Source: Streptomyces sp. NRRL F-5123 | Lineage (GTDB): Bacteria > Actinomycetota > Actinomycetes > Streptomycetales > Streptomycetaceae | Direction of reading: 5' to 3' | Length of the DNA: 64,000 nt | Assembly: GCF_000721495.1 (NCBI RefSeq) | Contig: NZ_JOHY01000017.1 | Span: forward strand, 1-64,000 | Shown here: positions 1 through 64,000 of the stretch, one piece after another | How positions within the stretch are numbered: position 1 is the first letter of the stretch | Layout of the letters: every line of letters begins with the position of its first letter | Made by a program: the position numbers and the translations under genes | The notes under the pieces: generated by a model | The model's input: only the letters and a program-made list of their open reading frames with translations | Told to the model about the DNA's origin: nothing | The model's database searches: none

Positions 1-1071
1 CCGCAAACCCCCGACCCGCACCCCCGCCTCCCCCACCGCATAAGGCAACTTCAGCTCGTCCCGCGGCAGCCACATCCCCACCGCGCCCAGCCACCCCACC
101 GGGGCGGCCCGCCAGTGCAACCGCCGCTCCCCCGGGCGCCACAGCGCCAGAGACTCCGCCCCGCCCGGGACTTCCGCCCGAAAGGCCACCACCGACGCCT
201 CGGGCGCGAGGACGAGACCGGGCTGCGCGGTCACCGGCGTGAGCTGGACGCCGGGGACGCGCAGGGCGTCCGGGAAGCGCACCGGGTGCCGACTGCCGAG
301 GACGCCCCAGCCGAGCCGCGCCTCGCCCGTCGCGTCGCTGCGCAGCACCAGCAGGCCGCTGTCGGGCTCGGCGAGCAGCAGCCGGTCGTCGCTGTCGTCG
401 GTGAGATGGAGCAGCGGGCTGGTGCGCCCGGTGCCGAGGTCGGCGGCCACCGCCTTCGTACGGCCGCCGAGTTCGCGGTCGAGCGCGAGCAGCCGCCCGG
501 TGCGGTCGAGCCAGACCCCGCCCGTGCAGCGGCCCTCGACGGTCATGACGGGCTGCGGGCCCTGCCCGTCCGCCGTGCCGTGCACGCGCCAGACGCCCGT
601 ACGGCCGGCAGCCGCGTCGTACGCGAGCGCGTACGCCACCGGCGGGGAGGCGGGGACGGGCGGCAGCAGCCGTACGTCGTCGCCGGTCAGCGAGCCGACC
701 GGCAGCTCGCCGGTCTGCGGGCCCGAGGGGTAGAGCAGCACGAGGTCCCAGCGGTCGGCGACGCGGCGGCGTACGAGCACCCGCCCGTCGGCGAGCGGCA
801 GCGCCTGCGTGTCGGCCTCCTCGGGTTGCCGTCCGGGCAGCGGTACGGCGTAGGGCTCGGGCCCGCCGAGGGTCCAGCGCTCGACGAGCAGGCCGCGCCC
901 GGCGCCGTCGGGCGTGACGCCCTCGGCCAGGCAGGCCGCGTACGAGCCGTCCGCGGCGATCGTGAAGCCGGACCGGCGCACCGTCCGCGGCACGCCCGCC
1001 CCGGCTCCCGTCCCCGCGGCGCCGCCCTCGGCCCGCAGCACGCTCATCGCTCCCACAGCTGTGACGGTCAT
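1..1071 (-). CDS. Hypothetical protein, possible beta-propeller, 3' end off the window
   Basis: An uninterrupted minus-strand frame runs from an ATG at 1071 to the window edge, giving at least 357 codons with no stop and typical Streptomyces codon use. The protein starts MTVTAVGAMSVLRAEGG and has no signal peptide or membrane helix. It is rich in short beta-strand stretches separated by Gly/Asp turns, such as DGSYAACLAEG, DGRVLVRRR and DRTGRLLALD. That pattern suggests a WD40-like propeller, but this is inference and I do not recognise the family. It is transcribed away from the siderophore-binding lipoprotein gene, with 323 bp between the two starts. Confidence 0.7.
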   Translation of the reverse strand, partial: MTVTAVGAMSVLRAEGGAAGTGAGAGVPRTVRRSGFTIAADGSYAACLAEGVTPDGAGRGLLVERWTLGGPEPYAVPLPGRQPEEADTQALPLADGRVLVRRRVADRWDLVLLYPSGPQTGELPVGSLTGDDVRLLPPVPASPPVAYALAYDAAAGRTGVWRVHGTADGQGPQPVMTVEGRCTGGVWLDRTGRLLALDRELGGRTKAVAADLGTGRTSPLLHLTDDSDDRLLLAEPDSGLLVLRSDATGEARLGWGVLGSRHPVRFPDALRVPGVQLTPVTAQPGLVLAPEASVVAFRAEVPGGAESLALWRPGERRLHWRAAPVGWLGAVGMWLPRDELKLPYAVGEAGVRVGGLR

Positions 1072-1394
1072 GTGAGTCGTCCACCTCCGGCGCAAGACCG
1101 TAGTTTTCGCACTTCCGGGCGATCAACGCGACCGGGGGTCATTCACCCGTAAGGGTGTTGGTGTGCACGATTCGCCCGCGGGGCGTACGCGGGTGTGCAA
1201 AACGGCGCCCGCCTGCGCGGAGGGGTCGCCGCCCGTGGAACGAGGGGGTGGGTGTACGGCGCACGAATGGATGAGGTTAGGCTCACCTAAGACAGCGTTT
1301 GAGCTTTGAACCACCAGCGCGGCCACGTGCACCGCCATCGGTCACGCGCACCTCCCACGGCCCCGCACGCCACCCACGCACCAGGAGTCCGCTC
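1072..1394. other. Divergent intergenic region carrying an iron box
   Basis: These 323 bases separate the divergent starts at 1071 and 1395. The only structure I can support is the iron box at 1272-1290. No ORF here looks coding. Confidence 0.6.
1272..1290 (+). promoter_or_regulatory. Iron box (DmdR1/IdeR-type operator)
   Basis: The 19-mer TGAGGTTAGGCTCACCTAA differs from the consensus TTAGGTTAGGCTCACCTAA only in its first few bases. It lies about 105 bp upstream of the siderophore-binding lipoprotein start. In Streptomyces such boxes bind the ferrous-iron repressor DmdR1, so the gene should be induced by iron starvation. Confidence 0.85.
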
Positions 1395-2447
1395 ATGTCC
1401 CACCGGCGCCGCCGTACCACCGCCGCCGTCGCCCTCGCCGCAGCCGCCGGGCTCGCCCTCGCCGCGTGCGGCGGCTCCTCCGACGACGGGAAGGGAGCGG
1501 GCGGCACGGACGCGGCCGCCAAGGACAAGCAGGCGGTCGCCAAGGGCGGCAAGGACTTCGGGTCCGCGGGCGACAAGACCGCGCAGATGGGGACGGACGC
1601 GAAGCCCGGCCAGTGGCCGCGCACGGTCAGGCACGCGATGGGATCGACCGTGATCCCGAAGCAGCCCACCCGGGTCGTCGTCCTGGACGTCGGCGAGCTG
1701 GACAACGTCGTGTCGCTCGGCGTCAAGCCGGTCGGCTACGCGCCCACCGAGGGCTCGCCCTCGCTTCCGTCGTACCTGAAGAAGGACGGCGGCAGCCCGA
1801 AGAACATCGGCACGATCAACAACCTCAACCTGGAGGCCATCGCGGGCCTCCACCCCGACCTGATCCTCGGCAGCCAGCTGCGCGCGGCCACGCAGTACAA
1901 GGCGCTGGAGAAGATCGCGCCGACCGTCTTCTCCGTCCGCCCCGGCTACACCTGGAAGCAGAACTACCTGCTCAACGCGGCCGCGCTCGACAAGACCGCG
2001 CAGGCCGAGGCGAAGCTCGCCGAATACGACGGCAAGATCAAGGCGCTGGACGCGGCGCTCGGGGCGAAGAAGCCCACCGTGTCGATGGTCCGCTACATGC
2101 AGGACGGGAAGACGCGGCTGTACGCGAACCAGTCCTTCATCGGCACGATCCTGAAGGACGCGGGCATCCCGCGGCCCAAGAACCAGGACATCGACGACCT
2201 CGCCGCCGAGATCTCCGCGGAGAACATCGACCAGGCGGACGCGGACTACATCTTCACCGGCGTCTACGGCGACCCGAAGACGACGGACATGGCGCGGGCC
2301 CAGTCCAACCCGCTGTGGAAGAACCTGGGCGCGGTCAAGGCCGGCCACGCCTTCGACGTCCCGGACGAGACGTGGTACCTCGGGCTCGGCGTCACGGCCG
2401 CGGACCTGGTCGTGGCCGACCTCCAGCACTACCTGACGGCGTCCTGA
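1395..2447 (+). CDS. Fe3+-siderophore ABC transporter substrate-binding lipoprotein
   Basis: This 350-residue protein is likely the extracytoplasmic receptor of a ferric-siderophore ABC importer. It has an Arg-rich n-region, a hydrophobic stretch and a lipobox LAAC near residue 24, so it should be lipid-anchored. Two alpha/beta lobes follow, with the segments RVVVLDVGELDNVVSLGVKP, HPDLILGSQ and ADYIFTGVYGD that are typical of the TroA/FecB fold. I chose ATG 1395 because it begins directly before the signal peptide and follows CCAGGAGTCC. The iron box upstream implies DmdR1 control. No permease or ATPase gene lies next to it, so it must work with components encoded elsewhere. Confidence 0.92.
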   Translation: MSHRRRRTTAAVALAAAAGLALAACGGSSDDGKGAGGTDAAAKDKQAVAKGGKDFGSAGDKTAQMGTDAKPGQWPRTVRHAMGSTVIPKQPTRVVVLDVGELDNVVSLGVKPVGYAPTEGSPSLPSYLKKDGGSPKNIGTINNLNLEAIAGLHPDLILGSQLRAATQYKALEKIAPTVFSVRPGYTWKQNYLLNAAALDKTAQAEAKLAEYDGKIKALDAALGAKKPTVSMVRYMQDGKTRLYANQSFIGTILKDAGIPRPKNQDIDDLAAEISAENIDQADADYIFTGVYGDPKTTDMARAQSNPLWKNLGAVKAGHAFDVPDETWYLGLGVTAADLVVADLQHYLTAS

Positions 2448-2506
2448 CCGCGTCCTGACACCGGCCCGAGAGGACAAGGCGTCCTCTGCGGGTAATCTTC
2501 GTAGAC

Positions 2507-3379
2507 GTGCCACGTCTATCCGACCTCATCGACGCCCTCGACGCCCTGTGGCCGCCGGCCACGGCGGAGAGCTGGGACGCCGTCGGGCTGGTGTGCGGCG
2601 ACCCGGCGGCGCAGGTCGGCCGGGTCCTCTTCGCCGTCGACCCGGTGCAGGAGGTCGTGGACGAGGCCGTCGCGGCCGGCGCCGACCTGCTCGTCACGCA
2701 CCACCCGCTGTACCTGCGCGGGACCACGAGCGTCGCACCCGTGGGGCCCACCGGTTTCAAGGGGCGGGTGGTGCACGACCTCATCCGGGGCGGAATCGCG
2801 CTCTACGTCGCGCACACCAACGCCGACCGCGCCGACCCCGGCGTCTCCGACGCGCTCGCCGCGGCGGTCGGGCTGCGGGTGACCGGCCCGCTCGTACCGG
2901 ACCCGGCCGACCCGGCGGGGCGCCGCGGGCTGGGCCGGATCGGTGTGCTGGACGAGCCGCTGAGCCTCGCCGAGTTCGCCGCGCAGGCCGCCCGCGGGCT
3001 GCCCGAGACGGCGACCGGGCTGCGGGTGGCCGGCGACCCGGCGGCCCCGGTCCGTACCGTCGCGGTGTGCGGCGGCTCCGGCGACAGCCTCTTCGCGCAG
3101 GTGCGGGCCGCGGGCGTGGACGCGTACCTGACCGCCGACCTGCGGCACCACCCCGCCTCCGAGGCGCGCCAGGCCGCGCCGCTCGCGCTGATCGACGCCG
3201 CGCACTGGGCCACCGAGTGGCCGTGGTGCCCGCAGGCCGCCCGCGAGGTCGACGCGCTCGCCGAGCGGCACGGCTGGGCGCTCAGCACCCAGGTCTCGTA
3301 CGCCGTCACCGACCCGTGGACGGCACACGCACCCTCCGCTTCTCCCGTCCCTTCCAGCAGCCCAGGAGCCCCCCGCTGA
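2507..3379 (+). CDS. Nif3-like dinuclear metal-centre protein (GTP cyclohydrolase I type 2 homolog)
   Basis: This is a Nif3/YbgI family protein of 290 residues. The dinuclear metal site is visible: THHP (His65-His66), HTNAD (His103 and Asp107) and HWATE (His233 and Glu237). Family members form toroidal hexamers, and their physiological reaction is unsettled despite the GTP cyclohydrolase label. The GTG start at 2507 is set by conservation of the first segment. The stop overlaps the CTG start of the zinc-ribbon gene by four bases (CTGA), so the two are probably translationally coupled. This pair followed by a histidine phosphatase is a common Streptomyces block. Confidence 0.93.
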   Translation: MPRLSDLIDALDALWPPATAESWDAVGLVCGDPAAQVGRVLFAVDPVQEVVDEAVAAGADLLVTHHPLYLRGTTSVAPVGPTGFKGRVVHDLIRGGIALYVAHTNADRADPGVSDALAAAVGLRVTGPLVPDPADPAGRRGLGRIGVLDEPLSLAEFAAQAARGLPETATGLRVAGDPAAPVRTVAVCGGSGDSLFAQVRAAGVDAYLTADLRHHPASEARQAAPLALIDAAHWATEWPWCPQAAREVDALAERHGWALSTQVSYAVTDPWTAHAPSASPVPSSSPGAPR

Positions 3380-4116
3380 ACGCCGAGCCCGCCGACCAGA
3401 TCCGCCTTCTCGAAGTCCAGGCCCTCGACTCGCGCATCGCGCAGCTGGACCACAAGCGCAAGACCCTCCCCGAGCACGCCGAGCTCGAACGCCTCGGCGC
3501 CGACCACGCGCAGCTGCGCGACCTGCTGGTGGCCGCGCAGACCGAGGAGAGCGACACCGCCCGCGAGCAGACCAAGGCGGAGCAGGACGTCGACCAGGTG
3601 CGCCAGCGGGCCGTACGCGACCAGCAGCGGCTGGACTCCGGCGCGCTCGGCGCGAAGGACCTGGAGAACGTGCAGCGCGAGCTGGCGTCGCTCGCCAAGC
3701 GGCAGTCCGACCTGGAGGACGTCGTGCTCGACGTCATGGAGCGCCGCGAAGCCGCGCAGGAGCGCGCCGCGGAGCTGAGCGGGCGGGTCGAGGCCGTGCA
3801 GTCCGAGACGGCGGCGGCGGAGGCGCGCAAGACGGAGGCGCTGGAGGCCATCGACGCCGAGGGCTTCACGGTCGCCAAGGAGCGCGAGGTGCTCGCCTCG
3901 GCCGTGCCCGACGACCTGATCAAGCTCTACGACAAGCTGCGCGCCCAGGGCGGCGGCATCGGCGCCGCCCGCCTCTACCAGAAGCGCTGCGAGGGCTGCC
4001 GGCTGGAGCTGAACATCACCGAGCTGAACGAGGTGCGCGCGGCGCCCGCGAACCAGGTGGTGCGCTGCGAGAACTGCCGCCGCATCCTGGTGCGTACGGC
4101 CGACTCCGGCCTGTAG
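3376..4116 (+). CDS. C4-type zinc-ribbon coiled-coil protein
   Basis: The 246-residue product is a long alpha-helical coiled coil (roughly residues 10-170, rich in Glu, Arg and Ala). It ends in a zinc ribbon whose ligands are CEGC and CENC, about 30 residues apart. Family members are putative nucleic-acid-binding proteins of unknown exact role. The start appears to be CTG at 3376. An AGGAG at 3364-3368 lies seven bases upstream, the CTGA overlaps the Nif3-like stop, and no ATG, GTG or TTG exists nearby in frame before the conserved ADQIRLLEVQALDSRIAQL region. The frame remains open upstream inside the Nif3-like gene, but that part is a shadow. Confidence 0.9.
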   Translation: MNAEPADQIRLLEVQALDSRIAQLDHKRKTLPEHAELERLGADHAQLRDLLVAAQTEESDTAREQTKAEQDVDQVRQRAVRDQQRLDSGALGAKDLENVQRELASLAKRQSDLEDVVLDVMERREAAQERAAELSGRVEAVQSETAAAEARKTEALEAIDAEGFTVAKEREVLASAVPDDLIKLYDKLRAQGGGIGAARLYQKRCEGCRLELNITELNEVRAAPANQVVRCENCRRILVRTADSGL

Positions 4117-4121
4117 GTCCG

Positions 4122-4817
4122 GTGACCGCGCCGGGTACGGGGGCGGCCCCGGATCTCGGGGCGCCGACCGTACTGCTCCTGCTCCGGCACGGGGAGACCG
4201 CGCTGACCGCCGGGCGCCGCTTCTCCGGGAGCGGCGGGGCGGATCCGGCGCTGTCCGCCCGCGGGCGCGAGCAAGCGGCGTGCGCGGCGCGGGCGTTGGC
4301 GTCGGCGCGGCCGCCGGTGGACGCCGTCGTGTCCTCGCCGCTCGCCCGCTGCCGGGAGACCGCCGCGGTCGTCGCGGGGCGGCTCGGTCTGCCGGTGGGG
4401 GTCGAACCGGGCCTGCGGGAGACGGCGTTCGGGGCGTGGGAGGGCCTGACCTTCGCCGAGGCCCGCGAGCGGGACCCGGCCGCGCTGGACGCCTGGCTCG
4501 CCTCCCCCGCCGCCGCACCGCCCGGCGGGGAGAGCTTCGCCGACGTCGCCGCCCGCGTCACCGCGGCCCGCGACGCGCTGCTGGCCGCGCACCGCGGGCG
4601 TACGGTCCTGCTGGTCAGCCACGTCACACCGCTGAAGACCCTGCTCCGGCTCGCGCTGGGCGCCCCCCACGAGGCGCTCTTCCGGATGGACCTCGACCCG
4701 GCGTCGCTGTCGGCGGTCTCCTGCTACGCGGACGGCAACGCGACCGTCCGCCACCTCAATTCGACCGCGCATTTGGCACCTTGGCCGTACGCGGGGGAGA
4801 GCGCCGGGCCACAATGA
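4122..4817 (+). CDS. Histidine phosphatase (phosphoglycerate mutase-like), lacks the RNase HI half
   Basis: This 231-residue protein has the histidine phosphatase signature LLRHGET (phospho-accepting His23) and a second catalytic His in LLVSHVTP. A conserved RxxxTA-type segment (RCRETAAVV) lies between them. Its sequence resembles the C-terminal acid phosphatase domain of the bifunctional RNase HI/phosphatase known as SCO2299 in S. coelicolor. The N-terminal RNase HI domain is absent: the GTG at 4122 lies only five bases after the zinc-ribbon stop, leaving no room for it. The likely activity is a broad phosphatase resembling alpha-ribazole phosphatase. It is co-directional with the Nif3 and zinc-ribbon genes. 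Confidence 0.9.
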   Translation: MTAPGTGAAPDLGAPTVLLLLRHGETALTAGRRFSGSGGADPALSARGREQAACAARALASARPPVDAVVSSPLARCRETAAVVAGRLGLPVGVEPGLRETAFGAWEGLTFAEARERDPAALDAWLASPAAAPPGGESFADVAARVTAARDALLAAHRGRTVLLVSHVTPLKTLLRLALGAPHEALFRMDLDPASLSAVSCYADGNATVRHLNSTAHLAPWPYAGESAGPQ

Positions 4818-4821
4818 CCGC

Positions 4822-5202
4822 GTGGACGGACGAGACGGGGAAGCGCGGGACGACACTGCCGCCCGGCGTGCGGGCACCGAGCGGCTCATGGAGCCGCTGC
4901 GGGCGAACATGCCCGCGGACAAGGACATCAGCTTCGAGGGCATCCGCAGCATGGGCAACCCCGTCCCCCTCCTGGTGCAGAACGACGGCACGGGCGTGCT
5001 CCAGCTGTGGCTCGAACCCTTCGGCCAGGACTACTGGTTGAACCCCGGCGAGTCGGTGTACGTGACGTCGTACGGCATGTGGAACGACCACCCCTTCGAG
5101 GTCGTCCACGAGCAGGACTGCATCACCGTGTGGGCGACGTCCTGGTTCGCGACCGTCTCCGACCTGAGCGGTGCCGAGTTCCCGGCGGGCAGCCGGAGTT
5201 AG
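4822..5202 (+). CDS. Small hypothetical cytoplasmic protein
   Basis: This is a protein of about 126 residues with no signal peptide. Its C-terminal 100 residues are rich in aromatic and beta-prone segments (LLVQNDGTGVLQLWLEPFG, SYGMWNDHPFEVVHEQDCITVW), suggesting a small beta-barrel or cupin-like fold, which is only inference. The start is uncertain. GTG 4822 lies five bases after the phosphatase stop, while ATG 4888 would remove 22 poorly conserved-looking residues. Neither has a convincing Shine-Dalgarno sequence. It ends 19 bp before the convergent KDPG aldolase gene. Confidence 0.75.
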   Translation: MDGRDGEARDDTAARRAGTERLMEPLRANMPADKDISFEGIRSMGNPVPLLVQNDGTGVLQLWLEPFGQDYWLNPGESVYVTSYGMWNDHPFEVVHEQDCITVWATSWFATVSDLSGAEFPAGSRS

Positions 5203-5221
5203 CGGCCTGCGCGGGCCCGCC

Positions 5222-5839
5222 TCACGGCGCGAGCGCGGCCGCCTCCTTGGCGAGGGCGGTGATGCCCTCCCAGTCGCGGGCGGCGAGCAGATCCTTCGGG
5301 ATCATCCAGCTGCCGCCCACGCAGGCGACGTTCGGCAGCTCCAGATACCGCGGGGCGCGGGCCGCGTCGATCCCGCCGGTCGGGCAGAAGCGGGCGCGTG
5401 GCAGCGGCGAGGCGAGCGACTTCAGGAAGGGCGCGCCCCCGGCGGGTTCGGCCGGGAAGAACTTCATGTCGGTGATGCCGCGCTCCAGCAGGTTCAGCAC
5501 CTCGGAGGCCGTGGACACCCCCGGCAGGTACGGCAGTCCCGTCCCGCACATCGCGTCCAGCAGCGACTCCGTCCACCCCGGGCTGACCAGGAACCGCGCC
5601 CCCGCCGCGGTCGCCGCGGCCGCGTGGTCCGGCGTGAGCACCGTCCCGGCCCCCACGACCGCGCCGGGCACCCCGAGCGCCACCGCCTGGATCGCCTCCA
5701 GCGCGGCGGGCGTCCGCAACGTGATCTCGATGGCCCCGAGCCCCCCGGCGAGGAGCGCCCGCGCGAGCGGCACGGCGTCGTCGGCGTCCTCGACGACGAC
5801 GACGGGTATCACGGGGGCGAGCCCGAACACGGAATCCAT
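5222..5839 (-). CDS. eda: 2-dehydro-3-deoxyphosphogluconate (KDPG) aldolase
   Basis: This 205-residue class I aldolase cleaves KDPG (and 4-hydroxy-2-oxoglutarate) to pyruvate and glyceraldehyde-3-phosphate (or glyoxylate), the last Entner-Doudoroff step. The catalytic glutamate is in GAIEITLRT (Glu38) and the Schiff-base lysine in ITDMKFFPAE (Lys126). The phosphate-binding GG(I/S) loops are present (TGGID, GGSWM). Length and motif spacing are normal. The gene is monocistronic. Its start faces a 16-bp palindrome about 30 bp upstream (5870-5885), which implies a dedicated repressor. Confidence 0.95.
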   Translation of the reverse strand: MDSVFGLAPVIPVVVVEDADDAVPLARALLAGGLGAIEITLRTPAALEAIQAVALGVPGAVVGAGTVLTPDHAAAATAAGARFLVSPGWTESLLDAMCGTGLPYLPGVSTASEVLNLLERGITDMKFFPAEPAGGAPFLKSLASPLPRARFCPTGGIDAARAPRYLELPNVACVGGSWMIPKDLLAARDWEGITALAKEAAALAP

Positions 5840-5869
5840 GCGCACATCCTGGCCGGAGGCTCCACTCCC

Positions 5870-5900
5870 TGCAACGCGCGTTGCACATGGCGCAACGCCA
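5870..5900. promoter_or_regulatory. Paired palindromes upstream of eda
   Basis: TGCAACGCGCGTTGCA (5870-5885) is a perfect 16-bp palindrome. It is followed three bases later by TGGCGCAACGCCA (5888-5900), with 5-bp inverted arms and the same GCAACG core. The pair sits 31-61 bp upstream of the eda ATG, where a repressor of IclR, GntR or LacI type could act. The regulator is not identified here. Confidence 0.6.
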
Positions 5901-5977
5901 CGATGGTCGCAGGGGCGAACGGGGGTGCCTCTTACGGTGGGATGCGCAGCTTTCCGCCGGTGAGTGGCTGGTCGCGC

Positions 5978-6017
5978 GGTTCTCCCCCAGAGCTTCGCCT
6001 GGGAGGTGCCCCCGCGC
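5978..6017 (+). repeat. Dispersed C-rich palindromic element, copy A
   Basis: This copy reads GGTTCTCCCCCAGAGCTTCG followed by CCTGGGAGGTGCCCCCGCGC. The CCCAG and CTGGG arms can form a small hairpin. Closely related copies occur at about 45.5, 48.0, 54.6, 54.7, 54.8 and 62.8 kb. It lies between the eda promoter and the 3' end of yaaA. Confidence 0.75.
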
Positions 6018-6081
6018 ACGGGAGATCGCGCAAAGCACCCCCCGGGGGCACCCCGGAGCGGAACGGCGCACCCCGCGGGAG

Positions 6082-6858
6082 CTACACCTCGTGGACGAGG
6101 ATGTCGAAGCGGGGCCCGTCCGTCTCGACGGCGAAGCCGAGGTCGCGGAGGTCGGAGGCGAGGGCCTCGGGGGTCCGGGGCCGGGCCCCGGCGGTGAGGA
6201 GGGCCCGCACGACACGGCCCTTCGTCGCCTTGTTGAAGTGCGAGACGACGGCGCGCCGCTCGACCCCCTCCACGACGGTGACCTGGAGCACCCGCACGGA
6301 GACCGTGCGCCCCGCGACCTCCCCCCGCGGCCGCCAGGCCGCCGCGTACGCAGCCGACCGCAGGTCGAGCACGAGCCCGCCCCCGGCGAGATCGGGCAGC
6401 GCCCGCTCCAGGTGCGGCTTCCAGTACGCGGCGAGCCCGCCCGCCCCGGGCAGCCGGACGCCCATGGAGCAGCGGTAGGCGGGGATGCGGTCGGCGAGCC
6501 GCACCGCGCCCCACAGCCCGGAGAAGACCAGCAGGGACTGCCCGGCGCGGCGCTTGGCGGCGGCGTCGAGGGTGCCGAGGCCGAGCGCGTCGTAGAGGAC
6601 CCCCGTGTAGAGCCGTCCGGCGGCCACCGCGGGGGCGGTGCGCAGCGCGGCGTTGCGGGCGATCTCGCCGCGCAGCCCGGGGGTGAGCCCGAGGACGTCC
6701 GCGGCCTTGTCCTCGTCCCCCTCGCACAGCGCGACCAGCTCGTCGAGCACGGCCGCGCGCGGTGCGGCGAGCTCGGGCAGCGACAGTCCGTCGAGCGCGA
6801 GCGGCCGCCCGCGTACGGCGCCGGTCTTGCCCTCCGACGGCGGCAGCAGGACGAGCAC
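6082..6858 (-). CDS. yaaA: Peroxide stress protein YaaA family (UPF0246)
   Basis: This 258-residue protein starts MLVLLPPSEGKT, the family's N-terminal signature. It also has conserved blocks YTGVLYDALG, VFSGLWGAVR and YKLDMG-like YRCSMGVRLP, and ends with VSHFNKATKGRVVRALL. E. coli YaaA lowers free intracellular iron during hydrogen peroxide stress and has a DNA-binding fold, and this is assumed to be related. I chose GTG 6858 because it is preceded by GAAGGAGAAACC, although the frame stays open upstream to 6930. The next element upstream is rnpB, transcribed in the opposite direction. Confidence 0.93.
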   Translation of the reverse strand: MLVLLPPSEGKTGAVRGRPLALDGLSLPELAAPRAAVLDELVALCEGDEDKAADVLGLTPGLRGEIARNAALRTAPAVAAGRLYTGVLYDALGLGTLDAAAKRRAGQSLLVFSGLWGAVRLADRIPAYRCSMGVRLPGAGGLAAYWKPHLERALPDLAGGGLVLDLRSAAYAAAWRPRGEVAGRTVSVRVLQVTVVEGVERRAVVSHFNKATKGRVVRALLTAGARPRTPEALASDLRDLGFAVETDGPRFDILVHEV

Positions 6859-6949
6859 GGTTTCTCCTTCACGGCGTGGGGTCCCGGCCAGCCTACGCGG
6901 CCGGGGCGCGGGTCCCGCGGACTGATCCACTACGATGGCGGGTACGGCA

Positions 6950-7354
6950 GACGAGCCGGGCGGACGGCCGCGTCGGGATCCCCGGATCCCGCCGAGGAAG
7001 GTCCGGGCTCCACAGGGCAGGGTGATGGCTAACGGCCACCCGGGGCGACCCGCGGGAAAGTGCCACAGAAAACAGACCGCCGGGGATCTCGGTCCCCGGT
7101 AAGGGTGAAACGGTGGTGTAAGAGACCACCAGTGCCCAGGGTGACCTGGGCAGCTAGGTAAACCCCACCTGGAGCAAGGTCAAGAGGACGGTACGGCGAC
7201 GCACCGTCCGCGCGGACGTTTGAGGGCTGCCCGCCCGAGTCCGCGGGTAGACCGCACGAGGCTGCCGGCAACGGCAGCCCTAGATGGATGGCCGTCGCCC
7301 GGGCCGCCGCGAGGCGCCCGGTGCACAGAACCCGGCCTACAGCCCGACTCGTCT
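6950..7354 (+). ncRNA. rnpB: RNase P RNA (M1 RNA), bacterial class A
   Basis: This is the catalytic RNA of ribonuclease P, which matures tRNA 5' ends. The P1 helix pairs AGACGAGCC at 6950 with CTCGTCT ending at 7354. The universally conserved GAGGAAGGTCCGGGCTCCAC, CACAGAAAA around 7066, AGGGTGAAACGGTG, AAACCCCACC near 7160 and the late AGATGGATGG near 7282 are all present in the right order. The length of about 405 nt is normal for actinobacteria. A 13-bp hairpin follows 16 bases later. Any ORF called across this stretch is an artefact. Confidence 0.97.
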
Positions 7355-7370
7355 GCCGCCCCCTCCCTTC

Positions 7371-7404
7371 CCGGTCGGAGCGGCTTGCCGCCCGCTCCGA
7401 CCGG
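7371..7404 (+). terminator. Terminator of rnpB
   Basis: A perfect 13-bp stem (CCGGTCGGAGCGG with CCGCTCCGACCGG) encloses an 8-nt loop. There is no U-tract, as usual for Streptomyces terminators. Confidence 0.85.
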
Positions 7405-7648
7405 ATCCGCCGGGTCCGACGGCACCCGCGGGACCCGGCCGGGCGCCTGCCCCGCGGCCGAAATCGCGCGGAATCGTCGACGGCCGTCGCCGGCTCGTGC
7501 TGACGTAGGCCCTGCCCGAACGGCCGTGTTGCGGGCGGCACCAGGCGTGCTTCCATGGAATGGCCGGGAAGAAGCGCGGCCGCCTGCCTTCGCGGGTCCG
7601 CGGCCCGGGACCGAGTCACCGACCCCTCGGGGGGCGGAGGACTGCACC

Positions 7649-10600
7649 ATGACCAAGGTCGTTCGGCACCCGGACGGAAAAGAGCGCCCGCGCAGCGCAC
7701 CCTGGTACACGCTGTACCCGCGCCGCCTGGCGGCCCGCGCCGGCGGCGCGCTGGGCCGCCGCTGGCGGTGGTGGCTGACCCGCCGCGAGGCCCGCCGCAG
7801 CATCGTGCCCAACCGCCACTGGCGCAGGTGGCGGCTGTCGTTCGGCCGTGTGCTGCGGATCTACGCCTACGTGGGCACACTGCTGCTGGCCGCGTGGGTG
7901 GCGGCGATCGTCTACGACGCGGTGAACGGCGAGCACACCTTCTTCCACCGTCTGACGGACGAGACCTGGTTCTCGACGCTCATCGGCTACGCCGGTCCGT
8001 TCCTGGTGGCCGCCTTCGTGCTCACCCTGTTCCTGCTGTACTGGTTCCACAGGACGAAGCGGCCCCTGGTGAAGAAGGCCAGGACGGCCCCGCACGAACT
8101 GGTGCCCACCTCGGGCACCCTCGTCGACCGGATCGTCGGGCGCCACGAGCTGGCGCAGGTCATCGCGCAGACCCTGCGCGACCACCGGACCCGCAAGCCC
8201 TATCTGATCGTCGGTGGCGTGGGCGTGGGCAAGACCGCGGTCCTGGTGGAGCTGACCCGCATGCTGGCCCGGCAGGACGCCGTGCCGGTGCCCGTCCGGC
8301 TGCGCGACTGCGACGGCGGGGGCGAGCTGGACTTCGAGAAGCTGGCCCGGCGCCGTTTCGCCGAGGAGGCGGACCCGGGCGTGCTCGCCGAGGGCCAGAT
8401 CGACAAGACCTGGCGGCAGCTGCGCCTGGACGACAAGGTCGTCGTCCTGGCGGACGGGCTGGAGGAGGCCCTGCTCGACGACGAGCACCGCGACGACCGC
8501 GACAACATCATCCGCCGGGCCATCGACCGGGCCGACCGGCAGCACCTGCCGGTCGTCATCGCGTCGCGCCCGCACGCCCCGCTGGAGGGCACCCGCGCCG
8601 CCATCACCGAGCTGGAGCCGCTGAGCGAGGAGGCGGCCCTGGAGTACCTGGCCAAGGATGCCGCCGAGGCGGACGAGCGGCGGCTGGACTGGATCGTGGA
8701 GACCGCCGACATCTCCGACTCACCGATCTACCTGCAGGTCGCCCGGGTGCTCGGACAGCACAACCTGCTGGACCACGCGTCGGCCGGCAGCCGGCGCGGC
8801 GCCCTCGACACCCGCAGCCACGATCGCTCGACCCTGCGCCTGTGGCTGCTGGACACCTACCGCGAGGCCGTGGAGGACGGGCGGCTGTTCGACCGGCTGG
8901 TGATGAGCCGCGAGGAGCGGCAGGACACCTTCTGGGTCGTCTCCGCGCTCGCCTGCCTGGGGCTGCTGGAGGACAGCCTCGACGTGAGCTTCGACAGCTT
9001 CGTCGGGCCGGACCGCCAGGAGCGGTCCCGGCAGATCTGGGCGGTCATGAGCCGGCATTTCGGAGACCGCCTCACGCACCCCCGCGGCCGCCCGGGCGGC
9101 GGCGACGCGCACTGGCTGGACCCCGAGCGGCACGCGGAGGAGTGCCGGACGGCGCTGGCCCGTTTCGCGGCGGGCGCCCAGCAGCTCGGTCTCGTCAAGA
9201 GCTACCGCAACCGGGTCCGCTTCCCGCACAGCATCATCCAGGCCTACCTTGGCCACCGCCTGCTGGACGGGATGGGCGACGGGGAGCTGTGCCGCGTCGT
9301 CGAGCCCGCCCTGCGCATGCCCGGCCCCAGTCGCGAACTGCTCATCGCCCTCGTCCTGCTGTCCCGTCGGCGGGCGGCCGGGGCCGGGGACGGGTCTCCC
9401 CGGTCTCCGGAGCCGGACGGCGCGGTAAGCGGGCTGTTCCCGCGCAGTCTGGTGCGGGCGCTGCGCGAGAACGCGGACGACCGGCAGGACGTGAAGTTCT
9501 TCGACTTGTACGCCACCGCCCTGGAGATCGGCAGTGTCGATCCGCACGAGGATCTGAACGACGTGGCCGTGTCGCTGCTGGGCAGGTGGCGGACGTTGGC
9601 CGTCGAGGGCGACCAGCAGTCGGTGGAGGAAGCGAAGCTGCGGCTGGTCGGCCGGTTCGGGGCCGCCCTGCACGCGGCGGACCGGCGCGCCCGCGGGAGG
9701 ACCGGGGGCGACGGCTCGCCGGCGGTGTCGCAGCCGTACGACACGTTCTTCGACATCGGCACCTACGAGTCGTCGCACTCGGTGCGCTTCGCGATCGTGC
9801 GGGAGCTGGCCGCGGGAGGCGACGCGTCCTTCGACGTCCTGATCCGGCACTTCCCGAAGGGGGACGACCCCGTCGAGCTCTACCTGGGGTGGGTCCAGCA
9901 GCTGGCACGCAAGCGGGGGGAGGAGTACCGGGCGTGGCAGGAGGGCGGTCGCCGGGCCGACCCGCGCGACACGGCCAGCGCCGCCAGACGCGACGCGGAG
10001 CACCTGATGGCCGTCGAGCGCTACGACAATGAGCGGGCCCGCATCTGGCGCTACTGCGTCATGCGGACCTGGGTGCTGCCCATGTTCGTGGGGTCGGTGT
10101 CCGGGACCTACCGCGACGAGGCCAAGGAGCGACTGGAGAGGTGGCTGACGCACCTGGCCCCTGGCACCGGCCAGGGCGGGGCGGTGCCGTCCGGCGCCGG
10201 CGGTGCGGCACCCGACCTGCCGCTGTCGCTGGAGAACGCGCTCGCCCAGGGGCTCAAGAACACGGCCAACCGCAGGAGGCGACACCCCGACTCCCGCGAC
10301 GAGACCCGCGCCTACCTGGTCAAGCAGGCCGAGCGGATGCTCGCCTGCAGCCGCTACTGGCACGCGCAGGTGATCCTGCTCCAGGCGCTGTGCCTGTGGC
10401 AGCTGCCGGAGGACGGCAGCGGGTGCGCGGCGCCGCCCGGGGGCAGTGGCGGACACGCCCCGGGCCGCGCGGCAACCGACGACCCGATGCGGTCGGTGGC
10501 CCGCTGGCTGTCCATGGCGGGCACCGCGCACGACCACCCGGCCGAGGACGGCACGGGCCGGCACGGGGGCGACCGGCTGCTCCACCCCTTCGTGGCCGAG

Positions 10601-11218
10601 ACCGGGGACCTGGTGACGCTCGCCCTGGAGACCGGGCATCCCGAGCGGTTCCTGTGGATCGACGAGAAGGGCGCGGTCGGCAACGTGGGCTCCGCTCCCG
10701 CCGACCCGGAGCGCTATCGCAAGCACAGCCTGTGGATCGCGCCCTCGGTCGGGTGGAGCGTGCTGCACCCGCGTGCCCAGAGGCTGGTCGCCGACGTCCT
10801 GGTGATGCTCAACCTCACCGAGCGCAACAGCGGCCCCGACGACATCGAGGACCGGCTGGCGCGGGCCCACACCCATCTCCTGCCCCCGTGTGTCACGCAC
10901 GACCGCACCCCGCTGCACCCCGAGCGCAGTGTCGGCCGGGCGGACGAGGACGAGCCGGGTGCCACCTGCGTGGCCACCTGCCGCTTCCGGCTGTGCCCGT
11001 ACCCGCCCAAGGCCGGCAAGGCGCAGACCGAGATCGAGGAGCCGTTCTGCCGCCAGCAGCAGGCCCTCCTGCACAGCCGCTTCCGCTGGCGCCCGCCCGC
11101 GATCAGCCGGCGCACCGCACCCTGGGTGAGTATCCCCGTGCGGGAACTGCACTCGTTCTGGGAGGAGATGGCCAACCGCAACCGGACCACGTCCGGGGAC
11201 GAGCCGCCCATGATCTGA
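7649..11218 (+). CDS. Membrane-anchored NACHT/STAND-like NTPase, very large
   Basis: The product has 1189 residues. A basic, Trp-rich N-terminus is followed by two predicted membrane helices (about 71-91 and 112-133). The NTPase domain has Walker A GGVGVGKT (189-196) and Walker B KVVVLADGLEE (from 263). The sensor segment VVIASRPHAPLEG and the WH-like EPLSEEAALEYLAKDAAE match NACHT-type STAND enzymes. The remaining 750 residues show no recognisable repeats and contain a late Cys-rich patch (residues about 1085-1135: PPCVTHD, CVATCRFRLCPYP, FCRQQ). I chose ATG 7649 because GGAGG lies eight bases upstream; the open frame before it overlaps rnpB. STAND NTPases serve as switches in signalling and phage defence, but the role here is unknown. 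Confidence 0.88.
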   Translation: MTKVVRHPDGKERPRSAPWYTLYPRRLAARAGGALGRRWRWWLTRREARRSIVPNRHWRRWRLSFGRVLRIYAYVGTLLLAAWVAAIVYDAVNGEHTFFHRLTDETWFSTLIGYAGPFLVAAFVLTLFLLYWFHRTKRPLVKKARTAPHELVPTSGTLVDRIVGRHELAQVIAQTLRDHRTRKPYLIVGGVGVGKTAVLVELTRMLARQDAVPVPVRLRDCDGGGELDFEKLARRRFAEEADPGVLAEGQIDKTWRQLRLDDKVVVLADGLEEALLDDEHRDDRDNIIRRAIDRADRQHLPVVIASRPHAPLEGTRAAITELEPLSEEAALEYLAKDAAEADERRLDWIVETADISDSPIYLQVARVLGQHNLLDHASAGSRRGALDTRSHDRSTLRLWLLDTYREAVEDGRLFDRLVMSREERQDTFWVVSALACLGLLEDSLDVSFDSFVGPDRQERSRQIWAVMSRHFGDRLTHPRGRPGGGDAHWLDPERHAEECRTALARFAAGAQQLGLVKSYRNRVRFPHSIIQAYLGHRLLDGMGDGELCRVVEPALRMPGPSRELLIALVLLSRRRAAGAGDGSPRSPEPDGAVSGLFPRSLVRALRENADDRQDVKFFDLYATALEIGSVDPHEDLNDVAVSLLGRWRTLAVEGDQQSVEEAKLRLVGRFGAALHAADRRARGRTGGDGSPAVSQPYDTFFDIGTYESSHSVRFAIVRELAAGGDASFDVLIRHFPKGDDPVELYLGWVQQLARKRGEEYRAWQEGGRRADPRDTASAARRDAEHLMAVERYDNERARIWRYCVMRTWVLPMFVGSVSGTYRDEAKERLERWLTHLAPGTGQGGAVPSGAGGAAPDLPLSLENALAQGLKNTANRRRRHPDSRDETRAYLVKQAERMLACSRYWHAQVILLQALCLWQLPEDGSGCAAPPGGSGGHAPGRAATDDPMRSVARWLSMAGTAHDHPAEDGTGRHGGDRLLHPFVAETGDLVTLALETGHPERFLWIDEKGAVGNVGSAPADPERYRKHSLWIAPSVGWSVLHPRAQRLVADVLVMLNLTERNSGPDDIEDRLARAHTHLLPPCVTHDRTPLHPERSVGRADEDEPGATCVATCRFRLCPYPPKAGKAQTEIEEPFCRQQQALLHSRFRWRPPAISRRTAPWVSIPVRELHSFWEEMANRNRTTSGDEPPMI

Positions 11219-11232
11219 GGCCTGCCGCGGAC

Positions 11233-11268
11233 CGGTGGCGGCCGGCGCCCGTTCTCAGCCCGCCACCG
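11233..11268. terminator. Bidirectional terminator between convergent genes
   Basis: CGGTGGCGG at 11233-11241 pairs with CCGCCACCG at 11260-11268. The hairpin sits between the NACHT-like gene and the LysR gene and overlaps the last codons of the latter. Confidence 0.55.
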
Positions 11269-12205
11269 TCCACTGCGGCGTCCACGTCCCCGGGGCTCCG
11301 TACCCGGGGGTCGTGGCGGCCAGGTGGGCGCGCAGCAGCGGGAGGGCGGGGTGGGGGTTGTCGCGGTGCCACAGGAGGGCGTGCGGGTAGACGGGGGTGG
11401 GGTCGGTGACCGCGACCAGGCGCAGGCCGCGGGGGTCGGGGTCGGTGGCCTGCGCCAGCCGGGGCAGCGCGGACTCGCTCATGAAGGTCGCCAGGTCGGG
11501 GGTGCCGGCGATGGTGTCCAGGAGCGCGTCGGAGCCGAAGTTGGGGCCGGTCGCCTCGATCGTGAGGCCGAACTCGGCGACCAGGTCGTCGTAGTACGCG
11601 GCCCACTCCGTGCCGGGAACGATGCCGGGCATCCAGATGCGGTGGCCGGCCAGCTCGGCGAGGGGCACCGAGCGGGCGGCCGCGAGGGCGTGGGCGGGGC
11701 CGGTCGCGAGCTGGAGCGGCTCGTCCAGCACACGGGCGTACGCGATGTCCTCGGGGAGCGGGCGGCCGGGCGCCGCGACGGCGCGGAAGGACGCGTCGAC
11801 CGTGCCGGAGCGGATCGCGGCGACGGCCGCCTCGATCTCGAACAGCATCACCACGTCCAGCTCGACCCCGGGGTGCGCGCCGTGGAAGGCGCGCATCGCC
11901 CGGGAGGCGGCGCTGCGCGAGGCGATGATGTCGACGCGCAGCGGGCGGCGGCCGGGGCGGACGGACGCGGCCGCGCGCTCGGCGGCGCGCAGCAGCTCGC
12001 GCGCGTGGGGCAGGAACGCCTGGCCGTCGACGGTGAGTTCGGCGCCGCGCGGGGTGCGGGTGAAGAGCCGCACGCCGAGGCCGCGCTCCAGGGCGGCGAT
12101 GCGCTTGGAGACGGCCTGCTGGGTGAGCGACAGCTCCGCGGCGGCCTCCTGGAAGCGCCCCGCGTCGGCCGCGGCGACGAAGGTCCGGACGGTGTCGAGG
12201 TCCAT
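11255..12205 (-). CDS. LysR family transcriptional regulator
   Basis: This protein of 316 residues is a normal-length LTTR. The N-terminal winged helix-turn-helix reads MDLDTVRTFVAAADAGRFQEA followed by LSLTQQAVSKRIAALE. The C-terminal two-lobed effector domain starts near residue 90 (LRVDIIASR). It is divergent from an MFS exporter gene 211 bp away. A perfect 7+3+7 palindrome lies just upstream of its own start, the classic layout for an LTTR that represses itself and controls the divergent transporter. The effector is unknown. Confidence 0.93.
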   Translation of the reverse strand: MDLDTVRTFVAAADAGRFQEAAAELSLTQQAVSKRIAALERGLGVRLFTRTPRGAELTVDGQAFLPHARELLRAAERAAASVRPGRRPLRVDIIASRSAASRAMRAFHGAHPGVELDVVMLFEIEAAVAAIRSGTVDASFRAVAAPGRPLPEDIAYARVLDEPLQLATGPAHALAAARSVPLAELAGHRIWMPGIVPGTEWAAYYDDLVAEFGLTIEATGPNFGSDALLDTIAGTPDLATFMSESALPRLAQATDPDPRGLRLVAVTDPTPVYPHALLWHRDNPHPALPLLRAHLAATTPGYGAPGTWTPQWTVAG

Positions 12206-12221
12206 GCCTTCACCCTAGGGA

Positions 12222-12238
12222 CACAACCACGGGTTGTG
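12222..12238. promoter_or_regulatory. LysR-type palindromic operator
   Basis: CACAACC-ACG-GGTTGTG is a perfect inverted repeat 17-33 bp upstream of the LysR ATG, in the intergenic region shared with the MFS gene. A further half-site GGTTGT lies near 12253. Confidence 0.7.
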
Positions 12239-12416
12239 GCCCGGCGGCCCGCCGGTTGTTTGCGCCCCGCCGACCGCGCCCGCTTGGATGCTGCGCACCA
12301 CGGACCTGCACCGATGCGGCACCGATCCGGCGCGCCACTGATCCGGTGCGGGCCGGCCCGCGTGCGGGCGGGCGTGGCACATCGGCGTACGCGGGCGGAG
12401 ACGGGGAGGCGGACGG

Positions 12417-13679
12417 GTGGGCGTGGCGGGCACTGCGGGCGGACGGGGCGGGCAGCGGCTGGGGCGGCGGTTCGGTTGGCTGTGGGGGGCGTACGGGACG
12501 AGCGCGCTCGGGACGTGGCTGGCCTTCGGCGCCTTTCCGCTCATCGCCGTCCGGGTGCTGCACGCCGGGCCCGCCGCGGTCGCCGCGCTGTCCGCGACGG
12601 GCGCGGCGGTGGGGGCGGCGGTGGCGGTGCCGCTGGGGCCGTGGGTGGAGTTCCGCCGCAAGCGGCCGGTGCTGGTGGGGCTGGACCTGGTGCGGTGCGC
12701 GGCGTTGCTGACGATCCCGGTGGCGTACGCGCTCGGGGCGCTCACGTATCCGCAGCTGCTCGCGGTGTCGGTCGTGGTCGCCGCCGCGGACATCGGCTTC
12801 CGCACCGCCTCGGGCGCGTATCTGAAGACGCTGCTGCGGCCCGAGCAGCTGCTCACCGCCAACGCGCGCTTCGAGTCGACGGCGTGGTCGACCACGATCG
12901 TCGGGCCGCCGCTGGGCGGCATGGCGATCGGGCTGCTCGGGCCGGTGGCGACGGTGATCGCCGACGCGGCGAGCTACCTGCTGTCCGCGCTCGGCATCCG
13001 CGCGAGCGGCGGGCGCGGCGGCGAGGAGGAGCCGCGCCCCGAGCGTGGGAAGGCGCCGCGGACGCGGGCGCGCGACCTGCTCGACGGCTGGCGCTACATC
13101 CTCGCCGACCCGGCGCTGCGGCCGCTGTTCTTCTGCGCCGCCCTCTTCAACGGCCTGGTCATGGCCACCGAGCCGCTGCTGGTCGTGCTGATGCTGGGCC
13201 GGCTCGGCTTCACGCCGTGGGAGTACGGGCTGGCCTTCGCCGCGCCCTCGCTCGCGGGCCTGCTGGGCTCGCGGCTGGCCCGGCGGTTCGTGACGCGCTT
13301 CGGGCAGCACCGGGTGCTGGTCGCGTCCGGCACGCTGCGCGCGGTGTGGCCGGTCGGCCTGGCCTTCATCGGGCCGGGGACGGGCGGGCTGCTGCTGGTG
13401 ATCGGCGTGGAGCTGGGGCTGATCTTCTGCTGCGCGGTCTTCAACCCCGTCTACGCCACGACCCGCCTGGAACGCTCCGCCCCGGACCGGGTCGCCCGCG
13501 TCCTGTCGGCGTGGGCGGTGACGACGAAGGTCTCGGCGGCGCTGCTGACGGCGGTGTGGGGCGTGCTGGGCGCGCTGATCGGCCTGCGCCCGGCGCTCGC
13601 ACTGGCCGGCGTCCTCGTCCTGGCGACCCCGCTGCTGCTCCCCCGCACCGAGCCGGAGCCGCTGCCCGTACCGGCGTGA
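12417..13679 (+). CDS. MFS transporter (EntS-like MFS_3 type)
   Basis: This 420-residue protein has about 12 predicted membrane helices and a central cytoplasmic loop around residues 195-220 (GGRGGEEEPRPERGK). Segments such as FRRKRPVLVGLDLVRCAALL and LKTLLRPEQLLTANARFESTAWS are typical of the MFS_3/EntS exporters that expel small molecules. GTG 12417 is preceded by GGGGAGGCGGAC. It is divergent from, and probably controlled by, the LysR regulator. Confidence 0.9.
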   Translation: MGVAGTAGGRGGQRLGRRFGWLWGAYGTSALGTWLAFGAFPLIAVRVLHAGPAAVAALSATGAAVGAAVAVPLGPWVEFRRKRPVLVGLDLVRCAALLTIPVAYALGALTYPQLLAVSVVVAAADIGFRTASGAYLKTLLRPEQLLTANARFESTAWSTTIVGPPLGGMAIGLLGPVATVIADAASYLLSALGIRASGGRGGEEEPRPERGKAPRTRARDLLDGWRYILADPALRPLFFCAALFNGLVMATEPLLVVLMLGRLGFTPWEYGLAFAAPSLAGLLGSRLARRFVTRFGQHRVLVASGTLRAVWPVGLAFIGPGTGGLLLVIGVELGLIFCCAVFNPVYATTRLERSAPDRVARVLSAWAVTTKVSAALLTAVWGVLGALIGLRPALALAGVLVLATPLLLPRTEPEPLPVPA

Positions 13680-13797
13680 GGCACCGGCGGGAAGCGCCCT
13701 GGACGTCGGCACCCGCCTGAACCACCGGCGGGAGGTGCCGCCGGGAGGCACCCCGCGGGAGGCACCGGCCGGAAACGCCGGCCGGGTGGGAGCGCGG

Positions 13798-14295
13798 CTA
13801 CCCGCGGGAGGCGCCCCGCGGCCAGACCACGTCCACGGGTATGCCCAGCGCCCGCGCCTCCTGGACGGTGTCGGCGGTGCCGCCGCCCCGGCCGGTGGGG
13901 GGCTCGCCGTTCCACACCGCGACCAGGCGCTGGGCGCGGTGCAGCAGCGCGCGGTTGGCGGTCTCGTACGCGCGCCGGTCGGCGGTGGCGTGGTCCATGA
14001 CCTCGACCTCGGCGGCGGCGCCGAGCAACCGGTCGAAGCGCGGGGCGTGCTCGGGACCGACCTTGGCGGTGCGGTAGTCGCGGGAGGGTACGACGACGAC
14101 GAGCCGGCCGCCCACGGCGAGCACGGCCTCGGCGAAGACGCTGTCGGCACCGGCCGCGATGCACGACACCCCCGTCAACTCCGGCCCGGTGTAAGGGGCG
14201 AGGAGGTCGTCGAGGGCGGCGCGCACGAGCGGGACGGACGGCGGTGTGAGGTCGATGTGCCCGGTCACGGCCAGCGTCACGGCGCGATTCGTCAT
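13798..14295 (-). CDS. SLOG-like Rossmann-fold nucleotide-binding protein
   Basis: This 165-residue protein starts with a glycine-containing strand-turn ([10 protein letters not shown]) followed by [35 protein letters not shown] and [16 protein letters not shown]. That order resembles SLOG/DprA-like folds that bind nucleotide-derived ligands. No partner effector gene adjoins it, so the function is unknown. Its 3' end faces the MFS gene. Upstream lies the 9-bp tandem repeat and the XRE regulator gene, which is co-directional. Confidence 0.75.
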
Positions 14296-14327
14296 GGCGT
14301 TCGCTCCCCTCGGTGGGTTCGGTTCGG

Positions 14328-14471
14328 TCCGGTCGGTCCGGTCGGCTCGGTCAGTTCGGTCGACCCAGTCCGCTCGGTCGGTTCGGTCGGCTCGGTCGGT
14401 CCGGTCGGTTCGGTCGGCTCGGTCGGTCCGGTCGGTCCGGTCGGCTCAGTCGGCTCAGTCGGCTCAGTCGG
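14328..14471. repeat. Tandem 9-bp repeat, 16 units (consensus NTCGGTCGG)
   Basis: Sixteen consecutive 9-mers vary on the theme TCCGGTCGG, CTCGGTCGG, TTCGGTCGG and CTCAGTCGG. The last three units are identical (CTCAGTCGG), and on the minus strand each supplies an in-frame TGA to the XRE regulator gene. The array lies between that gene and the SLOG-like gene. Confidence 0.9.
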
Positions 14472-15900
14472 CCAGTTGCTCGCGGAGCCTAGCGCGCGCC
14501 TCCCGTACGGGCGCCGAGTGCCCGTGCCCGACGGTGCAGGAGTAGAGCCACTCCGCGCCCTCGCGGACCCGGCCGGAGCGCACGCCGGCCGCGGCGTCCA
14601 CGGCGGCGTGCGTCTCGGCGACGGCGGCGGACAGGTCGCCGAGCAGGAAGTAGGTCTCGGCGAGGCCCAGCCGGTCGAGGGCGACGGCCCGCCCGGCGCC
14701 CTCGCCGCGGGTGGCGAGGGCGTGCCGGATCTCCTCGCCGGCCCGCTCGGCGTGCAGATGCGGGTCGTTGCGGGCCAGTTCGAGGTGCCGGCCACCGGTG
14801 GTGCCGGCGAGTTCCGCCTCGTCGAAGTAGCCGATCCAGTACGGCTCCTGGCCGCTGCCGGCCGCCGCGGACAGGGCGTGCCGGGCGTGCCCGGTGGCGC
14901 GGGTGAAGGCGGCGGTGCGGCCCATCGCGGCGAGCGCCCAGGCCTCGCGGGTGTGCAGCATGGCGCGCAGCCGAGGTCCGGCGACCTCGCGGGAGCCGTC
15001 CTGCGCGAGCCGGATCAGCTCCAGCGCGTCCGACGGCCTCCCGGCGTAGAGGAGTTGGCGGGCCATACCGGCCAGCACGTTGGCGCCCCACAGCCGGTCG
15101 CCGCCGGCGTGCGCGGCGCGCAGGCTGAGCCGGTAGTAGTCCTGGGCGCGGCGCTGCAGGCCGGAGTCCCAGGCCATGCCCGCCGCGGTGCCGGCCAGCA
15201 GGGCGAGCACCCGGTAGAGGCGCTCCTCGACGGCCGGGGCCTGGTGCTCGCCCAGCAGGGCGGTCACCTCGGAGAGCTGGCCGAGGACCGCGCGGCGCCG
15301 CAGGCCGCCGCCGTCATCGTGGTTCCAGGCGCGGAACGCCCGGGCGGTCTCCTCCAGTTGCCCGATGTCGCGCAGGCCGAGCCGGCCCGGGCGGACGCGC
15401 CGCCGCCCGGCCTCACCGGGGTGCATCCAGCCCTCCAGCGAATCCAGCAGGACGGGCCCGCTCATCGCGGTGGCGGCGAGCGCGCGGGCCAGTGCCCGGC
15501 GGTCCGTCGCGAGGTCCGCGTGGGTGAGCCGGGCGGCGAGGTCGACGGTCGCGGCGGCCTGCCACGGGGTGTCGACGCGCAGCGGCATCTCGGGATCGGG
15601 CGCGAACTGCGGTGCGCGGGCGCGCTCCCAGGGCCGGGAGGCCAGGCCGAGCAGATCACCGGGGACGCGCAGGCCGTCGGCGATCCGCCGCAGCACCTCG
15701 ATGGAGGTGATCCGGGCGCTGCCGGACATGATCGTCGAGACCTTGCCGGGCGTGAGGCCGCACGCGAGGGCGATCTTGTTCTGGGACAGGCCCGCGTACT
15801 GCTTCAGCAGCCGGAAGGCGGCGGCGAAGTCGTGCTCGCGCAGGGCGTGCCGGAGATCCGGCCTGGCCAGGACGCGGGAGGGGATGGGCGGGGGGCTCAC
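14464..15900 (-). CDS. XRE family regulator with large TPR-like C-terminal domain
   Basis: The 478-residue protein has an N-terminal helix-turn-helix of the Cro/CI type (about residues 20-75: [20 protein letters not shown], then [27 protein letters not shown]). A long all-alpha region with Ala-rich repeat pairs follows and is TPR-like, as in Streptomyces developmental regulators. GTG 15900 is chosen because [19 protein letters not shown] leads straight into the HTH, although the frame remains open further upstream. It ends inside the last units of the 9-bp repeat. It diverges from a small zinc-ribbon-like gene. Confidence 0.85.
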
Positions 15901-15962
15901 GGTGACCTCGGCGCTTCCTCGTACTCGTCGGGGCTCGTGGAAGCCGGCTGGGGCTTCGTGCA

Positions 15963-16004
15963 CGGGGGTTACCGCCTCGGGAACCCATGACGGTACTACC
16001 CCCG
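15963..16004. promoter_or_regulatory. Inverted repeat in the XRE/small-protein divergent promoter
   Basis: CGGGGGTTACCG (15963-15974) is mirrored by CGGTACTACCCCCG (15991-16004). The arms are imperfect, and the element lies in the shared 131-bp promoter region. Confidence 0.45.
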
Positions 16005-16031
16005 TTCGCCCCGCTCCACGACTCTGGGTAC

Positions 16032-16265
16032 ATGCCTGATCACGAGACGGCCCCGGGGACCGCCGCGCACCGGGGTGCGCCCTCGGCCGCGCTGCCCGGC
16101 GCGGCGCGCCGCTGCGACCACTGCGGGCGGACCACCACCGAGTGGGCGGTGCGCGAGCGCGCCGACGACCGCGGTCCGGTGGAGCTGGTGTGGTGCCGCG
16201 ACGCGCGGTCCTGCGGCACCGCCCGCCGCGCGATCCGCACCCGGCCCCGGACGTGGGGCAGGTGA
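16032..16265 (+). CDS. Small CxxC protein (possible zinc ribbon)
   Basis: A 77-residue protein with CDHCGRTT near residue 29 and two later cysteines (WCRDARSCGT), a spacing that could bind one zinc ion. The rest is Arg- and Pro-rich. ATG 16032 is preferred; an upstream in-frame ATG at 15987 would add 15 residues lying within the inverted repeat. It is divergent from the XRE regulator, and such pairs often share regulation. The function is unknown. Confidence 0.7.
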   Translation: MPDHETAPGTAAHRGAPSAALPGAARRCDHCGRTTTEWAVRERADDRGPVELVWCRDARSCGTARRAIRTRPRTWGR

Positions 16266-16273
16266 GTTGAGCC

Positions 16274-16308
16274 GGGCCCCCGGCGGTTCGCCGTGCCGCC
16301 GGGGGCCC
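16274..16308. terminator. Terminator between convergent genes
   Basis: GGGCCCCCGGCGG and CCGCCGGGGGCCC form a perfect 13-bp stem around a 9-nt loop, nine bases after the small zinc-ribbon gene. Confidence 0.85.
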
Positions 16309-16382
16309 CGCCTGCGGGACCCGTGCTCCCCCGCGCCGGGTCACGCAGGCACCCATGACCGTCAGGGCACGGGCGGCGGCGC

Positions 16383-17327
16383 TCAGTCCTCGTCGGGGAG
16401 GGCCAGCCACAGGTCGACGTTGGACTGGAAGATCCGGCCGGGGCGCTGGTCACCGCTGTCGGGGATGGTCACCTTGACGTAGGGGAGGTCGCCGCCGTCG
16501 ACGGTCACCTTGCTGCCGCCGTAGAGCTTCGGCTTCTTCGCGGCGGCCGCCTTCAGCCGGCCGGCGACGTCGTCGGCGGTGTCCTGGTCCTTGGTGACCA
16601 CGCACATCACCTCGGTGTTCTTGCCGCCGTCGTCCGCCTGGCCGAGCACGGTCAGCTGCACGGCGTCCTTCGTGCTGAGCGTGTTGAAGTCGGCGCGGTA
16701 GACGTCGCCGAGGCAGTCCGCGGCGCGCCCGAACTGCTCCGAGCCGGCGAGGGAGTCGCCCTTGTCCGGGTCGGCGGCCAGGAAGGTCTTCGGGTTGCCG
16801 GAGTAGCGCACCTCGTCGTCGGTGACCAGGATCGTCAGTTCGCCGCTGTGGCTGTCGCCGTTGCCCTCGTACGTCAGGACGTCCTTGCCGTCCTTCTTCG
16901 TCGCCTTGTAGCCGGCCGCCTTGAGCTTCGCGATCACGGCCGCGGCGTCGAAGTCGCCCTTCCAGACGCCGAGTTCGCCGGAGTCGATCTCGCTCGTGAT
17001 CTGGTCGGGCTTGAGCGTGTCGCCCCACGGCGGGCCCGCGTAGCTGTTCAGCAGCATGCTGGGCGGGTTCGCGACCGCGCTGTAGCGCTTCTTGTCCGAC
17101 GCGCTCAGCTTCCGCACGCGGACCTGGTCGACGTAGCTCACCTGCTTCGACGCGGCGCTCTTCGGCAGGTGCCGGAGCGCGTCCTCCGTCGCCGAGCCAC
17201 CGCCCGAATCGGACGAGCAGCCGCTGACGGCGGCTGCGGCCAGCAGGACGGCGGCGAGCGCGGGGGCGGAACCGCGGGTGACCGCGGAGACGGACGGGGC
17301 AGCGGATCTGTGTGGTCCTATGTGCAT
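16383..17327 (-). CDS. Putative lipoprotein
   Basis: This 314-residue protein has an N-terminal hydrophobic segment ending in a lipobox (VSGC near residue 37), then a Ser/Gly linker and a mixed alpha/beta soluble domain. It should be anchored to the outer face of the membrane. The only two cysteines in the mature part (AADCLGD, VMCVV) could form a disulphide. It starts 24 bp after the stop of the kinase-PstS fusion gene, so the two are probably one operon and may act in the same extracytoplasmic sensing process. I do not recognise the family. Confidence 0.85.
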   Translation of the reverse strand: MHIGPHRSAAPSVSAVTRGSAPALAAVLLAAAAVSGCSSDSGGGSATEDALRHLPKSAASKQVSYVDQVRVRKLSASDKKRYSAVANPPSMLLNSYAGPPWGDTLKPDQITSEIDSGELGVWKGDFDAAAVIAKLKAAGYKATKKDGKDVLTYEGNGDSHSGELTILVTDDEVRYSGNPKTFLAADPDKGDSLAGSEQFGRAADCLGDVYRADFNTLSTKDAVQLTVLGQADDGGKNTEVMCVVTKDQDTADDVAGRLKAAAAKKPKLYGGSKVTVDGGDLPYVKVTIPDSGDQRPGRIFQSNVDLWLALPDED

Positions 17328-17351
17328 GGCAGAGCAGCCTAGGGGGAGTTG

Positions 17352-19580
17352 TCAGTCCAGGGCGGCGATTGCCTTGTGCACACGGGACGCCAGCGCGTCG
17401 GGCAGCGGGCCGAAGCCGACAGCGGCGGCGTCCTGCGCGCCGGGGGCGCCCGTCGCGTACGCCAGGAAGGCCCGCAGCGTGGTGAGGGTCCCGGCGGCGT
17501 TGCCCTTGGCGCACACGACGGCGTAGCTGACGGCGGTGAGCGGGTAGGCGCCCGGCGCGGTGCCGCCGTAGTCGGGGGTGAGCACGAGGTCCCCGCCGGG
17601 GCCGCCGCTCGCGGCCGCGTGCGCGACGAAGGCGGTCGCGGTGGCGGGGCCGACCGCCACCGGGTCTCCCGCACCGGTCGCGATCCGCGCGGTGGCGAGC
17701 GGGTCGGCGGACCCCGCGACGGAGTAGCCGATCGAGCCCGCTACCGTCCCGACCTCGTGCTCCTGGGCGATCGCGCCGGTGCTCCCGACACCGCCCTTGC
17801 CCGGCCACGAGCCGTCGGGGGTGTGCGGCCAGGCGGATACCGCGGCGGTATGCAGATAGGTGGTCAGGGCCAGGGTCGAACTGCTGTAGTCGGCTCGGTG
17901 GACGGCCCGGACGGCGGTGGAGGGGAGGGTGGCGCCCGGGTTGAGTCTGCCGATCGCCGCGTCGTTCCAGCGGGTGATGCGGCCGTCGAAGATCTTCGCG
18001 AGCGTGGCCGCGTCCAGGACCAGGTCCCGCACGCCGGGCAGGTTGTAGACGACCGCGATCTGCGTGGCGGCGAGCGGCAGGTCGACGGCCTGCCCGCCGC
18101 CCCGGCTCTGGCAGCGGGCTCGCGACCGGTCGAGGCCCTGCTGGTCGAGCGGGGCGTCGTCCACCGCGAAGTCCGCCTGCCCCGACAGGAAACTCGTGAG
18201 GCCCGCGTCCGGGCCCGTGCCCGTGTAGACGACCGTGGCGCCGGGGCACCGCGCCTGGAAGCGCGTGGTCCACCGGTTCATGAGCGGGCCGACGAGGTTC
18301 GAACCGTCTGCCCGGACGCGGCCCTGGGCGCCGGCGCAGGAGAAGGGGGCGGCGGAAGTGGAGGAGGAGGAGGACGGGGCGGCCGGGGTCTTCGGCTGCT
18401 GGGAGGCCGCCCCCTTGCCGGGGCTGTCGGCCGAGGCGTGACCGCCGCCGCGGTCGTGCAGGACGACCAGGGGTACGGTCACGGCCGCCGCGAGGGCGAG
18501 GACGGTGGCGCTGACGACGACCGCGGTGCGCTTCCGCTTCGGGGGCCGCGCGCCGGGGAGCGCGGCGCCGGGCACGAGGCGGGGGGCGGGGGGTACGGGC
18601 GCGGGTACGGGTACGGGGGGCGTGTCCGGCCTGGTGGGGGCGGCGTCTCGGGAGGTCGGGACGTCCCGGCGGGTCGGGGTGTCGGCGGCCGCGGGTACGG
18701 GTGCGGGTACGGGCCCGGCGGAAGAAGGTTCGGCGGGCACGGGCCCGGCGGAAGAGGGCGTCGGAACCGCGGGCGGCTCGCCCGTGGGCGCCGACAGCGC
18801 CGCGAGCAGCTCCTCCACCGTCGGCCGCCCGCCGGGCTCCTTCGCCAGGCACGCCGTGACGAGCGGGCGCAGGGTGCCGGGCAGCCCTGTCAGATCGGGG
18901 TCCTCGTGGACGACCCGGTAGCCGATGCCGTCCGAACTCATCCCGTCGAAGGGGCCGTGGCCGGTCGTGGCGAAGACCAGCACGGAGCCGAGCGCGAAGA
19001 CGTCGGCCTCGGGGCCGGTGCCGCCGGTGCGCAGTTGCTCGGGGGCCATGTAGCCGGGCGTACCGATGGCGACGCCGGTCGTGGTGAGGGGGGCGGCGGC
19101 GACGGCGCGGGCGATACCGAAGTCGATGACGCGCGGGCCGTCGTCGGCGAGCAGGACGTTGCCCGGTTTGAGGTCGCGGTGGACCAGGCCCGCTCGGTGG
19201 ATGTCGCGCAGCGCCTCGACGAGTCCGGCGGCCAGGCGGTGCGCCGCCGCGGCGGCGAGCGGGCCCGCGGAGGTGACGTGCTGGTGCAGCGTGGGGCCGG
19301 GCACGAAGAGGGTGGCGAGCCAGGGCTGCTCGGCGTCCGGGCCGGCGTCCACGACGGGCGCGGTGAAGGCCCCGCTGACCTGCCGCGCTGCCTCGACCTC
19401 GCGCCGGAAGCGGACCCGGAAGCCCTCGTCGGTGACCAGTTCCGGCCGGATGACCTTGACCGCGAGCCGCCGCCCGGACACCGAGCGGCCGAGGTAGACC
19501 ACGCCCATGCCCCCGGCGCCGAGCCTGCGCTCCAGCCGATACCCGCCGATGACCGACGGGTCCCCCTCCTGCAGCGTCAC
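17352..19580 (-). CDS. Ser/Thr protein kinase fused to an extracellular PstS-like domain
   Basis: The 742-residue protein starts with a Hanks-type kinase (about 11-270). It has the glycine loop GAGGMGVVYLG, Lys42 in AVKVIRP, the catalytic loop HRDLKPGN (134-141), DFG (153-155) and GTPGYMAPE. A Pro/Ala/Thr-rich linker leads to one membrane helix around 360-385. The outer C-terminal region (about 430-742) resembles phosphate-binding PstS: GSNLVGPLMNRWTTRFQ, YTGTGPDAGLTSFLSGQADFA, IFDGRITRWNDAAI and SIGYSVAG. The expected role is transmembrane sensing of an anion or phosphate. GTG 19580 is preceded by GGGAGGGAG; the frame is open a little further upstream. It heads an operon with the lipoprotein gene. 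Confidence 0.93.
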   Translation of the reverse strand: MTLQEGDPSVIGGYRLERRLGAGGMGVVYLGRSVSGRRLAVKVIRPELVTDEGFRVRFRREVEAARQVSGAFTAPVVDAGPDAEQPWLATLFVPGPTLHQHVTSAGPLAAAAAHRLAAGLVEALRDIHRAGLVHRDLKPGNVLLADDGPRVIDFGIARAVAAAPLTTTGVAIGTPGYMAPEQLRTGGTGPEADVFALGSVLVFATTGHGPFDGMSSDGIGYRVVHEDPDLTGLPGTLRPLVTACLAKEPGGRPTVEELLAALSAPTGEPPAVPTPSSAGPVPAEPSSAGPVPAPVPAAADTPTRRDVPTSRDAAPTRPDTPPVPVPAPVPPAPRLVPGAALPGARPPKRKRTAVVVSATVLALAAAVTVPLVVLHDRGGGHASADSPGKGAASQQPKTPAAPSSSSSTSAAPFSCAGAQGRVRADGSNLVGPLMNRWTTRFQARCPGATVVYTGTGPDAGLTSFLSGQADFAVDDAPLDQQGLDRSRARCQSRGGGQAVDLPLAATQIAVVYNLPGVRDLVLDAATLAKIFDGRITRWNDAAIGRLNPGATLPSTAVRAVHRADYSSSTLALTTYLHTAAVSAWPHTPDGSWPGKGGVGSTGAIAQEHEVGTVAGSIGYSVAGSADPLATARIATGAGDPVAVGPATATAFVAHAAASGGPGGDLVLTPDYGGTAPGAYPLTAVSYAVVCAKGNAAGTLTTLRAFLAYATGAPGAQDAAAVGFGPLPDALASRVHKAIAALD

Positions 19581-20024
19581 CGTGCGCTCCCTCCCCTGTT
19601 CCCAGAGCAACTCCAGGATAGGGACGCCGGGCCCACCCGGCGGCCGCACCGAAAGACAGTCGACTTGTCCGTTTTACCGGTTAAGGCATAAATGACTTCT
19701 TCGGGAACTTAAGGACTTATTCATGGGATAAGACCGTGGAACGGGAGCCCACCAGGGCGTGACGCGCGTCACAGGACGCACATCACTTACTAACCCGCCT
19801 AGTGGAATCCCACCCCCTCTTCCGGGCCCATTCCGCAGGGAGTGCCCGCGTCCACCGCCTCCGCTTTCTACTAAGCCGCTTAGAACACCAGGTAATTGTC
19901 GCGTCAAATTCCAGCTGATACCAATGTGCTCGCCGCAGCGCACCGCAATGGAAAAGCGGGTCGGATTGGCATCGGCGGGGGCCGGCGTCTGCGGACAGGT
20001 AATAACTGGAACGAGGTCCGCACC
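19581..20024. other. Divergent intergenic region, kinase and LysM gene
   Basis: This is 444 bp with lower G+C than its surroundings. It contains the Crp-like palindrome at 19759-19772, the AT-rich patch 19680-19735, and a long leader in front of the LysM gene. A structured leader is likely, but I cannot assign a riboswitch class by eye. Confidence 0.6.
19759..19772. promoter_or_regulatory. Crp-like palindrome
   Basis: GTGACGCGCGTCAC is a perfect 14-bp palindrome. It matches the Streptomyces Crp site description GTG-N6-GNCAC exactly, about 250 bp upstream of the LysM/SLT gene. Confidence 0.55.
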
Positions 20025-20783
20025 ATGCCGAAGCACGCCCGTAACCGCTCGCTCGCGAAGCGTATGGTCTCCGTGCGCGGAGCCGTCGTCGTCGGAACGT
20101 TCGCCGCGCTGTCCTGCGGGATCGTCACCGGTACGGCGAGCGCCGCCACCCCGGAAAAGGCTCCCGCCAAGTCGACCGTGACCGCGAAGCAGAAGGCCGA
20201 GCACAAGGCCGCCAAGCGCACGTACACGGTCAAGAAGGGCGACACCCTGATCGGCATCGCCCGGCACCACAAGGTGACCGGCGGCTGGAAGGGCATAGCC
20301 GCCCGCAACCACATCCACAGCCCGTACATCATCCACCCGGGCCAGGTGCTCCACCTCCCGCACGCCCCGGCGGCGAAGGCCCCCGCGGCCAAGGCCCCGG
20401 CGCCCGCCGCGAAGGCGTCCACCACGACCACCGCGCAGACGGCGAGCACCGCCACCGCCTACCCGGACAACCTGGACGGCTGGATCAACCACTCGCTGGC
20501 CATCATGAAGCAGCGGGGAATTCCCGGCAGTTACGACGGCATCTACCGCAACATCATCCGCGAGTCCTCCGGCAACCCCAACGCCATCAATCTCTGGGAC
20601 TCCAACGCCGCGGCCGGCACCCCGTCCATCGGCCTCCTCCAGGTGATCCAGCCGACGTTCGACGCCTACCACGTCCCGGGCACCTCGACGAACATCTACG
20701 ACCCGGTCGCGAACATCACCGCGGCGTGCAATTACGCGTACCACGTGTACGGCTCGATCGACAACGTCAACGGCCCTTACTAG
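20025..20783 (+). CDS. Secreted LysM and transglycosylase SLT domain protein
   Basis: This 252-residue protein has a signal peptide of about 40 residues ending TGTASAA. One LysM peptidoglycan-binding domain follows (about 65-112: RTYTVKKGDTLIGIARHH through HPGQVLHLP), then an Ala/Pro/Lys linker. The C-terminal lytic transglycosylase-like domain has the catalytic Glu in NIIRESSGNPNAIN and the motifs PSIGLLQVIQPTFDAYH and YAYHVYGS. It should cleave cell-wall glycan in growth or germination. ATG 20025 follows GGAACGAGG. An 18-bp terminator follows the gene. Confidence 0.93.
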   Translation: MPKHARNRSLAKRMVSVRGAVVVGTFAALSCGIVTGTASAATPEKAPAKSTVTAKQKAEHKAAKRTYTVKKGDTLIGIARHHKVTGGWKGIAARNHIHSPYIIHPGQVLHLPHAPAAKAPAAKAPAPAAKASTTTTAQTASTATAYPDNLDGWINHSLAIMKQRGIPGSYDGIYRNIIRESSGNPNAINLWDSNAAAGTPSIGLLQVIQPTFDAYHVPGTSTNIYDPVANITAACNYAYHVYGSIDNVNGPY

Positions 20784-20808
20784 GCCGCGATTTCGCAATA
20801 GCCCCGGC

Positions 20809-20849
20809 GCACCCGCGCCGCCCGTCGCAAAGACGGGCGGCGCGGGTGC
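20809..20849 (+). terminator. Terminator after the LysM/SLT gene
   Basis: GCACCCGCGCCGCCCGTC and GACGGGCGGCGCGGGTGC form a perfect 18-bp stem with a 5-nt loop (GCAAA). Confidence 0.93.
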
Positions 20850-20926
20850 GGCGGCTGTGGTCGGGAAAGGCCGCCGGGTCGGTCGGGTCAGTTCAGTTGA
20901 GGTCGGTTCAGGTCACGCCTGTCGGT

Positions 20927-22111
20927 TCAGGAGCAGGCCGTGCCGTTCAGCGTGAAGGCGCTGGGGGACGCCGTGCTGCCGGACGAGGTGCCCTGGAAGC
21001 CGAAGGACTGCGAACCGCCCGCCGGGATGGAGCCGTTGTAGGCCAGGCTGCTGGCCGTGACGGCGCCGGAGGTCGGGCTCACCGTGGCGTTCCAGGCGCT
21101 GGTGACGGTCTGGCCCGAGGGCAGGGTGAAGCCGAGCTTCCAGTTGCTGACCGCGCTGGAGCCGGTGTTGGCGATCGTGACGTTGGCGGTGAAGCCGCCG
21201 GACCAGGTCTGCGTCGCGTAGGTCACCTTGCAGGCCGAGCCGCCCGTACCGCCGGTGCTGCCGCCGCTGGTGGTGCCGCTGGACGTACCGCCGTTGCTGG
21301 TGCCGCCGTTGGTCGAGCTGCCGCCCACGTTGACCGAGGACGAGAAGCTCGTGACCGCCAGGCCCGCGCCGTTCTGCCAGGGCTCGAAACCGGCCTGGAC
21401 GCTGGTGAGGTACCAGTTGTTCTGGGCCAGCCCGCGGCTGATCGTCTCGTTCGCGAAGGCCTTGACGTCGAAGCTCCAGCTGCTGATCGCCGAGGGCGCG
21501 ACGAAGGAGATCACGTCGTTGCCGCCGTTGTTGCCGGTCCACACGTCCCAGCTGCGGCCGGCGACGTTGGCGGTGCCGACCTTGGAGCCCACCGGCTGGA
21601 CCGACCCGACGTGGTTGAACCACACCATGATCTCGGTCTTGTTGACGCCGTCCGTCTTCGGCGTCGGGTCCAGCCAGATGTCGTAGGCCGCGTCGAACAC
21701 CGCGTTGTTCACGAAGCTGTACGAGATGCTCGTCGGCGCGCTGCTGATCCCGCTGAGCTGCGCGGGCAGGTTGGTGCCGGGCGAGCAGTTGGTGTAGTGG
21801 CAGCCGTTGAAGATCGACGGGTACGACTTCGGCGCGCCGTTGGTCGCCACCGAGCCGTCGGCCGTGGTGACCTGGAAACCGCTGCTGGTGACGTTGATGC
21901 ACTGGGTCGCGGATGTGCCCCAGCGGTTGTTCTGCACGACGTACTTGCCCTGGATCGTCGTCGACCCGTACTGGTCGCAGATCTGGGTGTCGGCGTGCGC
22001 GGCCGGCGCGGAGGCCAGCGTGACCAGGCCGCCGATGCCGAGGCCGAGCGCCGCGAGCGCGGCGACGGCGGTTCTGCGCGTGGAGCGGAGGGCTTGCTGT
22101 AGCGACTTCAT
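20927..22111 (-). CDS. Secreted endo-beta-1,4-glucanase, GH12 with CBM2
   Basis: The 394-residue enzyme has a signal peptide (about 1-40, ending APAAHA). A GH12 catalytic domain covers about 41-260, with the likely nucleophile Glu160 in KTEIMVWFNH and acid/base Glu243 in AGFEPWQNG. A Gly/Ser/Thr linker (about 262-292) leads to a C-terminal family 2 cellulose-binding module (293-394, ACKVTY to NGTACS, framed by two cysteines). It should hydrolyse cellulose internally, outside the cell. The architecture resembles the CelB cellulase family of Streptomyces. The CebR operator 110 bp upstream predicts repression relieved by cellobiose. ATG 22111 is preceded by GAAGGGAC. Confidence 0.95.
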   Translation of the reverse strand: MKSLQQALRSTRRTAVAALAALGLGIGGLVTLASAPAAHADTQICDQYGSTTIQGKYVVQNNRWGTSATQCINVTSSGFQVTTADGSVATNGAPKSYPSIFNGCHYTNCSPGTNLPAQLSGISSAPTSISYSFVNNAVFDAAYDIWLDPTPKTDGVNKTEIMVWFNHVGSVQPVGSKVGTANVAGRSWDVWTGNNGGNDVISFVAPSAISSWSFDVKAFANETISRGLAQNNWYLTSVQAGFEPWQNGAGLAVTSFSSSVNVGGSSTNGGTSNGGTSSGTTSGGSTGGTGGSACKVTYATQTWSGGFTANVTIANTGSSAVSNWKLGFTLPSGQTVTSAWNATVSPTSGAVTASSLAYNGSIPAGGSQSFGFQGTSSGSTASPSAFTLNGTACS

Positions 22112-22447
22112 GCTTGTCCCTTCGATGACAGGCACGGAGGTGGGGGGACCGAGCAAGCGCGGTGCGGGCGGGCTCCTTTCGACGCGGTTCGATCGTGGTT
22201 CGATTCGATTCGATCCGCATGGGAGCGCTCCCACAACTGCTTCGGAACAAGGACGGTAAGGGCGCCGTCCCACGCGTGGCAAGAGTCCCGTCCGACCCAC
22301 GAGAGTAACCGCAGGTCGGCGCCCCGGCCGTCGCGGGACACTGCGCTGGACGGGGGCCGTACGGGCGCGTCGCGGAAGGGGTGCGCGGGCCGGGCGCTGC
22401 CCGCGGGTTGACTGGGCCGCCGGACGGGAGCGGGCGGAGGTGGCGCG
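22112..22447. other. Divergent intergenic region, cellulase and PP2C genes
   Basis: This 336-bp gap contains the CebR operator, an ATTCG direct repeat around 22196-22213 and the ribosome binding site of the PP2C gene. No additional gene is evident. Confidence 0.6.
22220..22233. promoter_or_regulatory. CebR operator
   Basis: TGGGAGCGCTCCCA is the perfect 14-bp palindrome bound by the LacI-type repressor CebR of cellulose utilisation, about 110 bp upstream of the GH12 gene. Confidence 0.93.
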
Positions 22448-23851
22448 GTGGCGGCGGGCGGTCAAGGGAGCGGCGACGGCGGCGCGGCCGCGGGGCGCGG
22501 AAACGGCGGCGGGGACGAGGGCGACGGCGGTACGGCCGCGGGGCGCGGCGGCGCGGGCGGGAGCGAGGGCAGGCCCTGCGGCCCGCACGGCCACGCGCCG
22601 GGCCCCCACCCCACCGCCGGCGAACTGGACTACGCAGCCCTCTTCGCCGCGGTCCCGGCCGCCTGCGTCGTCCTCGACCCCAACCTCACGATCATCACCT
22701 GCAACAACGCCTACACCGAGGTCACCGGCCGCACCGCCGCCGAACTGTCCGGCCGCAGCTTCTTCGACGCCTACCCGCCCGACCCGGACGAGCCGACGTC
22801 CCACGCTGCCGAGGTCCAGCGCCACGGGCTGGACCTGGCACTGCGGACCGGCGAGCCCAACATGCTGCTGCTGCACCGCTTCGCCATCCCCCACCCCGGC
22901 AAGCCGGGCACCTTCGACCCCCGCTGGTGGAACGTCACCAACCGCCCGCTGGTCGGCCCGGATGGTCAGGTGGAGCTGATCATCCACCGCATCGACGACG
23001 TCACCTCCTTCGTCCGCTGGGAGCGCGAGGGCGTCGAGCCCGTCCCGGACGGCGAGCTGATGAAGGCGCCGCGCGCGGAGCTGTTCACCCGGGCGCGCGA
23101 ACTCCAGCAGGCCAACGCCCGGCTCCAGGAGATGACCAGCCGCACCCGCGACCTGGCACTGACCCTGCAACGCGCGATGCTCTCCACCCCCGACCTCGAC
23201 ACCCACCCCGAGATCGCGGTGCGCTACCGCCCCGCGATGCGCGACCTCAACGCGTGCGGCGACTGGTACGACGTGGTGGACCTGCCGGAGGGGCGGCTCG
23301 GCCTGACGGTGGGGGACGTCGTCGGCCACGGCGTGGACGCGGCGGCGGTCATGGGCATGCTGCGCAGTGCGCTGAGCGCGGCGATGCGCGTCGCGGACGG
23401 GCCGAGCGGCGCGCTGGAGACGCTCGGCCTGTACGCGCGGGCGCAGCCGGGCGCGATGTCGTCGACGACCTTCGCGTGCCAGGTCTACCCGGCCAGCACC
23501 CTCCTCACCTACAGCAACGCCGGGCACCCGCCGCCGGTGCTGATGCGCCCGGACGGCTCCTCCTGCTTCCTGGACCAGGCGACCGACCCGCCGCTCGGGG
23601 TGCGGCTGGAGCACGTGCCGCGCCCGCAGGCGACCGTGGAGTACGGGCGGGGCGACACCCTGGTGCTGTACACGGACGGCCTGATCGAGCGGCGGCACGA
23701 GGACATCGACGTCGGCCTGGACCGGCTCGTGGACGCCGTCCGCGAACTGCGCACCCTCCCGCCGGAGGAGATGGCGGACGGCCTGCTGGCGGCGATGGCC
23801 GATCCGGGGGGCCAGCAGGACGACGTGTCGCTCATGGTGGTCCGGCTGTGA
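22448..23851 (+). CDS. PAS domain PP2C-type (SpoIIE) phosphatase
   Basis: This 467-residue protein begins with a Gly/Asp-rich disordered stretch. A PAS domain follows (about 60-175: ELDYAALFAAVPAACVVLDP, NNAYTEVTGRTAAELSG), then a short coiled coil (TRARELQQANARLQEMTSRT). The PP2C_SIG/SpoIIE phosphatase domain covers about 245-467, with metal-binding segments CGDWYDVVDLPEG and VGDVVGHGVDAAAVMGMLR, YTDGLIERR and the terminal QQDDVSLMVVR. Such enzymes dephosphorylate anti-anti-sigma factors and thereby tune sigma-factor activity. No anti-sigma gene adjoins it. GTG 22448 has GGAGGT upstream. Confidence 0.92.
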   Translation: MAAGGQGSGDGGAAAGRGNGGGDEGDGGTAAGRGGAGGSEGRPCGPHGHAPGPHPTAGELDYAALFAAVPAACVVLDPNLTIITCNNAYTEVTGRTAAELSGRSFFDAYPPDPDEPTSHAAEVQRHGLDLALRTGEPNMLLLHRFAIPHPGKPGTFDPRWWNVTNRPLVGPDGQVELIIHRIDDVTSFVRWEREGVEPVPDGELMKAPRAELFTRARELQQANARLQEMTSRTRDLALTLQRAMLSTPDLDTHPEIAVRYRPAMRDLNACGDWYDVVDLPEGRLGLTVGDVVGHGVDAAAVMGMLRSALSAAMRVADGPSGALETLGLYARAQPGAMSSTTFACQVYPASTLLTYSNAGHPPPVLMRPDGSSCFLDQATDPPLGVRLEHVPRPQATVEYGRGDTLVLYTDGLIERRHEDIDVGLDRLVDAVRELRTLPPEEMADGLLAAMADPGGQQDDVSLMVVRL

Positions 23852-23979
23852 GCAGGCCCCTCCGGGGCGGTGCCGCTCGGCCCGCGCCATGCACGCCGGG
23901 CAACGAGCCCGCCTGTCGCAGCACCTGACCGCGAAACCGTGGTTCCGATGCCATGGTCCTGTGTCCATGGTTGGTGTGC

Positions 23980-23992
23980 CATACTGCGGCCA
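23980..23992 (+). promoter_or_regulatory. Possible leaderless promoter -10
   Basis: CATACT at 23980-23985 lies six bases before the ATG at 23992, the geometry expected if transcription starts at the A of the start codon. No Shine-Dalgarno sequence is present. The -35 region is weak. Confidence 0.4.
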
Positions 23993-24288
23993 TGGCCACC
24001 CGTACGCGCAGGCGCAGGAAGCCCGCCGAGGAACACCCTGACTTCGACACCCCCGCCATGCGACGCGTAGCGGCGGCTCAGGCCGTGATCGACGAGCTGA
24101 CCGAGAAGCTGGACAAGGCCGAAGCCGAGAAGGAAGCGGCCGTTCACGAGGCGATGGCGGGCGATACGCCCTACGGCCGCGTCACGCGCATCGCCCACCT
24201 GCTCCGGTTCAAGGACCCCAGCGGCGTGTACAGGATCCAGAAACGCGAGGCGGCCCGCCGGGACGCCGAGCGGGAGGAAGCCGCCTGA
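23992..24288 (+). CDS. Small coiled-coil/HTH-like protein
   Basis: A 98-residue protein with a very basic start (MATRTRRRRKPAEE), a coiled-coil stretch (VIDELTEKLDKAEAEKEAAV) and a short helical end with a possible turn (GRVTRIAHLLRFKDPSGVYRIQ). It may bind DNA. It is the first of three small co-directional genes. The upstream in-frame ATG at 23953 lies in the promoter region and is rejected. The family is not recognised. Confidence 0.7.
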   Translation: MATRTRRRRKPAEEHPDFDTPAMRRVAAAQAVIDELTEKLDKAEAEKEAAVHEAMAGDTPYGRVTRIAHLLRFKDPSGVYRIQKREAARRDAEREEAA

Positions 24289-24343
24289 CCGAGGCCCCGC
24301 CAGGGCCCCGCGCCGCGCACCGAAGCCCAGGAGACCGCCGCTC

Positions 24344-24694
24344 ATGACCACAGCACCGCGCAACCCCGCCGAGCCGCTCATTCCCCTGCCCGAGAAGACC
24401 CCCGCCGCGCTCCGTATCGCCGTCGCCCAGCTCGACCCCTCCGCCGTCGCCACTTTCGACCGGCAATGGGACGAAGCGATGCGGCAGGCCCGCGACGAGT
24501 ACACCCTCACGCCGCCCCGCGCCTTCGTCGAGAAGTGGGCGTCCTGGGTCGGCATCGCCCGCTTCCCCGAACGTCTCGCCCGCTTCCGCGAGTGCGAACG
24601 CATCGTCAGCGAATCCGGCGACCGTACCGCACGCCGCGCCGCCGCCGCCGAACTCGCCGCACTCCTCGCCCAGGCGGAGGCCAACGCCGCGTGA
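24344..24694 (+). CDS. DUF6247-like protein, candidate antitoxin
   Basis: This 116-residue protein is acidic and mostly helical. The middle segment ALRIAVAQLDPSAVATFDRQ resembles the small DUF6247 proteins common in Streptomyces. A WASWVGIARFPERLARFRECERIV segment and an Ala-rich helical tail follow. GGAGA precedes ATG 24344. Its stop overlaps the next gene (GTGA), which is the usual coupling of antitoxin and toxin pairs. The antitoxin role is inferred from size, order and overlap only. Confidence 0.72.
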   Translation: MTTAPRNPAEPLIPLPEKTPAALRIAVAQLDPSAVATFDRQWDEAMRQARDEYTLTPPRAFVEKWASWVGIARFPERLARFRECERIVSESGDRTARRAAAAELAALLAQAEANAA

Positions 24695-24954
24695 GTGACT
24701 GGACCTGGGAATACCTCCCCGATGCCGAAAACGTCGTCAGCGGCCTGACCGGGAAGCAGCGGGAAGACGTCGAATTGGTCGCGCAACGCATCGCGGATGC
24801 CGTCGGCGTGCGTCGCATCGGCAAACCCTTCGACATCACCGAAGCCGCCTCCGGCGTCATGACGTTCGCCGAGGGCCCCGTCATGGTCTGGTATCAGGAG
24901 GACTACCGCGATGACGTCGTGCTGATCCTCCGCGCTCAGCATTTCGGTGCCTGA
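24691..24954 (+). CDS. Small RelE/ParE-like protein, candidate toxin
   Basis: An 87-residue protein starting at GTG 24691, overlapping the preceding stop by four bases. It has a helix pair (KQREDVELVAQRIADAV) followed by a beta-rich end (GVMTFAEGPVMVWYQEDYRD, then VVLILRAQHFGA). The order of helices then strands and the size fit the RelE/ParE ribonuclease/gyrase-toxin fold. Catalytic residues cannot be assigned by eye. The name is inference. Confidence 0.65.
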   Translation: MSDWTWEYLPDAENVVSGLTGKQREDVELVAQRIADAVGVRRIGKPFDITEAASGVMTFAEGPVMVWYQEDYRDDVVLILRAQHFGA

Positions 24955-25083
24955 CACCCGTCCCGTGCCTCATCCCGCCCGGCGCGAGCTGCGCGGTTCG
25001 CCGGTCACGCCGGCGACCGTACGGACGGGTACGTGCCGAGGGCGGCGCGGAGGGCGGGCTCCCGGCCGGTACGGGCAGGCCGT

Positions 25084-25180
25084 TCAGGCGTCCCACTCCC
25101 AGGTGTGGCGCCCCGGGTGCGCCGCGAAGAGGGCGCAGCCGGTGGTGGGGCCGTGCGCGGGGCAGTCCGGGAGGACAGCG
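25084..25180 (-). pseudogene. C-terminal remnant of a small Cys-containing protein
   Basis: The minus strand reads VLPDCPAHGPTTGCALFAAH, then PGRHTWEWDA and a stop at 25084. This resembles the end of the short proteins that often accompany XRE-DUF397 genes in Streptomyces. No start codon or N-terminal half can be found, because the frame runs into the DUF5753 remnant of the opposite strand. Confidence 0.5.
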
Positions 25181-25202
25181 ACCTCGCGCGGGCGGCCGCG
25201 CG

Positions 25203-25640
25203 TACCGGGCCACACAAGACAGGATCGAGGCGCTGGTCGCCGCACGGATGGCGCGACAGGCGATCTTCAGGGGAGAGGAGCCACCGTACTTCTGGGCCGT
25301 CCTGGACGAGTCCGTATTGCACCGCCGGGTCGGCGGGCCCGAAGTAATGGAGCGGCAGCTGGAGCGATTGCTGAAGGATTCCGCAAGCCCGAACGTGACG
25401 ATCCAGATCCTGCCGTTCACGGCTGGTACCCAAGCCGCCATGAGCGGTGACTTCACCCTCTGGTCGTACCCCGATCGCTCGGACGTGCTCTACGTGGAAG
25501 GCCTCGCGGTGACGGCCCTGAAGGAAAGCGTGGCCGACGTCGAGAGCGCCCGACCGACATATGATCTGCTCCAGGCCGCCGCATCCTCGGGTGAGCAAAT
25601 CGGCGGAGATGATCCGCAGTGCTCTGGAGGGCTATACCTC
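25203..25640 (+). pseudogene. Truncated, frameshifted XRE/DUF5753 regulator
   Basis: The frame from about 25203 reads YRATQDRIEALVAARMARQA, PPYFWAVLDESVLHRRVGG, VTIQILPFTAGTQAAMSGDF and ARPTYDLLQAAA, which is the C-terminal half of DUF5753. The expected end (SAEMIRSALEG) is present in another frame from about 25585, so a single-base frameshift lies near 25578-25590. The N-terminal helix-turn-helix is missing, with no homologous sequence upstream. The intact relative is the gene at 59520-60374. Confidence 0.8.
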
Positions 25641-25844
25641 ATGGCCAACCTCACCAGCGCGGCCTGGCGCAAAAGCTCGTACAGCACTGGCCAGGGCGGC
25701 GAGTGCATCGAGGTCGCCGACGGCCTCGACATCATCCCCGTACGGGACTCCAAAGACCCCCACGGCCCCGCCCTCACCTTCGCCCCCGCGGCCTGGACCG
25801 CGTTCATCGACGACGTCAAGGCGGGGCGCTACCCCGGGGCCTGA
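25641..25844 (+). CDS. DUF397 domain protein
   Basis: This 67-residue protein shows the DUF397 pattern AAWRKSSYSTGQGGECIEVA, then VRDSKDPHGPALTFAPAAWTAF. DUF397 proteins usually partner with an adjacent XRE/DUF5753 regulator, and in some cases act as its antagonist or sensor. Here that partner is broken. CTGGAGGG precedes ATG 25641 by about nine bases. Its last 16 bases overlap the 3' end of the convergent STAND gene. Confidence 0.85.
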   Translation: MANLTSAAWRKSSYSTGQGGECIEVADGLDIIPVRDSKDPHGPALTFAPAAWTAFIDDVKAGRYPGA

Positions 25845-28045
25845 CCCTCGCGCCAGGCCGCTGCTTTGGCGAGGACGGCGCGGGTGTCGGGGTGGTCCGC
25901 GCCCAGCACCCGCGTCATGTCGTCCACAAGTGCGGCGTAGGCGGCCAGCGCCGCCTCCGTGTCGCCCGCCCTGCCCAGGCTCTTGGCCAGGTCCTCGCGC
26001 AGGACGAAGGCGTTGCGGTGGTCGGGTCCGAGGACCCGCACCACATCGCTCAGCAGCTCGGTGAATGCTGCCACCGCCCCCTCCACGTCGCCCGCCCTGC
26101 CGCGCCACCGGGCGAGGATGTGGCGCAGGGCGAGGGTGCGCCGGTCGTCAGGGCCGAAGACCCGCACCACGTCGGGCAGCAGCCCGGTGAACGCCGCCAC
26201 CGCGCCCTCCGGGTCTCCGGACTCACCCCGCCACCGCGCCAGGCCGAGCCGGGCGGAGAGGGTGTTGTGGTGGTCCGGGCCGTGGACGCGCCGGGTGTCG
26301 TGCAGCAGCTCGGTGTACGCCGCCACGGCCCCTTCCCCGTCACCGGACTCGCCGCGCCACTCGGCGAGGTCGAGCTTGGTGGCCAGCGTGCTGTAGTCGT
26401 TGCGGCCCAGGACCCGCGTCCGGTCCTCGAGCAGTTCCTCGTACGCCACTGCCGCGCCCGCCGCGTCACCCGCCCGGCCCCGCGCCTGGGCGCCGAGCTG
26501 CCGGGCGACGAGCGTGCACCAGTGGTCGCGCCCCAGGTGCCGGGTGGTCGCCTCGGTCAGCGCGCGGTAGAACTCCTCGGCCTCGGCGGCCTGCAAGGCG
26601 TCCTCCAGGCTCATGCCGTAGCGGAACAGCACCATATGGGCGCCGCTGCGCTCGTAAAGGCACCCGGTGGGCTCGCCCAGGGCGATGAGCGCGGCGGCGT
26701 TCGCGCGCAGTGCGGCGGCGAGGGCGATGTCGCGCTCGTTCTCCGGCCAGGCCTCGGCGAGCGCGTCCGCGGCCGCCCGGAGGCACGCGGCGAACCGCCG
26801 CGGGGTGAGGGCGTCGCGGGTTGTGCGCTGCACCAACGCGTGGACGTGGAGCGCCCGTTGCGGCTCCTCCGGGGTGTGGTCGACGAGGCTCAACCGGTGC
26901 AGGAGCCGCAGCGTCTCGTGGACCTGCCCGGCGGTGACGCGGCGGGTGCGGCCCCGCAGGAGACGCCCGCGGCCCTTCCGGGCGAGGAAGGCGCGGGTGG
27001 CCGGGGCGGTCAGGACGTCCGCGGGGATGCCGTTCGGGTCCAGCATCGCCGTCAGCGCGAGCAGCGAGCGGGCCAGGCCGCGGGGCTCGCAGGTGTCGGC
27101 CAGCTCGGCGGACAGGGACCACGCCGCCGCGACGGGGACGCGCTGGTCGTCGGGGAGGGCGTCCGGGGCGGGCAGGGCGTGCGCGAGGGTGCGGGTGCGG
27201 TCGGCGAGCAGCGCGCGGTACGCGGCGGCGCCGAGGGCCTGGTCCGCGAGGTACGCCGCCGCCTGCGACAGGGCCAGCGGCAGGCGGCCCAACTCCGCCG
27301 CGAGGGAGGCGAGTTCGCCAGCAGGCTCGGTACGCCCGTGGGCCGCGAGAACCCCGGCGAGGTAGGCGCTCGCCTCGTCCGGCGTGAAGGGGCCCACGTC
27401 GATACGGCGGCGGCCCGTACCGGTCAGGGCGGCGTCGCGGCGGCGGGTCGTGACGAGGGTGCGGCCGGCCGGGCTGTCCGGCGGCCACAGGCCCCTGAGG
27501 TCCGCCGGGTCGGCGACGTCGTCCAGCACGACGAGCCAGCGGTGCGGTTTGGCCCGCAGCCAGGCGAGGAAAGCGGCAGCGGCCTGCTCCGGCTCCGCCG
27601 GGTCCGCCCCGCACAGCTCGGCGGCGGCCTGCGCGTAGGACGCGACGACGGCGGGGCGGCCGGTGGCCGTGACCCACACGAGGACGTCCAGCTCGCGGGC
27701 GTCCCACGCCCGGTGCGCGTGCGCGGCGGCGAGCTGCGTCTTGCCGACGCCGCCCAGGCCCGTCAGGACGTGGCAGGGGCCCGGCGCCCGCAGCTCGGCG
27801 GATTCCGGCCGCGTCTGGAAGGACTGGGCCGGTGCGGGCACGACCCCGACCTGGTGCGGCAGCGTCGCGGGCTGCCGGGGCGCGGCGTACAGCGTGACGT
27901 GCTCGGCCGTCCCGACCGCGAAGCCGCCCCCGGCCGCCCGGACCTCCACGTCCCGCCCGGCCCTCAGCCCGTATCCGCGGTCCCGGCCGCGTCCGCCCCC
28001 GTGCCCGCGTCCGCCCCCGTGCCCGCCGGGCACCGTGTCCACCAC
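25829..28045 (-). CDS. NB-ARC/TPR STAND protein
   Basis: The 738-residue protein begins with a Gly/Arg-rich stretch. The NB-ARC NTPase follows, with Walker A TGLGGVGKT, Walker B WLVVLDDVAD, the RNBS-B-like TLVTTRRRD and GLPL-like GRLPLALSQAAAYL. From about residue 490 to the end there are at least five 42-residue tetratricopeptide-like repeats, each containing a version of LGRDHxxTLxxRxxLAxWRGRxGD. The TPR array probably senses a ligand and releases the NTPase. Proteins of this design regulate antibiotic production or act in defence. No effector domain is visible at the N-terminus. GTG 28045 or the adjacent GTG 28042 starts it. Confidence 0.88.
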   Translation of the reverse strand: MVDTVPGGHGGGRGHGGGRGRDRGYGLRAGRDVEVRAAGGGFAVGTAEHVTLYAAPRQPATLPHQVGVVPAPAQSFQTRPESAELRAPGPCHVLTGLGGVGKTQLAAAHAHRAWDARELDVLVWVTATGRPAVVASYAQAAAELCGADPAEPEQAAAAFLAWLRAKPHRWLVVLDDVADPADLRGLWPPDSPAGRTLVTTRRRDAALTGTGRRRIDVGPFTPDEASAYLAGVLAAHGRTEPAGELASLAAELGRLPLALSQAAAYLADQALGAAAYRALLADRTRTLAHALPAPDALPDDQRVPVAAAWSLSAELADTCEPRGLARSLLALTAMLDPNGIPADVLTAPATRAFLARKGRGRLLRGRTRRVTAGQVHETLRLLHRLSLVDHTPEEPQRALHVHALVQRTTRDALTPRRFAACLRAAADALAEAWPENERDIALAAALRANAAALIALGEPTGCLYERSGAHMVLFRYGMSLEDALQAAEAEEFYRALTEATTRHLGRDHWCTLVARQLGAQARGRAGDAAGAAVAYEELLEDRTRVLGRNDYSTLATKLDLAEWRGESGDGEGAVAAYTELLHDTRRVHGPDHHNTLSARLGLARWRGESGDPEGAVAAFTGLLPDVVRVFGPDDRRTLALRHILARWRGRAGDVEGAVAAFTELLSDVVRVLGPDHRNAFVLREDLAKSLGRAGDTEAALAAYAALVDDMTRVLGADHPDTRAVLAKAAAWREGQAPG

Positions 28046-28202
28046 CCCGCACCACCTCCGGCACCGATTCTCCCGCCGGGGGCTTCTCGGGGCGAAGGTT
28101 TCACAGGGGCCGGGTGGACCGATTAGCTCACTTATTGCCCATCCGAGTCATCATCTGCGCGTATTGCTCAAAAATTTGGCACAAAAGGGGATCTCTTTAC
28201 CA

Positions 28203-28224
28203 CGGGCTCGAACATACGAGCCCG
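28203..28224. promoter_or_regulatory. Inverted repeat before the small secreted protein gene
   Basis: CGGGCTCG and CGAGCCCG form a perfect 8-bp inverted repeat with a 6-nt loop, 28 bp upstream of the ATG at 28252. It follows an AT-rich stretch (28120-28195) likely to hold the promoter. Confidence 0.5.
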
Positions 28225-28251
28225 ACCCGCACAGAAAAAGGACCCTCACTC

Positions 28252-28572
28252 ATGCGCGCACCCGCACGCCTGGCCAAGCTCGCCCTGACCCTCGGCTCGG
28301 CGGCCGTACTGGCCGTCGGCATGACGACCGACGCCCACGCCGCCACGGGGGCGATCCGGTACTTCGACTTCGCCCAGCACGAGTTCCGGATCGACAACCC
28401 GCCGGACAACGTCTGCCTCAACCTCCAGTTTCACGCCTGGCTGCTCGCCAACGACACGGACAAGACGCTGAGTTACTTCTTCGGCGCGAACTGCACCAAC
28501 TTCACCGGGAATCTCGACCCGGGCCGGGCGGTGACCAACCAGAGCCCGCTGTCGGTGCGGATCATCGGCTGA
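28252..28572 (+). CDS. Small secreted protein of unknown function
   Basis: The 106-residue precursor has a signal peptide of about 31 residues (MRAPARLAKLALTLGSAAVL to DAHAA). The mature domain of about 75 residues has two cysteines (NVCLNLQ, GANCTNF) that probably form one disulphide. It is beta-rich with several Asn/Asp turns. AAAAGGA lies ten bases before ATG 28252. A strong terminator follows. The AT-rich upstream region differs from its neighbours and suggests separate, perhaps stage-specific, expression. I do not recognise the family. Confidence 0.82.
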   Translation: MRAPARLAKLALTLGSAAVLAVGMTTDAHAATGAIRYFDFAQHEFRIDNPPDNVCLNLQFHAWLLANDTDKTLSYFFGANCTNFTGNLDPGRAVTNQSPLSVRIIG

Positions 28573-28578
28573 CGCCGC

Positions 28579-28611
28579 CCGTGGTCGGGGCCCGTGAGGT
28601 CCCGACCACGG
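28579..28611. terminator. Bidirectional terminator
   Basis: CCGTGGTCGGGGCC pairs with GGTCCCGACCACGG (14 bp, one G-U position) around a 5-nt loop between two convergent genes. Confidence 0.85.
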
Positions 28612-28633
28612 CACACCGCCGGGAGCCGCCGGT

Positions 28634-29278
28634 TCAGCGCCGCCAGAACAGGTGGTGCACGACGCCGCTCGGGCTCGGGATCACCTCCAGGTGGAAGCGG
28701 TCCTCCAGGTCGTGCGGGGACTCCCACAGCGGCAGCCCCTCCCCCAGCTCCACCGGCGCGACCGCCACGTGCAGCGAGTCGACGAGGTCGGCGTCCAGGA
28801 ACTCCCGGACCGTCGTGACTCCGCCGCCCAGCCGTACGTCCTTGCCGTCCGCCGCCTCGCGGGCCTGCGCGAGGACGGTCGCCGGGTCGGCGTCGACGAA
28901 GTGGAAGGTCGTGTCGGAGAGCGAGAACGACGGCCGGGGGTGGTGCGTCATGACGAAGACCGGCGTACGGAACGGCGGCTCGTCACCCCACCAGCCCTGC
29001 CACTCGTAGTCCTCCCACGGCCCGCGCTGCGGCCCGAACTTGTTGCGCCCCATGATCTCGGCGCCGATGTTGTTCAGGAAGTCCCGCGTGAAGTAGTCGT
29101 CAAGACCCCTTGTGCCGCCGGACTCCGTGCGGCCCACCCAGCTCGCCGTCGCCCCGGCCCAGCTGAACAGCCGCTCGGGATGCGGCAGCCCGAACGGCAA
29201 CTCCAGACTCTGGTTCTCCGCGGCCGCGAAGCCGTCCTGCGAGACGCAGAAGTTCATGACCCTCAGTAGCTGACCCAT
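28634..29278 (-). CDS. Dihydrofolate reductase (RibD C-terminal) family protein
   Basis: This 214-residue protein shows the YyaP/RibD-like NADPH-dependent reductase pattern: VMNFCVSQDGFAA at the start, EIMGRNKFGPQRG, PVFVMTHHPRPSF, DVRLGGGVTTVREFLDADLV and LHVAVAPVELGEGLPLW. These proteins reduce pterin- or pyrimidine-like substrates, and the exact one is unknown. ATG 29278 follows GCGAGGTC; the frame stays open to 29332 and a later ATG (MNFCV) is possible. The gene is monocistronic and ends at a shared terminator. Confidence 0.88.
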   Translation of the reverse strand: MGQLLRVMNFCVSQDGFAAAENQSLELPFGLPHPERLFSWAGATASWVGRTESGGTRGLDDYFTRDFLNNIGAEIMGRNKFGPQRGPWEDYEWQGWWGDEPPFRTPVFVMTHHPRPSFSLSDTTFHFVDADPATVLAQAREAADGKDVRLGGGVTTVREFLDADLVDSLHVAVAPVELGEGLPLWESPHDLEDRFHLEVIPSPSGVVHHLFWRR

Positions 29279-29721
29279 GGCGTTGACCTCGCCGTTCCTT
29301 GTCGTGTGCGGTGTGCGGGACGGATGCCCCACACGTACATGCGTCGAACGGCGCGGCCCGGGATCGACACGGCACCGAAAGAGTTTTCCCGGCAGCGCGG
29401 ACTGCAGGCCCGCAACCGGAATGCCCCGTTCCGACGTGACGACCCGTGTGTTCGCGCGTTGTCCCGTTCGGATGGCCCGTCGTTCTGTCCCACGATCTCG
29501 GCCTGCGGTCTCCGGGGCGAGTCGGACGGCGTCACCTTAGGCTTCCGTCTTCGCCAACTACGGCTCCAGGGGCGGGAACCCGTCGATTCGAGCAGGACAG
29601 CCGCAGCCGGTACATGGGAGCGGCTGCCCCTTCCGCGCCCCGTACTGAGTAGAAGCCCTTTGCGTACGCAGCGGCATCGGGCGGGTGAACGAGATCATGT
29701 GCGCCCGCCGCGGGAAGAGAG
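29279..29721. other. Gene-poor stretch, probably eroded
   Basis: These 443 bases have lower G+C than the window and no frame with sustained third-position bias. Short frames exist on both strands but none resembles a known protein. It borders the flavin-monooxygenase remnant and may hold the remains of lost genes. Confidence 0.5.
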
Positions 29722-30092
29722 TCAGGCGCTCGCAGCGGTGAAGTGCTCCTCGATGAGTTCAAAGGAGCGAACGCGGGCGCGCAGGTCGTGGGTCGGTGTG
29801 TACAGCATCAGTTCGTCCGCCCCGGTCTCTACTGCTGGCTGCGCAAGGCGCCGCGCAACCTTCTCGGGAGCTCCGACAGCCTGCCACGTCCGACACAACC
29901 AGGCTTCCGGCAGGGGTCCGGAGCGACCTCATCGACCAGCGAAGGCAGGATCCCCGCCAGGTCTTTCCGGTATTCCGCATCTGTCTCCGGGCCAGCTCCG
30001 CGACGCAGGGCCCTTGCGGTGGCCTCGTCGAAGGTGCCGGAACCGGGACGGATGGCCGAAGTGGCGGCGCTGGCGGCCAGGGTTGCCTGGGC
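29722..30092 (-). pseudogene. Remnant of a luciferase-like flavin monooxygenase
   Basis: The 3' end on the minus strand is recognisable: GAPEKVARRLAQPAVETGAD, ELMLYTPTHDLRARVRS and FELIEEHFTAASA, then a stop at 29722. This is the C-terminal barrel segment of the LLM-class oxidoreductases. Upstream sequence reading ATARALRRGAGPETDAEYRK then LAGILPSLVDEVAP lies in a different frame, so at least one frameshift occurred near 29880-29900. The N-terminal two thirds of the gene, with the FMN site, are absent. It abuts the stop of the next gene. Confidence 0.7.
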
Positions 30093-30740
30093 CTACATCC
30101 GTGACCTGCCTCTGTCGTCGAGGACTACTGCGGTCTGACGGATGAAGGTGCCTCCCACGGCAGAGCGGAGGAGGAAGTCGGCGACGTTCGTGCGAGAGGT
30201 CGAGGGGAAGATCGGCGTCTTCTTGACGTCCTCGAGCACAGCGGTGCTATAGCGCGTGCTGTCACCGTTGTTCAACGCTCCGGGATATTCGAGGGTCCAC
30301 TTCAGATCGCTGGCCTTCAAGAGCACTTCCGAGGCGGCCTTGTCCGCGTAGGTTTTCCGGAGCACGGTTCGGAAAAGAGGGCCCACGAGGAATGAGGCCT
30401 TGGCGAGGGAGTCGCCGACTCCGAACGCGGACAGCACAACGAAACGGTCGACGCCAGAAGTCTTCGCGGACGTGATGACCGCGCGGACCATGTCGGTGAT
30501 CAGGGTCGGGGTCTCGCCGGCGCTCTTCACCCCGAGCGTGCTGACGATCGCGTCGTGGCCCTGGGCCGCCTTCGCAATCACGGCGGCAGCGGTGACGTCA
30601 CCGATGACGTTTTGAGCGCGCTGGTCGACGGAGGAACCAGCTCGCCGAACGAGGGCAGTGACTTGGTGTCCCTCGTCGAGTGCCTTCTTGACGAAGAGGA
30701 CGCCGGTGCGCCCGGTTGCTCCAAGGACAAGAAACTTCAC
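30093..30740 (-). CDS. NAD(P)H-binding (NmrA/SDR-a like) oxidoreductase
   Basis: The 215-residue protein has the nucleotide-binding motif GATGRTG (residues 8-14) after a first beta strand KFLVLGA. VIGDVTAAAVIAKAAQGHDA, GVDRFVVLSAFGVGD, SDLKWTLEYPGALNNGD and VADFLLRSAVGGTFIRQT follow, the pattern of NAD(P)-binding quinone-oxidoreductase-like or flavin-reductase-like proteins. Length is normal for this subgroup. GTG 30740 is preceded by GAGGGAAG. A near-consensus promoter overlapped by the MarR operator (30912-30940) lies about 170 bp upstream. It is divergent from a second NAD(P)-binding gene, and both are expected to be redox-stress genes. Confidence 0.88.
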   Translation of the reverse strand: MKFLVLGATGRTGVLFVKKALDEGHQVTALVRRAGSSVDQRAQNVIGDVTAAAVIAKAAQGHDAIVSTLGVKSAGETPTLITDMVRAVITSAKTSGVDRFVVLSAFGVGDSLAKASFLVGPLFRTVLRKTYADKAASEVLLKASDLKWTLEYPGALNNGDSTRYSTAVLEDVKKTPIFPSTSRTNVADFLLRSAVGGTFIRQTAVVLDDRGRSRM

Positions 30741-30911
30741 GGTACTTCCCTCTCTGGTGAAGGACGAATGGGTGTGCCGGTATTGCGGCCGAGCGGCAGG
30801 AGCCCAGTTCCCGCCCATGCCGTGTCGGAGCCGCCCCTGTCTCTGCCGGCGCCTGCCTGCGCATCGCGGCAGCCGCCTACCATCGCCGGAATATCGTCAG
30901 GATCATTCACA

Positions 30912-30940
30912 AATGTAGTCAGCTGAACTGACTATGTCAA
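30912..30940 (-). promoter_or_regulatory. Sigma-70-like promoter with embedded MarR operator 1
   Basis: On the minus strand TTGACA (30940-30935) and TACATT (30917-30912) are spaced by exactly 17 bp. The spacer contains the palindrome TAGTCAGCTGAACTGACTA (30916-30934). Binding there would block RNA polymerase directly. Confidence 0.8.
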
Positions 30941-31032
30941 ACGGGAGTCGAGTGCCCGCCGACGCCGCACGCGGAGCGCTGGTACGCTCCGCAGGCTCGA
31001 CCTGCACCACGACAAGCTCGCACCCGCCGCCG

Positions 31033-31080
31033 TTGCCATCAGTTCGGATGCATGACTATAGTAGTCACTAAAGCTGACTA
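31033..31080 (+). promoter_or_regulatory. Promoter and MarR operator 2
   Basis: TTGCCA (31033-31038) and TATAGT (31057-31062) are spaced by 18 bp. The operator TAGTCACTAAAGCTGACTA (31062-31080) begins at the last base of the -10 element and covers the start point, about 90 bp before the ATG at 31170. Confidence 0.75.
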
Positions 31081-31169
31081 GTTTGCATGGCGGATCCGCT
31101 GAAGGAGCGGGCGGTGCAACCCAAGGACTGCACACATCCAGAGGACTGAGAGAGAAGGGACCGATACTC

Positions 31170-31763
31170 ATGATCTTGATTACCGGAGCCACCGGCACTG
31201 TCGGTTCGGAAGTCATCAAAGCGCTGCTCCCCGCCCAGGCCGGTAACCTGCGGGTCCTCACCCGCGATCCTGGCGCGGTCTTCCCCGACGGCGCCCAGAA
31301 GGTCGTGGCCGATCTCGGTGACAGCGATCTGGCACCCGCGCTGGACGGTGTGCACGCGGTGTTCTCGATAACCCACGGGCTCAACATCGCCGCACACGAT
31401 CACCGGCTCGTGGCTGCGGCACAGCGAGCGGGCGTGGAGCGAATCGTCAAGCTGTCCGTGCGCAACGTCGGGCACGACGGCACCGACCCGATCACCACCT
31501 TGCACCGGGCCGGCGAGGAAGCGATCCGCGACAGCGGCATCGGGTGGACGTTCCTGCGTCCCACCGCGTTCATGTCCAACGCACTCAATTGGGCGGGAAT
31601 GATCGCGGCCGGTCAGGTCGTGTATGCACCGTTCGCCGCCGGCCGGGCCGCTGTCACCGGCCGCCCGGCACACAGCTTCACCGACTGGGCGAAGGCCCAC
31701 CGCGCCGAGTTCCCCATCCCCGACGTCGTCCAGGACGCCGCAACCATCGAGGAGTCACGATGA
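31170..31763 (+). CDS. NmrA-like NAD(P)-binding protein, internally shortened
   Basis: This 197-residue protein starts MILITGATGTVGSEVIKALL with the GxxGxxG dinucleotide motif. It continues VFSITHGLNI, RAGVERIVKLSVRNVG and GWTFLRPTAFMSNALNWAG as in NmrA-type oxidoreductases, which are usually near 280 residues. After QVVYAPFA the sequence jumps to AAVTGRPAHSFTDWAKAHRA, which matches the extreme C-terminus of full-length relatives. About 80-90 residues of the C-terminal half are therefore missing in frame. It may be inactive. GAGAAGGGA precedes the ATG. It is coupled by ATGA to the hemerythrin gene. Confidence 0.85.
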   Translation: MILITGATGTVGSEVIKALLPAQAGNLRVLTRDPGAVFPDGAQKVVADLGDSDLAPALDGVHAVFSITHGLNIAAHDHRLVAAAQRAGVERIVKLSVRNVGHDGTDPITTLHRAGEEAIRDSGIGWTFLRPTAFMSNALNWAGMIAAGQVVYAPFAAGRAAVTGRPAHSFTDWAKAHRAEFPIPDVVQDAATIEESR

Positions 31764-32410
31764 GCGCCTCCGGACCCCGCGTCGACACCCACGAGATGGT
31801 TCTGATCCACCGCGTCCTCCGGCGCGAGTTCGGTCAGCTACCCCGGCTGTTCCGCTCCGCGGCCGATGACCGGGCCCGATCCAAGGTCATCGGCGCGCAT
31901 GCCCGCGAGATGTTGGACTTCCTTCACACGCACCACACCGGCGAGGACGAACTGCTCTTCCCCCTGCTGCGTGAGCGAGCGGCGCTCGACCCGGAGCTGA
32001 TGGACCGGATGGATGCGCAGCACATGAAGGTCGACGAGGCCGTCAGGGCTCTGGAGGCGGAACTGCCGGCGTGGACCGCGAGCGCTGACGCCGCTGCCGG
32101 CGAGCGGATGGCGACCCGCGTCGAAGCCACGACGCCGACGTTGATCGCCCACCTGGCCGAGGAGGAGCAGCAACTGCTTCCCATCGTCTCGGTCACGGTG
32201 ACGCAAAGTGAATGGGACGCGCTCGCCAGGCACGGCATGAGCGCGATCCCGCTCACCCGGCGGCTGGTCATCCTCGGCCACATCACCGAGGAGGCCAGTG
32301 ACACCGAACGGCAGAAGTTCATGCAGGTCATACCGGCCCCAGCCCGTTTGGCCTACAAGCTGATCGGCCACCGCCAGTTCATCCGCGAAACCACCGCGAT
32401 CCGCGGCTGA
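31760..32410 (+). CDS. Hemerythrin HHE domain protein
   Basis: A 216-residue four-helix-bundle protein with di-iron ligands visible as THEMVLIHRVL, FLHTHHTGEDELLFPLL (H...HxxxE), DAQHMKVDEAV and LIAHLAEEEQQLLP. The final 60 residues (ALARHGMSAIPLTRRLVILG and beyond) are an extra helical segment seen in actinobacterial members. It may bind oxygen, nitric oxide or iron in redox stress. ATG 31760 overlaps the stop of the NAD(P)-binding gene (ATGA), so both are in one operon under MarR operator 2. Confidence 0.9.
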   Translation: MSASGPRVDTHEMVLIHRVLRREFGQLPRLFRSAADDRARSKVIGAHAREMLDFLHTHHTGEDELLFPLLRERAALDPELMDRMDAQHMKVDEAVRALEAELPAWTASADAAAGERMATRVEATTPTLIAHLAEEEQQLLPIVSVTVTQSEWDALARHGMSAIPLTRRLVILGHITEEASDTERQKFMQVIPAPARLAYKLIGHRQFIRETTAIRG

Positions 32411-32735
32411 CCGACCCGCGACCCGACACCACACCCTCTGGTGACGCGCCAGGGCCAGTGGGGGCGGCAGCACTGCTGGCTTGTCGAAGCCGCGTCGCGT
32501 CGTGCGGAACGCGACGCGGTGGTATTCGTGGGGCAGATCCAGCTCGTGGCCACGCTTGTCGCGGGGTGCCCGGTGCGGCCCGTCTGGCACCGCGCATTGT
32601 GGCAATCCCCCGTCCACGTCTGAGCATCGTCAGAATCATTGATGAAATGAGTCAACAGATCCGACTACGACAAAACGGGTTCGGACCTGCCGACCGCGCC
32701 GGCCCGGGTGGCTGGGGATGGGCGGGTCGAGTCCA
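32411..32735. other. Eroded interval with a fossil promoter
   Basis: There is no intact gene. Bases 32616-32680 are clearly related to 30885-30945, the promoter of the other NAD(P)-binding gene, including the operator. The gene that this copy once drove (leftwards) cannot be read in any frame in 32411-32615. Confidence 0.65.
32649..32667 (-). promoter_or_regulatory. Decayed MarR operator 4 in duplicated promoter
   Basis: GAGTCAACAGATCCGACTA keeps 10 of the 12 arm bases of TAGTCA-N7-TGACTA. On the minus strand it sits between TTGTCG and TCATTT at 17-bp spacing, the same architecture as the promoter at 30912-30940. Confidence 0.65.
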
Positions 32736-33176
32736 TCAGGCGTAGGGGTCGGTGATCTCGCGGAGTTGATCGAGGATCTGGTGCAGCAACGTGAAGTTGC
32801 GGGTGCCGAGGTAGGTCTTCCACTCCTCGTAGATCTCATCGAGCGTGGCCATGGCCACCTCGACCGCGCGCCGACCGCGTTGCTCGATCATGATCAGCCG
32901 GGCACGACCGTCCGTGGGGTCGGGGATTCGGCGGACGTAGCCCAGGCGTTCGAGCTGGTCGACCATCACACTCGCGCTCTGTTTGGTCATCTGCGCCTGG
33001 TCGGCGAGGTCCTTTAGGCGCGAGCCGTTCGGGGCGATGCGTTGGAAGACTCGGCACTGGGCGAGCGTCCAGTCGTCGAACCCGGCATCCTGCAGGGCCC
33101 GGAAGAGCCGGTCCTCGGTGTATCGGTACGGAATGAACAACGACACCCCTAGATCAACCCGTTGTCCGTCGTCCAT
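32736..33176 (-). CDS. MarR family transcriptional regulator
   Basis: The 146-residue protein has the MarR winged helix: DDWTLAQCRVFQRIAPNGSR, LKDLADQAQMTKQSASVMVD, QLERLGYVRRIPDPTDGRAR. Helices for dimerisation flank it. It should repress its own promoter and the divergent NAD(P)-binding genes through the TAGTCA-N7-TGACTA operator found before all three transcription units. There is no cysteine in the expected redox-sensing positions of OhrR, so the signal is probably a ligand. ATG 33176 is chosen as the first in-frame ATG. Confidence 0.93.
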   Translation of the reverse strand: MDDGQRVDLGVSLFIPYRYTEDRLFRALQDAGFDDWTLAQCRVFQRIAPNGSRLKDLADQAQMTKQSASVMVDQLERLGYVRRIPDPTDGRARLIMIEQRGRRAVEVAMATLDEIYEEWKTYLGTRNFTLLHQILDQLREITDPYA

Positions 33177-33479
33177 GCCGCCCTCGGCTCCATCGCTCGC
33201 CCAGACCCACCAGCCTCACACCCTATGGCAACGCTGCCGTCAGCCTCTGGTCCCGCCGGGAACGGTTGGTCCTGTCACGCATCACGCGAACTAGTCAGGC
33301 ATCGTTACTACTGCAGTGTACGGTAGCACCGACGGCAAATAGTCATGAACCCCGGTTCGCCGGCCGGAAGGCACGTGATGTCGCCGCACCACTTCGCCTT
33401 CGGGCACGCCGGCCCTCGAAGCCGCGTCCGAACAGGGGACGGTCCGGGTCCTGATCAACATTGCCGAGCGCAAAGGCGA
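33177..33479. other. Intergenic region upstream of marR
   Basis: This 303-bp stretch holds MarR operator 3. The part after 33340 has no convincing reading frame and may belong to the decayed CU044_5270-type gene. Confidence 0.5.
33292..33310 (-). promoter_or_regulatory. MarR operator 3 (autoregulatory)
   Basis: TAGTCAGGCATCGTTACTA matches the operator with one arm mismatch, about 115 bp upstream of the marR start. Confidence 0.7.
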
Positions 33480-33966
33480 CTGCCCGCTGAGCAGACGTGC
33501 CACGCCAGCGGGCCCGGCTGCTCGTCGCGGCGGCCGCGGAGGAGGGGCGCGTGCGGACGCGGGCCACCGCAGCCCCGTCCTGCGCGTCGCCGCGACCGAC
33601 GTGCTCGTGGCCGCACTGCTCGGCAGCGTCGTGCTCGCCGGGCTGCTCAAGCTCGTCCCGGTGATGCCCGAGGGACTGCGCCCGGCGGCGTACGAGGCGC
33701 TCGGCATGGTCCCCGGCGGGACGCTGGTGCCGCACCAGAAGGATCCCAAGGGCCGTACGGGCGTGGCCGTCACCTACGACGACCCGACGCTCCCGGACGA
33801 GGGCACGGGCTTCGGCAGCTACCTCACCTTCGACCCGAAGACCTACGCCTTCCTCGGCTTCCGCGACGAGCGCACCACTGGTGACGGCGCGCGGAATAAG
33901 GAGTTCGTCCAGCTCTCCTGCCTCGACAGCTGGGCGATCGTCGACAGGGCCAAGCAGCGGCCGTAG
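33480..33966 (+). pseudogene. Fragment of a CU044_5270-like membrane protein
   Basis: One frame (about 33500-33560) reads RARLLVAAAAEEGRVRTRA, which resembles the end of the cytoplasmic segment of these proteins. A second frame carries VLVAALLGSVVLAGLLKLVP, AYEALGMVPGGTLVP, GRTGVAVTYDDP and YLTFDPKTYAFLGFRDERTT to the stop at 33966, which matches the extracellular end. The two are out of frame and the central part is missing. The portion 33601-33966 might still be translated from a GTG as a 121-residue protein. No sigma-factor gene lies beside it. Confidence 0.6.
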
Positions 33967-33977
33967 CCGAAGAGCTG

Positions 33978-34008
33978 CCGCCGCGGCCCCGGAGGGGGGT
34001 CGCGGCGG
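33978..34008 (+). terminator. Terminator after the CU044_5270-like fragment
   Basis: CCGCCGCGGCCCC pairs with GGGGTCGCGGCGG (one G-U type position) around a 5-nt loop. Confidence 0.7.
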
Positions 34009-34129
34009 TGGCGGGGGTTGGCGTGGTGCTGCGGCCGGCTCTTCCGGGGCCGCCCGTGACATTTGTACCGGCCCCCCGGGGACATTCGGCGCTGCCCCCG
34101 CCAACCCCCGTGCCCATAGCGTCAGTTGC

Positions 34130-35056
34130 ATGACAGATGCCGCGCGGCTGCGCGCTGTACGGAAGAGGTTCGGGAGCGTCGAGGCCGTCGCCGGGCTCGA
34201 TCTGGCGCTCGCCGCGGGCGGGACGTGCGCGCTGCTCGGGCGCAACGGCGCCGGGAAGTCGACGACGATCGCACTGCTGCTGGGGCTGGACCGCCCGGAC
34301 GACGGGGAGGTGCGGGTGTTCGGCGGGAGCCCGCGGGAGGCCGTGCGGGCGGGCCGGGTGGGGGCGATGCTGCAGGCGGGCAGCCCCGTGCCGCGGGCGA
34401 CCGTACGGGAGCTGGTGGGCTTCGTCGCCGCCACGTACCCGCGGCCGCTGCCGGTGGGCGAGGCCCTGGAGCTGGCCGGGATCGGCGAGCTGGCGGGGCG
34501 GCGGGCGGACCGGCTCTCCGGCGGGCAGGCGCAGCGGCTGCGGTTCGCGCTCGCGGTCGCGGGCGGGCCCGAGCTGCTGGTGCTGGACGAGCCGACGGCG
34601 GCGCTGGACGTGGAGGCCCGGCGCGCGTTCTGGCGCTCGATGCGCGGGTACGCGGCGCGCGGCAACACCGTGCTGTTCTCGACGCACTACCTGGAGGAGG
34701 CGGACGGCAACGCGGACCGCGTCGTCGTCCTCGACCAGGGCCGCACCGTCGCCGACGGCACCGGCGAGGAGATCAAGCGGCGGGTCGGCGCGACGCTCGT
34801 GGCCTTCGACCTCGCGGGCGGCGGCACGGCGGGGCTGCGCACGCTGCCGGGCGTGCTGTCGCTGGAGGTGCGCGGCGACCGCGCGGTGCTGCGCAGCGCC
34901 GACCCCGACGCGACCGTCCTCGCGCTGGCCGCCGCCGGACGCGTGCGCGGGCTGAGCGTGACGCCCGCGAGCCTGGAGGAGGCGTTCCTCACCCTGACCG
35001 CCCACGACACCGCTGACGAGCCCGCCACCGCTCCGTACGAGGAGGCCGTCCGATGA
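34130..35056 (+). CDS. ABC transporter ATP-binding protein (drug/antibiotic export type)
   Basis: This 308-residue ATPase has Walker A GRNGAGKST, the Q-loop in VGAMLQAGSPVP, signature LSGGQAQRLRFALAVAGG, Walker B ELLVLDEPTAALD and the switch histidine in FSTHYLEEAD. A C-terminal extension of about 80 residues (FDLAGGGTAGLRTLPG to LEEAFLTLT) is typical of DrrA/CcmA-type exporters. It overlaps the permease gene by ATGA. The upstream frame is open further, but ATG 34130 fits the fold; no Shine-Dalgarno is present, so the message may be leaderless. Permease and histidine kinase follow in one operon. Confidence 0.93.
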   Translation: MTDAARLRAVRKRFGSVEAVAGLDLALAAGGTCALLGRNGAGKSTTIALLLGLDRPDDGEVRVFGGSPREAVRAGRVGAMLQAGSPVPRATVRELVGFVAATYPRPLPVGEALELAGIGELAGRRADRLSGGQAQRLRFALAVAGGPELLVLDEPTAALDVEARRAFWRSMRGYAARGNTVLFSTHYLEEADGNADRVVVLDQGRTVADGTGEEIKRRVGATLVAFDLAGGGTAGLRTLPGVLSLEVRGDRAVLRSADPDATVLALAAAGRVRGLSVTPASLEEAFLTLTAHDTADEPATAPYEEAVR

Positions 35057-35787
35057 TGTTCGCCTACGTCCGCCTGGAGGTTCGCCGCACACTGCGCGAC
35101 ACCGGCTTCGTCGTCGTCGGGGTCGCGACCCCGCTGCTGATGTACCTGCTCTTCACCAACCTCGGCACGGGCGGGTCCGCCGAGGACACCATGGACTACG
35201 CCCGCTACTCGATGATCGGCATGGCCGCGTACGGGGCGATGGGCGCGGCCCTCGGCGTCGGCCCGGGAATCGCGGACGACAAGGCGCGCGGCTGGCTGCG
35301 GCAGCTGCGCGTCACCCCGCTGTCCCCGCTCCAGGTGGTGATGGCGCGGGCGCTGACCGCCGGGGTGACGGTGCTCCCGGCGATCGTGTCCGTCTTCACC
35401 GCGGGCGCGCTCGTCAACGGTGTGCGGCTCGCGGCGTGGCAGTGGGCCGCGGCGGCGGTGCTGATGTGGCTGGGCACGATCCCCTTCACGCTGCTGGGGC
35501 TCGGCAACGGCTACGGGCTCACCGCGCAGACCGCCGGTGTCGTGAGCATGATCAGCATGACGGGGCTCTCGGTGATCGGCGGGCTGTGGCTGCCGGCCGA
35601 CGTCTTCCCGGGCTGGCTGGCCGCGATATCGCGCTGGACGCCGACCGCCCGCTTCGGCGACCTGGGCTGGAGCGTGCTGGACCGGCACGCCCCCGGCCCC
35701 GGCACGGTGGCGGTGCTGGGCCTGTGGCTGGTCGTTTTCGCCGGTTACGCTGTGTTCTCCTACCGGCGGAGCGCCCGGACCGTATGA
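35053..35787 (+). CDS. ABC-2 type transporter permease
   Basis: The 244-residue protein has six predicted membrane helices. The first is VGVATPLLMYLLFTNLG, and the last segments are GVVSMISMTGLSVIGGLWLP and VAVLGLWLVVFAGYAVFSY. The amphipathic cytoplasmic motif DDKARGWLRQLRVTPLSPLQ is characteristic of ABC-2 exporters. It pairs with the preceding ATPase (4-bp overlap) and is coupled to the histidine kinase gene (ATGA at 35784). Confidence 0.93.
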   Translation: MMFAYVRLEVRRTLRDTGFVVVGVATPLLMYLLFTNLGTGGSAEDTMDYARYSMIGMAAYGAMGAALGVGPGIADDKARGWLRQLRVTPLSPLQVVMARALTAGVTVLPAIVSVFTAGALVNGVRLAAWQWAAAAVLMWLGTIPFTLLGLGNGYGLTAQTAGVVSMISMTGLSVIGGLWLPADVFPGWLAAISRWTPTARFGDLGWSVLDRHAPGPGTVAVLGLWLVVFAGYAVFSYRRSARTV

Positions 35788-37124
35788 CCGCAGGAGCGTA
35801 CGGGCCGGCGCCGCCCCCCGGCGGGCGCAGGACGCAGCGCACACGACGGGGGACGGGGACGGCCATGGCGAGGACGAGGACGAAACAGGCAGGCACCGCG
35901 AAAACGGACACCGAGGACGCGGACAAGGCGTGCCGCCGCATGTGGTGGCGGCGCGGCCCGGAGGACTTCGAGCAGGAGATCGAGCACCTCAAGGCCCCGG
36001 ACGGCGGGGCGCTCATCCCGTGGCTGCTGATGGTGCTGGGCCCCGGCACGGACATCCTCAAGGGCGAGGTGGCCCTGCCGTGGCTCGCCGGCACCGGCCT
36101 GGTGCTCTTCTGCGTGCTGTACGTGGCCACGGTCCGGTCGGCGTTCGGCGAGCGGTGGCGGCGCGGCCCGGTGCCGTACCAGCTGCTGTGGGCGCTCGCC
36201 GCGCTCACGCTCGCGCTGTCGATCGGCTACGGCGGCAACTTCATGCTGCTGTTCGTGCTGGTGGCGCTGGGCGCGGGCTGTGTGTCGCGCAGCCGCCGCT
36301 TCATGGGTGTCACGCTCGCGGTGCTGAGCGCCTCGGCGGGCACGGTGTCGAGCCTGCACCACGAGGGCTTCTGGAGCACCACCAGCCTGGCGTACGGGAC
36401 GTTCCTGTCCGGCTTCGTCGTGTCGCTGATCATCACGCTCTTCCAGGCGGTGGCGCAGCTCAAGGCCACTCGGCAGGAACTGGCGCGCAACGCGGTCGCG
36501 GAGGAGCGGCTGCGCTTCTCGCGCGACCTGCACGACCTGCTGGGGCACACGCTGTCGGTCGTCGTGGTCAAGGCGGAGGCCGCGCGGCGGCTCGCGCCGC
36601 GCGACATGGAGGCGGCGCTGACGCAGGTCGGCGACATCGAGGCGGTCGGGCGGCAGGCCCTCACCGAGATCCGCGAGGCCGTCACCGGCTACCGCGAGGG
36701 CAGCCTCGCGACCGAGCTGGACCGCGCGCGCTCGGCGCTTGCCGCCTCCGACATCGAGGTCGTGGTGCAGGAGTCCGGCCCGCCGCTGCCGCCGCAGACC
36801 GAGGCACTGCTGGGGTGGGTGGTACGCGAGGGGGTCACCAACGTCGTACGGCACAGCGGCGCGGCGCGGGCCCGTATAGAGCTGCACGCGGCGGAAGGCC
36901 AGGCCCGCCTGACGATCACCGACGACGGCTGCGGCCCCGCCCCCGCCGACCCGCCGCGCCCGGCCGCCGGGACCACCGCGACGCTGCCCCGTACGGGCAC
37001 GGGCCTGCGCGGCCTGACCGAGCGCCTCGCCGCGGCGGGCGGCTCCCTGACCACCGGCCCGGCCCCCTCCGGCGGCTTCCGCGTCACCGCGGTGCTGCCG
37101 ACCGGCGAGGACGCGGCGGGCTGA
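35784..37124 (+). CDS. Sensor histidine kinase, NarL/DesK-type (HisKA_3)
   Basis: This kinase of about 446 residues has five or six membrane helices (about 70-225). The dimerisation box has the phospho-accepting His in RFSRDLHDLLGHTLSVVVVK. The ATP-binding lobe has VVREGVTNVVRHSGA (N box), TITDDGCGP and GTGLRGLTERLAAAGG. ATG 35784 overlaps the permease stop. An alternative ATG at 35865 would remove a 27-residue Gly/Arg/Pro-rich extension. The expected partner is the LuxR-type regulator at 40436, now 3.3 kb away. The system probably senses membrane or cell-wall stress that the ABC exporter relieves. Confidence 0.92.
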   Translation: MTAGAYGPAPPPGGRRTQRTRRGTGTAMARTRTKQAGTAKTDTEDADKACRRMWWRRGPEDFEQEIEHLKAPDGGALIPWLLMVLGPGTDILKGEVALPWLAGTGLVLFCVLYVATVRSAFGERWRRGPVPYQLLWALAALTLALSIGYGGNFMLLFVLVALGAGCVSRSRRFMGVTLAVLSASAGTVSSLHHEGFWSTTSLAYGTFLSGFVVSLIITLFQAVAQLKATRQELARNAVAEERLRFSRDLHDLLGHTLSVVVVKAEAARRLAPRDMEAALTQVGDIEAVGRQALTEIREAVTGYREGSLATELDRARSALAASDIEVVVQESGPPLPPQTEALLGWVVREGVTNVVRHSGAARARIELHAAEGQARLTITDDGCGPAPADPPRPAAGTTATLPRTGTGLRGLTERLAAAGGSLTTGPAPSGGFRVTAVLPTGEDAAG

Positions 37125-37157
37125 GCCCGGCGCGCGGCGTACGGGGGGGGCGGGTCC

Positions 37158-37227
37158 GGCGTGCGGGAGCGGGGCCCGCGGGGGGCGCAGGTGCGGCGTA
37201 CCGGAGCGGGGCCCGCGGGGGTGCAGG
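37158..37227. repeat. Two direct copies of a 33-34 bp G-rich unit
   Basis: Two units of the form GGCGT(G/A)C(G/C)GGAGCGGGGCCCG, each followed by CGGGGG and GCAGG, start at 37158 and 37195. They mark the point where the kinase gene ends and the inserted block begins. Confidence 0.65.
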
Positions 37228-37237
37228 ACCGGGCCGC

Positions 37238-37696
37238 CTACGCCCCGGCGTCGGGCGTGCGCAGGTCGGCGACGACGCGGAAGCGCTCCAGCACCACCGG
37301 CGTGCTGTCGTCGACCGTGAAGTGCGGGTCCTCCAGTGCCTCGCGCATCTCGGGGCCGTGCCAGAAGGCCTCGTGCCCGCGGCGCCACTGCTCGACGGTG
37401 GTGTAGCCCTCCCCCTCGTCCACGGCGTGCGCGAGGTCCACGTCGCCGAGCGGCACGACCCGCACCTCGGTGACCTCGACGACGGCGACCCCGCGCCCGG
37501 CGGAGTCCAGCACCACGGACCGCTCCCCGATCCGCGGCAGCTCCTCCCCCTCGTGCTCGTAGGCGGCGGCGACCCCGGTCGTGGCCGTCTTGCTGCCGTC
37601 CAGCACGGCGGCGACCAACTGGTCCCGCAATTCGCCGGGGAACCCCAGCTGCATGATCCCCGGCACCTCGGCGCCGCCCTCTGCTCCAGTCGTCAT
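37238..37696 (-). CDS. ASCH domain protein
   Basis: A 152-residue protein with the ASCH-domain pattern: MQLGFPGELRDQLVAAVLDG, SKTATTGVAAAYEHEGEELP, RIGERSVVLDSAGRGVAVVE and HEAFWHGPEMREALEDPHF. ASCH domains resemble PUA folds and are thought to bind RNA or modified nucleosides. ATG 37696 is preferred; the frame continues upstream into a region without coding bias. It is the first gene of the block inserted between histidine kinase and response regulator. Confidence 0.87.
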   Translation of the reverse strand: MTTGAEGGAEVPGIMQLGFPGELRDQLVAAVLDGSKTATTGVAAAYEHEGEELPRIGERSVVLDSAGRGVAVVEVTEVRVVPLGDVDLAHAVDEGEGYTTVEQWRRGHEAFWHGPEMREALEDPHFTVDDSTPVVLERFRVVADLRTPDAGA

Positions 37697-37715
37697 GCCA
37701 CGGCACGCTATCGGC

Positions 37716-37901
37716 TCACCCCGCGGGCCACGCCCCGACGACGTCCGCGGCGGACCGGACGACGTCGTCGAACGCCGAGTCGGGCGGCCCCTGCGGGACT
37801 GCTCCCGCGCGGAGCGGAGTGCCGCGAGGTAGACCTTCCCAGGTCCCACTTCGGTAGGTCCCGTCTACGTAGTTTCCAGCTACGTAGACAGGATCTACCA
37901 A
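37716..37901 (-). CDS. Possible small ORF, unrecognised
   Basis: A 61-codon frame (TTG start) ends with a stretch of good codon bias (PPDSAFDDVVRSAADVVGAW), while its first half overlaps the inverted repeat at 37863-37889. No ribosome binding site or homology is recognised. It may be a remnant. Confidence 0.25.
   Translation of the reverse strand: MVDPVYVAGNYVDGTYRSGTWEGLPRGTPLRAGAVPQGPPDSAFDDVVRSAADVVGAWPAG
37863..37889. repeat. Perfect 10-bp inverted repeat
   Basis: GTCTACGTAG and CTACGTAGAC are separated by TTTCCAG. Each arm also contains the palindrome CTACGTAG. Further GGTAGRYC-type motifs surround it (37831-37862 and 37893-37900). It could be an operator or a recombination site. Confidence 0.65.
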
Positions 37902-37929
37902 AGTTGTCCACAGCCCCGCCGGTCCCGTT

Positions 37930-39012
37930 TCAGCGGAGTACAGCCGACAGCAGGTCGCTGCCCAGCGCCGTCAGGTCGGGCAGGTTGAGGGTGTAGCGGA
38001 CGTAGCGGCCGTGGCGGTGGGAGGTGAGGAGGCCCGCACGGCGCAGGACGGCGAGGTGGCGGGAGACCTCCGGAGGGGACAGCTCCCAGAAGTGGGCCAG
38101 CTCGCTGGTGGTGTGGGGGCCGCGGGCCAGGGTGCGCAGCAGGCGCAGCCGGACGGGGTGGGCGAGGGCCTCCAGCCGGCGGGTGACCGTCTCCACGGAG
38201 ACCGGTTCGGGCGGGCGGGGCTCGGCGACGGGGTACTGCAGCACCGGATGCCACCCGGGCGCGTGGACCGCCACCAGGTGCGGGCGGCTGAAGACGCTGG
38301 GTATGAAGGTGACCCCGGCGCCGCGGGCGGCGGTCGCCTTGTCCTGGACCTTGTCCACGACGATGCAGTCGCCGTCCGGTGCCAGGGTGATCGCGCCGGA
38401 GACCGAGGCGAGCGCCGCCCCGAGTCCGTGGTGCCTGAGCAGCTCGTTCTTCAGCCGCAGGTCGGTGGCGAGCCGCACTGCGGCGCCCGCCCAGGCGTCG
38501 TCGAAGAACGCTCCGGCGCATTCTTCGAGGGTGCGGCGCACCCGCGCCCGCACCGCGGCCGGGTCGGCGAGCAGCCGTTCCGCGAAGGCCTCCTGGAGCG
38601 CGCCGCGGGCCTGGGCCACGTCCAGGGCCCGCTCGCGCGCCGCCGTGTCGGTGAGCGGGGACGCCCCGCGGAAGTGGACCCGGTTGCTGCCGCACGTGGT
38701 GACGAGCGCCGCGGTCACGTACGTCTCGTCGTCGATCCGGTCGACGTCGTCGAGCTCCTCGGCCAGCGTCGGCCTCGGCCGGGCGGGGATCAGGAAGTCG
38801 GCCTGCGTGTAGCGCCAGAGGAACTCCGCCTCCCGCAGCCGTTCGGCCAGCTCCGGCGGCAGCCCGGTCCAGACGTCCGCGGCCCAGCCGGCGAACTGCG
38901 GATGGTGGCCGGGCTCGGCCAGCACGTGCAGCATCGCGGTCAGTTCGGCCAGCGGGGAGGCGGCGAACCGCACCCGTTCGGACGGCAGGCCGCTGATGTC
39001 GATCCTCAGCAT
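37930..39012 (-). CDS. ArsR-type winged-helix regulator with DUF5937-like N-terminus
   Basis: The 360-residue protein has an N-terminal domain of about 250 residues (MLRIDISGLPSERVRFAASP onwards) of the DUF5937 type. It is followed by a C-terminal ArsR helix-turn-helix (about 270-350: LEALAHPVRLRLLRTLARGP, HTTSELAHFWELSPPEVSRH, LAVLRRAGLLTSHRHGRYVR). No metal-binding cysteines are present in the HTH. It diverges from an MFS exporter gene, and the palindrome in the 101-bp gap is the probable shared operator. Confidence 0.9.
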   Translation of the reverse strand: MLRIDISGLPSERVRFAASPLAELTAMLHVLAEPGHHPQFAGWAADVWTGLPPELAERLREAEFLWRYTQADFLIPARPRPTLAEELDDVDRIDDETYVTAALVTTCGSNRVHFRGASPLTDTAARERALDVAQARGALQEAFAERLLADPAAVRARVRRTLEECAGAFFDDAWAGAAVRLATDLRLKNELLRHHGLGAALASVSGAITLAPDGDCIVVDKVQDKATAARGAGVTFIPSVFSRPHLVAVHAPGWHPVLQYPVAEPRPPEPVSVETVTRRLEALAHPVRLRLLRTLARGPHTTSELAHFWELSPPEVSRHLAVLRRAGLLTSHRHGRYVRYTLNLPDLTALGSDLLSAVLR

Positions 39013-39054
39013 GCCCCCATCATCGCCGCGCGTACGGCCGGTCGGCGGCGCCGA

Positions 39055-39071
39055 TTGACGATACGCGTCAA
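39055..39071. promoter_or_regulatory. Palindromic operator of the ArsR/MFS divergent pair
   Basis: TTGACG-N5-CGTCAA is a perfect inverted repeat 43 bp upstream of both starts. TTGACG could itself serve as a -35 element for the MFS gene. Confidence 0.65.
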
Positions 39072-39113
39072 CCGGCGTGCCCCGCCCCGCGGGCGGGCGC
39101 AGCGTCTGACGTC

Positions 39114-40439
39114 ATGGCAACCACCACCGGAATCCGGCCCCGCGCCCTCGTCCGCGCCTCGGGAGGCCCCCGCTACGCCGCCGCCCTGGCCGTGGACGCG
39201 CTGGGCACCGGCCTGCTGCGGCCCTTCCTGATCCTCTACGGCATGACGGTGCTGGGACTGTCCGCGCCGGTCACCGGCACCGCCATGACGGCCGGCATCG
39301 TCGCGGGCCTGGGGTGCATGCCCGCGGTGGGACGGTGGCTGGACCGGGGCGCGCGCAGCACCGTCGTGGCCGCGTCGATGCTGGTGCGGGTGCTGGGTGT
39401 GGCGCTGCTGCTGGCCGCCCCGGCGGGACACGTCCAGCTCTTCGCGGCGGCGGCGCTCTTCCTCGGCATCGGCAACCAGGCATGGCCGGCCGCCCATGCC
39501 GCGCTCGTGGCCACGGTCGCCCGCGGCCGGGACCGCGACGCCGCCCTCGCCGGGGCCCGTGCCCTGCGCAACGCAGGCCTCGGCGTCGGGGCGCTCCTCG
39601 CCACCGCGTGCATGGCGGGCGGCACCGGCGCGCTGCGGGCGCTGGCCGCGGTCACCGCGCTCGCCTACCTCGCCGCGGGGGCCCTGGCGTGGTCGGTCCA
39701 CGTGCACGCGGACCCGGCGGCCGCCGCCCCGGCCGGGGAGCCGGACGCCGTGCCCGCGCCCCGGATGCGCGCGCTGCTCGCCGCCAACGTGGTCTACGTC
39801 TTCTGCCTCAACGTCCCCGAGATCGCGCTCCCCCTGGTCCTGGTGACGCAGCTGGGCGCGTCCGCGGTGTGGCCGGCGGCCGTGTTCGTGGCCAACACCG
39901 TGCTGGTCGTCACCTTGCAGGTGCCGGTCACCGTCGCGCTGTCCCGCTTCTCCCGGCGGACCGTACTGGCCGCCTCCGGCGTGGTGCTGGCGGCGTCCTA
40001 CGCCGGCTTCCTCGGGGCCGTCTCGCTGGGCGGCGGCTGGGCCGTCCCCACGGTCGCCGCGGTGTCCGTGCTCTGCACGATCGGCGAGATCGTCTACGCG
40101 GGCAGCGCCACCGCGCTCGTCACCGCCCTCGCCCCGCCCGCCGTCCTGGGACGCGCCCTGGCCCGCTTCCAGCTCTCCACGGGCTTCGGCCTCGCCGTCT
40201 CCCCCGCGGTCATCACCGCGCTCGCCCCCCACGGCCCGGCGGCCCTGTGGGGCGGCCTCGCCGCCGCGACGCTGGTGTCCGCGGCGGCCGTCGCGGCCGA
40301 GGGGGGTCAGGCCCGGCGCCCGCGTCCCTCCGGACACTCCCCCGTGGGCCGGGGCGTTGCGGGCCGGGGCGTCGCGAGCCGGGGCAGTGCGGGCCGGGGC
40401 GTCGGGGGCCGTGAAGCGGGCCGTAAAGTGGCGGGGTGA
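39114..40439 (+). CDS. MFS transporter
   Basis: This 441-residue protein has about 12 membrane helices, with the cytoplasmic loop motif GRWLDRGARSTVVAASMLVR after helix 2. Features such as FLGIGNQAWPAAHAALVATV are typical of actinobacterial MFS efflux proteins. It diverges from the ArsR-type regulator. The last 40 residues are not membrane-like; they consist of a 15-bp DNA repeat encoding GRGVA-type pentapeptides and run up to the start of the response regulator gene, which overlaps by four bases. Confidence 0.9.
   Translation: MATTTGIRPRALVRASGGPRYAAALAVDALGTGLLRPFLILYGMTVLGLSAPVTGTAMTAGIVAGLGCMPAVGRWLDRGARSTVVAASMLVRVLGVALLLAAPAGHVQLFAAAALFLGIGNQAWPAAHAALVATVARGRDRDAALAGARALRNAGLGVGALLATACMAGGTGALRALAAVTALAYLAAGALAWSVHVHADPAAAAPAGEPDAVPAPRMRALLAANVVYVFCLNVPEIALPLVLVTQLGASAVWPAAVFVANTVLVVTLQVPVTVALSRFSRRTVLAASGVVLAASYAGFLGAVSLGGGWAVPTVAAVSVLCTIGEIVYAGSATALVTALAPPAVLGRALARFQLSTGFGLAVSPAVITALAPHGPAALWGGLAAATLVSAAAVAAEGGQARRPRPSGHSPVGRGVAGRGVASRGSAGRGVGGREAGRKVAG
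40346..40405 (+). repeat. 15-bp tandem repeat, four units
   Basis: Units of the type GGGCCGGGGCGTCGC at 40346, 40361, 40376 and 40391 encode GRGVA, GRGVA, SRGSA and GRGVG at the C-terminus of the MFS protein. Confidence 0.85.
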
Positions 40440-41062
40440 CGGAGGACGGGGCGCGGTCCGTGCGGGTGCTGCTCGCGGAGGACCAGGGGATGATGCGGGG
40501 GGCGCTGGCGCTGCTGCTGGACCTGGAGGACGACCTTGAGGTCGTCGCGCAGGTCGGGGCAGGGGACCGGGTGGTGGCCGAGGCGCTGGCCGTACGGCCG
40601 GACGTGGCGCTGCTCGACATCGAGATGCCGGGGATGAGCGGGCTGGACGCGGCGGCGGAGCTGCGGGAGAAGCTGCCGGAGTGCCGGGTGCTGATCCTCA
40701 CGACGTTCGGGCGGCCGGGGTATCTGCGGCGGGCCATGGAGGCGGGGGCGGCGGGCTTCCTCGTCAAGGACGGGCCCGTGGAGGAGCTGGCCGGGGCGAT
40801 CCGGCGGGTGCTGCGCGGGGAGCGGGTCATCGACCCGGCGCTCGCCGCGGCCGCGCTCAGCGCGGGGGCGAGCCCGCTGACGGCGCGCGAGCGGGACGTG
40901 CTCAACGCAGCGGCGGACGGCGCGACCGTCGCCGACATCGCCGGCAAGCTCTTCCTGTCGGAGTCCACCGTCCGCAACTACCTGTCCGCGGCGATCGGCA
41001 AGACCGGCAGCCGCAACCGCATGGAGGCGGTGCGCGCCGCCCGCCAGAACGGCTGGCTCTGA
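40436..41062 (+). CDS. NarL/LuxR-type response regulator
   Basis: The 208-residue protein has a receiver domain with the acidic pair in LLAEDQGMMRGAL, the phospho-acceptor Asp in VALLDIEMPGMSG and Lys in GFLVKDGPVEELA. A LuxR helix-turn-helix follows (LTARERDVLNAAADGATVAD to STVRNYLSAAIGKTG). In many Streptomyces such a regulator follows directly on the ABC exporter and DesK-like kinase genes, so the kinase at 35784-37124 is its likely partner. Its GTG overlaps the stop of the inserted MFS gene. Confidence 0.93.
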   Translation: MTEDGARSVRVLLAEDQGMMRGALALLLDLEDDLEVVAQVGAGDRVVAEALAVRPDVALLDIEMPGMSGLDAAAELREKLPECRVLILTTFGRPGYLRRAMEAGAAGFLVKDGPVEELAGAIRRVLRGERVIDPALAAAALSAGASPLTARERDVLNAAADGATVADIAGKLFLSESTVRNYLSAAIGKTGSRNRMEAVRAARQNGWL

Positions 41063-41083
41063 CCGGCGGCGCCCCGCCCCGTA

Positions 41084-41099
41084 CGGCTCCCGGGAGCCG
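41084..41099. terminator. Palindrome between convergent genes
   Basis: CGGCTCCCGGGAGCCG is a perfect 16-bp palindrome between the response regulator and the DHA2 exporter. It is a likely bidirectional terminator, although its loop would be short. Confidence 0.5.
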
Positions 41100-42551
41100 C
41101 TACGCCTTGGCCGGCTGCGGTTGCGGCTTCGGCAGCAGCACCGCCAGGGCGCTCGCCCCGATCAGGAACGCCGCGCTCACCAGGAACGCCAGGCCGTAGC
41201 CGGACGACAGCGCCACCGCGTCGCTCGCGCCCGCGTGGCCGCGCGAGGTGATGCGGGAGGCGGCGATCGTCGCGAGGATCGTCAGGCCCAGCGCACCGCC
41301 GAGCTGCCGGGAGGTGTTGAGCAGACCCGACACCAGGCCCTGGTCGGTGCGTCCGACGCCGGACATCGCCGCGGCCGCGACCGGCGTCATCATCAGGCCC
41401 GCGCCGAACATCGTGAGGATGCCGGGCCCGAGGATGATGTCGGCGAAGGTGCTGCCGGCGCTCACCCGGCTCTGCCAGGCCAGGCCCGCCGCCGAGATCA
41501 CGCCGCCGGTGGCGACCAGGAGCCGCGCGTCGAAGCGGGCCATGAGGCGCGGGGCGAGCTTCGACCCGGCGACGATCGCCACGGTGTGCGGCAGGAAGGC
41601 CAGGCCCGTGCGGATCGGGCTGTAGTGCAGCACCTGCTGCATGTAGAGGGACAGGAAATACCACGTCGAGAAGGTCGCGGCGCCCGACACGAAGAGCAGC
41701 GTGTTCGACGAGGACACCGACCGGATGGTGAACAGCCGCAGGTGGATGAGGGGTTCGGCGGTCCGGGCCTCCACCGCCGTGAAGAGCGCGAGCACCACGA
41801 GCCCGCCGACCAGCGGGCCCAGCGACCGCACCGAGGTCCAGCCGTGCGACTCGGTCTCCGCGATGCCGTACGCGAGCGCTGCGACGCCGCCGGTCACGAG
41901 CACCGCGCCGGGGATGTCCAGCCGGCGGACCGTCTGGCCGCGGCTCTCGGTGAGGCACCACACCGCGCCGATCAGCACCAGCGCGCCGATCGGCACGTTG
42001 ACCAGCAGCACCCAGCGCCAGGACAGCCAGTCGGTGAGCGCGCCGCCGACGAGGCCGCCCGCCGCGCCGCCGCCCGCGCCGACCGCGGTCCAGGTGGCTA
42101 TCGCCCGGTTCCGCTCGGGGCCTTCGGGGAAGGAGGTGGTGAGGATGGACAGCGTGACGGGGGCGAGCACCGCCGAGCCGAGGCCCTGCACCGCCCGCGC
42201 GGTGATCAGCATCGTGGGGTTCTGCGCGAGCCCGCCGGCCAGGCTCGCGGCGGTGAAGAGGCCGAGCCCGGTCACGAAGGTGGCCTTGCGGCCCAGCAGG
42301 TCGGCGGCGCGTCCGCCGAGCAGCATGAAGCCCGCGAAGGTGAGCGCGTATCCGTTGACGACCCACTGCTGCGCGCTCTCGCCCAGCCCGAGCGAGTTGC
42401 GCATCGAGGGCAGCGCGACGTTGACCACCGACACGTCGAGGACGACGAGGAACTGCCCGGCGCACACCGCGAGCAGCACGGCCCAGGCAGGTGCCGTCCT
42501 GCGCGTTCCGCGGTCGGCCGGTGTGGTGCGCTCTCCGAGGATTTCACTCAT
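41100..42551 (-). CDS. DHA2 family MFS drug exporter (14 TM)
   Basis: This 483-residue protein has about 14 membrane helices and the DHA2 motifs: LDVSVVNVALPSM (motif D1), GGRAADLLGRKATFVTGLGL (motif A), ARAVQGLGSAVLAPVTLSIL (motif B region) and GGLVGGALTDWLSWRWVLLV (motif C region). It should expel drugs by proton antiport. ATG 42551 is chosen with GGAG just upstream; an ATG three codons earlier (42560) is possible. No dedicated regulator gene adjoins it. Confidence 0.93.
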   Translation of the reverse strand: MSEILGERTTPADRGTRRTAPAWAVLLAVCAGQFLVVLDVSVVNVALPSMRNSLGLGESAQQWVVNGYALTFAGFMLLGGRAADLLGRKATFVTGLGLFTAASLAGGLAQNPTMLITARAVQGLGSAVLAPVTLSILTTSFPEGPERNRAIATWTAVGAGGGAAGGLVGGALTDWLSWRWVLLVNVPIGALVLIGAVWCLTESRGQTVRRLDIPGAVLVTGGVAALAYGIAETESHGWTSVRSLGPLVGGLVVLALFTAVEARTAEPLIHLRLFTIRSVSSSNTLLFVSGAATFSTWYFLSLYMQQVLHYSPIRTGLAFLPHTVAIVAGSKLAPRLMARFDARLLVATGGVISAAGLAWQSRVSAGSTFADIILGPGILTMFGAGLMMTPVAAAAMSGVGRTDQGLVSGLLNTSRQLGGALGLTILATIAASRITSRGHAGASDAVALSSGYGLAFLVSAAFLIGASALAVLLPKPQPQPAKA

Positions 42552-42737
42552 GGGCTCCATGCTCCCGGTCCAAAGGCCCTCTCCGCATCGGGACTTGGGA
42601 CTACGACCATGGCCCCGGACGCCTACGCCCGGCGGCCCGCGGGGGCTACGCCCGGCGGCCCGGGTGCCGTACGCCCCGCGGCCGCGTACGCCGATCCGCC
42701 CGCGCCCGCCGTACCTCCGCCACCAGCGGCTTCGTAA

Positions 42738-43400
<663 letters not shown>

Positions 43401-43504
43401 CGTAGCGGCCGTACGGACGACGTACGGTAGCGGCCTCGTCGCGCCGGGTGCCCGTTGTGCAGGGGCGGTGCGAGGCGGTGAGCCGGGCCGATAGAGTCGC
43501 GGGC

Positions 43505-44422
43505 GTGTTCAGCAACGAGTCACACGGGGGCACTCGGAGCAGGTCGCTGGCCGTCGCGGCAGTCGTGGTGGTCGCGGCCCTGGCCGGGGGCTGGTTCGTG
43601 TACGACGCGCACCGCGGTTCCGACGCCGGTCCGGCGGACGGACGCGGGCCGGGAGCGGCGCCCGCCGCCGCCCGTACGACCCCCGCGACGGTCGCGCACG
43701 GTGACGCCTCCGCGGCCCCCGGCGCGACGTCGGCGGCGCCCCGCGAGGAGTTGACCGGCCGCACCGTCGTGCTCGACCCCGGGCACAACCTCGGCAACGC
43801 CGAGCACACCGCCGAGATCGGCAGGTCCGTCGACATCGGCACCAACCGCAAGGCGTGCGACACCACCGGTACCGCGACCGACGCGGGCTACCCCGAGGCG
43901 ACGTACACCCTGGACGTCGCCCACCGGGCGCGGGCCCTGCTGGAGGCGCGCGGCGCGAAGGTGATCCTCACCTACGACGGCGACCGCCCGTACGGCCCCT
44001 GCGTCGACGAGCGGGCCCGGACGGGCAACGCGGCACACGCCGACGCCGCCCTGTCCATCCACGCCGACGGGGCGCCGGCCGACAAGTTCGGCTTCCACGT
44101 GATCGCGCCCAAGTCCCTGCACAAGGGCGCGGCCGACACCCGCGCCGTCGCGGCGCCCTCGCTGCGGCTGGCGACCACCCTGCGGTCGCACTTCAACGCC
44201 GTGACCGGCGAGCCGCTCGCCAACTACCTCGGCGGCAAGGGACTGACCGTCCGCGACGACCTCGGCGGGCTCAACCTCACGACCGTGCCGAAGGTCTTCA
44301 TCGAGTGCGGCAACATGCGCAACGCGCACGACGCCGCCGAGATGACCGACCCGGCGTGGCGGCAGAAAGCCGCCGAGGGGATCGCCGACGGGCTCACCGC
44401 CTTCCTGGAAGGGAAGAGGTGA
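43505..44422 (+). CDS. N-acetylmuramoyl-L-alanine amidase (Amidase_3)
   Basis: The 305-residue protein has an N-terminal membrane helix (about 13-32, signal anchor), a disordered Ala/Pro/Thr-rich linker, and an Amidase_3 domain. Zinc ligands are visible in VVLDPGHNLGN (His), YPEATYTLDVAHRARALLE (Glu) and ALSIHADGAP (His), with the catalytic Glu in VFIECGNMRN. It should cleave the bond between muramic acid and the stem peptide in the cell wall. An insertion with two cysteines (RKACDTTG, GPCVDERA) is typical of actinobacterial members. GTG 43505 is preferred over upstream GTGs. Confidence 0.92.
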   Translation: MFSNESHGGTRSRSLAVAAVVVVAALAGGWFVYDAHRGSDAGPADGRGPGAAPAAARTTPATVAHGDASAAPGATSAAPREELTGRTVVLDPGHNLGNAEHTAEIGRSVDIGTNRKACDTTGTATDAGYPEATYTLDVAHRARALLEARGAKVILTYDGDRPYGPCVDERARTGNAAHADAALSIHADGAPADKFGFHVIAPKSLHKGAADTRAVAAPSLRLATTLRSHFNAVTGEPLANYLGGKGLTVRDDLGGLNLTTVPKVFIECGNMRNAHDAAEMTDPAWRQKAAEGIADGLTAFLEGKR

Positions 44423-44613
44423 CAGGGCTGTAGCAGTCCGGTATGGATCGTGCACCAATGCTCATACGAGGCCACCCGGTCAAGATCGTCCTCGTACCAT
44501 GGGGCACCTCCCCGAACTCGACGGTGCCAGGGCGCACATGCCGCACCCGCGGCGGATGCGAGAGCACGACATTCACCAGCAGAAGCAGTACCGACAAAGG
44601 ACAGGACCCTGAC

Positions 44614-45429
44614 GTGAACATCCGCTCCCTGACCCGAGGAGACGGCGCGGTGATCGGAGCAGCGGCGCTGCTGCTCATCGCTTCCTTCCTGCCGTACATC
44701 AGCATCGACTCGCAGTACGGGTCCGGGTCCAAGAACCTGTGGCACTCGGACTTCTTCCCGACCATGCCCTCGGTCACGCTGACGGCCGTCGCTGCCGCCG
44801 GCGCCGTGTTCGCCTCCCGCGCGCCGCAGTTCAACGGCAAGCAGGTGCTGGGGCTGTCGTTCAAGCAGTGGTCGGTGGCGCTGGCGCTCTTCTCCGGCTG
44901 GACGGCCGTGTGGGCGGTGCTGTTCACCGACTTCGGTCCGTACGACAAGGGTGCGGGCGCCTGGCTGAGCCTGGTCTTCGGCCTGGTCATCGCGGTCGTC
45001 GCGCCGCTGTCGGACCGCCTGCCGGCCCTCAAGGCCCCGCTGGCGAGCGCGCCCGCCCCGGCCGGGCAGCAGCCCTACGCGGTGGGCGGCCCGTCCTACG
45101 GCGCCACCCCGCAGCAGGCCGGCTACGGCTACCCGGGCGGCGCGCAGTCCGTCGACCCGAACTTCGGCCAGCAGCCGTACGGTGCGCAGACCGCCGCCCC
45201 GCAGGCCCCGCAGCCGACCGCCGCGGCGTCGGACTTCAGCGCCTTCTGGTTCGCGGTGCCGGTGCCGCGCCCGCTGTACGCCGAGGACGGCTCCGGCGCG
45301 CAGATCGCCGAACTGACCCCGGGCACCTGGTACCTCGCGGTCGACCAGCGCGGTGCGCAGCTCATCGCGCAGACCCAGGACGGGCGCCGCGGCGTCCTCC
45401 AGGACAGCAGCGGCATCCAGCGCGGCTGA
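44614..45429 (+). CDS. Membrane protein with Gly/Gln/Pro-rich tail domain
   Basis: This 271-residue protein has four predicted membrane helices in the first 140 residues (GAVIGAAALLLIASFLPYIS onwards, a DUF5336-like layout). A Pro/Gln/Tyr-rich cytoplasmic region (about 150-205) and a C-terminal soluble beta domain (FWFAVPVPRPLYAEDGSGAQ to GVLQDSSGIQRG) follow. GTG 44614 is preceded by AAAGGACAGGA; the open frame further upstream lacks coding bias. The role is unknown. A hairpin terminator follows. Confidence 0.85.
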   Translation: MNIRSLTRGDGAVIGAAALLLIASFLPYISIDSQYGSGSKNLWHSDFFPTMPSVTLTAVAAAGAVFASRAPQFNGKQVLGLSFKQWSVALALFSGWTAVWAVLFTDFGPYDKGAGAWLSLVFGLVIAVVAPLSDRLPALKAPLASAPAPAGQQPYAVGGPSYGATPQQAGYGYPGGAQSVDPNFGQQPYGAQTAAPQAPQPTAAASDFSAFWFAVPVPRPLYAEDGSGAQIAELTPGTWYLAVDQRGAQLIAQTQDGRRGVLQDSSGIQRG

Positions 45430-45456
45430 ACCGTATCTCCTCCGGCACGCCACGAC

Positions 45457-45487
45457 GGCCGGCCACCCCGCACCGGGGCGGCCGGCC
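45457..45487 (+). terminator. Terminator
   Basis: GGCCGGCCACCCCG pairs with CGGGGCGGCCGGCC (one mismatch) around CAC. Confidence 0.8.
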
Positions 45488-45490
45488 GCC

Positions 45491-45538
45491 GTTCTCCCCC
45501 AGAGTTCCGCCTGGGAGGTGTCCCCACGCGCAGGGGCC
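45491..45538 (+). repeat. Dispersed C-rich palindromic element, copy B
   Basis: GTTCTCCCCCAGAGTTCCGC followed by CTGGGAGGTGTCCCCACGCG and CAGGGGCC: same element as at 5978, directly after the terminator at 45457. Confidence 0.75.
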
Positions 45539-45574
45539 GGGTTTCGAACGCCCGATCGCGGCAAGACGGCCGTC

Positions 45575-45859
45575 ATGTACAGACGTTACGGCGGAAACCC
45601 CGCCGCGGCGATCATCCTCATCGCCGCAGACATCGCTGCGCTGATCCTCGTACTGTGGATCATCTTCTTCGTCTTCGACGCCAACCGGGCCAACGACCTG
45701 GTGAACTGGGTCCACCACTCGGCGAACTGGCTGGCCACGTGGTCGAGGGACCTCTTCACCCCGGACAACGCGAAGTGGCGCACCGTGCTCAACTACGGCC
45801 TGCCCGCCGTGATCTACCTGGCCGTCGCCCAGGCGGTAGCCGGCCGGGTCAACCGCTAG
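45575..45859 (+). CDS. Small membrane protein
   Basis: This 94-residue protein has one strong membrane helix near the N-terminus (AAAIILIAADIAALILVLWI) and a weaker one at the C-terminus (GLPAVIYLAVAQAVAG). The amphipathic loop between them is rich in Trp and Asn (LVNWVHHSANWLATWSRDLF). The start at ATG 45575 is the first after the repeat element. The family is not recognised by name; similar short proteins are common in Streptomyces. Confidence 0.8.
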   Translation: MYRRYGGNPAAAIILIAADIAALILVLWIIFFVFDANRANDLVNWVHHSANWLATWSRDLFTPDNAKWRTVLNYGLPAVIYLAVAQAVAGRVNR

Positions 45860-45907
45860 TGCTGTGACCGGGAGGCTTTGCCGGACACGGCCCGGGCGTC
45901 GGGTGGT

Positions 45908-47017
45908 TCAGCGGACCCGGGGCGGGCAGCAGCCGGGCGCAAGGCCGTTCGGCAGCCGCTCCGCCCCGAAGACGGCGGTGGTCGCCTCGTCCCCCCCGAG
46001 TGCGGCCACCGCCAACAGCAGCGCGCCCGCCGTCCAGGTGGTGCGCTCCACGGGCCAGAAGGCGTCGTCGTCGAAGACGTAGCCGGTCCAGTACAGGCCG
46101 TCGTCCGCGCGCAGGTGCTGGATGTCGGCGAGTATCCGCACCGCGCGGTCCGACTCCCCCACCGCCCACAGCGCCAGGGCCAGTTCGGCGCTCTCCCCGC
46201 CGGTCACCCACGGGTTGGGCAGCACGCAGCGCACCCCGAGCCCGGGCACCACGAAGCGGGACCAGCCCTCCTCGATACGCGCCAGCGCGCGCGGGCCGCG
46301 CAGCGCGCCGGACAGCACCGGGTAGTACCAGTCCATCGAGTAGCGGGACTTGTCGAGGAAGCGCTCGGGGTGCCGGCGGATCGCGTGGCCCAGCGCGCCG
46401 GTCGCCAGCTCCCAGTCCGGCTGCGGCTCCTCGCGGTGCTCGGCCAGGGCCAGCGCGCAGCGCAGCGCCTGGTGCACCGACGAACTCCCGGTCAGCAGCG
46501 CGTCGGTGACGACGGCGCCGCCGTCCCCCGCGTCGCCGGCCGCCTCCCGCTTCCAGCCGATCTGCCCGCCGGGCTGCTGGAGGGCGAGCACGAACTCCAT
46601 CGCGGCCACGACCGTCGGCCACATCCGGTCGGCGAACGCGTCGTCGCCGGTGGACAGGTAGTGGTGCCAGACGCCGACGGCGACGTACGCGCAGAAGTTG
46701 GACTCGCGGGCCCGGTCCACCGGGCGCGCCGGGTCGCCGTCCTGGTAGGCGGCGAACCACCCGCCGTCCGGCTGCTGGTGGCGGGCGAGCCAGGTGTACG
46801 CGGCCTCCGCCGCGTCCCGCTCGCCCGCGGCGTCCAGCGCCATCGCGGCCTCGATGTGGTCCCACGGGTCGAGGTGGTGGCCGGGGAACCACGGGATCGC
46901 CCCGTCCGGCCGCTGCGCGGCGAGCACCGCGTCCACGGTCCGCTCGGCCTGCTCGACGGTGAGCACGCCGGGCAGCACCAGCCGTTCGGTGCCGCGCCGC
47001 CGCTCGGCCCTGGTCAC
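45908..47017 (-). CDS. Prenyltransferase/squalene-cyclase-fold protein
   Basis: The 369-residue protein is an alpha/alpha toroid with the repeats of terpene cyclases and prenyltransferases: QRPDGAIPWFPGHHLDPWDH, RHQQPDGGWFAAYQDGD, QQPGGQIGWKREA and ADDGLYWTGYVFDDDAFWP. The DxDD acid motif of squalene cyclases is not seen, so it may act as a glycosidase-like or binding protein. GTG 47017 overlaps the methyltransferase stop (GTGA). It is the third gene of a glycosyltransferase-methyltransferase operon likely controlled by the KstR-like regulator. Confidence 0.88.
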   Translation of the reverse strand: MTRAERRRGTERLVLPGVLTVEQAERTVDAVLAAQRPDGAIPWFPGHHLDPWDHIEAAMALDAAGERDAAEAAYTWLARHQQPDGGWFAAYQDGDPARPVDRARESNFCAYVAVGVWHHYLSTGDDAFADRMWPTVVAAMEFVLALQQPGGQIGWKREAAGDAGDGGAVVTDALLTGSSSVHQALRCALALAEHREEPQPDWELATGALGHAIRRHPERFLDKSRYSMDWYYPVLSGALRGPRALARIEEGWSRFVVPGLGVRCVLPNPWVTGGESAELALALWAVGESDRAVRILADIQHLRADDGLYWTGYVFDDDAFWPVERTTWTAGALLLAVAALGGDEATTAVFGAERLPNGLAPGCCPPRVR

Positions 47018-47775
47018 GCGGGGGCGTCCAGCGACTCGTCGAACACCACGGCCGTGTCCGGCAGTTGGGGCTTGGTCGCGTAGGCCACGAAGCTCTTGCC
47101 GATCAGCGGGTTGAGCGCCTGCTCGGCCAGCCGGGTGGCCAGCGGCTTCTTCATGATGTCCCACACCAGCAGCTTGTGGTAAAGCTTCACCGGCAGCGCC
47201 TTGTCGTTGTCGACGCCGACCGCGCACTTGATCCACCAGTACGGCGCGTGCAGGCCGTGCGCGTGGTGCGTGCCGTACGGGCGCAGGCCCGCCTCCCGCA
47301 TCCGCTCCAGCAGTTCGTCGGCCTTGTAGATGCGGATGTGGCCGCCCTCGACCTCGTGGTAGGCGTCGGAGAGCGCCCAGCAGACCTTCTCCGGCCCGTA
47401 GCGCGGCACGGTCACGGCGATACGGCCGCCGGGCCGCAGCACCCGCACCATCTCGGCGAGCACGCCCTTGTCGTCGGGGATGTGCTCCATCACCTCGGAG
47501 ATGATCACGACGTCGAAGCTGTCGTCGGGGAACGGGAGGTGGTGGGCGTCGCCCTCCATGGCCACCGCGCTCGCCCCCGCGGGCGCCTCGCCGGCCTCCC
47601 GCATCGCCGCGAACCACTTCGCGACCTCGCGGATCTCGTCGCCGTTGCGGTCCAGCGCGACGACCCGGGCGCCGCGGCGGTAGCACTCGAAGGCGTGCCG
47701 GCCGCCGCCGCAGCCGAGGTCCAGCACGCGGTCGCCTTCGGCAACGGGGAAGCGGGTGAAGTCGACGGTCAGCAT
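47014..47775 (-). CDS. Class I SAM-dependent methyltransferase (Methyltransf_11 type)
   Basis: The 253-residue protein has the SAM motif I VLDLGCGGGRHAFECYRRGA, the acidic strand VVALDRNGDEI, and MEGDAHHLPFPDDSFDVVII followed by SEVMEHIPDDKGVLAEMVRV and LRPGGRIAVTVPRYGPE. The C-terminal 90 residues add a substrate segment with HHAHGLHAPYWWIKCAVG. It starts inside the last codons of the glycosyltransferase gene (7-bp overlap) with GGGGAGC upstream, so it is translationally coupled on both sides. Confidence 0.92.
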   Translation of the reverse strand: MLTVDFTRFPVAEGDRVLDLGCGGGRHAFECYRRGARVVALDRNGDEIREVAKWFAAMREAGEAPAGASAVAMEGDAHHLPFPDDSFDVVIISEVMEHIPDDKGVLAEMVRVLRPGGRIAVTVPRYGPEKVCWALSDAYHEVEGGHIRIYKADELLERMREAGLRPYGTHHAHGLHAPYWWIKCAVGVDNDKALPVKLYHKLLVWDIMKKPLATRLAEQALNPLIGKSFVAYATKPQLPDTAVVFDESLDAPA

Positions 47776-49316
47776 GTGCTGCTCCCCGTTCCGGGTGCGT
47801 TGGCGTTTCCGGGCCCCCCGTGCGGGGAGCTGCGCTCTGCGGTGGGGGCCGAGCCACCAGGGGCGCGGCGGGCCCCCACCGGGGCGAGGGGCGCCGCCGA
47901 CCCGAGGGGGCTGTTGCTGTCGATGCCGGACCACCGGCCGGTGGGTGGTTGCTCGCTCCGCTCTCCCCCAGAGCTTCGCCTGGGAGGTGCCCCCACCCCA
48001 AAGCTTCGCCCGGGAGATGCCCCCACGCGCCCCTGGTGGTGGGGGCCCTCCGCGGAGTTGCCGTACGCCGCGATCGCCTCGCGGTACAGCTCCGCCGTCC
48101 GGGCAGCGGCGCGGGCCCAGGTGAAGTGGGTCAGGACGCGGGCGCGGCCCGCGGCGCCGAGGCGGCTGCGGAGGGCGGGGTCGGCGAGGGCGCGGTCGAG
48201 GGCCGCGGAGAGGGCGGGGGCGTCGCCCGGCGGGACCGCGAGGCAGGTCTCCCCGTCGGGCCCGGCGACCTCGGGGACGGCGCCGCCGGTGGTGGCGACC
48301 AGGGCCGTACCGGTCGCCATCGCCTCCGCGGCGGGGAGCGAGAAGCCCTCGTAGAGCGACGGCACGCACGCGACCTGGGCGCTGCGGATGAGGTCGACCA
48401 GCTCCGCGTCGCTTATGCCCTTGACGAAGTCGACCGCCCCTTCGAGCCCGTAGCGCCCGATCGCCTCGGCGACGGGCCCGGCTTCGGGGCGCTTGCCGAC
48501 GACGACCAGGTGCGCGTCCGGGTGCGCCGCCCGGACCTTCGCGAGCGCCTCGACGAGGAAGACCAGGCCCTTGAGGGGCACGTCGGCGCTGGAGGTCGTG
48601 ACGATCCGGCCGGGCACCTCGGGCACCGCCGGGTCGGGGCTGAAGAGCGCGGTGTCGGCGCCGATCGGCACGGTGTGCACACGCTCCGGCCGCACCCCGA
48701 GGTCCGCGGTGATCTCGGCGCTGGACGAGCCGGAGACGGTGAGCACGGACGGGAGCCGCCGGGCCACCCGCTTCTGCATCCGCGTGAAGCCGTACCAGCG
48801 GCGTACGGACGCGCGCCGCCGCCAGTCCTGCGCGGCGGCCAGTTCCAGCCGCCGGTCGACGGTGACGGGGTGGTGGATCGTGGTGACGAGCGGCATCCGC
48901 AGGCCCAGCAGCCCGTAGCCGAGTGTCTGGTTGTCGTGGACGACGTCGAAGTCGGCGCGGCGGGCGGCGAGATGGCGGCGGGCCCGCAGGCTGAAGGTGA
49001 GCGGCTCGGGGAAGCCGCCGGTCCACATGGTGGCGACCTCCAGCGCGTCGATCCAGTCGCGGTATTCGCCGCGCGAGGGCGTACGGAACGGGTCCGGCTG
49101 GCGGTAGAGGTCGAGGCTGGGCAGCTCGGTGAGGGTCACGCCCGCGCCGACCGCGTCGAGGACGGGGTAGGGCTGGGCGCCGATCACCTCGACGCCGTGG
49201 CCGAGCGCCGCCAGCTCGCGGGACAGGTGCCGTACGTAGACGCCCTGGCCGCCGCAGTACGGGTTGCCCTTGTAGCTCAGCAGCGCGATCCGCAGCGGTC
49301 TGGAATCTGCCGTCAC
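47769..49316 (-). CDS. GT4-type glycosyltransferase with repeat-derived C-terminal tail
   Basis: This 515-residue protein is a GT-B retaining glycosyltransferase: N-terminal IALLSYKGNPYCGGQGVYVRH, linker VTTIHHPVTVDRRLEL, donor-site segments VPIGADTALFSPDPAVPEVP and the E-x7-E motif in YEGFSLPAAEAMATGTALVA. The enzyme domain ends near residue 415 (ELYREAIAAYG). The last 95-100 residues are low-complexity Gly/Ser/Pro/Arg sequence encoded by two tandem copies of the dispersed C-rich element and their flanks. GTG 49316 follows a GGGGCCGGA stretch. It is the first gene of the three-gene operon. Confidence 0.92.
   Translation of the reverse strand: MTADSRPLRIALLSYKGNPYCGGQGVYVRHLSRELAALGHGVEVIGAQPYPVLDAVGAGVTLTELPSLDLYRQPDPFRTPSRGEYRDWIDALEVATMWTGGFPEPLTFSLRARRHLAARRADFDVVHDNQTLGYGLLGLRMPLVTTIHHPVTVDRRLELAAAQDWRRRASVRRWYGFTRMQKRVARRLPSVLTVSGSSSAEITADLGVRPERVHTVPIGADTALFSPDPAVPEVPGRIVTTSSADVPLKGLVFLVEALAKVRAAHPDAHLVVVGKRPEAGPVAEAIGRYGLEGAVDFVKGISDAELVDLIRSAQVACVPSLYEGFSLPAAEAMATGTALVATTGGAVPEVAGPDGETCLAVPPGDAPALSAALDRALADPALRSRLGAAGRARVLTHFTWARAAARTAELYREAIAAYGNSAEGPHHQGRVGASPGRSFGVGAPPRRSSGGERSEQPPTGRWSGIDSNSPLGSAAPLAPVGARRAPGGSAPTAERSSPHGGPGNANAPGTGSSTC
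47959..48035. repeat. Dispersed C-rich element, tandem copies C1 and C2
   Basis: CTCTCCCCCAGAGCTTCGCC, TGGGAGGTGCCCCCACCCC, then a second copy CAAAGCTTCGCCCGGGAGAT and GCCCCCACGCGCCCCTGG. Both lie inside the 3' end of the glycosyltransferase frame. Confidence 0.85.
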
Positions 49317-49365
49317 TCCGGCCCCCTTCGCAGCGATTGAGCCGGAGCGTAACCGGTCGCGCTAA

Positions 49366-49383
49366 TCTAGAACAAGTTTCAGA
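49366..49383. promoter_or_regulatory. KstR-like operator
   Basis: TCTAGAACAAGTTTCAGA contains TAGAACAAGTTTCA (49368-49381), an exact match to the mycobacterial KstR site TNNAACNNGTTNNA. It lies in the gap between the glycosyltransferase start (49316) and the TetR start (49482). Confidence 0.75.
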
Positions 49384-49481
49384 CTCGATGGTACAGAGGG
49401 TGGATCACCCGGCAACCGGACGGCCCCCCGCGGGCCCGCCCGGGGCGCGCGGGGCCGCCTGCGTGACGGACGGACGTGCCC

Positions 49482-50138
49482 ATGGACCGCATGACCGGCG
49501 GTGTGACCGGCGGGACCGGCGTGCCCGGTGGAACCAGTGTGACCGGTGCAGCCGGTGTGTCCAGTTTGTCGCGGCTGACCGTACGGCAGGAGGCCCGCCG
49601 GCGGCGCATCCTGGAGGCCAGCACCCGGCTCGCCGCCGGGGGCGGCTTCGACGCGGTCCAGATGCGGGAAGTGGCCGAGGAGTCCGGGGTCGCGCTCGGC
49701 ACGCTCTACCGCTACTTCCCGTCCAAGATCCATCTGCTGGTCGCGGTCATGCAGGACCAGCTCGGGCGGCTGCACGGCACGCTGCTGGACCGCCCGCCGG
49801 CCGCCTCGACCCCCGGCGAGCGGGTGGCCGAAACACTGCTGCGCGCCTTCCGCGCGCTGCAGCGCGAACCGCTGCTGGCGGAGGCGATGGTGCGGGCGGT
49901 GATCTTCGCCGACCGGTCGGTGCGCGAGGACGTCGACACCGTGTCGGTGCTGACCCGGGCGATCATCCTGGACGCGATGCGGCTGCCCGGGGAGCCGAGC
50001 GCGGAGTGCCTCTCGGCCGTTCGGGTGGTCGAGCACACCTGGCACGCGGCGCTGGTCAGCTGGCTGACCGACCGCGCGGCGGTGCGGCAGGTGCAGACGG
50101 ACATCAGGACGGTGTGCCGGCTGGTCCCGGCGGAGTGA
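49482..50138 (+). CDS. TetR family regulator, KstR-like
   Basis: A protein of about 218 residues. The N-terminal HTH reads RQEARRRRILEASTRLAAGG, FDAVQMREVAEESGVALGTL and YRYFPSKIHLLVAVMQDQLG, which closely follows KstR-type regulators of steroid catabolism in mycobacteria. The ligand domain is RAFRALQREPLLAEAMVRAV to CRLVPAE. A Gly/Thr/Val-rich N-terminal stretch of 25 residues precedes it. ATG 49482 (or GTG 49476) starts it. The KstR-type palindrome upstream suggests it represses itself and the divergent three-gene operon, with a CoA-thioester or isoprenoid signal as a possibility. Confidence 0.88.
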   Translation: MDRMTGGVTGGTGVPGGTSVTGAAGVSSLSRLTVRQEARRRRILEASTRLAAGGGFDAVQMREVAEESGVALGTLYRYFPSKIHLLVAVMQDQLGRLHGTLLDRPPAASTPGERVAETLLRAFRALQREPLLAEAMVRAVIFADRSVREDVDTVSVLTRAIILDAMRLPGEPSAECLSAVRVVEHTWHAALVSWLTDRAAVRQVQTDIRTVCRLVPAE

Positions 50139-50315
50139 AACGGCGGGCGCGGTGTCACCCACACGGGTGGCGCGAAGCGCTCGGCGGCGCGCGCCCCCCG
50201 AAAGCATCTCATCCACCCCTGTCTGCCTCCGAATGACGTGAATCAGGGTCCTCCTGGACAACTCGCCAGGGTAGGAATGGACCGCTCCCTTCCGGTCCCG
50301 CCCGTGAGGACCGGT

Positions 50316-50972
50316 ATGCGCCGAGACAAGGGGAAGGCCGAGTTGATACACGTTCTGGTGGCCCATGACACCAGCCTGATGCGGTCCGCACTGGCGGCGC
50401 TGCTGGGCAACGAGCCGGATTTCGTGGTGACCGACACGGGGTGGTGCCAGATGGGTGAGCCGGGGCGATGTCCCGGCTCACAGGTGTCCGTGGTGGACGC
50501 GGACTGTCCCGGCTGGCGCCGGCACACCGACCTGTACGCGACCCCCGGCGCCGGAGTGCGCGGGCTCGCGGACGGCGCCGGCGGCGGGCGCAGCGCGGTC
50601 ATCGTCCTGACCAGCAGCGGCAAGCCGGGCAACCTGCGGCGGGCGTACGCGGCGAACGCGCTCGGCTTCGTCAACAAGGACCGCTCCGCGGACCGCTTAC
50701 CGGCGGCGATACGCCGCGTCGCGGAGGGGAAACGGTTCGTCGACGAGTCGCTGGCGGTGGAGTTCCTGCAAGCCGCGGACATGCCGCTGACGCCGCGCGA
50801 GCTGAGCGTGCTGTCGCTCAGCGCGGAGGGCGCGTCCGTGACGGAGATCGCGCGCAGCCTGCACCTGTGCAACGGCACGGTGCGCAACTACCTCGCGGCC
50901 ATCACCCGGAAGACGGGGGCGCGCAACAGGGTGGACGCGATCAGGATCTCCCGCTTCGCGGGGTGGGTGTGA
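50316..50972 (+). CDS. ramR: RamR/AmfR-type atypical response regulator, SapB activator
   Basis: This protein of about 218 residues has a degenerate receiver domain (VLVAHDTSLMRSALAALLGN, with His-Asp instead of the usual acidic pair; Asp in VVDADCPGW; Lys in GFVNKDRS). A LuxR helix-turn-helix follows (LTPRELSVLSLSAEGASVTE to GTVRNYLAAITRKTGARNRV). In S. coelicolor and S. griseus the RamR/AmfR protein activates the adjacent ramC/amfT operon. Codon 128 (50697-50699) is TTA, which needs the bldA tRNA. GAGGA lies five bases before ATG 50316; TTG 50343 and ATG 50277 are alternatives. It converges on ramB with a 32-bp overlap. Confidence 0.92.
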   Translation: MRRDKGKAELIHVLVAHDTSLMRSALAALLGNEPDFVVTDTGWCQMGEPGRCPGSQVSVVDADCPGWRRHTDLYATPGAGVRGLADGAGGGRSAVIVLTSSGKPGNLRRAYAANALGFVNKDRSADRLPAAIRRVAEGKRFVDESLAVEFLQAADMPLTPRELSVLSLSAEGASVTEIARSLHLCNGTVRNYLAAITRKTGARNRVDAIRISRFAGWV

Positions 50973-52809
50973 GCGGGACCGCCTCCGGGGCGGGCGCGGG
51001 GGCCGGGGCGGGGGCCGGGGCCCAGGCGGCGGCGAGGTCGCGGTAGAGCGGCGAGAGCGCGAGCAGCTCGGCGTGCGGGGCGCACACGGTGTGCGCGCCG
51101 TCCAGCACGAGCGTGCGGGCGGCGCGGCGCGCGGAGCTGATGCGGTGGGCGACGACGACAAGGGTTGTTTCCGGCCGCGCCGCGAACGCCCGCTCCGCGC
51201 GGGCCTCCGCGTCCGCGTCCAGATGACAGGTCGCCTCGTCGAGCAGCACGATGCGGCCGGGGGCCGCGTACGTCCGGGCGAGCGCGAGCAGTTGCCGCTC
51301 CCCGGCGGAGAGGGCGGCCGGGTCGACCCGGCCGCCCAGCCCCCCCAGCGCCGCGACCAGCCCCCCGGCCCCCACCGCCGCGACGGCGTCCGCGACGGCC
51401 CGCTCCCCGGGCTCGCCCGGCTCTCCCGGCTCTCCCGGCAGCAGGTAGCCGACGTTCTCGGCGACCGTGCCGCGGAAGACGTACGCCTCCTGCGGCACGA
51501 GCACCACCTCCCCGCGGACCCGCACCTCCCCCGCGCCGGCCCGCAGCACCCCCGCGACCAGCCCCGCGAACGTCGACTTCCCCGCCCCGCTGGGCCCGAC
51601 GACGGCCAGGTGCTCCCCGTCCACGACGGCCAGGTCCACCGCGTCGAGCACCGGCACGGCGCCGGGCCCGTACGCGAAGCTGACCCCGCGCAGCTCGACG
51701 GCGACACCGCGCGGGGGCACCCCGCGGCCGCGTGCCGGAGAGCCGTCCGTGGCGGAGCCGTCCGCCCGCGCGGCACCCGGGGCCGCGGCCGGCGGGGTCA
51801 GTCGGGTCAGGATGACGCCCAGTCGGGTGCCCGCGGCGCCGAGGGTGTGGACGAGGTTCTGCAGGGCGGGCTGGAGGGACTGCGTCAGGTAGGCGAAGGC
51901 TCCGAGCAGCGCGCCCGGGGTGATGCGGTGCGAGGACAGCAGCCAGGGCGCCGCCAGCAGCAGCAGGACCAGCGGGAGCTGGCCGCCGACCGCGAGGGCC
52001 GCGGTGCGCACCACCCCGAAGCGGGCCAGTGAGCGGGCGGCCCCCAGCGCGGCCCCGATCCGCTCGTCGGCCCGCGCGGCGACGGGCTCGCGGGCCCCGC
52101 ACGCCGTGATGTCCCGCAGCCCCGCGGCGAGCGCCCCGCACTCCTGCGCGACCGCCTCGTCCGTCGTGAGGTAGCGGTTCTGCCGCCGGGCCAGCGGGCG
52201 CAGCGCCGCCACGAACAGCCCGACGCCCGCCGCGAGCGGCGGCAGCACCACGAGCAGCAGGACGGGCGCCAGCGCGACCATGCCGGCCAGCGCGCCCGCC
52301 GCCGTGAACGCGAAGGAGCGCAGCACCATGACGATGCCGCCGAAGGCGTCCCGCGCGATCTCCACCTGGTGCGTGAGCCGCGAGACGACCGCGGAGTCCG
52401 CCGTACGCCCACCGCCCCCGGCCCGTACGGCGTCGCGCAGCCCGCGCCGTACGACCCCGCGCACCAGCCGGTCCCGCAGCGGCTCGACGAGCGCGGCGAC
52501 CCCCCCGAAGACCCGCGCGGTCCCGTACGCCCCCGCGGGCACCCCGGCGGCGGCGAGCGCCAGCCACCACAGCCCGGTGCTCTCGCGCCCGCGCAGGAAG
52601 CCGTCGTCCATCGCCCGGGCGAGCGCGTACCCGAGCAGGAACGTCTGCCCGGCCTCCAGCACGGACCACGCCAGGAGCACCGCGACAACCCGGCCCCGCC
52701 CCCGGAAGGCGTCACGCAGCCGCATCCCCCCTCCCGTGTCCCCGCCCCCGCCCGGGCCGCCGTCGGCGTGCGGCCCGGGCGGGCGGTGGGCGGCGGGAGG
52801 CTCAGGCAT
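50941..52809 (-). CDS. ramB: RamB/AmfA-like ABC transporter, permease-ATPase fusion
   Basis: This 622-residue half-transporter has six membrane helices (about 40-310) and an ATPase with Walker A GPSGAGKST, signature LSAGERQLLALARTYAAPGR, Walker B IVLLDEATCHLD and the H-loop in VVVAHRISSARRA. It should pair with RamA to export the mature class III lanthipeptide. ATG 52809 overlaps the ramA stop by eight bases. The tail has a run of Ala-Pro dipeptides (WAPAPAPAPAPAPEAVP), and its 3' end is antisense to the end of ramR for 32 bp. Confidence 0.93.
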   Translation of the reverse strand: MPEPPAAHRPPGPHADGGPGGGGDTGGGMRLRDAFRGRGRVVAVLLAWSVLEAGQTFLLGYALARAMDDGFLRGRESTGLWWLALAAAGVPAGAYGTARVFGGVAALVEPLRDRLVRGVVRRGLRDAVRAGGGGRTADSAVVSRLTHQVEIARDAFGGIVMVLRSFAFTAAGALAGMVALAPVLLLVVLPPLAAGVGLFVAALRPLARRQNRYLTTDEAVAQECGALAAGLRDITACGAREPVAARADERIGAALGAARSLARFGVVRTAALAVGGQLPLVLLLLAAPWLLSSHRITPGALLGAFAYLTQSLQPALQNLVHTLGAAGTRLGVILTRLTPPAAAPGAARADGSATDGSPARGRGVPPRGVAVELRGVSFAYGPGAVPVLDAVDLAVVDGEHLAVVGPSGAGKSTFAGLVAGVLRAGAGEVRVRGEVVLVPQEAYVFRGTVAENVGYLLPGEPGEPGEPGERAVADAVAAVGAGGLVAALGGLGGRVDPAALSAGERQLLALARTYAAPGRIVLLDEATCHLDADAEARAERAFAARPETTLVVVAHRISSARRAARTLVLDGAHTVCAPHAELLALSPLYRDLAAAWAPAPAPAPAPAPEAVPLTPTPRSGRS

Positions 52810-54478
52810 CGGACGCTCCGAAGAGGGTGCGGTAGGCGGGATCGGGCCAGAGGTCGGTGTGCGGGGCCAGAGCCCGGAGGCGGCCCCCTTCCAGCCAGGC
52901 GACGAGGTCGGCGCGGGCCGCGGTGGTGGCGCGGTGGGTGGTGAGCAGGCGGGTGCGGTGCGGGTGGTCGTGGAAGAGGGCGCGGGCGACGCGCAGTTCG
53001 GTGACCGTGTCGAGGCTGGACGTCGCGTCGTCCAGGACGAGCAGCCGCCCCGGGTGGGCGAACGCCCTTGCCAGGCCGAGGCGTTGGTACTCCCCGCCGG
53101 AGAAGGGCGCGTCCTCGCGGAGGGTCGCGTAACCGGCGGGGAGCAGCGTCACGAAGCCGTCCGCCTCCGCGGCGCGCGCGGCCCGCGTGACGTGCTCGGC
53201 CGGGAGGGGGCGGGGCCCGAAAGCGACGGCGTCCGCGATCGTCTCGCCGAGCAGCACGGGACGTTCGAAGGCGTAGCCGACCGCGTCCCGCAGCTCGCGC
53301 TCCGCGAGGTCCGGCAGCGGGCAGCCGTCGAGCAGCACGGTGCCGCCGTCCGGGTCCGCCAACCGCCCGGCGAGCGCGGCCAGTACGGACTTGCCCGAGC
53401 CCGAGCGCCCCACCACGGCGACACAACTGCCGCCCGGCACGGTCAGGTTCAGCCCGTCCAGCACGGTCTCGCCGCCGCGGCACGCACGCACGTCGCGCAG
53501 TTCGAGCGTGCCCGGCCCCTGCGGGGGCAACTTCCGCTTCCCGTACGCCGGTACGGGCTCGGCCAGCACGTCGGCGACCCGCGCCGCCGCGGCCCGGCCG
53601 CGTACCAGCGCGCCCAACTGGCCGACGACCACGCCGATCCCGGTGGCCAGCAACACGTAGCGGCCCGCCGCGAGGAGGTCGCCGGGGCTCAGCGCGCCCT
53701 GCGCCAGGCGGACGCCGCCCACCGCGAGCACGGCGATCTGGAGCAGCGGCACCAGCACCATCGACTGCGCCGTGGCCCGGCCCTGCACCTGCCACATCTT
53801 CCGCCCGTGCTCGCCCAGTTCGGGCAGCGGCCCGAGCACGCGGGCCGTCTCGCGGCGCTCGGTCCCGGCCGCGGCGATGGTGCGGGCCCCACCGAGCGCC
53901 TCGACCAGCAGCGTCGCGATCCGGCCCTGCGTCTCCTGGTAGCCGGTGACGCAGTCCGCCGACGCGCGGGCGAAGCGGTGGACGAGCAGTGTCAGGAGCG
54001 GGGCGCCCGCGAGGAAGACCGCGGCGAGCCACAGGTCGGTGAGGCCCAGAGCGACGATGCCGCCGACCGGTGCGGCGAGGGCCGCGGGCAGGGCGGCGGC
54101 GGCCGCGGGGGTGCCGGCGGCGTCGGCGGCGTTGCCGACCAGCCGGGTGACGAGGTCGCCCTCGCCGTGCCGGGCGGCGGCGCGCGGTCCCGCGGCGAGC
54201 ATGTGCCGCAGGGTGCGGCGGCGTACGAACGCGGTGGCTCGCGCCGTCGTCACGCCCGTGAGCAGGTCTTCCGCCGCGGCGGTCGCCGCCTGGGCGGCGA
54301 CGATCGCCGCGCACAGGGCGACCCAGCGGGTCGCGGATTCGCCGCGCAGCAGGAGGTCCAGGGCGTGGCCCAGGGCGGCGGGCAGCCCCACCGCCCCCGC
54401 GGCGGACGCGAGCCCCAGCACGCTCAGGGCGGTGACCCGCCCCACGTCCCGCCGTGCGGCCTCTGCGACGAGTCCCAT
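52802..54478 (-). CDS. ramA: RamA/AmfB-like ABC transporter, permease-ATPase fusion
   Basis: The 558-residue protein has six predicted membrane helices in residues 1-300. Its ATPase has Walker A GRSGSGKSVLAALAGRL, signature FSGGEYQRLGLARAFAHPGR and Walker B LLVLDDATSSLD. The catalytic Glu after Walker B is Asp, so this may be the less active site of a RamA-RamB heterodimer. ATG 54478 is preceded by GGGAGAGG. It is preceded by a 570-bp repeat-rich gap instead of directly following ramS, and is translationally coupled to ramB. Confidence 0.93.
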   Translation of the reverse strand: MGLVAEAARRDVGRVTALSVLGLASAAGAVGLPAALGHALDLLLRGESATRWVALCAAIVAAQAATAAAEDLLTGVTTARATAFVRRRTLRHMLAAGPRAAARHGEGDLVTRLVGNAADAAGTPAAAAALPAALAAPVGGIVALGLTDLWLAAVFLAGAPLLTLLVHRFARASADCVTGYQETQGRIATLLVEALGGARTIAAAGTERRETARVLGPLPELGEHGRKMWQVQGRATAQSMVLVPLLQIAVLAVGGVRLAQGALSPGDLLAAGRYVLLATGIGVVVGQLGALVRGRAAAARVADVLAEPVPAYGKRKLPPQGPGTLELRDVRACRGGETVLDGLNLTVPGGSCVAVVGRSGSGKSVLAALAGRLADPDGGTVLLDGCPLPDLAERELRDAVGYAFERPVLLGETIADAVAFGPRPLPAEHVTRAARAAEADGFVTLLPAGYATLREDAPFSGGEYQRLGLARAFAHPGRLLVLDDATSSLDTVTELRVARALFHDHPHRTRLLTTHRATTAARADLVAWLEGGRLRALAPHTDLWPDPAYRTLFGASDA

Positions 54479-54554
54479 GGCCTCTCCCTTCCGAACGCTC
54501 CGACCTGCCACGTGCGGTGTCCCGCACGACCTCCCGCCGGTGGTGGGTTGCGCA

Positions 54555-54758
54555 CGCAGTTCTCCCCCGGGCTTCGCCTGGGCCGTGCCCCCACGCGCCC
54601 CCGGGGCATTGCCACTCGGCGTGGCATGTCGCCCTTCCCCCGGTGGGGGCTGGTCGCGCAGTTCTCCCCCGGGCTTCGCCTGGGCCGTGCCCCCACGCGC
54701 CCCCGGGGCATTGCCACTTGGCGTGGCATGTCGGCTTTCCCACCGCTGTGGCCGAGCG
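54555..54758. repeat. 102-bp tandem repeat containing dispersed elements D1 and D2
   Basis: Unit 1 (54555-54656) and unit 2 (54657-54758) begin CGCAGTTCTCCCCCGGGCTT. They agree almost base for base over the first 75 positions (one difference, ACTCGG against ACTTGG), then diverge. A partial third start, CGCAGTTCCCCGCGCCCCTG, follows at 54759. Confidence 0.9.
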
Positions 54759-54835
54759 CGCAGTTCCCCGCGCCCCTGAAAACGCTCACCCCGCGCGGTG
54801 AGGGGTCGCTTCTGCCGCGCAGGGCAACCCCCAGG

Positions 54836-54915
54836 GGCGCGTGGGGGCACCTCCCGGGCGGAGCCCGGGGGTGAATTGCGCTCCCCCGGCGCTCCGCCCG
54901 GGCGGTGCCCCCAGC
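54836..54915. repeat. Inverted copies of the dispersed C-rich element (D3, D4)
   Basis: GGCGCGTGGGGGCACCTCCC, GGGCGGAGCCCGGGGG is the element in reverse orientation to D1 and D2. A direct-orientation partner, CTCCCCCGGCGCTCCGCCCG, GGCGGTGCCCCC, follows. Together with D1 and D2 these can form long hairpins. Confidence 0.8.
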
Positions 54916-55048
54916 CACAGCGGCGGGGAGGTCGCGCGGACCGCACGGGGCAGCCCGGGGCGCAACGGGGGCCCACCCCCGTGGGTGGGGTACGGGGTCG
55001 GCCCCGGGGGGCGGTTGGGGCCGCCGCCCGGGGCCGCCGCCGCGGGGG

Positions 55049-55165
55049 CTAGAGGCAGATCAGGAAGCTCACGGAGCTGATGCAGCTCAGCAGGCTCAGA
55101 GAGCTCGCGGCCCCGCCGCCGTGGTTGTTCTCGGTCTCCATGTTCTGCAGGTCGAGGAGCGCCAT
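55049..55165 (-). CDS. ramS: RamS/AmfS-like class III lanthipeptide precursor
   Basis: A 38-residue precursor, too short for routine gene calling. The leader begins MALLDLQNMETENNHGGG and contains the LLDLQ motif recognised by class III synthetases. The core (from about residue 19) holds two S-x2-S-x3-C motifs: Ser21-Ser24-Cys28 and Ser30-Ser33-Cys37. This resembles AmfS of S. griseus. Each motif predicts a labionin- or lanthionine/dehydroalanine-containing ring, giving a SapB-type surfactant that coats emerging aerial hyphae. GAAGGGAC lies before ATG 55165. It lies 70 bp after ramC. Confidence 0.95.
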   Translation of the reverse strand: MALLDLQNMETENNHGGGAASSLSLLSCISSVSFLICL

Positions 55166-55235
55166 GACATGTCCCTTCGTCGGTCGTGCGTGGATGGGTG
55201 GTGCGCGGTCCCGGCCGCGAGTGGCCGGGCCCGGT

Positions 55236-58037
55236 TCAGGAGCCGCCCGTGAAGGGCGGGAGGAAGGGCAACCCCGCGGCGGCGGCGCCGCCGGTCGCGG
55301 CTCCCAGGGCGAGCAGGCAGCCGGCGGTGCCGGTGCCGAGGTCCATGGAGAGCCGCATCATCTGGTTGCCGGGGAAGGCGAGCCCGCCGCCGTACGGCAT
55401 GCCGTACCAGCCGAGCGCGCCGGTCTGCTCGGCGAGCGCCCCGGCAGGCACGGGGGTGCGCGTGCGCGCGAGGTGCAGCAGCGTGCCGGCCCGGCCGGCG
55501 AGGAGGCCGGGCTGGGCGTACAGCCGGAGCGTGGCGGCGCGCACGATGTCGGTGCGGGCCTGCTCGAAGCGGACGGCGTCGTCGGGGGTGAGGGTCCCGG
55601 CGTGCCGGGCGAGCGGCAGCAGGTCGTCGAGGACCATGCCGATGCCCGCGCTGCCGTCGCCGAGGTACGGCATGGTGCGCCAGCCCTCGTCGACGTCGAG
55701 GCCGCCCGCGGCGGTGTGCACGCAGCGGTCGAGGTCGAGGGACAGCGCGCGGGCGGCGTGCACGAGCAGGCCGCGCGCGCCGGTGCGCTCGTAGAGGCGT
55801 ACGAAGAGCAGCGCGGCGCCGGTCGCCCCGTGCATGAGCCCGGCGCGCGGGGTGCCGCCGGAGAGCCGGGCGGCGACGATGCCGGCGGCCTCCAGGGCGC
55901 GGTCGCGCAGCGAGATGTCGCCGGTGCTGCGGGCGAGGCCGTCCAGGACCAGGCCGAGGCCGGCGAGGCCGCCGTACAGGTCGGAGGCGAGGTGCTGCCA
56001 CTTCTCGGCGAGCAGGGTGTGGACGAGGTCGAGCGCGCGGTCGGTGTGGCCGAGCCGGTCGAGGACGTACGCGATCCCGGCGACGCCGTCGTAGAGGCCG
56101 AGCGGGGTGCCGTTCGGGGGCGGCGCGGTGCGGTCCAGGAGCCAGCGCTCGCCCTCGGGGTAGCGGGGCAGCCCGGTCTCGGCGAAGGCGAGCAGCACGC
56201 CGGCGGCGCCGTGCGCGATCCCGAGGCCGCCGCCGTCGCCGAACTGTGCGATGTCGCCGGGGAAGAGCCGGTCGTCGCGCCGCGGTGTCGCGGACGCGAG
56301 GATCGCGTGGGCCATGGCGTCGCGTGCCGCGGGCCAGTCCCCGACGTCGACGGGCAGGTAGCCGCGCGAGCGGCCGACCGCCGTGCGGGCGGCCCCGGTC
56401 GGCGCCGGCCGGGCCGCGGGCCCCTGCTCGGGGGCGTCCTCCCGCCCGGACGGCGCCACCGCCCCCGGCCCGGCCGCGGGTCCCCCGCCCGCAGCCTCCC
56501 CCGGGCCTTCCTCACGGGTGATCTCGTGTACCGCCTCCGCCAACCACGCGTGGGGCACCGGGAATTGCCCGGCGATCACCTCCGCCAGATGGGCCGCCTT
56601 CGTACGGTCGATCGGCAGGAGGGTGGTGACGGGGAGGAAGAGGGCCAGGCGCAGGCACGCGAGGGCGTAGCGGTCGACGGCCGTGCCGCGGCGGTCGGGG
56701 GGCGCCATGAAGCCGGGGTGGGCGACGGACTGGCCGCGCCCGTCTCCGGCGTCTGTCGCCGCCTCGAAGTCCAGGAGGCGGACGGACTCGTCGTCGGGGC
56801 CGACCATGACGTTGTACATGTGCAGGTCGTTGACGACGAGGCCGCGCGCGTGGACCGCGGCGACGGCCCGCTCCACGCCCTTGTGGATCCGAAGCGCCCA
56901 GCGCGTGTAGCCGGCGACGGCCTCCGGGTCGGGCTCGGGCGTGAGCAGCGGGTGGCGGTGGCCGAAGTAGCTGTTGAGCGGCTTGCCTTCGAGGAATTCC
57001 ATGACCAGGAAGCGGTGGTCGCCGAGGGTGAACCAGTCGCGTGCCTCGGGCGCGACGCCCGACCCGCCGAGCGCGCGCAGCACGTCGCGCTCGCGCTCCA
57101 GGCGGGTGACGGCGTCGGCGCCGTCGGAGGCGAGCCCGGCGTGCGGGCGGCCCTCCTTGAGGACGACCTTCTCCCCGGTGCGGGTGTCGATCGCGGTGTA
57201 GACCCCGCCGCCGTTGGAGAAGTGCAGTGCCTTCTCGATGCGGTACGGGAGTTCGCCGACGGTCGTGGCGTTGCGCGCCTTCAGGTGCGGGCGCAGGAAG
57301 TCCGGCAGCGTCACCCACTCCGGTACGTGGAAGGCGGGCGCGCGGCTGTCGGGGACGAGCCGGCCCTCGGCGTCCTCGATCGCTGAGACCAGCGTGCCGT
57401 GCTCGCCGACGCAGAAGCGTTTGGCGAAGGCCCCGTAGCGCACGTAGAGCGGGCCCTCGCGCCAGCGCAGGTCGGTGAGGATGTACGGGCCGGGTTCGCC
57501 GTCGAGGAGTTCGCCGAGTTCTTCGAGGATCTCGCGCAACTGCGGTTCGCCGTCCGGGTAGATGGTGACGAACTTTCCGCTGGTGTCGCGCCCGGCATAT
57601 TTCGAATTGCGCAGGTGCAGCAGCTGCGGGCTGGGCACGAATTTAAACGGAATGCCACGGGGCACGCAGTGGTCCCACACCTTGGCGGCCACCTTGTCGG
57701 CGTTGCCGAGGCCGGCGGAGACATGGATCTTCCAGCCCTGCAGGGGGCGTTCGCCCCCGCCGGAGCTGGCGTCCGCGCCGACGGCCGGGCCCGGGTCGAG
57801 GTGCAGCCAGTCCCCGACCCGGAGGGTGCGCCAGCCGTCCGGCACATCGCGCTGCGCGGTCTCGAAGGCGGCGACCGGCGTCCGGACCGGCCCCTCTCCC
57901 GAGACCGCGCCCGACACCGCGCCGCCCACCGCACCGGATGCCGAAGCGGAATCACCGGACACGGCCATGGGAAGCCGGTCGAGGCTTTCGTAGAAATGCC
58001 GGTCCGCGAGGCAGAAAACCTCGTAGCGGTTGTCCAT
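55236..58037 (-). CDS. ramC: Class III lanthipeptide synthetase (RamC/AmfT, LanKC)
   Basis: The 933-residue enzyme has three parts. An N-terminal lyase-like region (1-240) is followed by a protein-kinase-like domain (about 260-500; Lys294 in VVLKEGRP, Asp404 in VVNDLHMYN, Asp423 in LLDFEAA). A C-terminal LanC-like cyclase (about 560-933) follows a Pro/Gly/Ala linker. The cyclase has MHGATGAALLF, MPYLGDGSAGIGMVLDDLLP and GWYGMPYGGG but lacks the Cys-Cys-His zinc ligands of class I/II cyclases, as expected for class III. It phosphorylates Ser/Thr of RamS, eliminates phosphate and forms the rings. ATG 58037 follows AAGGGGGATCG; the frame is open to 58076. Confidence 0.95.
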   Translation of the reverse strand: MDNRYEVFCLADRHFYESLDRLPMAVSGDSASASGAVGGAVSGAVSGEGPVRTPVAAFETAQRDVPDGWRTLRVGDWLHLDPGPAVGADASSGGGERPLQGWKIHVSAGLGNADKVAAKVWDHCVPRGIPFKFVPSPQLLHLRNSKYAGRDTSGKFVTIYPDGEPQLREILEELGELLDGEPGPYILTDLRWREGPLYVRYGAFAKRFCVGEHGTLVSAIEDAEGRLVPDSRAPAFHVPEWVTLPDFLRPHLKARNATTVGELPYRIEKALHFSNGGGVYTAIDTRTGEKVVLKEGRPHAGLASDGADAVTRLERERDVLRALGGSGVAPEARDWFTLGDHRFLVMEFLEGKPLNSYFGHRHPLLTPEPDPEAVAGYTRWALRIHKGVERAVAAVHARGLVVNDLHMYNVMVGPDDESVRLLDFEAATDAGDGRGQSVAHPGFMAPPDRRGTAVDRYALACLRLALFLPVTTLLPIDRTKAAHLAEVIAGQFPVPHAWLAEAVHEITREEGPGEAAGGGPAAGPGAVAPSGREDAPEQGPAARPAPTGAARTAVGRSRGYLPVDVGDWPAARDAMAHAILASATPRRDDRLFPGDIAQFGDGGGLGIAHGAAGVLLAFAETGLPRYPEGERWLLDRTAPPPNGTPLGLYDGVAGIAYVLDRLGHTDRALDLVHTLLAEKWQHLASDLYGGLAGLGLVLDGLARSTGDISLRDRALEAAGIVAARLSGGTPRAGLMHGATGAALLFVRLYERTGARGLLVHAARALSLDLDRCVHTAAGGLDVDEGWRTMPYLGDGSAGIGMVLDDLLPLARHAGTLTPDDAVRFEQARTDIVRAATLRLYAQPGLLAGRAGTLLHLARTRTPVPAGALAEQTGALGWYGMPYGGGLAFPGNQMMRLSMDLGTGTAGCLLALGAATGGAAAAGLPFLPPFTGGS

Positions 58038-58096
58038 CGATCCCCCTTGTGGCGGTGACGGACACGAGATTTCCATATCGGCGGGCGGGCGGAGAA

Positions 58097-58110
58097 GTCA
58101 CTGTTGTCAC
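58097..58110. promoter_or_regulatory. Direct repeat upstream of ramC
   Basis: GTCAC occurs at 58097-58101 and again at 58106-58110, a 9-bp spacing, about 65 bp before the ramC ATG. It is a candidate RamR binding region based on position only. Confidence 0.3.
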
Positions 58111-58213
58111 CTCCTGGCCGTGCGGAACGCACGGGTCCGGCGGGCGCGTCGGCGTAGTCCGGGGGCGGGGTCGGCGTAGTCCGGCGGGCGTGCCGGAGAG
58201 GGCGCGCGGCCGC

Positions 58214-59074
58214 TCAGTTGCCGAAGGAGGCGGGCGTGAGCTTGAGCGCGGACAGCAGCGCCCGGTCGCGGACCGCGGTGGGCAGCCGCCGGGCGACGCG
58301 GACGGTGCGGGCGTCCGGCCCCACGAGGTAGCGGGTACGGGGGCGGCGCGCGGTGAGGGCGTGCCGGACGGCGTCGACGGCCGCGTCCACCGGGTGCAGC
58401 TTGCTCGCGGCGACGGACGCGGCCGCGGCCTCCACCGCGCGGGCGTAGCGGCGTTCGACGTCGGGCCCGCCCGCGAGGCCGTCCGCCTGCGCGGAGCGGA
58501 CGGCGCGGTCGAAGATCCCGGTCCGCATCGCGCCGGGTTCCACGAGGGCCACGCGCACGCCCTGGTGCCGCAGTTCGATCCGCAGTGAGTCGGTGAGCGA
58601 GGCGAGTGCGGCTTTGGAGGCGGCGATCGGGCCGAAGAAGGGGAGGGCGACGAGCGAGCTGAGGGCGCCGATGTTGACGATCCGCCCGCCGCCCGCCCGG
58701 ACGGCGGGCAGCACCGCGCGGGTGACGGCCATCAGCCCGAGGACGTTGACGTCGAACTGCCGGCGCAGCGCGTCGCCGGGCACCTGCTCCCAGAAGCCCT
58801 GCACGATCAGGCCCGCGCTGTTGACCAGCCCGTCGAGGCGGCCTCCGACCTGCTCCGCGGCGCCTCGCACGCTCGCGTCGTCGGTGACGTCGAGGACGAC
58901 GGGGCGTACGTCGCCGGGGAGTTGGGCGAGCCGCGGCGCGTCCTGGGGGGCGCGGTGGGCCGCGTGGACCGTCCAGCCCTCGGCGGCGAGCCGCCGGGTG
59001 ACGGCGAACCCGAGGCCGCCGGTTGCTCCCGTGACCAGCACGGACCTGGCGGGCGGGGTGGCTGTGTGCGACAA
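58214..59074 (-). CDS. SDR family protein lacking the catalytic tyrosine
   Basis: This 286-residue protein has the classical SDR nucleotide motif TGATGGLG, the acidic strand LDVTDD, the NSAG motif (LDGLVNSAGL) and Ser in IVNIGALSSL. At the YxxxK position it reads PFFGPIAASKAALA, so isoleucine replaces the catalytic tyrosine while the lysine remains. Substrate oxidoreduction by the usual mechanism is therefore unlikely. The start is TTG 59074 with AAAGG eight bases upstream; a GTG just before VLVTGATGG is an alternative. It lies upstream of and co-directional with ramC, 176 bp apart. Confidence 0.88.
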   Translation of the reverse strand: MSHTATPPARSVLVTGATGGLGFAVTRRLAAEGWTVHAAHRAPQDAPRLAQLPGDVRPVVLDVTDDASVRGAAEQVGGRLDGLVNSAGLIVQGFWEQVPGDALRRQFDVNVLGLMAVTRAVLPAVRAGGGRIVNIGALSSLVALPFFGPIAASKAALASLTDSLRIELRHQGVRVALVEPGAMRTGIFDRAVRSAQADGLAGGPDVERRYARAVEAAAASVAASKLHPVDAAVDAVRHALTARRPRTRYLVGPDARTVRVARRLPTAVRDRALLSALKLTPASFGN

Positions 59075-59519
59075 GGGACGTGCCTTTCGGTGGGAGTGGA
59101 CTCCCTTTCACCCTCGGCCGGTTGGCGGCAGCCGTGAAGAGTGGGGTTCCTACTGGTGGCGCCGGCACCAGGATCGGCGGCGGCAACCGCCGGGCCCCGC
59201 CTCCGCGTCGACCGCCGGACCCCGCCTCCGCGTCAACCGGACGCCCGCCCGACCCGACGCCGTCCGACTGATGCTCTTCGGCCATCCGGGGGCCTCCGGG
59301 CACCCGGCGCGGCCCGCACCGCGCGAAAAGACCGCGACAACCCGTACCCCGTCAACACCCGTACGCCATAAGGGAGTTGACTGTCCGAGAACATATGTAC
59401 CGCCGAACCTTATGGGGCAATACTGCCCCTCTGCAACCTTGTCGCCGAAATTTCCAGAAACGATCTGGACCCGGCGTGAGCGGAACGGCACACTCGAACC
59501 AGAGTCAAGAAGGGACACC
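59075..59519. other. Intergenic region, SDR and XRE genes
   Basis: This 445-bp divergent gap has an AT-richer part (59370-59470) with the inverted repeat GGGGCA-ATAC-TGCCCC at 59414-59429. The repeat may be the operator of the XRE gene at 59520. No gene is evident. Confidence 0.55.
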
Positions 59520-60374
59520 ATGCCGCTCAGAAGCACCGCAACCGCCCGTCAGGAGCGCCTCGGTGCGGAGCTACGGAAGATGCGCGAGGCAGCCGGAATC
59601 ACCGCCCGCGACACCGCCCGTCTGCTCGGCACCGACCCGGCCAAGGTCAGCCACATCGAGGCCGGGCGGCTCGGCGTCAGCGAGGAGCGGCTGCGGCGCC
59701 TCGCGTCGTTCTACCAGTGCGGTGACGAGGCCCTCATCGACGCGCTGGTGGTGATGGCCAACGGCATCGGCCGCAAGGGCTGGTGGGAGGCCTACCGGGG
59801 GATCGTGCCGGCCCCGATCCTGGACATCGCCGAGCTGGAGTTCCACGGCACCTCGATGCGCGCCGTCCAGATCACCCACATCCCCGGGGTGTTCCAGACC
59901 GAGGACTACACCCGCACGATGTTCAGCAACACGGTCCTGCCGCTGCCGCAGGCCGAGCTGGAGGCCCGTATCGCCCACCGGCTGGAACGCAGCGGCGTCC
60001 TCTACCGGGATTCGGCGGCGCCGTACGAGGCGGTGATCCACGAAGCGGCGCTGCGGATGGGCTACGGCGGCCCCAAGATCGCCCGGGCGCAGCTCGACCA
60101 CCTGGTGGAGCTGAGCCACCTGCCGCGGATAAGCGTCCGGGTCGTACCCTTCGCCACCCACGCGTACTTCAGCTCCGGCCACGTCCACCTGTACGTGTGC
60201 GGCGCCGTGCCCGCCCTCGACACGGTGCAGATGGACTCCTCGCCCGGCCCGATCTTCCTGCACGCCGCGCCGCACCTGGCCAACTACCGCGTCATTCACC
60301 AGCGTCTCGCCGCAGCCGCGCTCGACGAGTCCCAGTCGCGGGACTTCATCCACGCCGTCGCCCGAGACCTCTGA
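59520..60374 (+). CDS. XRE family regulator with DUF5753 domain
   Basis: The 284-residue protein has an N-terminal Cro/CI helix-turn-helix (ELRKMREAAGITARDTARLL, GTDPAKVSHIEAGRLGVSEE) and the DUF5753 domain (YRGIVPAPILDIAELEFHGT, THIPGVFQTEDYTRTMFSN, EARIAHRLERSGVLYR, ISVRVVPFATHAYFSSGHVH). It is the full-length version of the regulator broken at 25203-25640. AAGGGACACC precedes ATG 59520. It is followed after 16 bp by its DUF397 partner. Confidence 0.93.
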   Translation: MPLRSTATARQERLGAELRKMREAAGITARDTARLLGTDPAKVSHIEAGRLGVSEERLRRLASFYQCGDEALIDALVVMANGIGRKGWWEAYRGIVPAPILDIAELEFHGTSMRAVQITHIPGVFQTEDYTRTMFSNTVLPLPQAELEARIAHRLERSGVLYRDSAAPYEAVIHEAALRMGYGGPKIARAQLDHLVELSHLPRISVRVVPFATHAYFSSGHVHLYVCGAVPALDTVQMDSSPGPIFLHAAPHLANYRVIHQRLAAAALDESQSRDFIHAVARDL

Positions 60375-60390
60375 CATCCGAAGGCAGCCG

Positions 60391-60585
60391 ATGACCGCGC
60401 ATACCACGACCTGGCAGAAATCCACGTACTCGAACGATTCGGGCGATTGTGTGGAGGTCGCCGCCACGGCGGGTGGCACGGTGCTGATACGGGAGAGTGA
60501 CGATCCGGGCGTCGTGCTGTCCACGACGCCCGGCGCGCTGGCCCGCTTCCTCCAGGCGATCAAACGGGGCTCGGCCGCCGGCTGA
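60391..60585 (+). CDS. DUF397 domain protein
   Basis: A 64-residue protein with the DUF397 pattern TWQKSTYSNDSGDCVEVAAT, then VLIRESDDPGVVLSTTPGAL. It is the probable functional partner of the preceding XRE regulator. A 10-bp hairpin follows the stop. Confidence 0.9.
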   Translation: MTAHTTTWQKSTYSNDSGDCVEVAATAGGTVLIRESDDPGVVLSTTPGALARFLQAIKRGSAAG

Positions 60586-60587
60586 CA

Positions 60588-60612
60588 CTCCGGCGCCCGC
60601 CCGGCGCCGGAG
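60588..60612 (+). terminator. Terminator after the XRE-DUF397 pair
   Basis: CTCCGGCGCC and GGCGCCGGAG form a perfect 10-bp stem with a 5-nt loop. Confidence 0.8.
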
Positions 60613-60680
60613 CCCGCCACGGCCGGCCGAAGGCCGCACGTTAGGGTGAGGGATCCCCCGTCCCGGAAAGGCCCGCTCCC

Positions 60681-61943
60681 ATGTCCCTGCGCCGCCGCGC
60701 CGCCCTGCTGGTGACCGCCGCCTCGACGCTCACGGCCCTGGCCGCGCCCGCCGCGCTCGCGGACACCACGCCGCCCGCCGCGCCGAGCACCCCGCCCGTC
60801 ACACGCGCGGACCTCTACGGCGCGGGCGACCCGACGTACGACGGGGTGTGGCGGCAGGGCTACGCGGAGATAGCCGTGTCCATGGGCGGCTACTTCGTCA
60901 ACGGCCGGGCTTCCTCCTGGCTGCTCGCCCAGCAGTGCGCGGACGGCGGCTGGCCCTCCTACCGCGCGGACACGGCCAAGCCCTGCGACCCGAAGACCGA
61001 GGACACCAACGCCACCGGCATGGCCCTCCAGGCGCTCCAGCTGACCGGCGCCGGGAGTCCCGCGGTCAAACGCGCGCGTGACTGGCTGGCCAAGGTGCAG
61101 AACGCCGACGGCGGTTGGTCGTACAACCCCGGCGGCCCCTCCGACCCCGACTCCACCGCAGTCGTCATCGCCGGAATCGGCGCGGACGCCGCCCGCAAGC
61201 CCAACGCCAAGGGCAAGTCGCCCTACGACGCGCTGCGCGGCTTCCAGTTCGGCTGCTCGGCCGCGCCCGCCGACCGCGGCGCCTTCGGCTACCCCGGCAC
61301 GGACGGCAAGCTCGTCCCGAACGCGAAGGCCACCGCCGACGCCCTGCGCGGCCTGGCCGACGCACGCCTCGCCGGCCGGCAGGTCACCGAGACCGCCACG
61401 ACCACGCCCACCGCCCCCGACTGCGCCGCGGACCCCGACGCCTACGCCTCACTCGACCCGGTGGGCACGGCGGCGGCGGCCGGCACCTGGCTGGCCGCCC
61501 AGGTCGCCAAGGGCGGCGGCCACCTCACCGCCGTCACCCCCGGTGCGACGGCGCCGGTCCCGGACTACGGCACCACCGCCGACGCCGTCGTGGGCCTCGC
61601 CAACGCCGGCCACGTGACGGAGGCCCAGCGGACCTACACGTGGCTTGCCGCCAACTCCGCTGCCTGGGCCAAGGGAAACCCCGCCGCCCTCGCGCAGCTG
61701 GTCCTCGCCGCGAACGCCGCGCAGTCCCCCCGCGCCTCCGGCGCCGACGACCCGCTCCCCCAGCTCATCGCCCTCGGCCCGGCCGCCACCAAGCGCGCGA
61801 CCGGCGCCGAACTGCGCTCCGACGACAAGAAGGACGACGGCCTGTCGTCCAGCGCCACGACCTGGATCATCGTCGGCGTCGTCTTCGTCGCGAGCGCCGG
61901 TTTCGGCCTCCTCCTCAGCGGCCGCAAGCGACGCCGTCCATGA
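60681..61943 (+). CDS. Secreted, membrane-anchored prenyltransferase-fold protein
   Basis: This 420-residue protein has a signal peptide (about 1-27, ending AAPAALA) and alpha-toroid repeats (SSWLLAQQCADGGWPSYRAD, DWLAKVQNADGGWSYNPGG, GTWLAAQVAKGGGHLTAVT) like squalene cyclase/prenyltransferase folds and intrinsic factor. A C-terminal membrane helix (TTWIIVGVVFVASAGFGLLL) and basic end form a sorting or stop-transfer anchor. The intrinsic-factor-like fold, next to SCO2322-type and CbiQ genes, suggests capture of a corrinoid or similar nutrient. Its stop overlaps the next gene (ATGA). I chose GTG/ATG 60681 because MSLRRRAALL begins the signal peptide. Confidence 0.9.
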   Translation: MSLRRRAALLVTAASTLTALAAPAALADTTPPAAPSTPPVTRADLYGAGDPTYDGVWRQGYAEIAVSMGGYFVNGRASSWLLAQQCADGGWPSYRADTAKPCDPKTEDTNATGMALQALQLTGAGSPAVKRARDWLAKVQNADGGWSYNPGGPSDPDSTAVVIAGIGADAARKPNAKGKSPYDALRGFQFGCSAAPADRGAFGYPGTDGKLVPNAKATADALRGLADARLAGRQVTETATTTPTAPDCAADPDAYASLDPVGTAAAAGTWLAAQVAKGGGHLTAVTPGATAPVPDYGTTADAVVGLANAGHVTEAQRTYTWLAANSAAWAKGNPAALAQLVLAANAAQSPRASGADDPLPQLIALGPAATKRATGAELRSDDKKDDGLSSSATTWIIVGVVFVASAGFGLLLSGRKRRRP

Positions 61944-62725
61944 CCCCCGACCACCCCGCAGGGGCTACACCCGACCGGTCCGCCACCCCGGCGGAGGGGG
62001 AACGCCGCCGGTCCCCCGCCCCCGCGGGACCGCCCCGTCCCGCCTCCCCCGCGGAGGCCGTACGCCGCCGCGCCGCCCTCCCGGCACGGACCGCGCGCCG
62101 CCGCTTCGCCGTCCTCCCCGCCGCCGCGGCGACCGCGGCGCTGCTGCTGCTCGGCCTCGCCGCGCCCGCGCACGCCGCCGGCTACCGCTACTGGTCCTAC
62201 TGGCTGCGCTCGGGCGCGACGTGGACGTACGCGCAGACCGGCCCGGCCATGCACATACCCGCCGACGGCAGCGTGGAGGGCTGGCGCTTCGCGGTGAGCA
62301 AGGACGCCGCCGCCAAGGCCGTCCAGCCGCGCGGCACCGCGGACTTCGCGACCATCTGCGCGGACACGCCCGCGGTCGCGGGCCGCAAGCGCGTCGCCCT
62401 CGTCATCGACCCGGGCACCGGTGCGGACGCCCCCGACCGCGGCACGCCCCCGCCCCCCGCCCGCACCGCCTGCGCGCAGGTCCCCACCGCGGCCTCCTCC
62501 GCCGACGCCCTCGCCGCCGTGGCCAAGCCGCTGCGCTACAACTCCGCCGGCGTCCTGTGCGCCATCACCGGCTACCCCGCCGCGGGCTGCGGCGACGAGG
62601 TCACCTCCACCTCCGCGTCCCCCACCTCCAGCCACTCCGGCCCCTCCCTCGGCCTCCTCGCGGGCGCCGCCGCCGTCGCCGCCCTGGCCCTGGCAGCCAC
62701 CTGGCAGTTCCGCCGCCGCCGATGA
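61940..62725 (+). CDS. SCO2322 family protein
   Basis: This 261-residue protein has a Pro/Arg-rich cytoplasmic start of about 65 residues and a membrane segment (FAVLPAAAATAALLLLGLAA). The extracellular domain begins AAGYRYWSYWLRSGATWTYA and contains four cysteines (TICADTP, RTACAQV, GVLCAIT, AAGCGDE). It ends with a second membrane helix and a basic tail. Actinobacterial members lie between the prenyltransferase-fold gene and the CbiQ gene, as here. ATG 61940 overlaps the upstream stop, and its own stop overlaps the next ATG. A role as S-component or lipid-anchored helper of the ECF transporter is inference. Confidence 0.88.
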   Translation: MTPDHPAGATPDRSATPAEGERRRSPAPAGPPRPASPAEAVRRRAALPARTARRRFAVLPAAAATAALLLLGLAAPAHAAGYRYWSYWLRSGATWTYAQTGPAMHIPADGSVEGWRFAVSKDAAAKAVQPRGTADFATICADTPAVAGRKRVALVIDPGTGADAPDRGTPPPPARTACAQVPTAASSADALAAVAKPLRYNSAGVLCAITGYPAAGCGDEVTSTSASPTSSHSGPSLGLLAGAAAVAALALAATWQFRRRR

Positions 62726-64000
62726 CCGCGTCGCCCCACCCGGAGGACCGCACCCCGCAGGGGCGCGAGCCCGACACCGACCGCCGCGCGGAGCCGGCAG
62801 CACCCACACCCGGGACGCCTGGGGGCACCTCCCGGGCGAGGCTCCGGGGGAGAACCGCGCGCCCGGCCGAAGGCACGGGGAAGATCCCGTCCCGACGGGA
62901 CGAGGCACCCCCCGGGGAATCCGCCCCCGGCGGGAAGGTCCCGCCCCACCGGGCCGCCCCCACCCGGCGGGGGGAGTCCGCGGCCCCCGGCAGCGCAGGG
63001 CCGCCACCCCGGACCCCCGCCCCCGGCGGAAGGAACAGGACGCCTCAGGGCCCCGCCCCCGGCGGAACCCCCACCCGGCGGGAAACCCTTCATGCCGGGG
63101 CCTGGTGGATCTGGGCCCTCGGCCTGGCCACCGCGGCGAGCCGCACGACGAACGTGCTGCTCCTCGCCCTGGTCACGGCGGTGACCGCCTACGTGGTCGC
63201 CGCCGCCCGCACCGACAACGCCCCCTGGTCCCGCTCCTACGGGACCTTCCTCCGCCTCGGCCTGCTCGTCCTCGCGATCCGCGTCGTCTTCGCGGTCGTG
63301 CTCGGCTCGCCGATCCCCGGCACGCACACCCTCGTCACACTCCCCGAGGTCCCGCTGCCGGGCTGGGCGCAGGGTGTGCGGCTGGGCGGGCGGGTCACCG
63401 CCGAGGCGGTGGTCTTCGCGCTGCGCGACGGCCTGAAGCTCGCGACGCTGCTGGTCTGCCTCGGCGCCGCGAACTCCCTCGCGAACCCCGCCCGGCTGCT
63501 GAAGTCGCTGCCGGGCGCGCTGTACGAGGCGGGCGTCGCCGTGGTCGTGGCGATGACCTTCGCCCCGCACCTGGTCGCCGACGTGGCGCGGCTGCGCGCC
63601 GCACGCCGGCTGCGCGGCCGGGACGACCGCGGGGTGCGGGCACTGCTCCAGGTGGGCCTGCCGGTGCTGGAGGGCGCGCTGGAGCGGTCCGTCGCGCTGG
63701 CCGCCGCGATGGACGCGCGCGGCTACGGGCGTACGGCCGACGTACCGCCCGCCGTACGCCGGGCCACCGCCGCGCTGACCGTCGGCGGCCTGCTCGGGGT
63801 GTGCGCGGGGACGTACGGGCTGCTCGCGGCAAGCGGCAGCGGTGCGGACTACGGGCTGCCGGTGCTGCTGCTGGGCCTCGCGGCGGCCCTGGCGGGACTG
63901 CGGCTGGGCGGGCGCCGCTCGCCGCGCACGCGCTACCGCCCCGACCCGTGGGGCACCCGCGCATGGCTGGTGGCGGGCTCGGGCGCGGCGGTCGCGGCCG
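62722..64000 (+). CDS. ECF transporter T component (CbiQ family), 3' end off the window
   Basis: The frame is open from ATG 62722 (overlapping the SCO2322-type stop) to the edge, at least 426 codons. The first 130 residues are Pro/Gly/Arg-rich and include the dispersed C-rich element. The membrane protein begins near WWIWALGLATAASRTTNVLL and has several helices. The CbiQ coupling helices are present (ANPARLLKSLPGALYEAGVA, VARLRAARRLRG, AMDARGYGRT). It is the energy-coupling permease of a vitamin or cobalt ECF importer, and its ATPase gene presumably lies beyond the edge. Confidence 0.9.
   Translation, partial: MTASPHPEDRTPQGREPDTDRRAEPAAPTPGTPGGTSRARLRGRTARPAEGTGKIPSRRDEAPPGESAPGGKVPPHRAAPTRRGESAAPGSAGPPPRTPAPGGRNRTPQGPAPGGTPTRRETLHAGAWWIWALGLATAASRTTNVLLLALVTAVTAYVVAAARTDNAPWSRSYGTFLRLGLLVLAIRVVFAVVLGSPIPGTHTLVTLPEVPLPGWAQGVRLGGRVTAEAVVFALRDGLKLATLLVCLGAANSLANPARLLKSLPGALYEAGVAVVVAMTFAPHLVADVARLRAARRLRGRDDRGVRALLQVGLPVLEGALERSVALAAAMDARGYGRTADVPPAVRRATAALTVGGLLGVCAGTYGLLAASGSGADYGLPVLLLGLAAALAGLRLGGRRSPRTRYRPDPWGTRAWLVAGSGAAVAA
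62819..62861 (-). repeat. Dispersed C-rich element, copy E (inside the CbiQ gene)
   Basis: CCTGGGGGCACCTCCCGGGC, GAGGCTCCGGGGGAGAACCG is the inverted element. Here it is translated in frame as PGGTSRARLRGRTA. Confidence 0.8.

What the first reader, a model, noticed from the sequence alone, without database searches (positions are those of the whole stretch)
50316..58037. Complete SapB-type class III lanthipeptide locus with an AmfS-like precursor
RamC, RamS, RamA, RamB and RamR homologs are all present. The 38-residue precursor has two S-x2-S-x3-C motifs and a GGG junction, and is closer in its core to AmfS than to RamS. It predicts a morphogenetic surfactant peptide of novel exact sequence needed for aerial growth.
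Basis: partly seen in the sequence, partly recalled or inferred. Interest (0 to 1): 0.7.

Follow-up and report, generated by a model that had tools for sequence, protein, structure and literature searches.

The report
Ordinary SapB-family aerial-growth peptide locus
A soil bacterium related to Streptomyces carries a complete five-gene set for making a small, greasy, ring-bridged peptide of the kind thought to help such bacteria grow hyphae into the air; it is a new copy of a known system, closest to a recently described peptide called durhapeptin.

Summary
The locus is real and complete: ramC (class III lanthionine synthetase), ramS (38-aa precursor), two ABC half-transporters and a convergent ramR, at the stated coordinates. 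Precursor and synthetase pass the curated SapB/AmfS and LanKC cut-offs. (1) The core is durhapeptin-like rather than AmfS-like: its two S-x2-S-x3-C motifs are one residue apart, not two, and its synthetase lies in a 16-row clade whose precursors all share that linker. (2) The predicted product is not new: the last 22 residues are identical in a public protein named SapB/AmfS family. (3) A need for aerial growth is untested; 15 of 35 congeneric genomes lack RamS, and three of them keep ramR with the operon deleted. One extra: ramR holds the locus's only TTA codon, at a place unique among 31 relatives, of which 23 have a TTA somewhere in ramR. This fits known bldA gating, with turnover of the codon's position. 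New member of a known kind; low interest.

The parts
50316..50972 (+). ramR-like orphan regulator, 218 aa, LuxR-type (GerE) DNA-binding domain; convergent with the operon and overlapping its last gene by 32 bp
   Evidence: GerE 55.0 bits; the receiver is not called by Pfam at 0.001. D61 is kept in 29 of 31 and K121 in 29 of 31 relatives. 63-100% identity to the best match in 20 of 35 congeneric genomes, some over part of the length only
50697..50699 (+). TTA codon 128 of ramR, the only TTA in the five genes; likely bldA checkpoint
   Evidence: tRNA-Leu(UAA) present in the genome. That it limits translation was not tested
50941..52809 (-). ABC half-transporter, 622 aa (ramB-like)
   Evidence: ABC_tran 60.8 bits; no peptidase domain found
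52802..54478 (-). ABC half-transporter, 558 aa (ramA-like)
   Evidence: ABC_membrane 77.9 and ABC_tran 71.9 bits; no peptidase domain found
55049..55165 (-). ramS, lanthipeptide precursor, 38 aa: LLDLQ leader, Gly spacer, core SSLSLLSC-I-SSVSFLIC-L
   Evidence: PF19402 55.7 bits, NF033212 58.4 bits
55236..58037 (-). ramC, class III lanthionine synthetase (lyase, kinase, LanC-like cyclase), 933 aa
   Evidence: NF038151 1070.8 bits; RamC_N, Pkinase and LANC_like in Pfam
54479..55048 (-). 570-bp gap between ramS and the next transporter gene, holding a dispersed repeat
   Evidence: 49 matches to 54554-54733 in the own genome, the query itself included

Best explanation
This is the SapB/AmfS-family morphogen locus of an Actinacidiphila species, of the durhapeptin sub-type. 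Inferred from family knowledge: RamR switches on ramC-S-A-B; RamC binds the LLDLQ leader, phosphorylates and eliminates Ser21, Ser24, Ser30 and Ser33, and closes two rings on Cys28 and Cys37, probably labionins as proposed for durhapeptin. RamA and RamB export the peptide; a protease encoded elsewhere (an AplP-like M1 enzyme is the best candidate) trims the leader to a very hydrophobic peptide of about 18-23 residues, which acts at the colony surface as a surfactant or local signal for aerial hyphae. RamR translation is probably gated by the bldA tRNA through one TTA codon. Shown here: gene content, order, family membership, core type, the TTA and its tRNA. Not shown: product, rings, export, cleavage, phenotype.
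For: Family models over their cut-offs. Same gene order and convergent ramR in relatives and in the description of the durhapeptin, ram and amf loci (PMC13380574). One-residue ring linker and 10 of 16 ring positions shared with durhapeptin. LanKC clade of 16 rows, all with that linker. TTA in ramR, tRNA-Leu(UAA) and 6 chaplin matches in the genome.
Against: No product, ring or phenotype data. 15 of 35 congeneric genomes lack RamS and three have deleted the operon, so the peptide is dispensable in the genus. Durhapeptin S26T did not act on its own producer, and only four strains responded. Two rows outside the clade (L038, L046) also have one residue between the first Cys and the next Ser, so the linker alone is not a perfect marker. 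Labionins rest on MS of one triple variant of durhapeptin.
Confidence: 0.8

Rival explanations
1. AmfS/SapB-type product: two plain lanthionine rings, interchangeable with AmfS.
For: Same S-x2-S-x3-C motifs; second ring more hydrophobic than SapB's, as in AmfS (BLOSUM62 48 against 41). PMC13380574 says that ring type is hard to predict from the synthetase.
Against: Linker of one residue, not two; closer to durhapeptin by identity and score; the LanKC groups apart from those with SapB-like precursors (L042, L044, L051). AmfT itself was not in the tree.
Confidence: 0.25
2. The locus is complete but silent or decaying in this strain.
For: Three congeners have lost the operon by deletion. A dispersed repeat lies in the 570-bp ramS-ramA gap, against about 95 bp in L057 and L059.
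Against: All five frames are open and full length, with 94-97% GC3 in ramC, S, A and B. The gap is also wide in other intact loci (about 380 bp in L058, roughly 580 bp in L063).
Confidence: 0.05
3. The peptide has another role (for example an antimicrobial) and no part in aerial growth.
For: Class III peptides with other activities exist (labyrinthopeptins; reference titles seen). Patchy presence in the genus.
Against: Hydrophobic SapB/AmfS-type core, ramR-type regulator, transporter pair and TTA codon, all as in the morphogen loci.
Confidence: 0.08

Closest known systems
Durhapeptin locus (durKC-durA-durT-ORF3-ORF4, Streptomyces durhamensis; PMC13380574)
   Same: Gene content with a response-regulator gene beside it, LLDLQ leader, two S-x2-S-x3-C motifs one residue apart, C-terminal CL, Ser before the first Cys
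   Different: 10 of 16 ring positions identical; spacer differs. The paper marks a G-X site for a transporter protease domain; no peptidase domain was found in the transporters here
Precursor P0023, SapB/AmfS family lanthipeptide of Streptomyces sp. NPDC021020
   Same: Last 22 residues identical
   Different: One residue shorter spacer; no experimental work known to me
AmfS, Streptomyces griseus (recalled sequence; P0146 at 93% identity)
   Same: Family, motifs, hydrophobic rings
   Different: Two-residue linker EY, TP tail, 9 of 16 ring positions
SapB/RamS, Streptomyces coelicolor (recalled sequence; P0026 at 95% identity)
   Same: Family, ramC-S-A-B plus ramR locus (PMC4255298)
   Different: Two-residue linker GD, more polar second ring, 9 of 16 ring positions. 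S. coelicolor ramR has no TTA (asterisk in Table 2 of PMC4255298)

Membership tests
SapB/AmfS family lanthipeptide (NF033212, PF19402) | Precursor over the curated cut-offs | tested here: met
   58.4 bits (cut-off 25) and 55.7 bits (cut-off 24.3)
Class III lanthipeptide | LanKC synthetase next to the precursor | tested here: met
   NF038151 1070.8 bits (cut-off 575) against LanL 363.6 (cut-off 650)
ramCSAB-ramR type locus | C, S, two ABC half-transporters, ramR-type regulator in this order | tested here: met
   same order in relatives
Durhapeptin sub-type | Two S-x2-S-x3-C motifs with a one-residue linker, and synthetase in the same clade as others of that kind | tested here: met
   DurKC itself was not in the tree
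AmfS sub-type | Two-residue linker (EY in the recalled AmfS) | tested here: not met
   One residue, I29
Labionin-containing peptide | Labionin rings in the product | not testable with these tools
   Needs MS
Morphogenetic lanthipeptide | Induces or is needed for aerial hyphae | not testable with these tools
   No phenotype data; dispensable in part of the genus
bldA-gated gene | TTA codon in the gene and tRNA-Leu(UAA) in the genome | tested here: met
   actual dependence not tested

The most novel reading that the evidence does not exclude
In this genus the peptide is a lineage dialect rather than an essential surfactant. The core type is kept within the locus's clade, the operon is repeatedly deleted while ramR stays, and selection keeps a TTA (bldA) checkpoint on ramR without keeping its place, so that the codon is lost and regained at new positions (window: codon 128; near relatives: 29, 52/53, or in ramC instead). 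Orphaned ramR would then have another target.
Probability: 0.3. Interest if true: 0.45.

Novelty: new member of a known kind. Interest (0 to 1): 0.2.

Why it matters
It adds a set of durhapeptin-type morphogen loci in Actinacidiphila and gives exact masses to look for. The recurring but wandering TTA codon in ramR, and three operon deletions that leave ramR behind, make two questions testable: whether bldA gating of the morphogen is selected as such, and whether RamR has targets besides its own operon.

Tried and rejected
Peptidase domain in the transporters (cleavage at a G-X site, as the durhapeptin figure legend marks): not supported here, no peptidase domain in either transporter. Terminator-like hairpin downstream of ramS: the 109-nt stretch folds only slightly better than shuffles (z -1.46; 11 of 200 as good), so nothing is claimed. 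GGG as a fixed protease junction: rejected, the spacer runs from no Gly (L057) to eight Gly in a row (L024). AdpA consensus TGGCSNGWWY in window 49901-50400: no exact match on either strand. Exact core in print: none of four core strings occurs in the held papers, but four recalled SapB and AmfS core strings occur in none either, so this absence says little. Actinacidiphila with lanthipeptide: 3 papers listed, not opened. Position turnover of the ramR TTA: 4 papers hold ramR, TTA codon and bldA; two were seen in passages or sections, which give presence and no positions; two were not opened.

The LanKC family search of the genus gives matches in 35 of 35 genomes and in 12 of 14 controls, mostly ordinary kinase domains, so only rows over the cut-off are used. 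The Fisher test (odds ratio 31.8, p 1.4e-26) ignores the relatedness of the loci.

Full report
What is there. The five genes are at the stated coordinates and strands. The LanKC (933 aa) scores 1070.8 bits with the class III model NF038151 (cut-off 575) and has RamC_N, kinase and LanC-like domains. Of 13 distinct PDB sequences that match, the top one is a kinase domain (7wj6, 344.9 bits); others are annotated LanKC or kinase-domain proteins. The precursor (38 aa) is over the cut-offs of NF033212 and PF19402. The transporters are two ABC half-transporters without a recognised peptidase domain. ramR is convergent and overlaps the last transporter gene by 32 bp. One RamS-family match was found in the own genome, this one; a second, more distant LanKC lies at G000:C27:12675-15275 (601.6 bits).

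Organism. So the window is most likely from an Actinacidiphila species in the GTDB sense; this is inference from contig lengths.

Core type. The core reads SSLSLLSC-I-SSVSFLIC-L. On 16 ring positions it has 9 identities to RamS and 9 to AmfS (both recalled; BLOSUM62 41 and 48), and 10 (BLOSUM62 52) to durhapeptin as printed in PMC13380574. The recalled RamS and AmfS match database clusters at 95% and 93%. The linker is one residue here and in durhapeptin, two in RamS and AmfS. In the script, 168 of 169 precursors matched the double motif, 24 with one residue and 144 with two, and P0168 did not match. That split only mirrors the three search seeds: the 24 are the window twice (WINDOW and P0001), durhapeptin and the 21 others; only the 120 listed of 134 hits were used. 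The independent evidence is the LanKC tree (36 rows, quick method): the window lies in a 16-row clade (SH-aLRT 98) that also holds S. africanus and Streptomyces sp. GQFP, and all 16 have a one-residue linker by reading. Outside it, L038 has one too, and L046 has one residue after a shorter first motif. SapB-like precursors (L042, L044, L051) sit in a separate starred clade. L068 in that tree is a broken gene on a long branch; RamC, AmfT and DurKC are not in it.

Not a new product. P0023 (Streptomyces sp. NPDC021020, named SapB/AmfS family lanthipeptide) shares the last 22 residues with the window and P0019 the last 23. P0019 lists no source and may come from a genome near the window's. Only the leader-core spacer differs.

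Distribution. 20 of 35 genomes of the genus have a RamS-family match (20 of the 33 that are at least 90% complete and at most 5% contaminated). 20 of 35 have a RamR-type gene whose best match is 63-100% identical, some over part of its length; the next matches are at 46% or less (counted by hand). Three of these 20 (G006, G043, G002) have no RamS. In L062 (G006) both flanks match the window, but window 51010-59343 is replaced by about 620 bp. In L075 (G002) pieces of ramC remain and nothing matches window 50976-56515. In L068 (G043) ramC is cut after about 147 codons and runs on into ramB. G006 and G002 are assemblies of 1 and 3 contigs; G043 has 470. So the operon has been lost at least in part more than once, with ramR or most of it kept. 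Three genomes (G003, G011, G017) have RamS-family precursors without a RamR-type match; in G003, G011 and one of two loci of G017 the precursor is of another kind. Phenotypes of these strains are unknown to me. PMC4255298 (passages) reports such clusters in most streptomycetes, with S. hygroscopicus an exception.

TTA codon. ramR codon 128 (50697-50699) is the only TTA in the five genes. Of 47 loci (46 fetched plus the window), 7 duplicates were dropped; 31 of the remaining 40 have a ramR, and 23 of 31 have a TTA in it. Pooled: 32 of 725 Leu codons in ramR against 8 of 3774, 1 of 2584 and 4 of 2614 in ramC, ramA and ramB. In the 27 loci with all four genes usable: TTA in ramR only 16, ramR and ramC 3, ramC only 2, ramR and ramB 1, ramR, ramA and ramB 1, none 4 (L039, L043, L046, L074; L046 is a Streptosporangiaceae MAG, and the ramR N-terminus of L074 is uncertain). 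Positions vary: 53 in 12, 79 in 7, 14 in 4, 29 in 3, six others once each, the window's 128 among them. All 31 have Leu at 128: 25 CTG, 4 CTC, 1 TTG, 1 TTA. The nearest relative, L026, has no TTA in ramR and one in ramC. On the RamR tree, presence needs at least 7 changes, and position 53 alone 7; the alignment near 52-53 is loose. That ramR or ramC of most such clusters holds a TTA is known (PMC4255298, passages); the turnover of position I saw in none of the passages read. The genome has tRNA-Leu(UAA).

RamR. Pfam calls only the GerE domain at 0.001. The likely phosphoacceptor D61 is kept in 29 of 31 and K121 in 29 of 31, while the acidic pair is H17-D18 in most rows. Which residue is the phosphoacceptor is my reading from general knowledge of receivers.

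Mechanism. As in Best explanation. Leader removal probably needs an outside protease: PMC10885120 (passages) describes AplP-like M1 enzymes that often lie outside class III loci. I did not search for one here. Predicted masses are; the same calculation gives 1966.01 for unmodified durhapeptin and 1908.99 for the S26T ion, as printed. Native durhapeptin in E. coli carried glutathione, attributed to a Dha from Ser26 beside the first Cys. The window has Ser27 at that place, where many congeners have Gly, so a fifth dehydration is possible and not needed for rings. [quoted passage not shown]

Surroundings. The own genome has 6 chaplin-family matches, so other aerial-surface proteins are present. 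Flanks are conserved in L026 (window 46067-64000 with breaks).

Papers. PMC13380574: parts 1-3 of 5 of the text. PMC4255298: passages and section 12. PMC4021200, PMC9011353, PMC10604976, PMC10885120, PMC8960859: passages. Others: search listings only.

Noticed in passing
50697-50699; L026-L076: A TTA codon recurs in ramR (23 of 31 loci) but at ten different positions; the window's, codon 128, is unique in the set.
   Followed up: partly
L062, L068, L075: Three congeneric genomes keep ramR, or most of it, while the rest of the operon is wholly or largely deleted; flanks conserved.
   Followed up: partly
54554-54881: Dispersed G+C-rich repeat in the ramS-ramA gap, two tandem copies and an inverted piece, 49 matches in the genome.
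   Followed up: partly
G000:C27:12675-15275: Second, more distant LanKC in the same genome, 601.6 bits with NF038151.
   Followed up: no
40451-41059: Another response-regulator-like gene, 43% identical to RamR.
   Followed up: no
60681-61943: ORF with a weak squalene-hopene-cyclase-like match (28.1 bits against a cut-off of 26.1).
   Followed up: no
58593-60374 and 47769-49316: Flanking genes: an HTH_31/DUF5753 regulator (+) and a group 1 glycosyltransferase (-).
   Followed up: no
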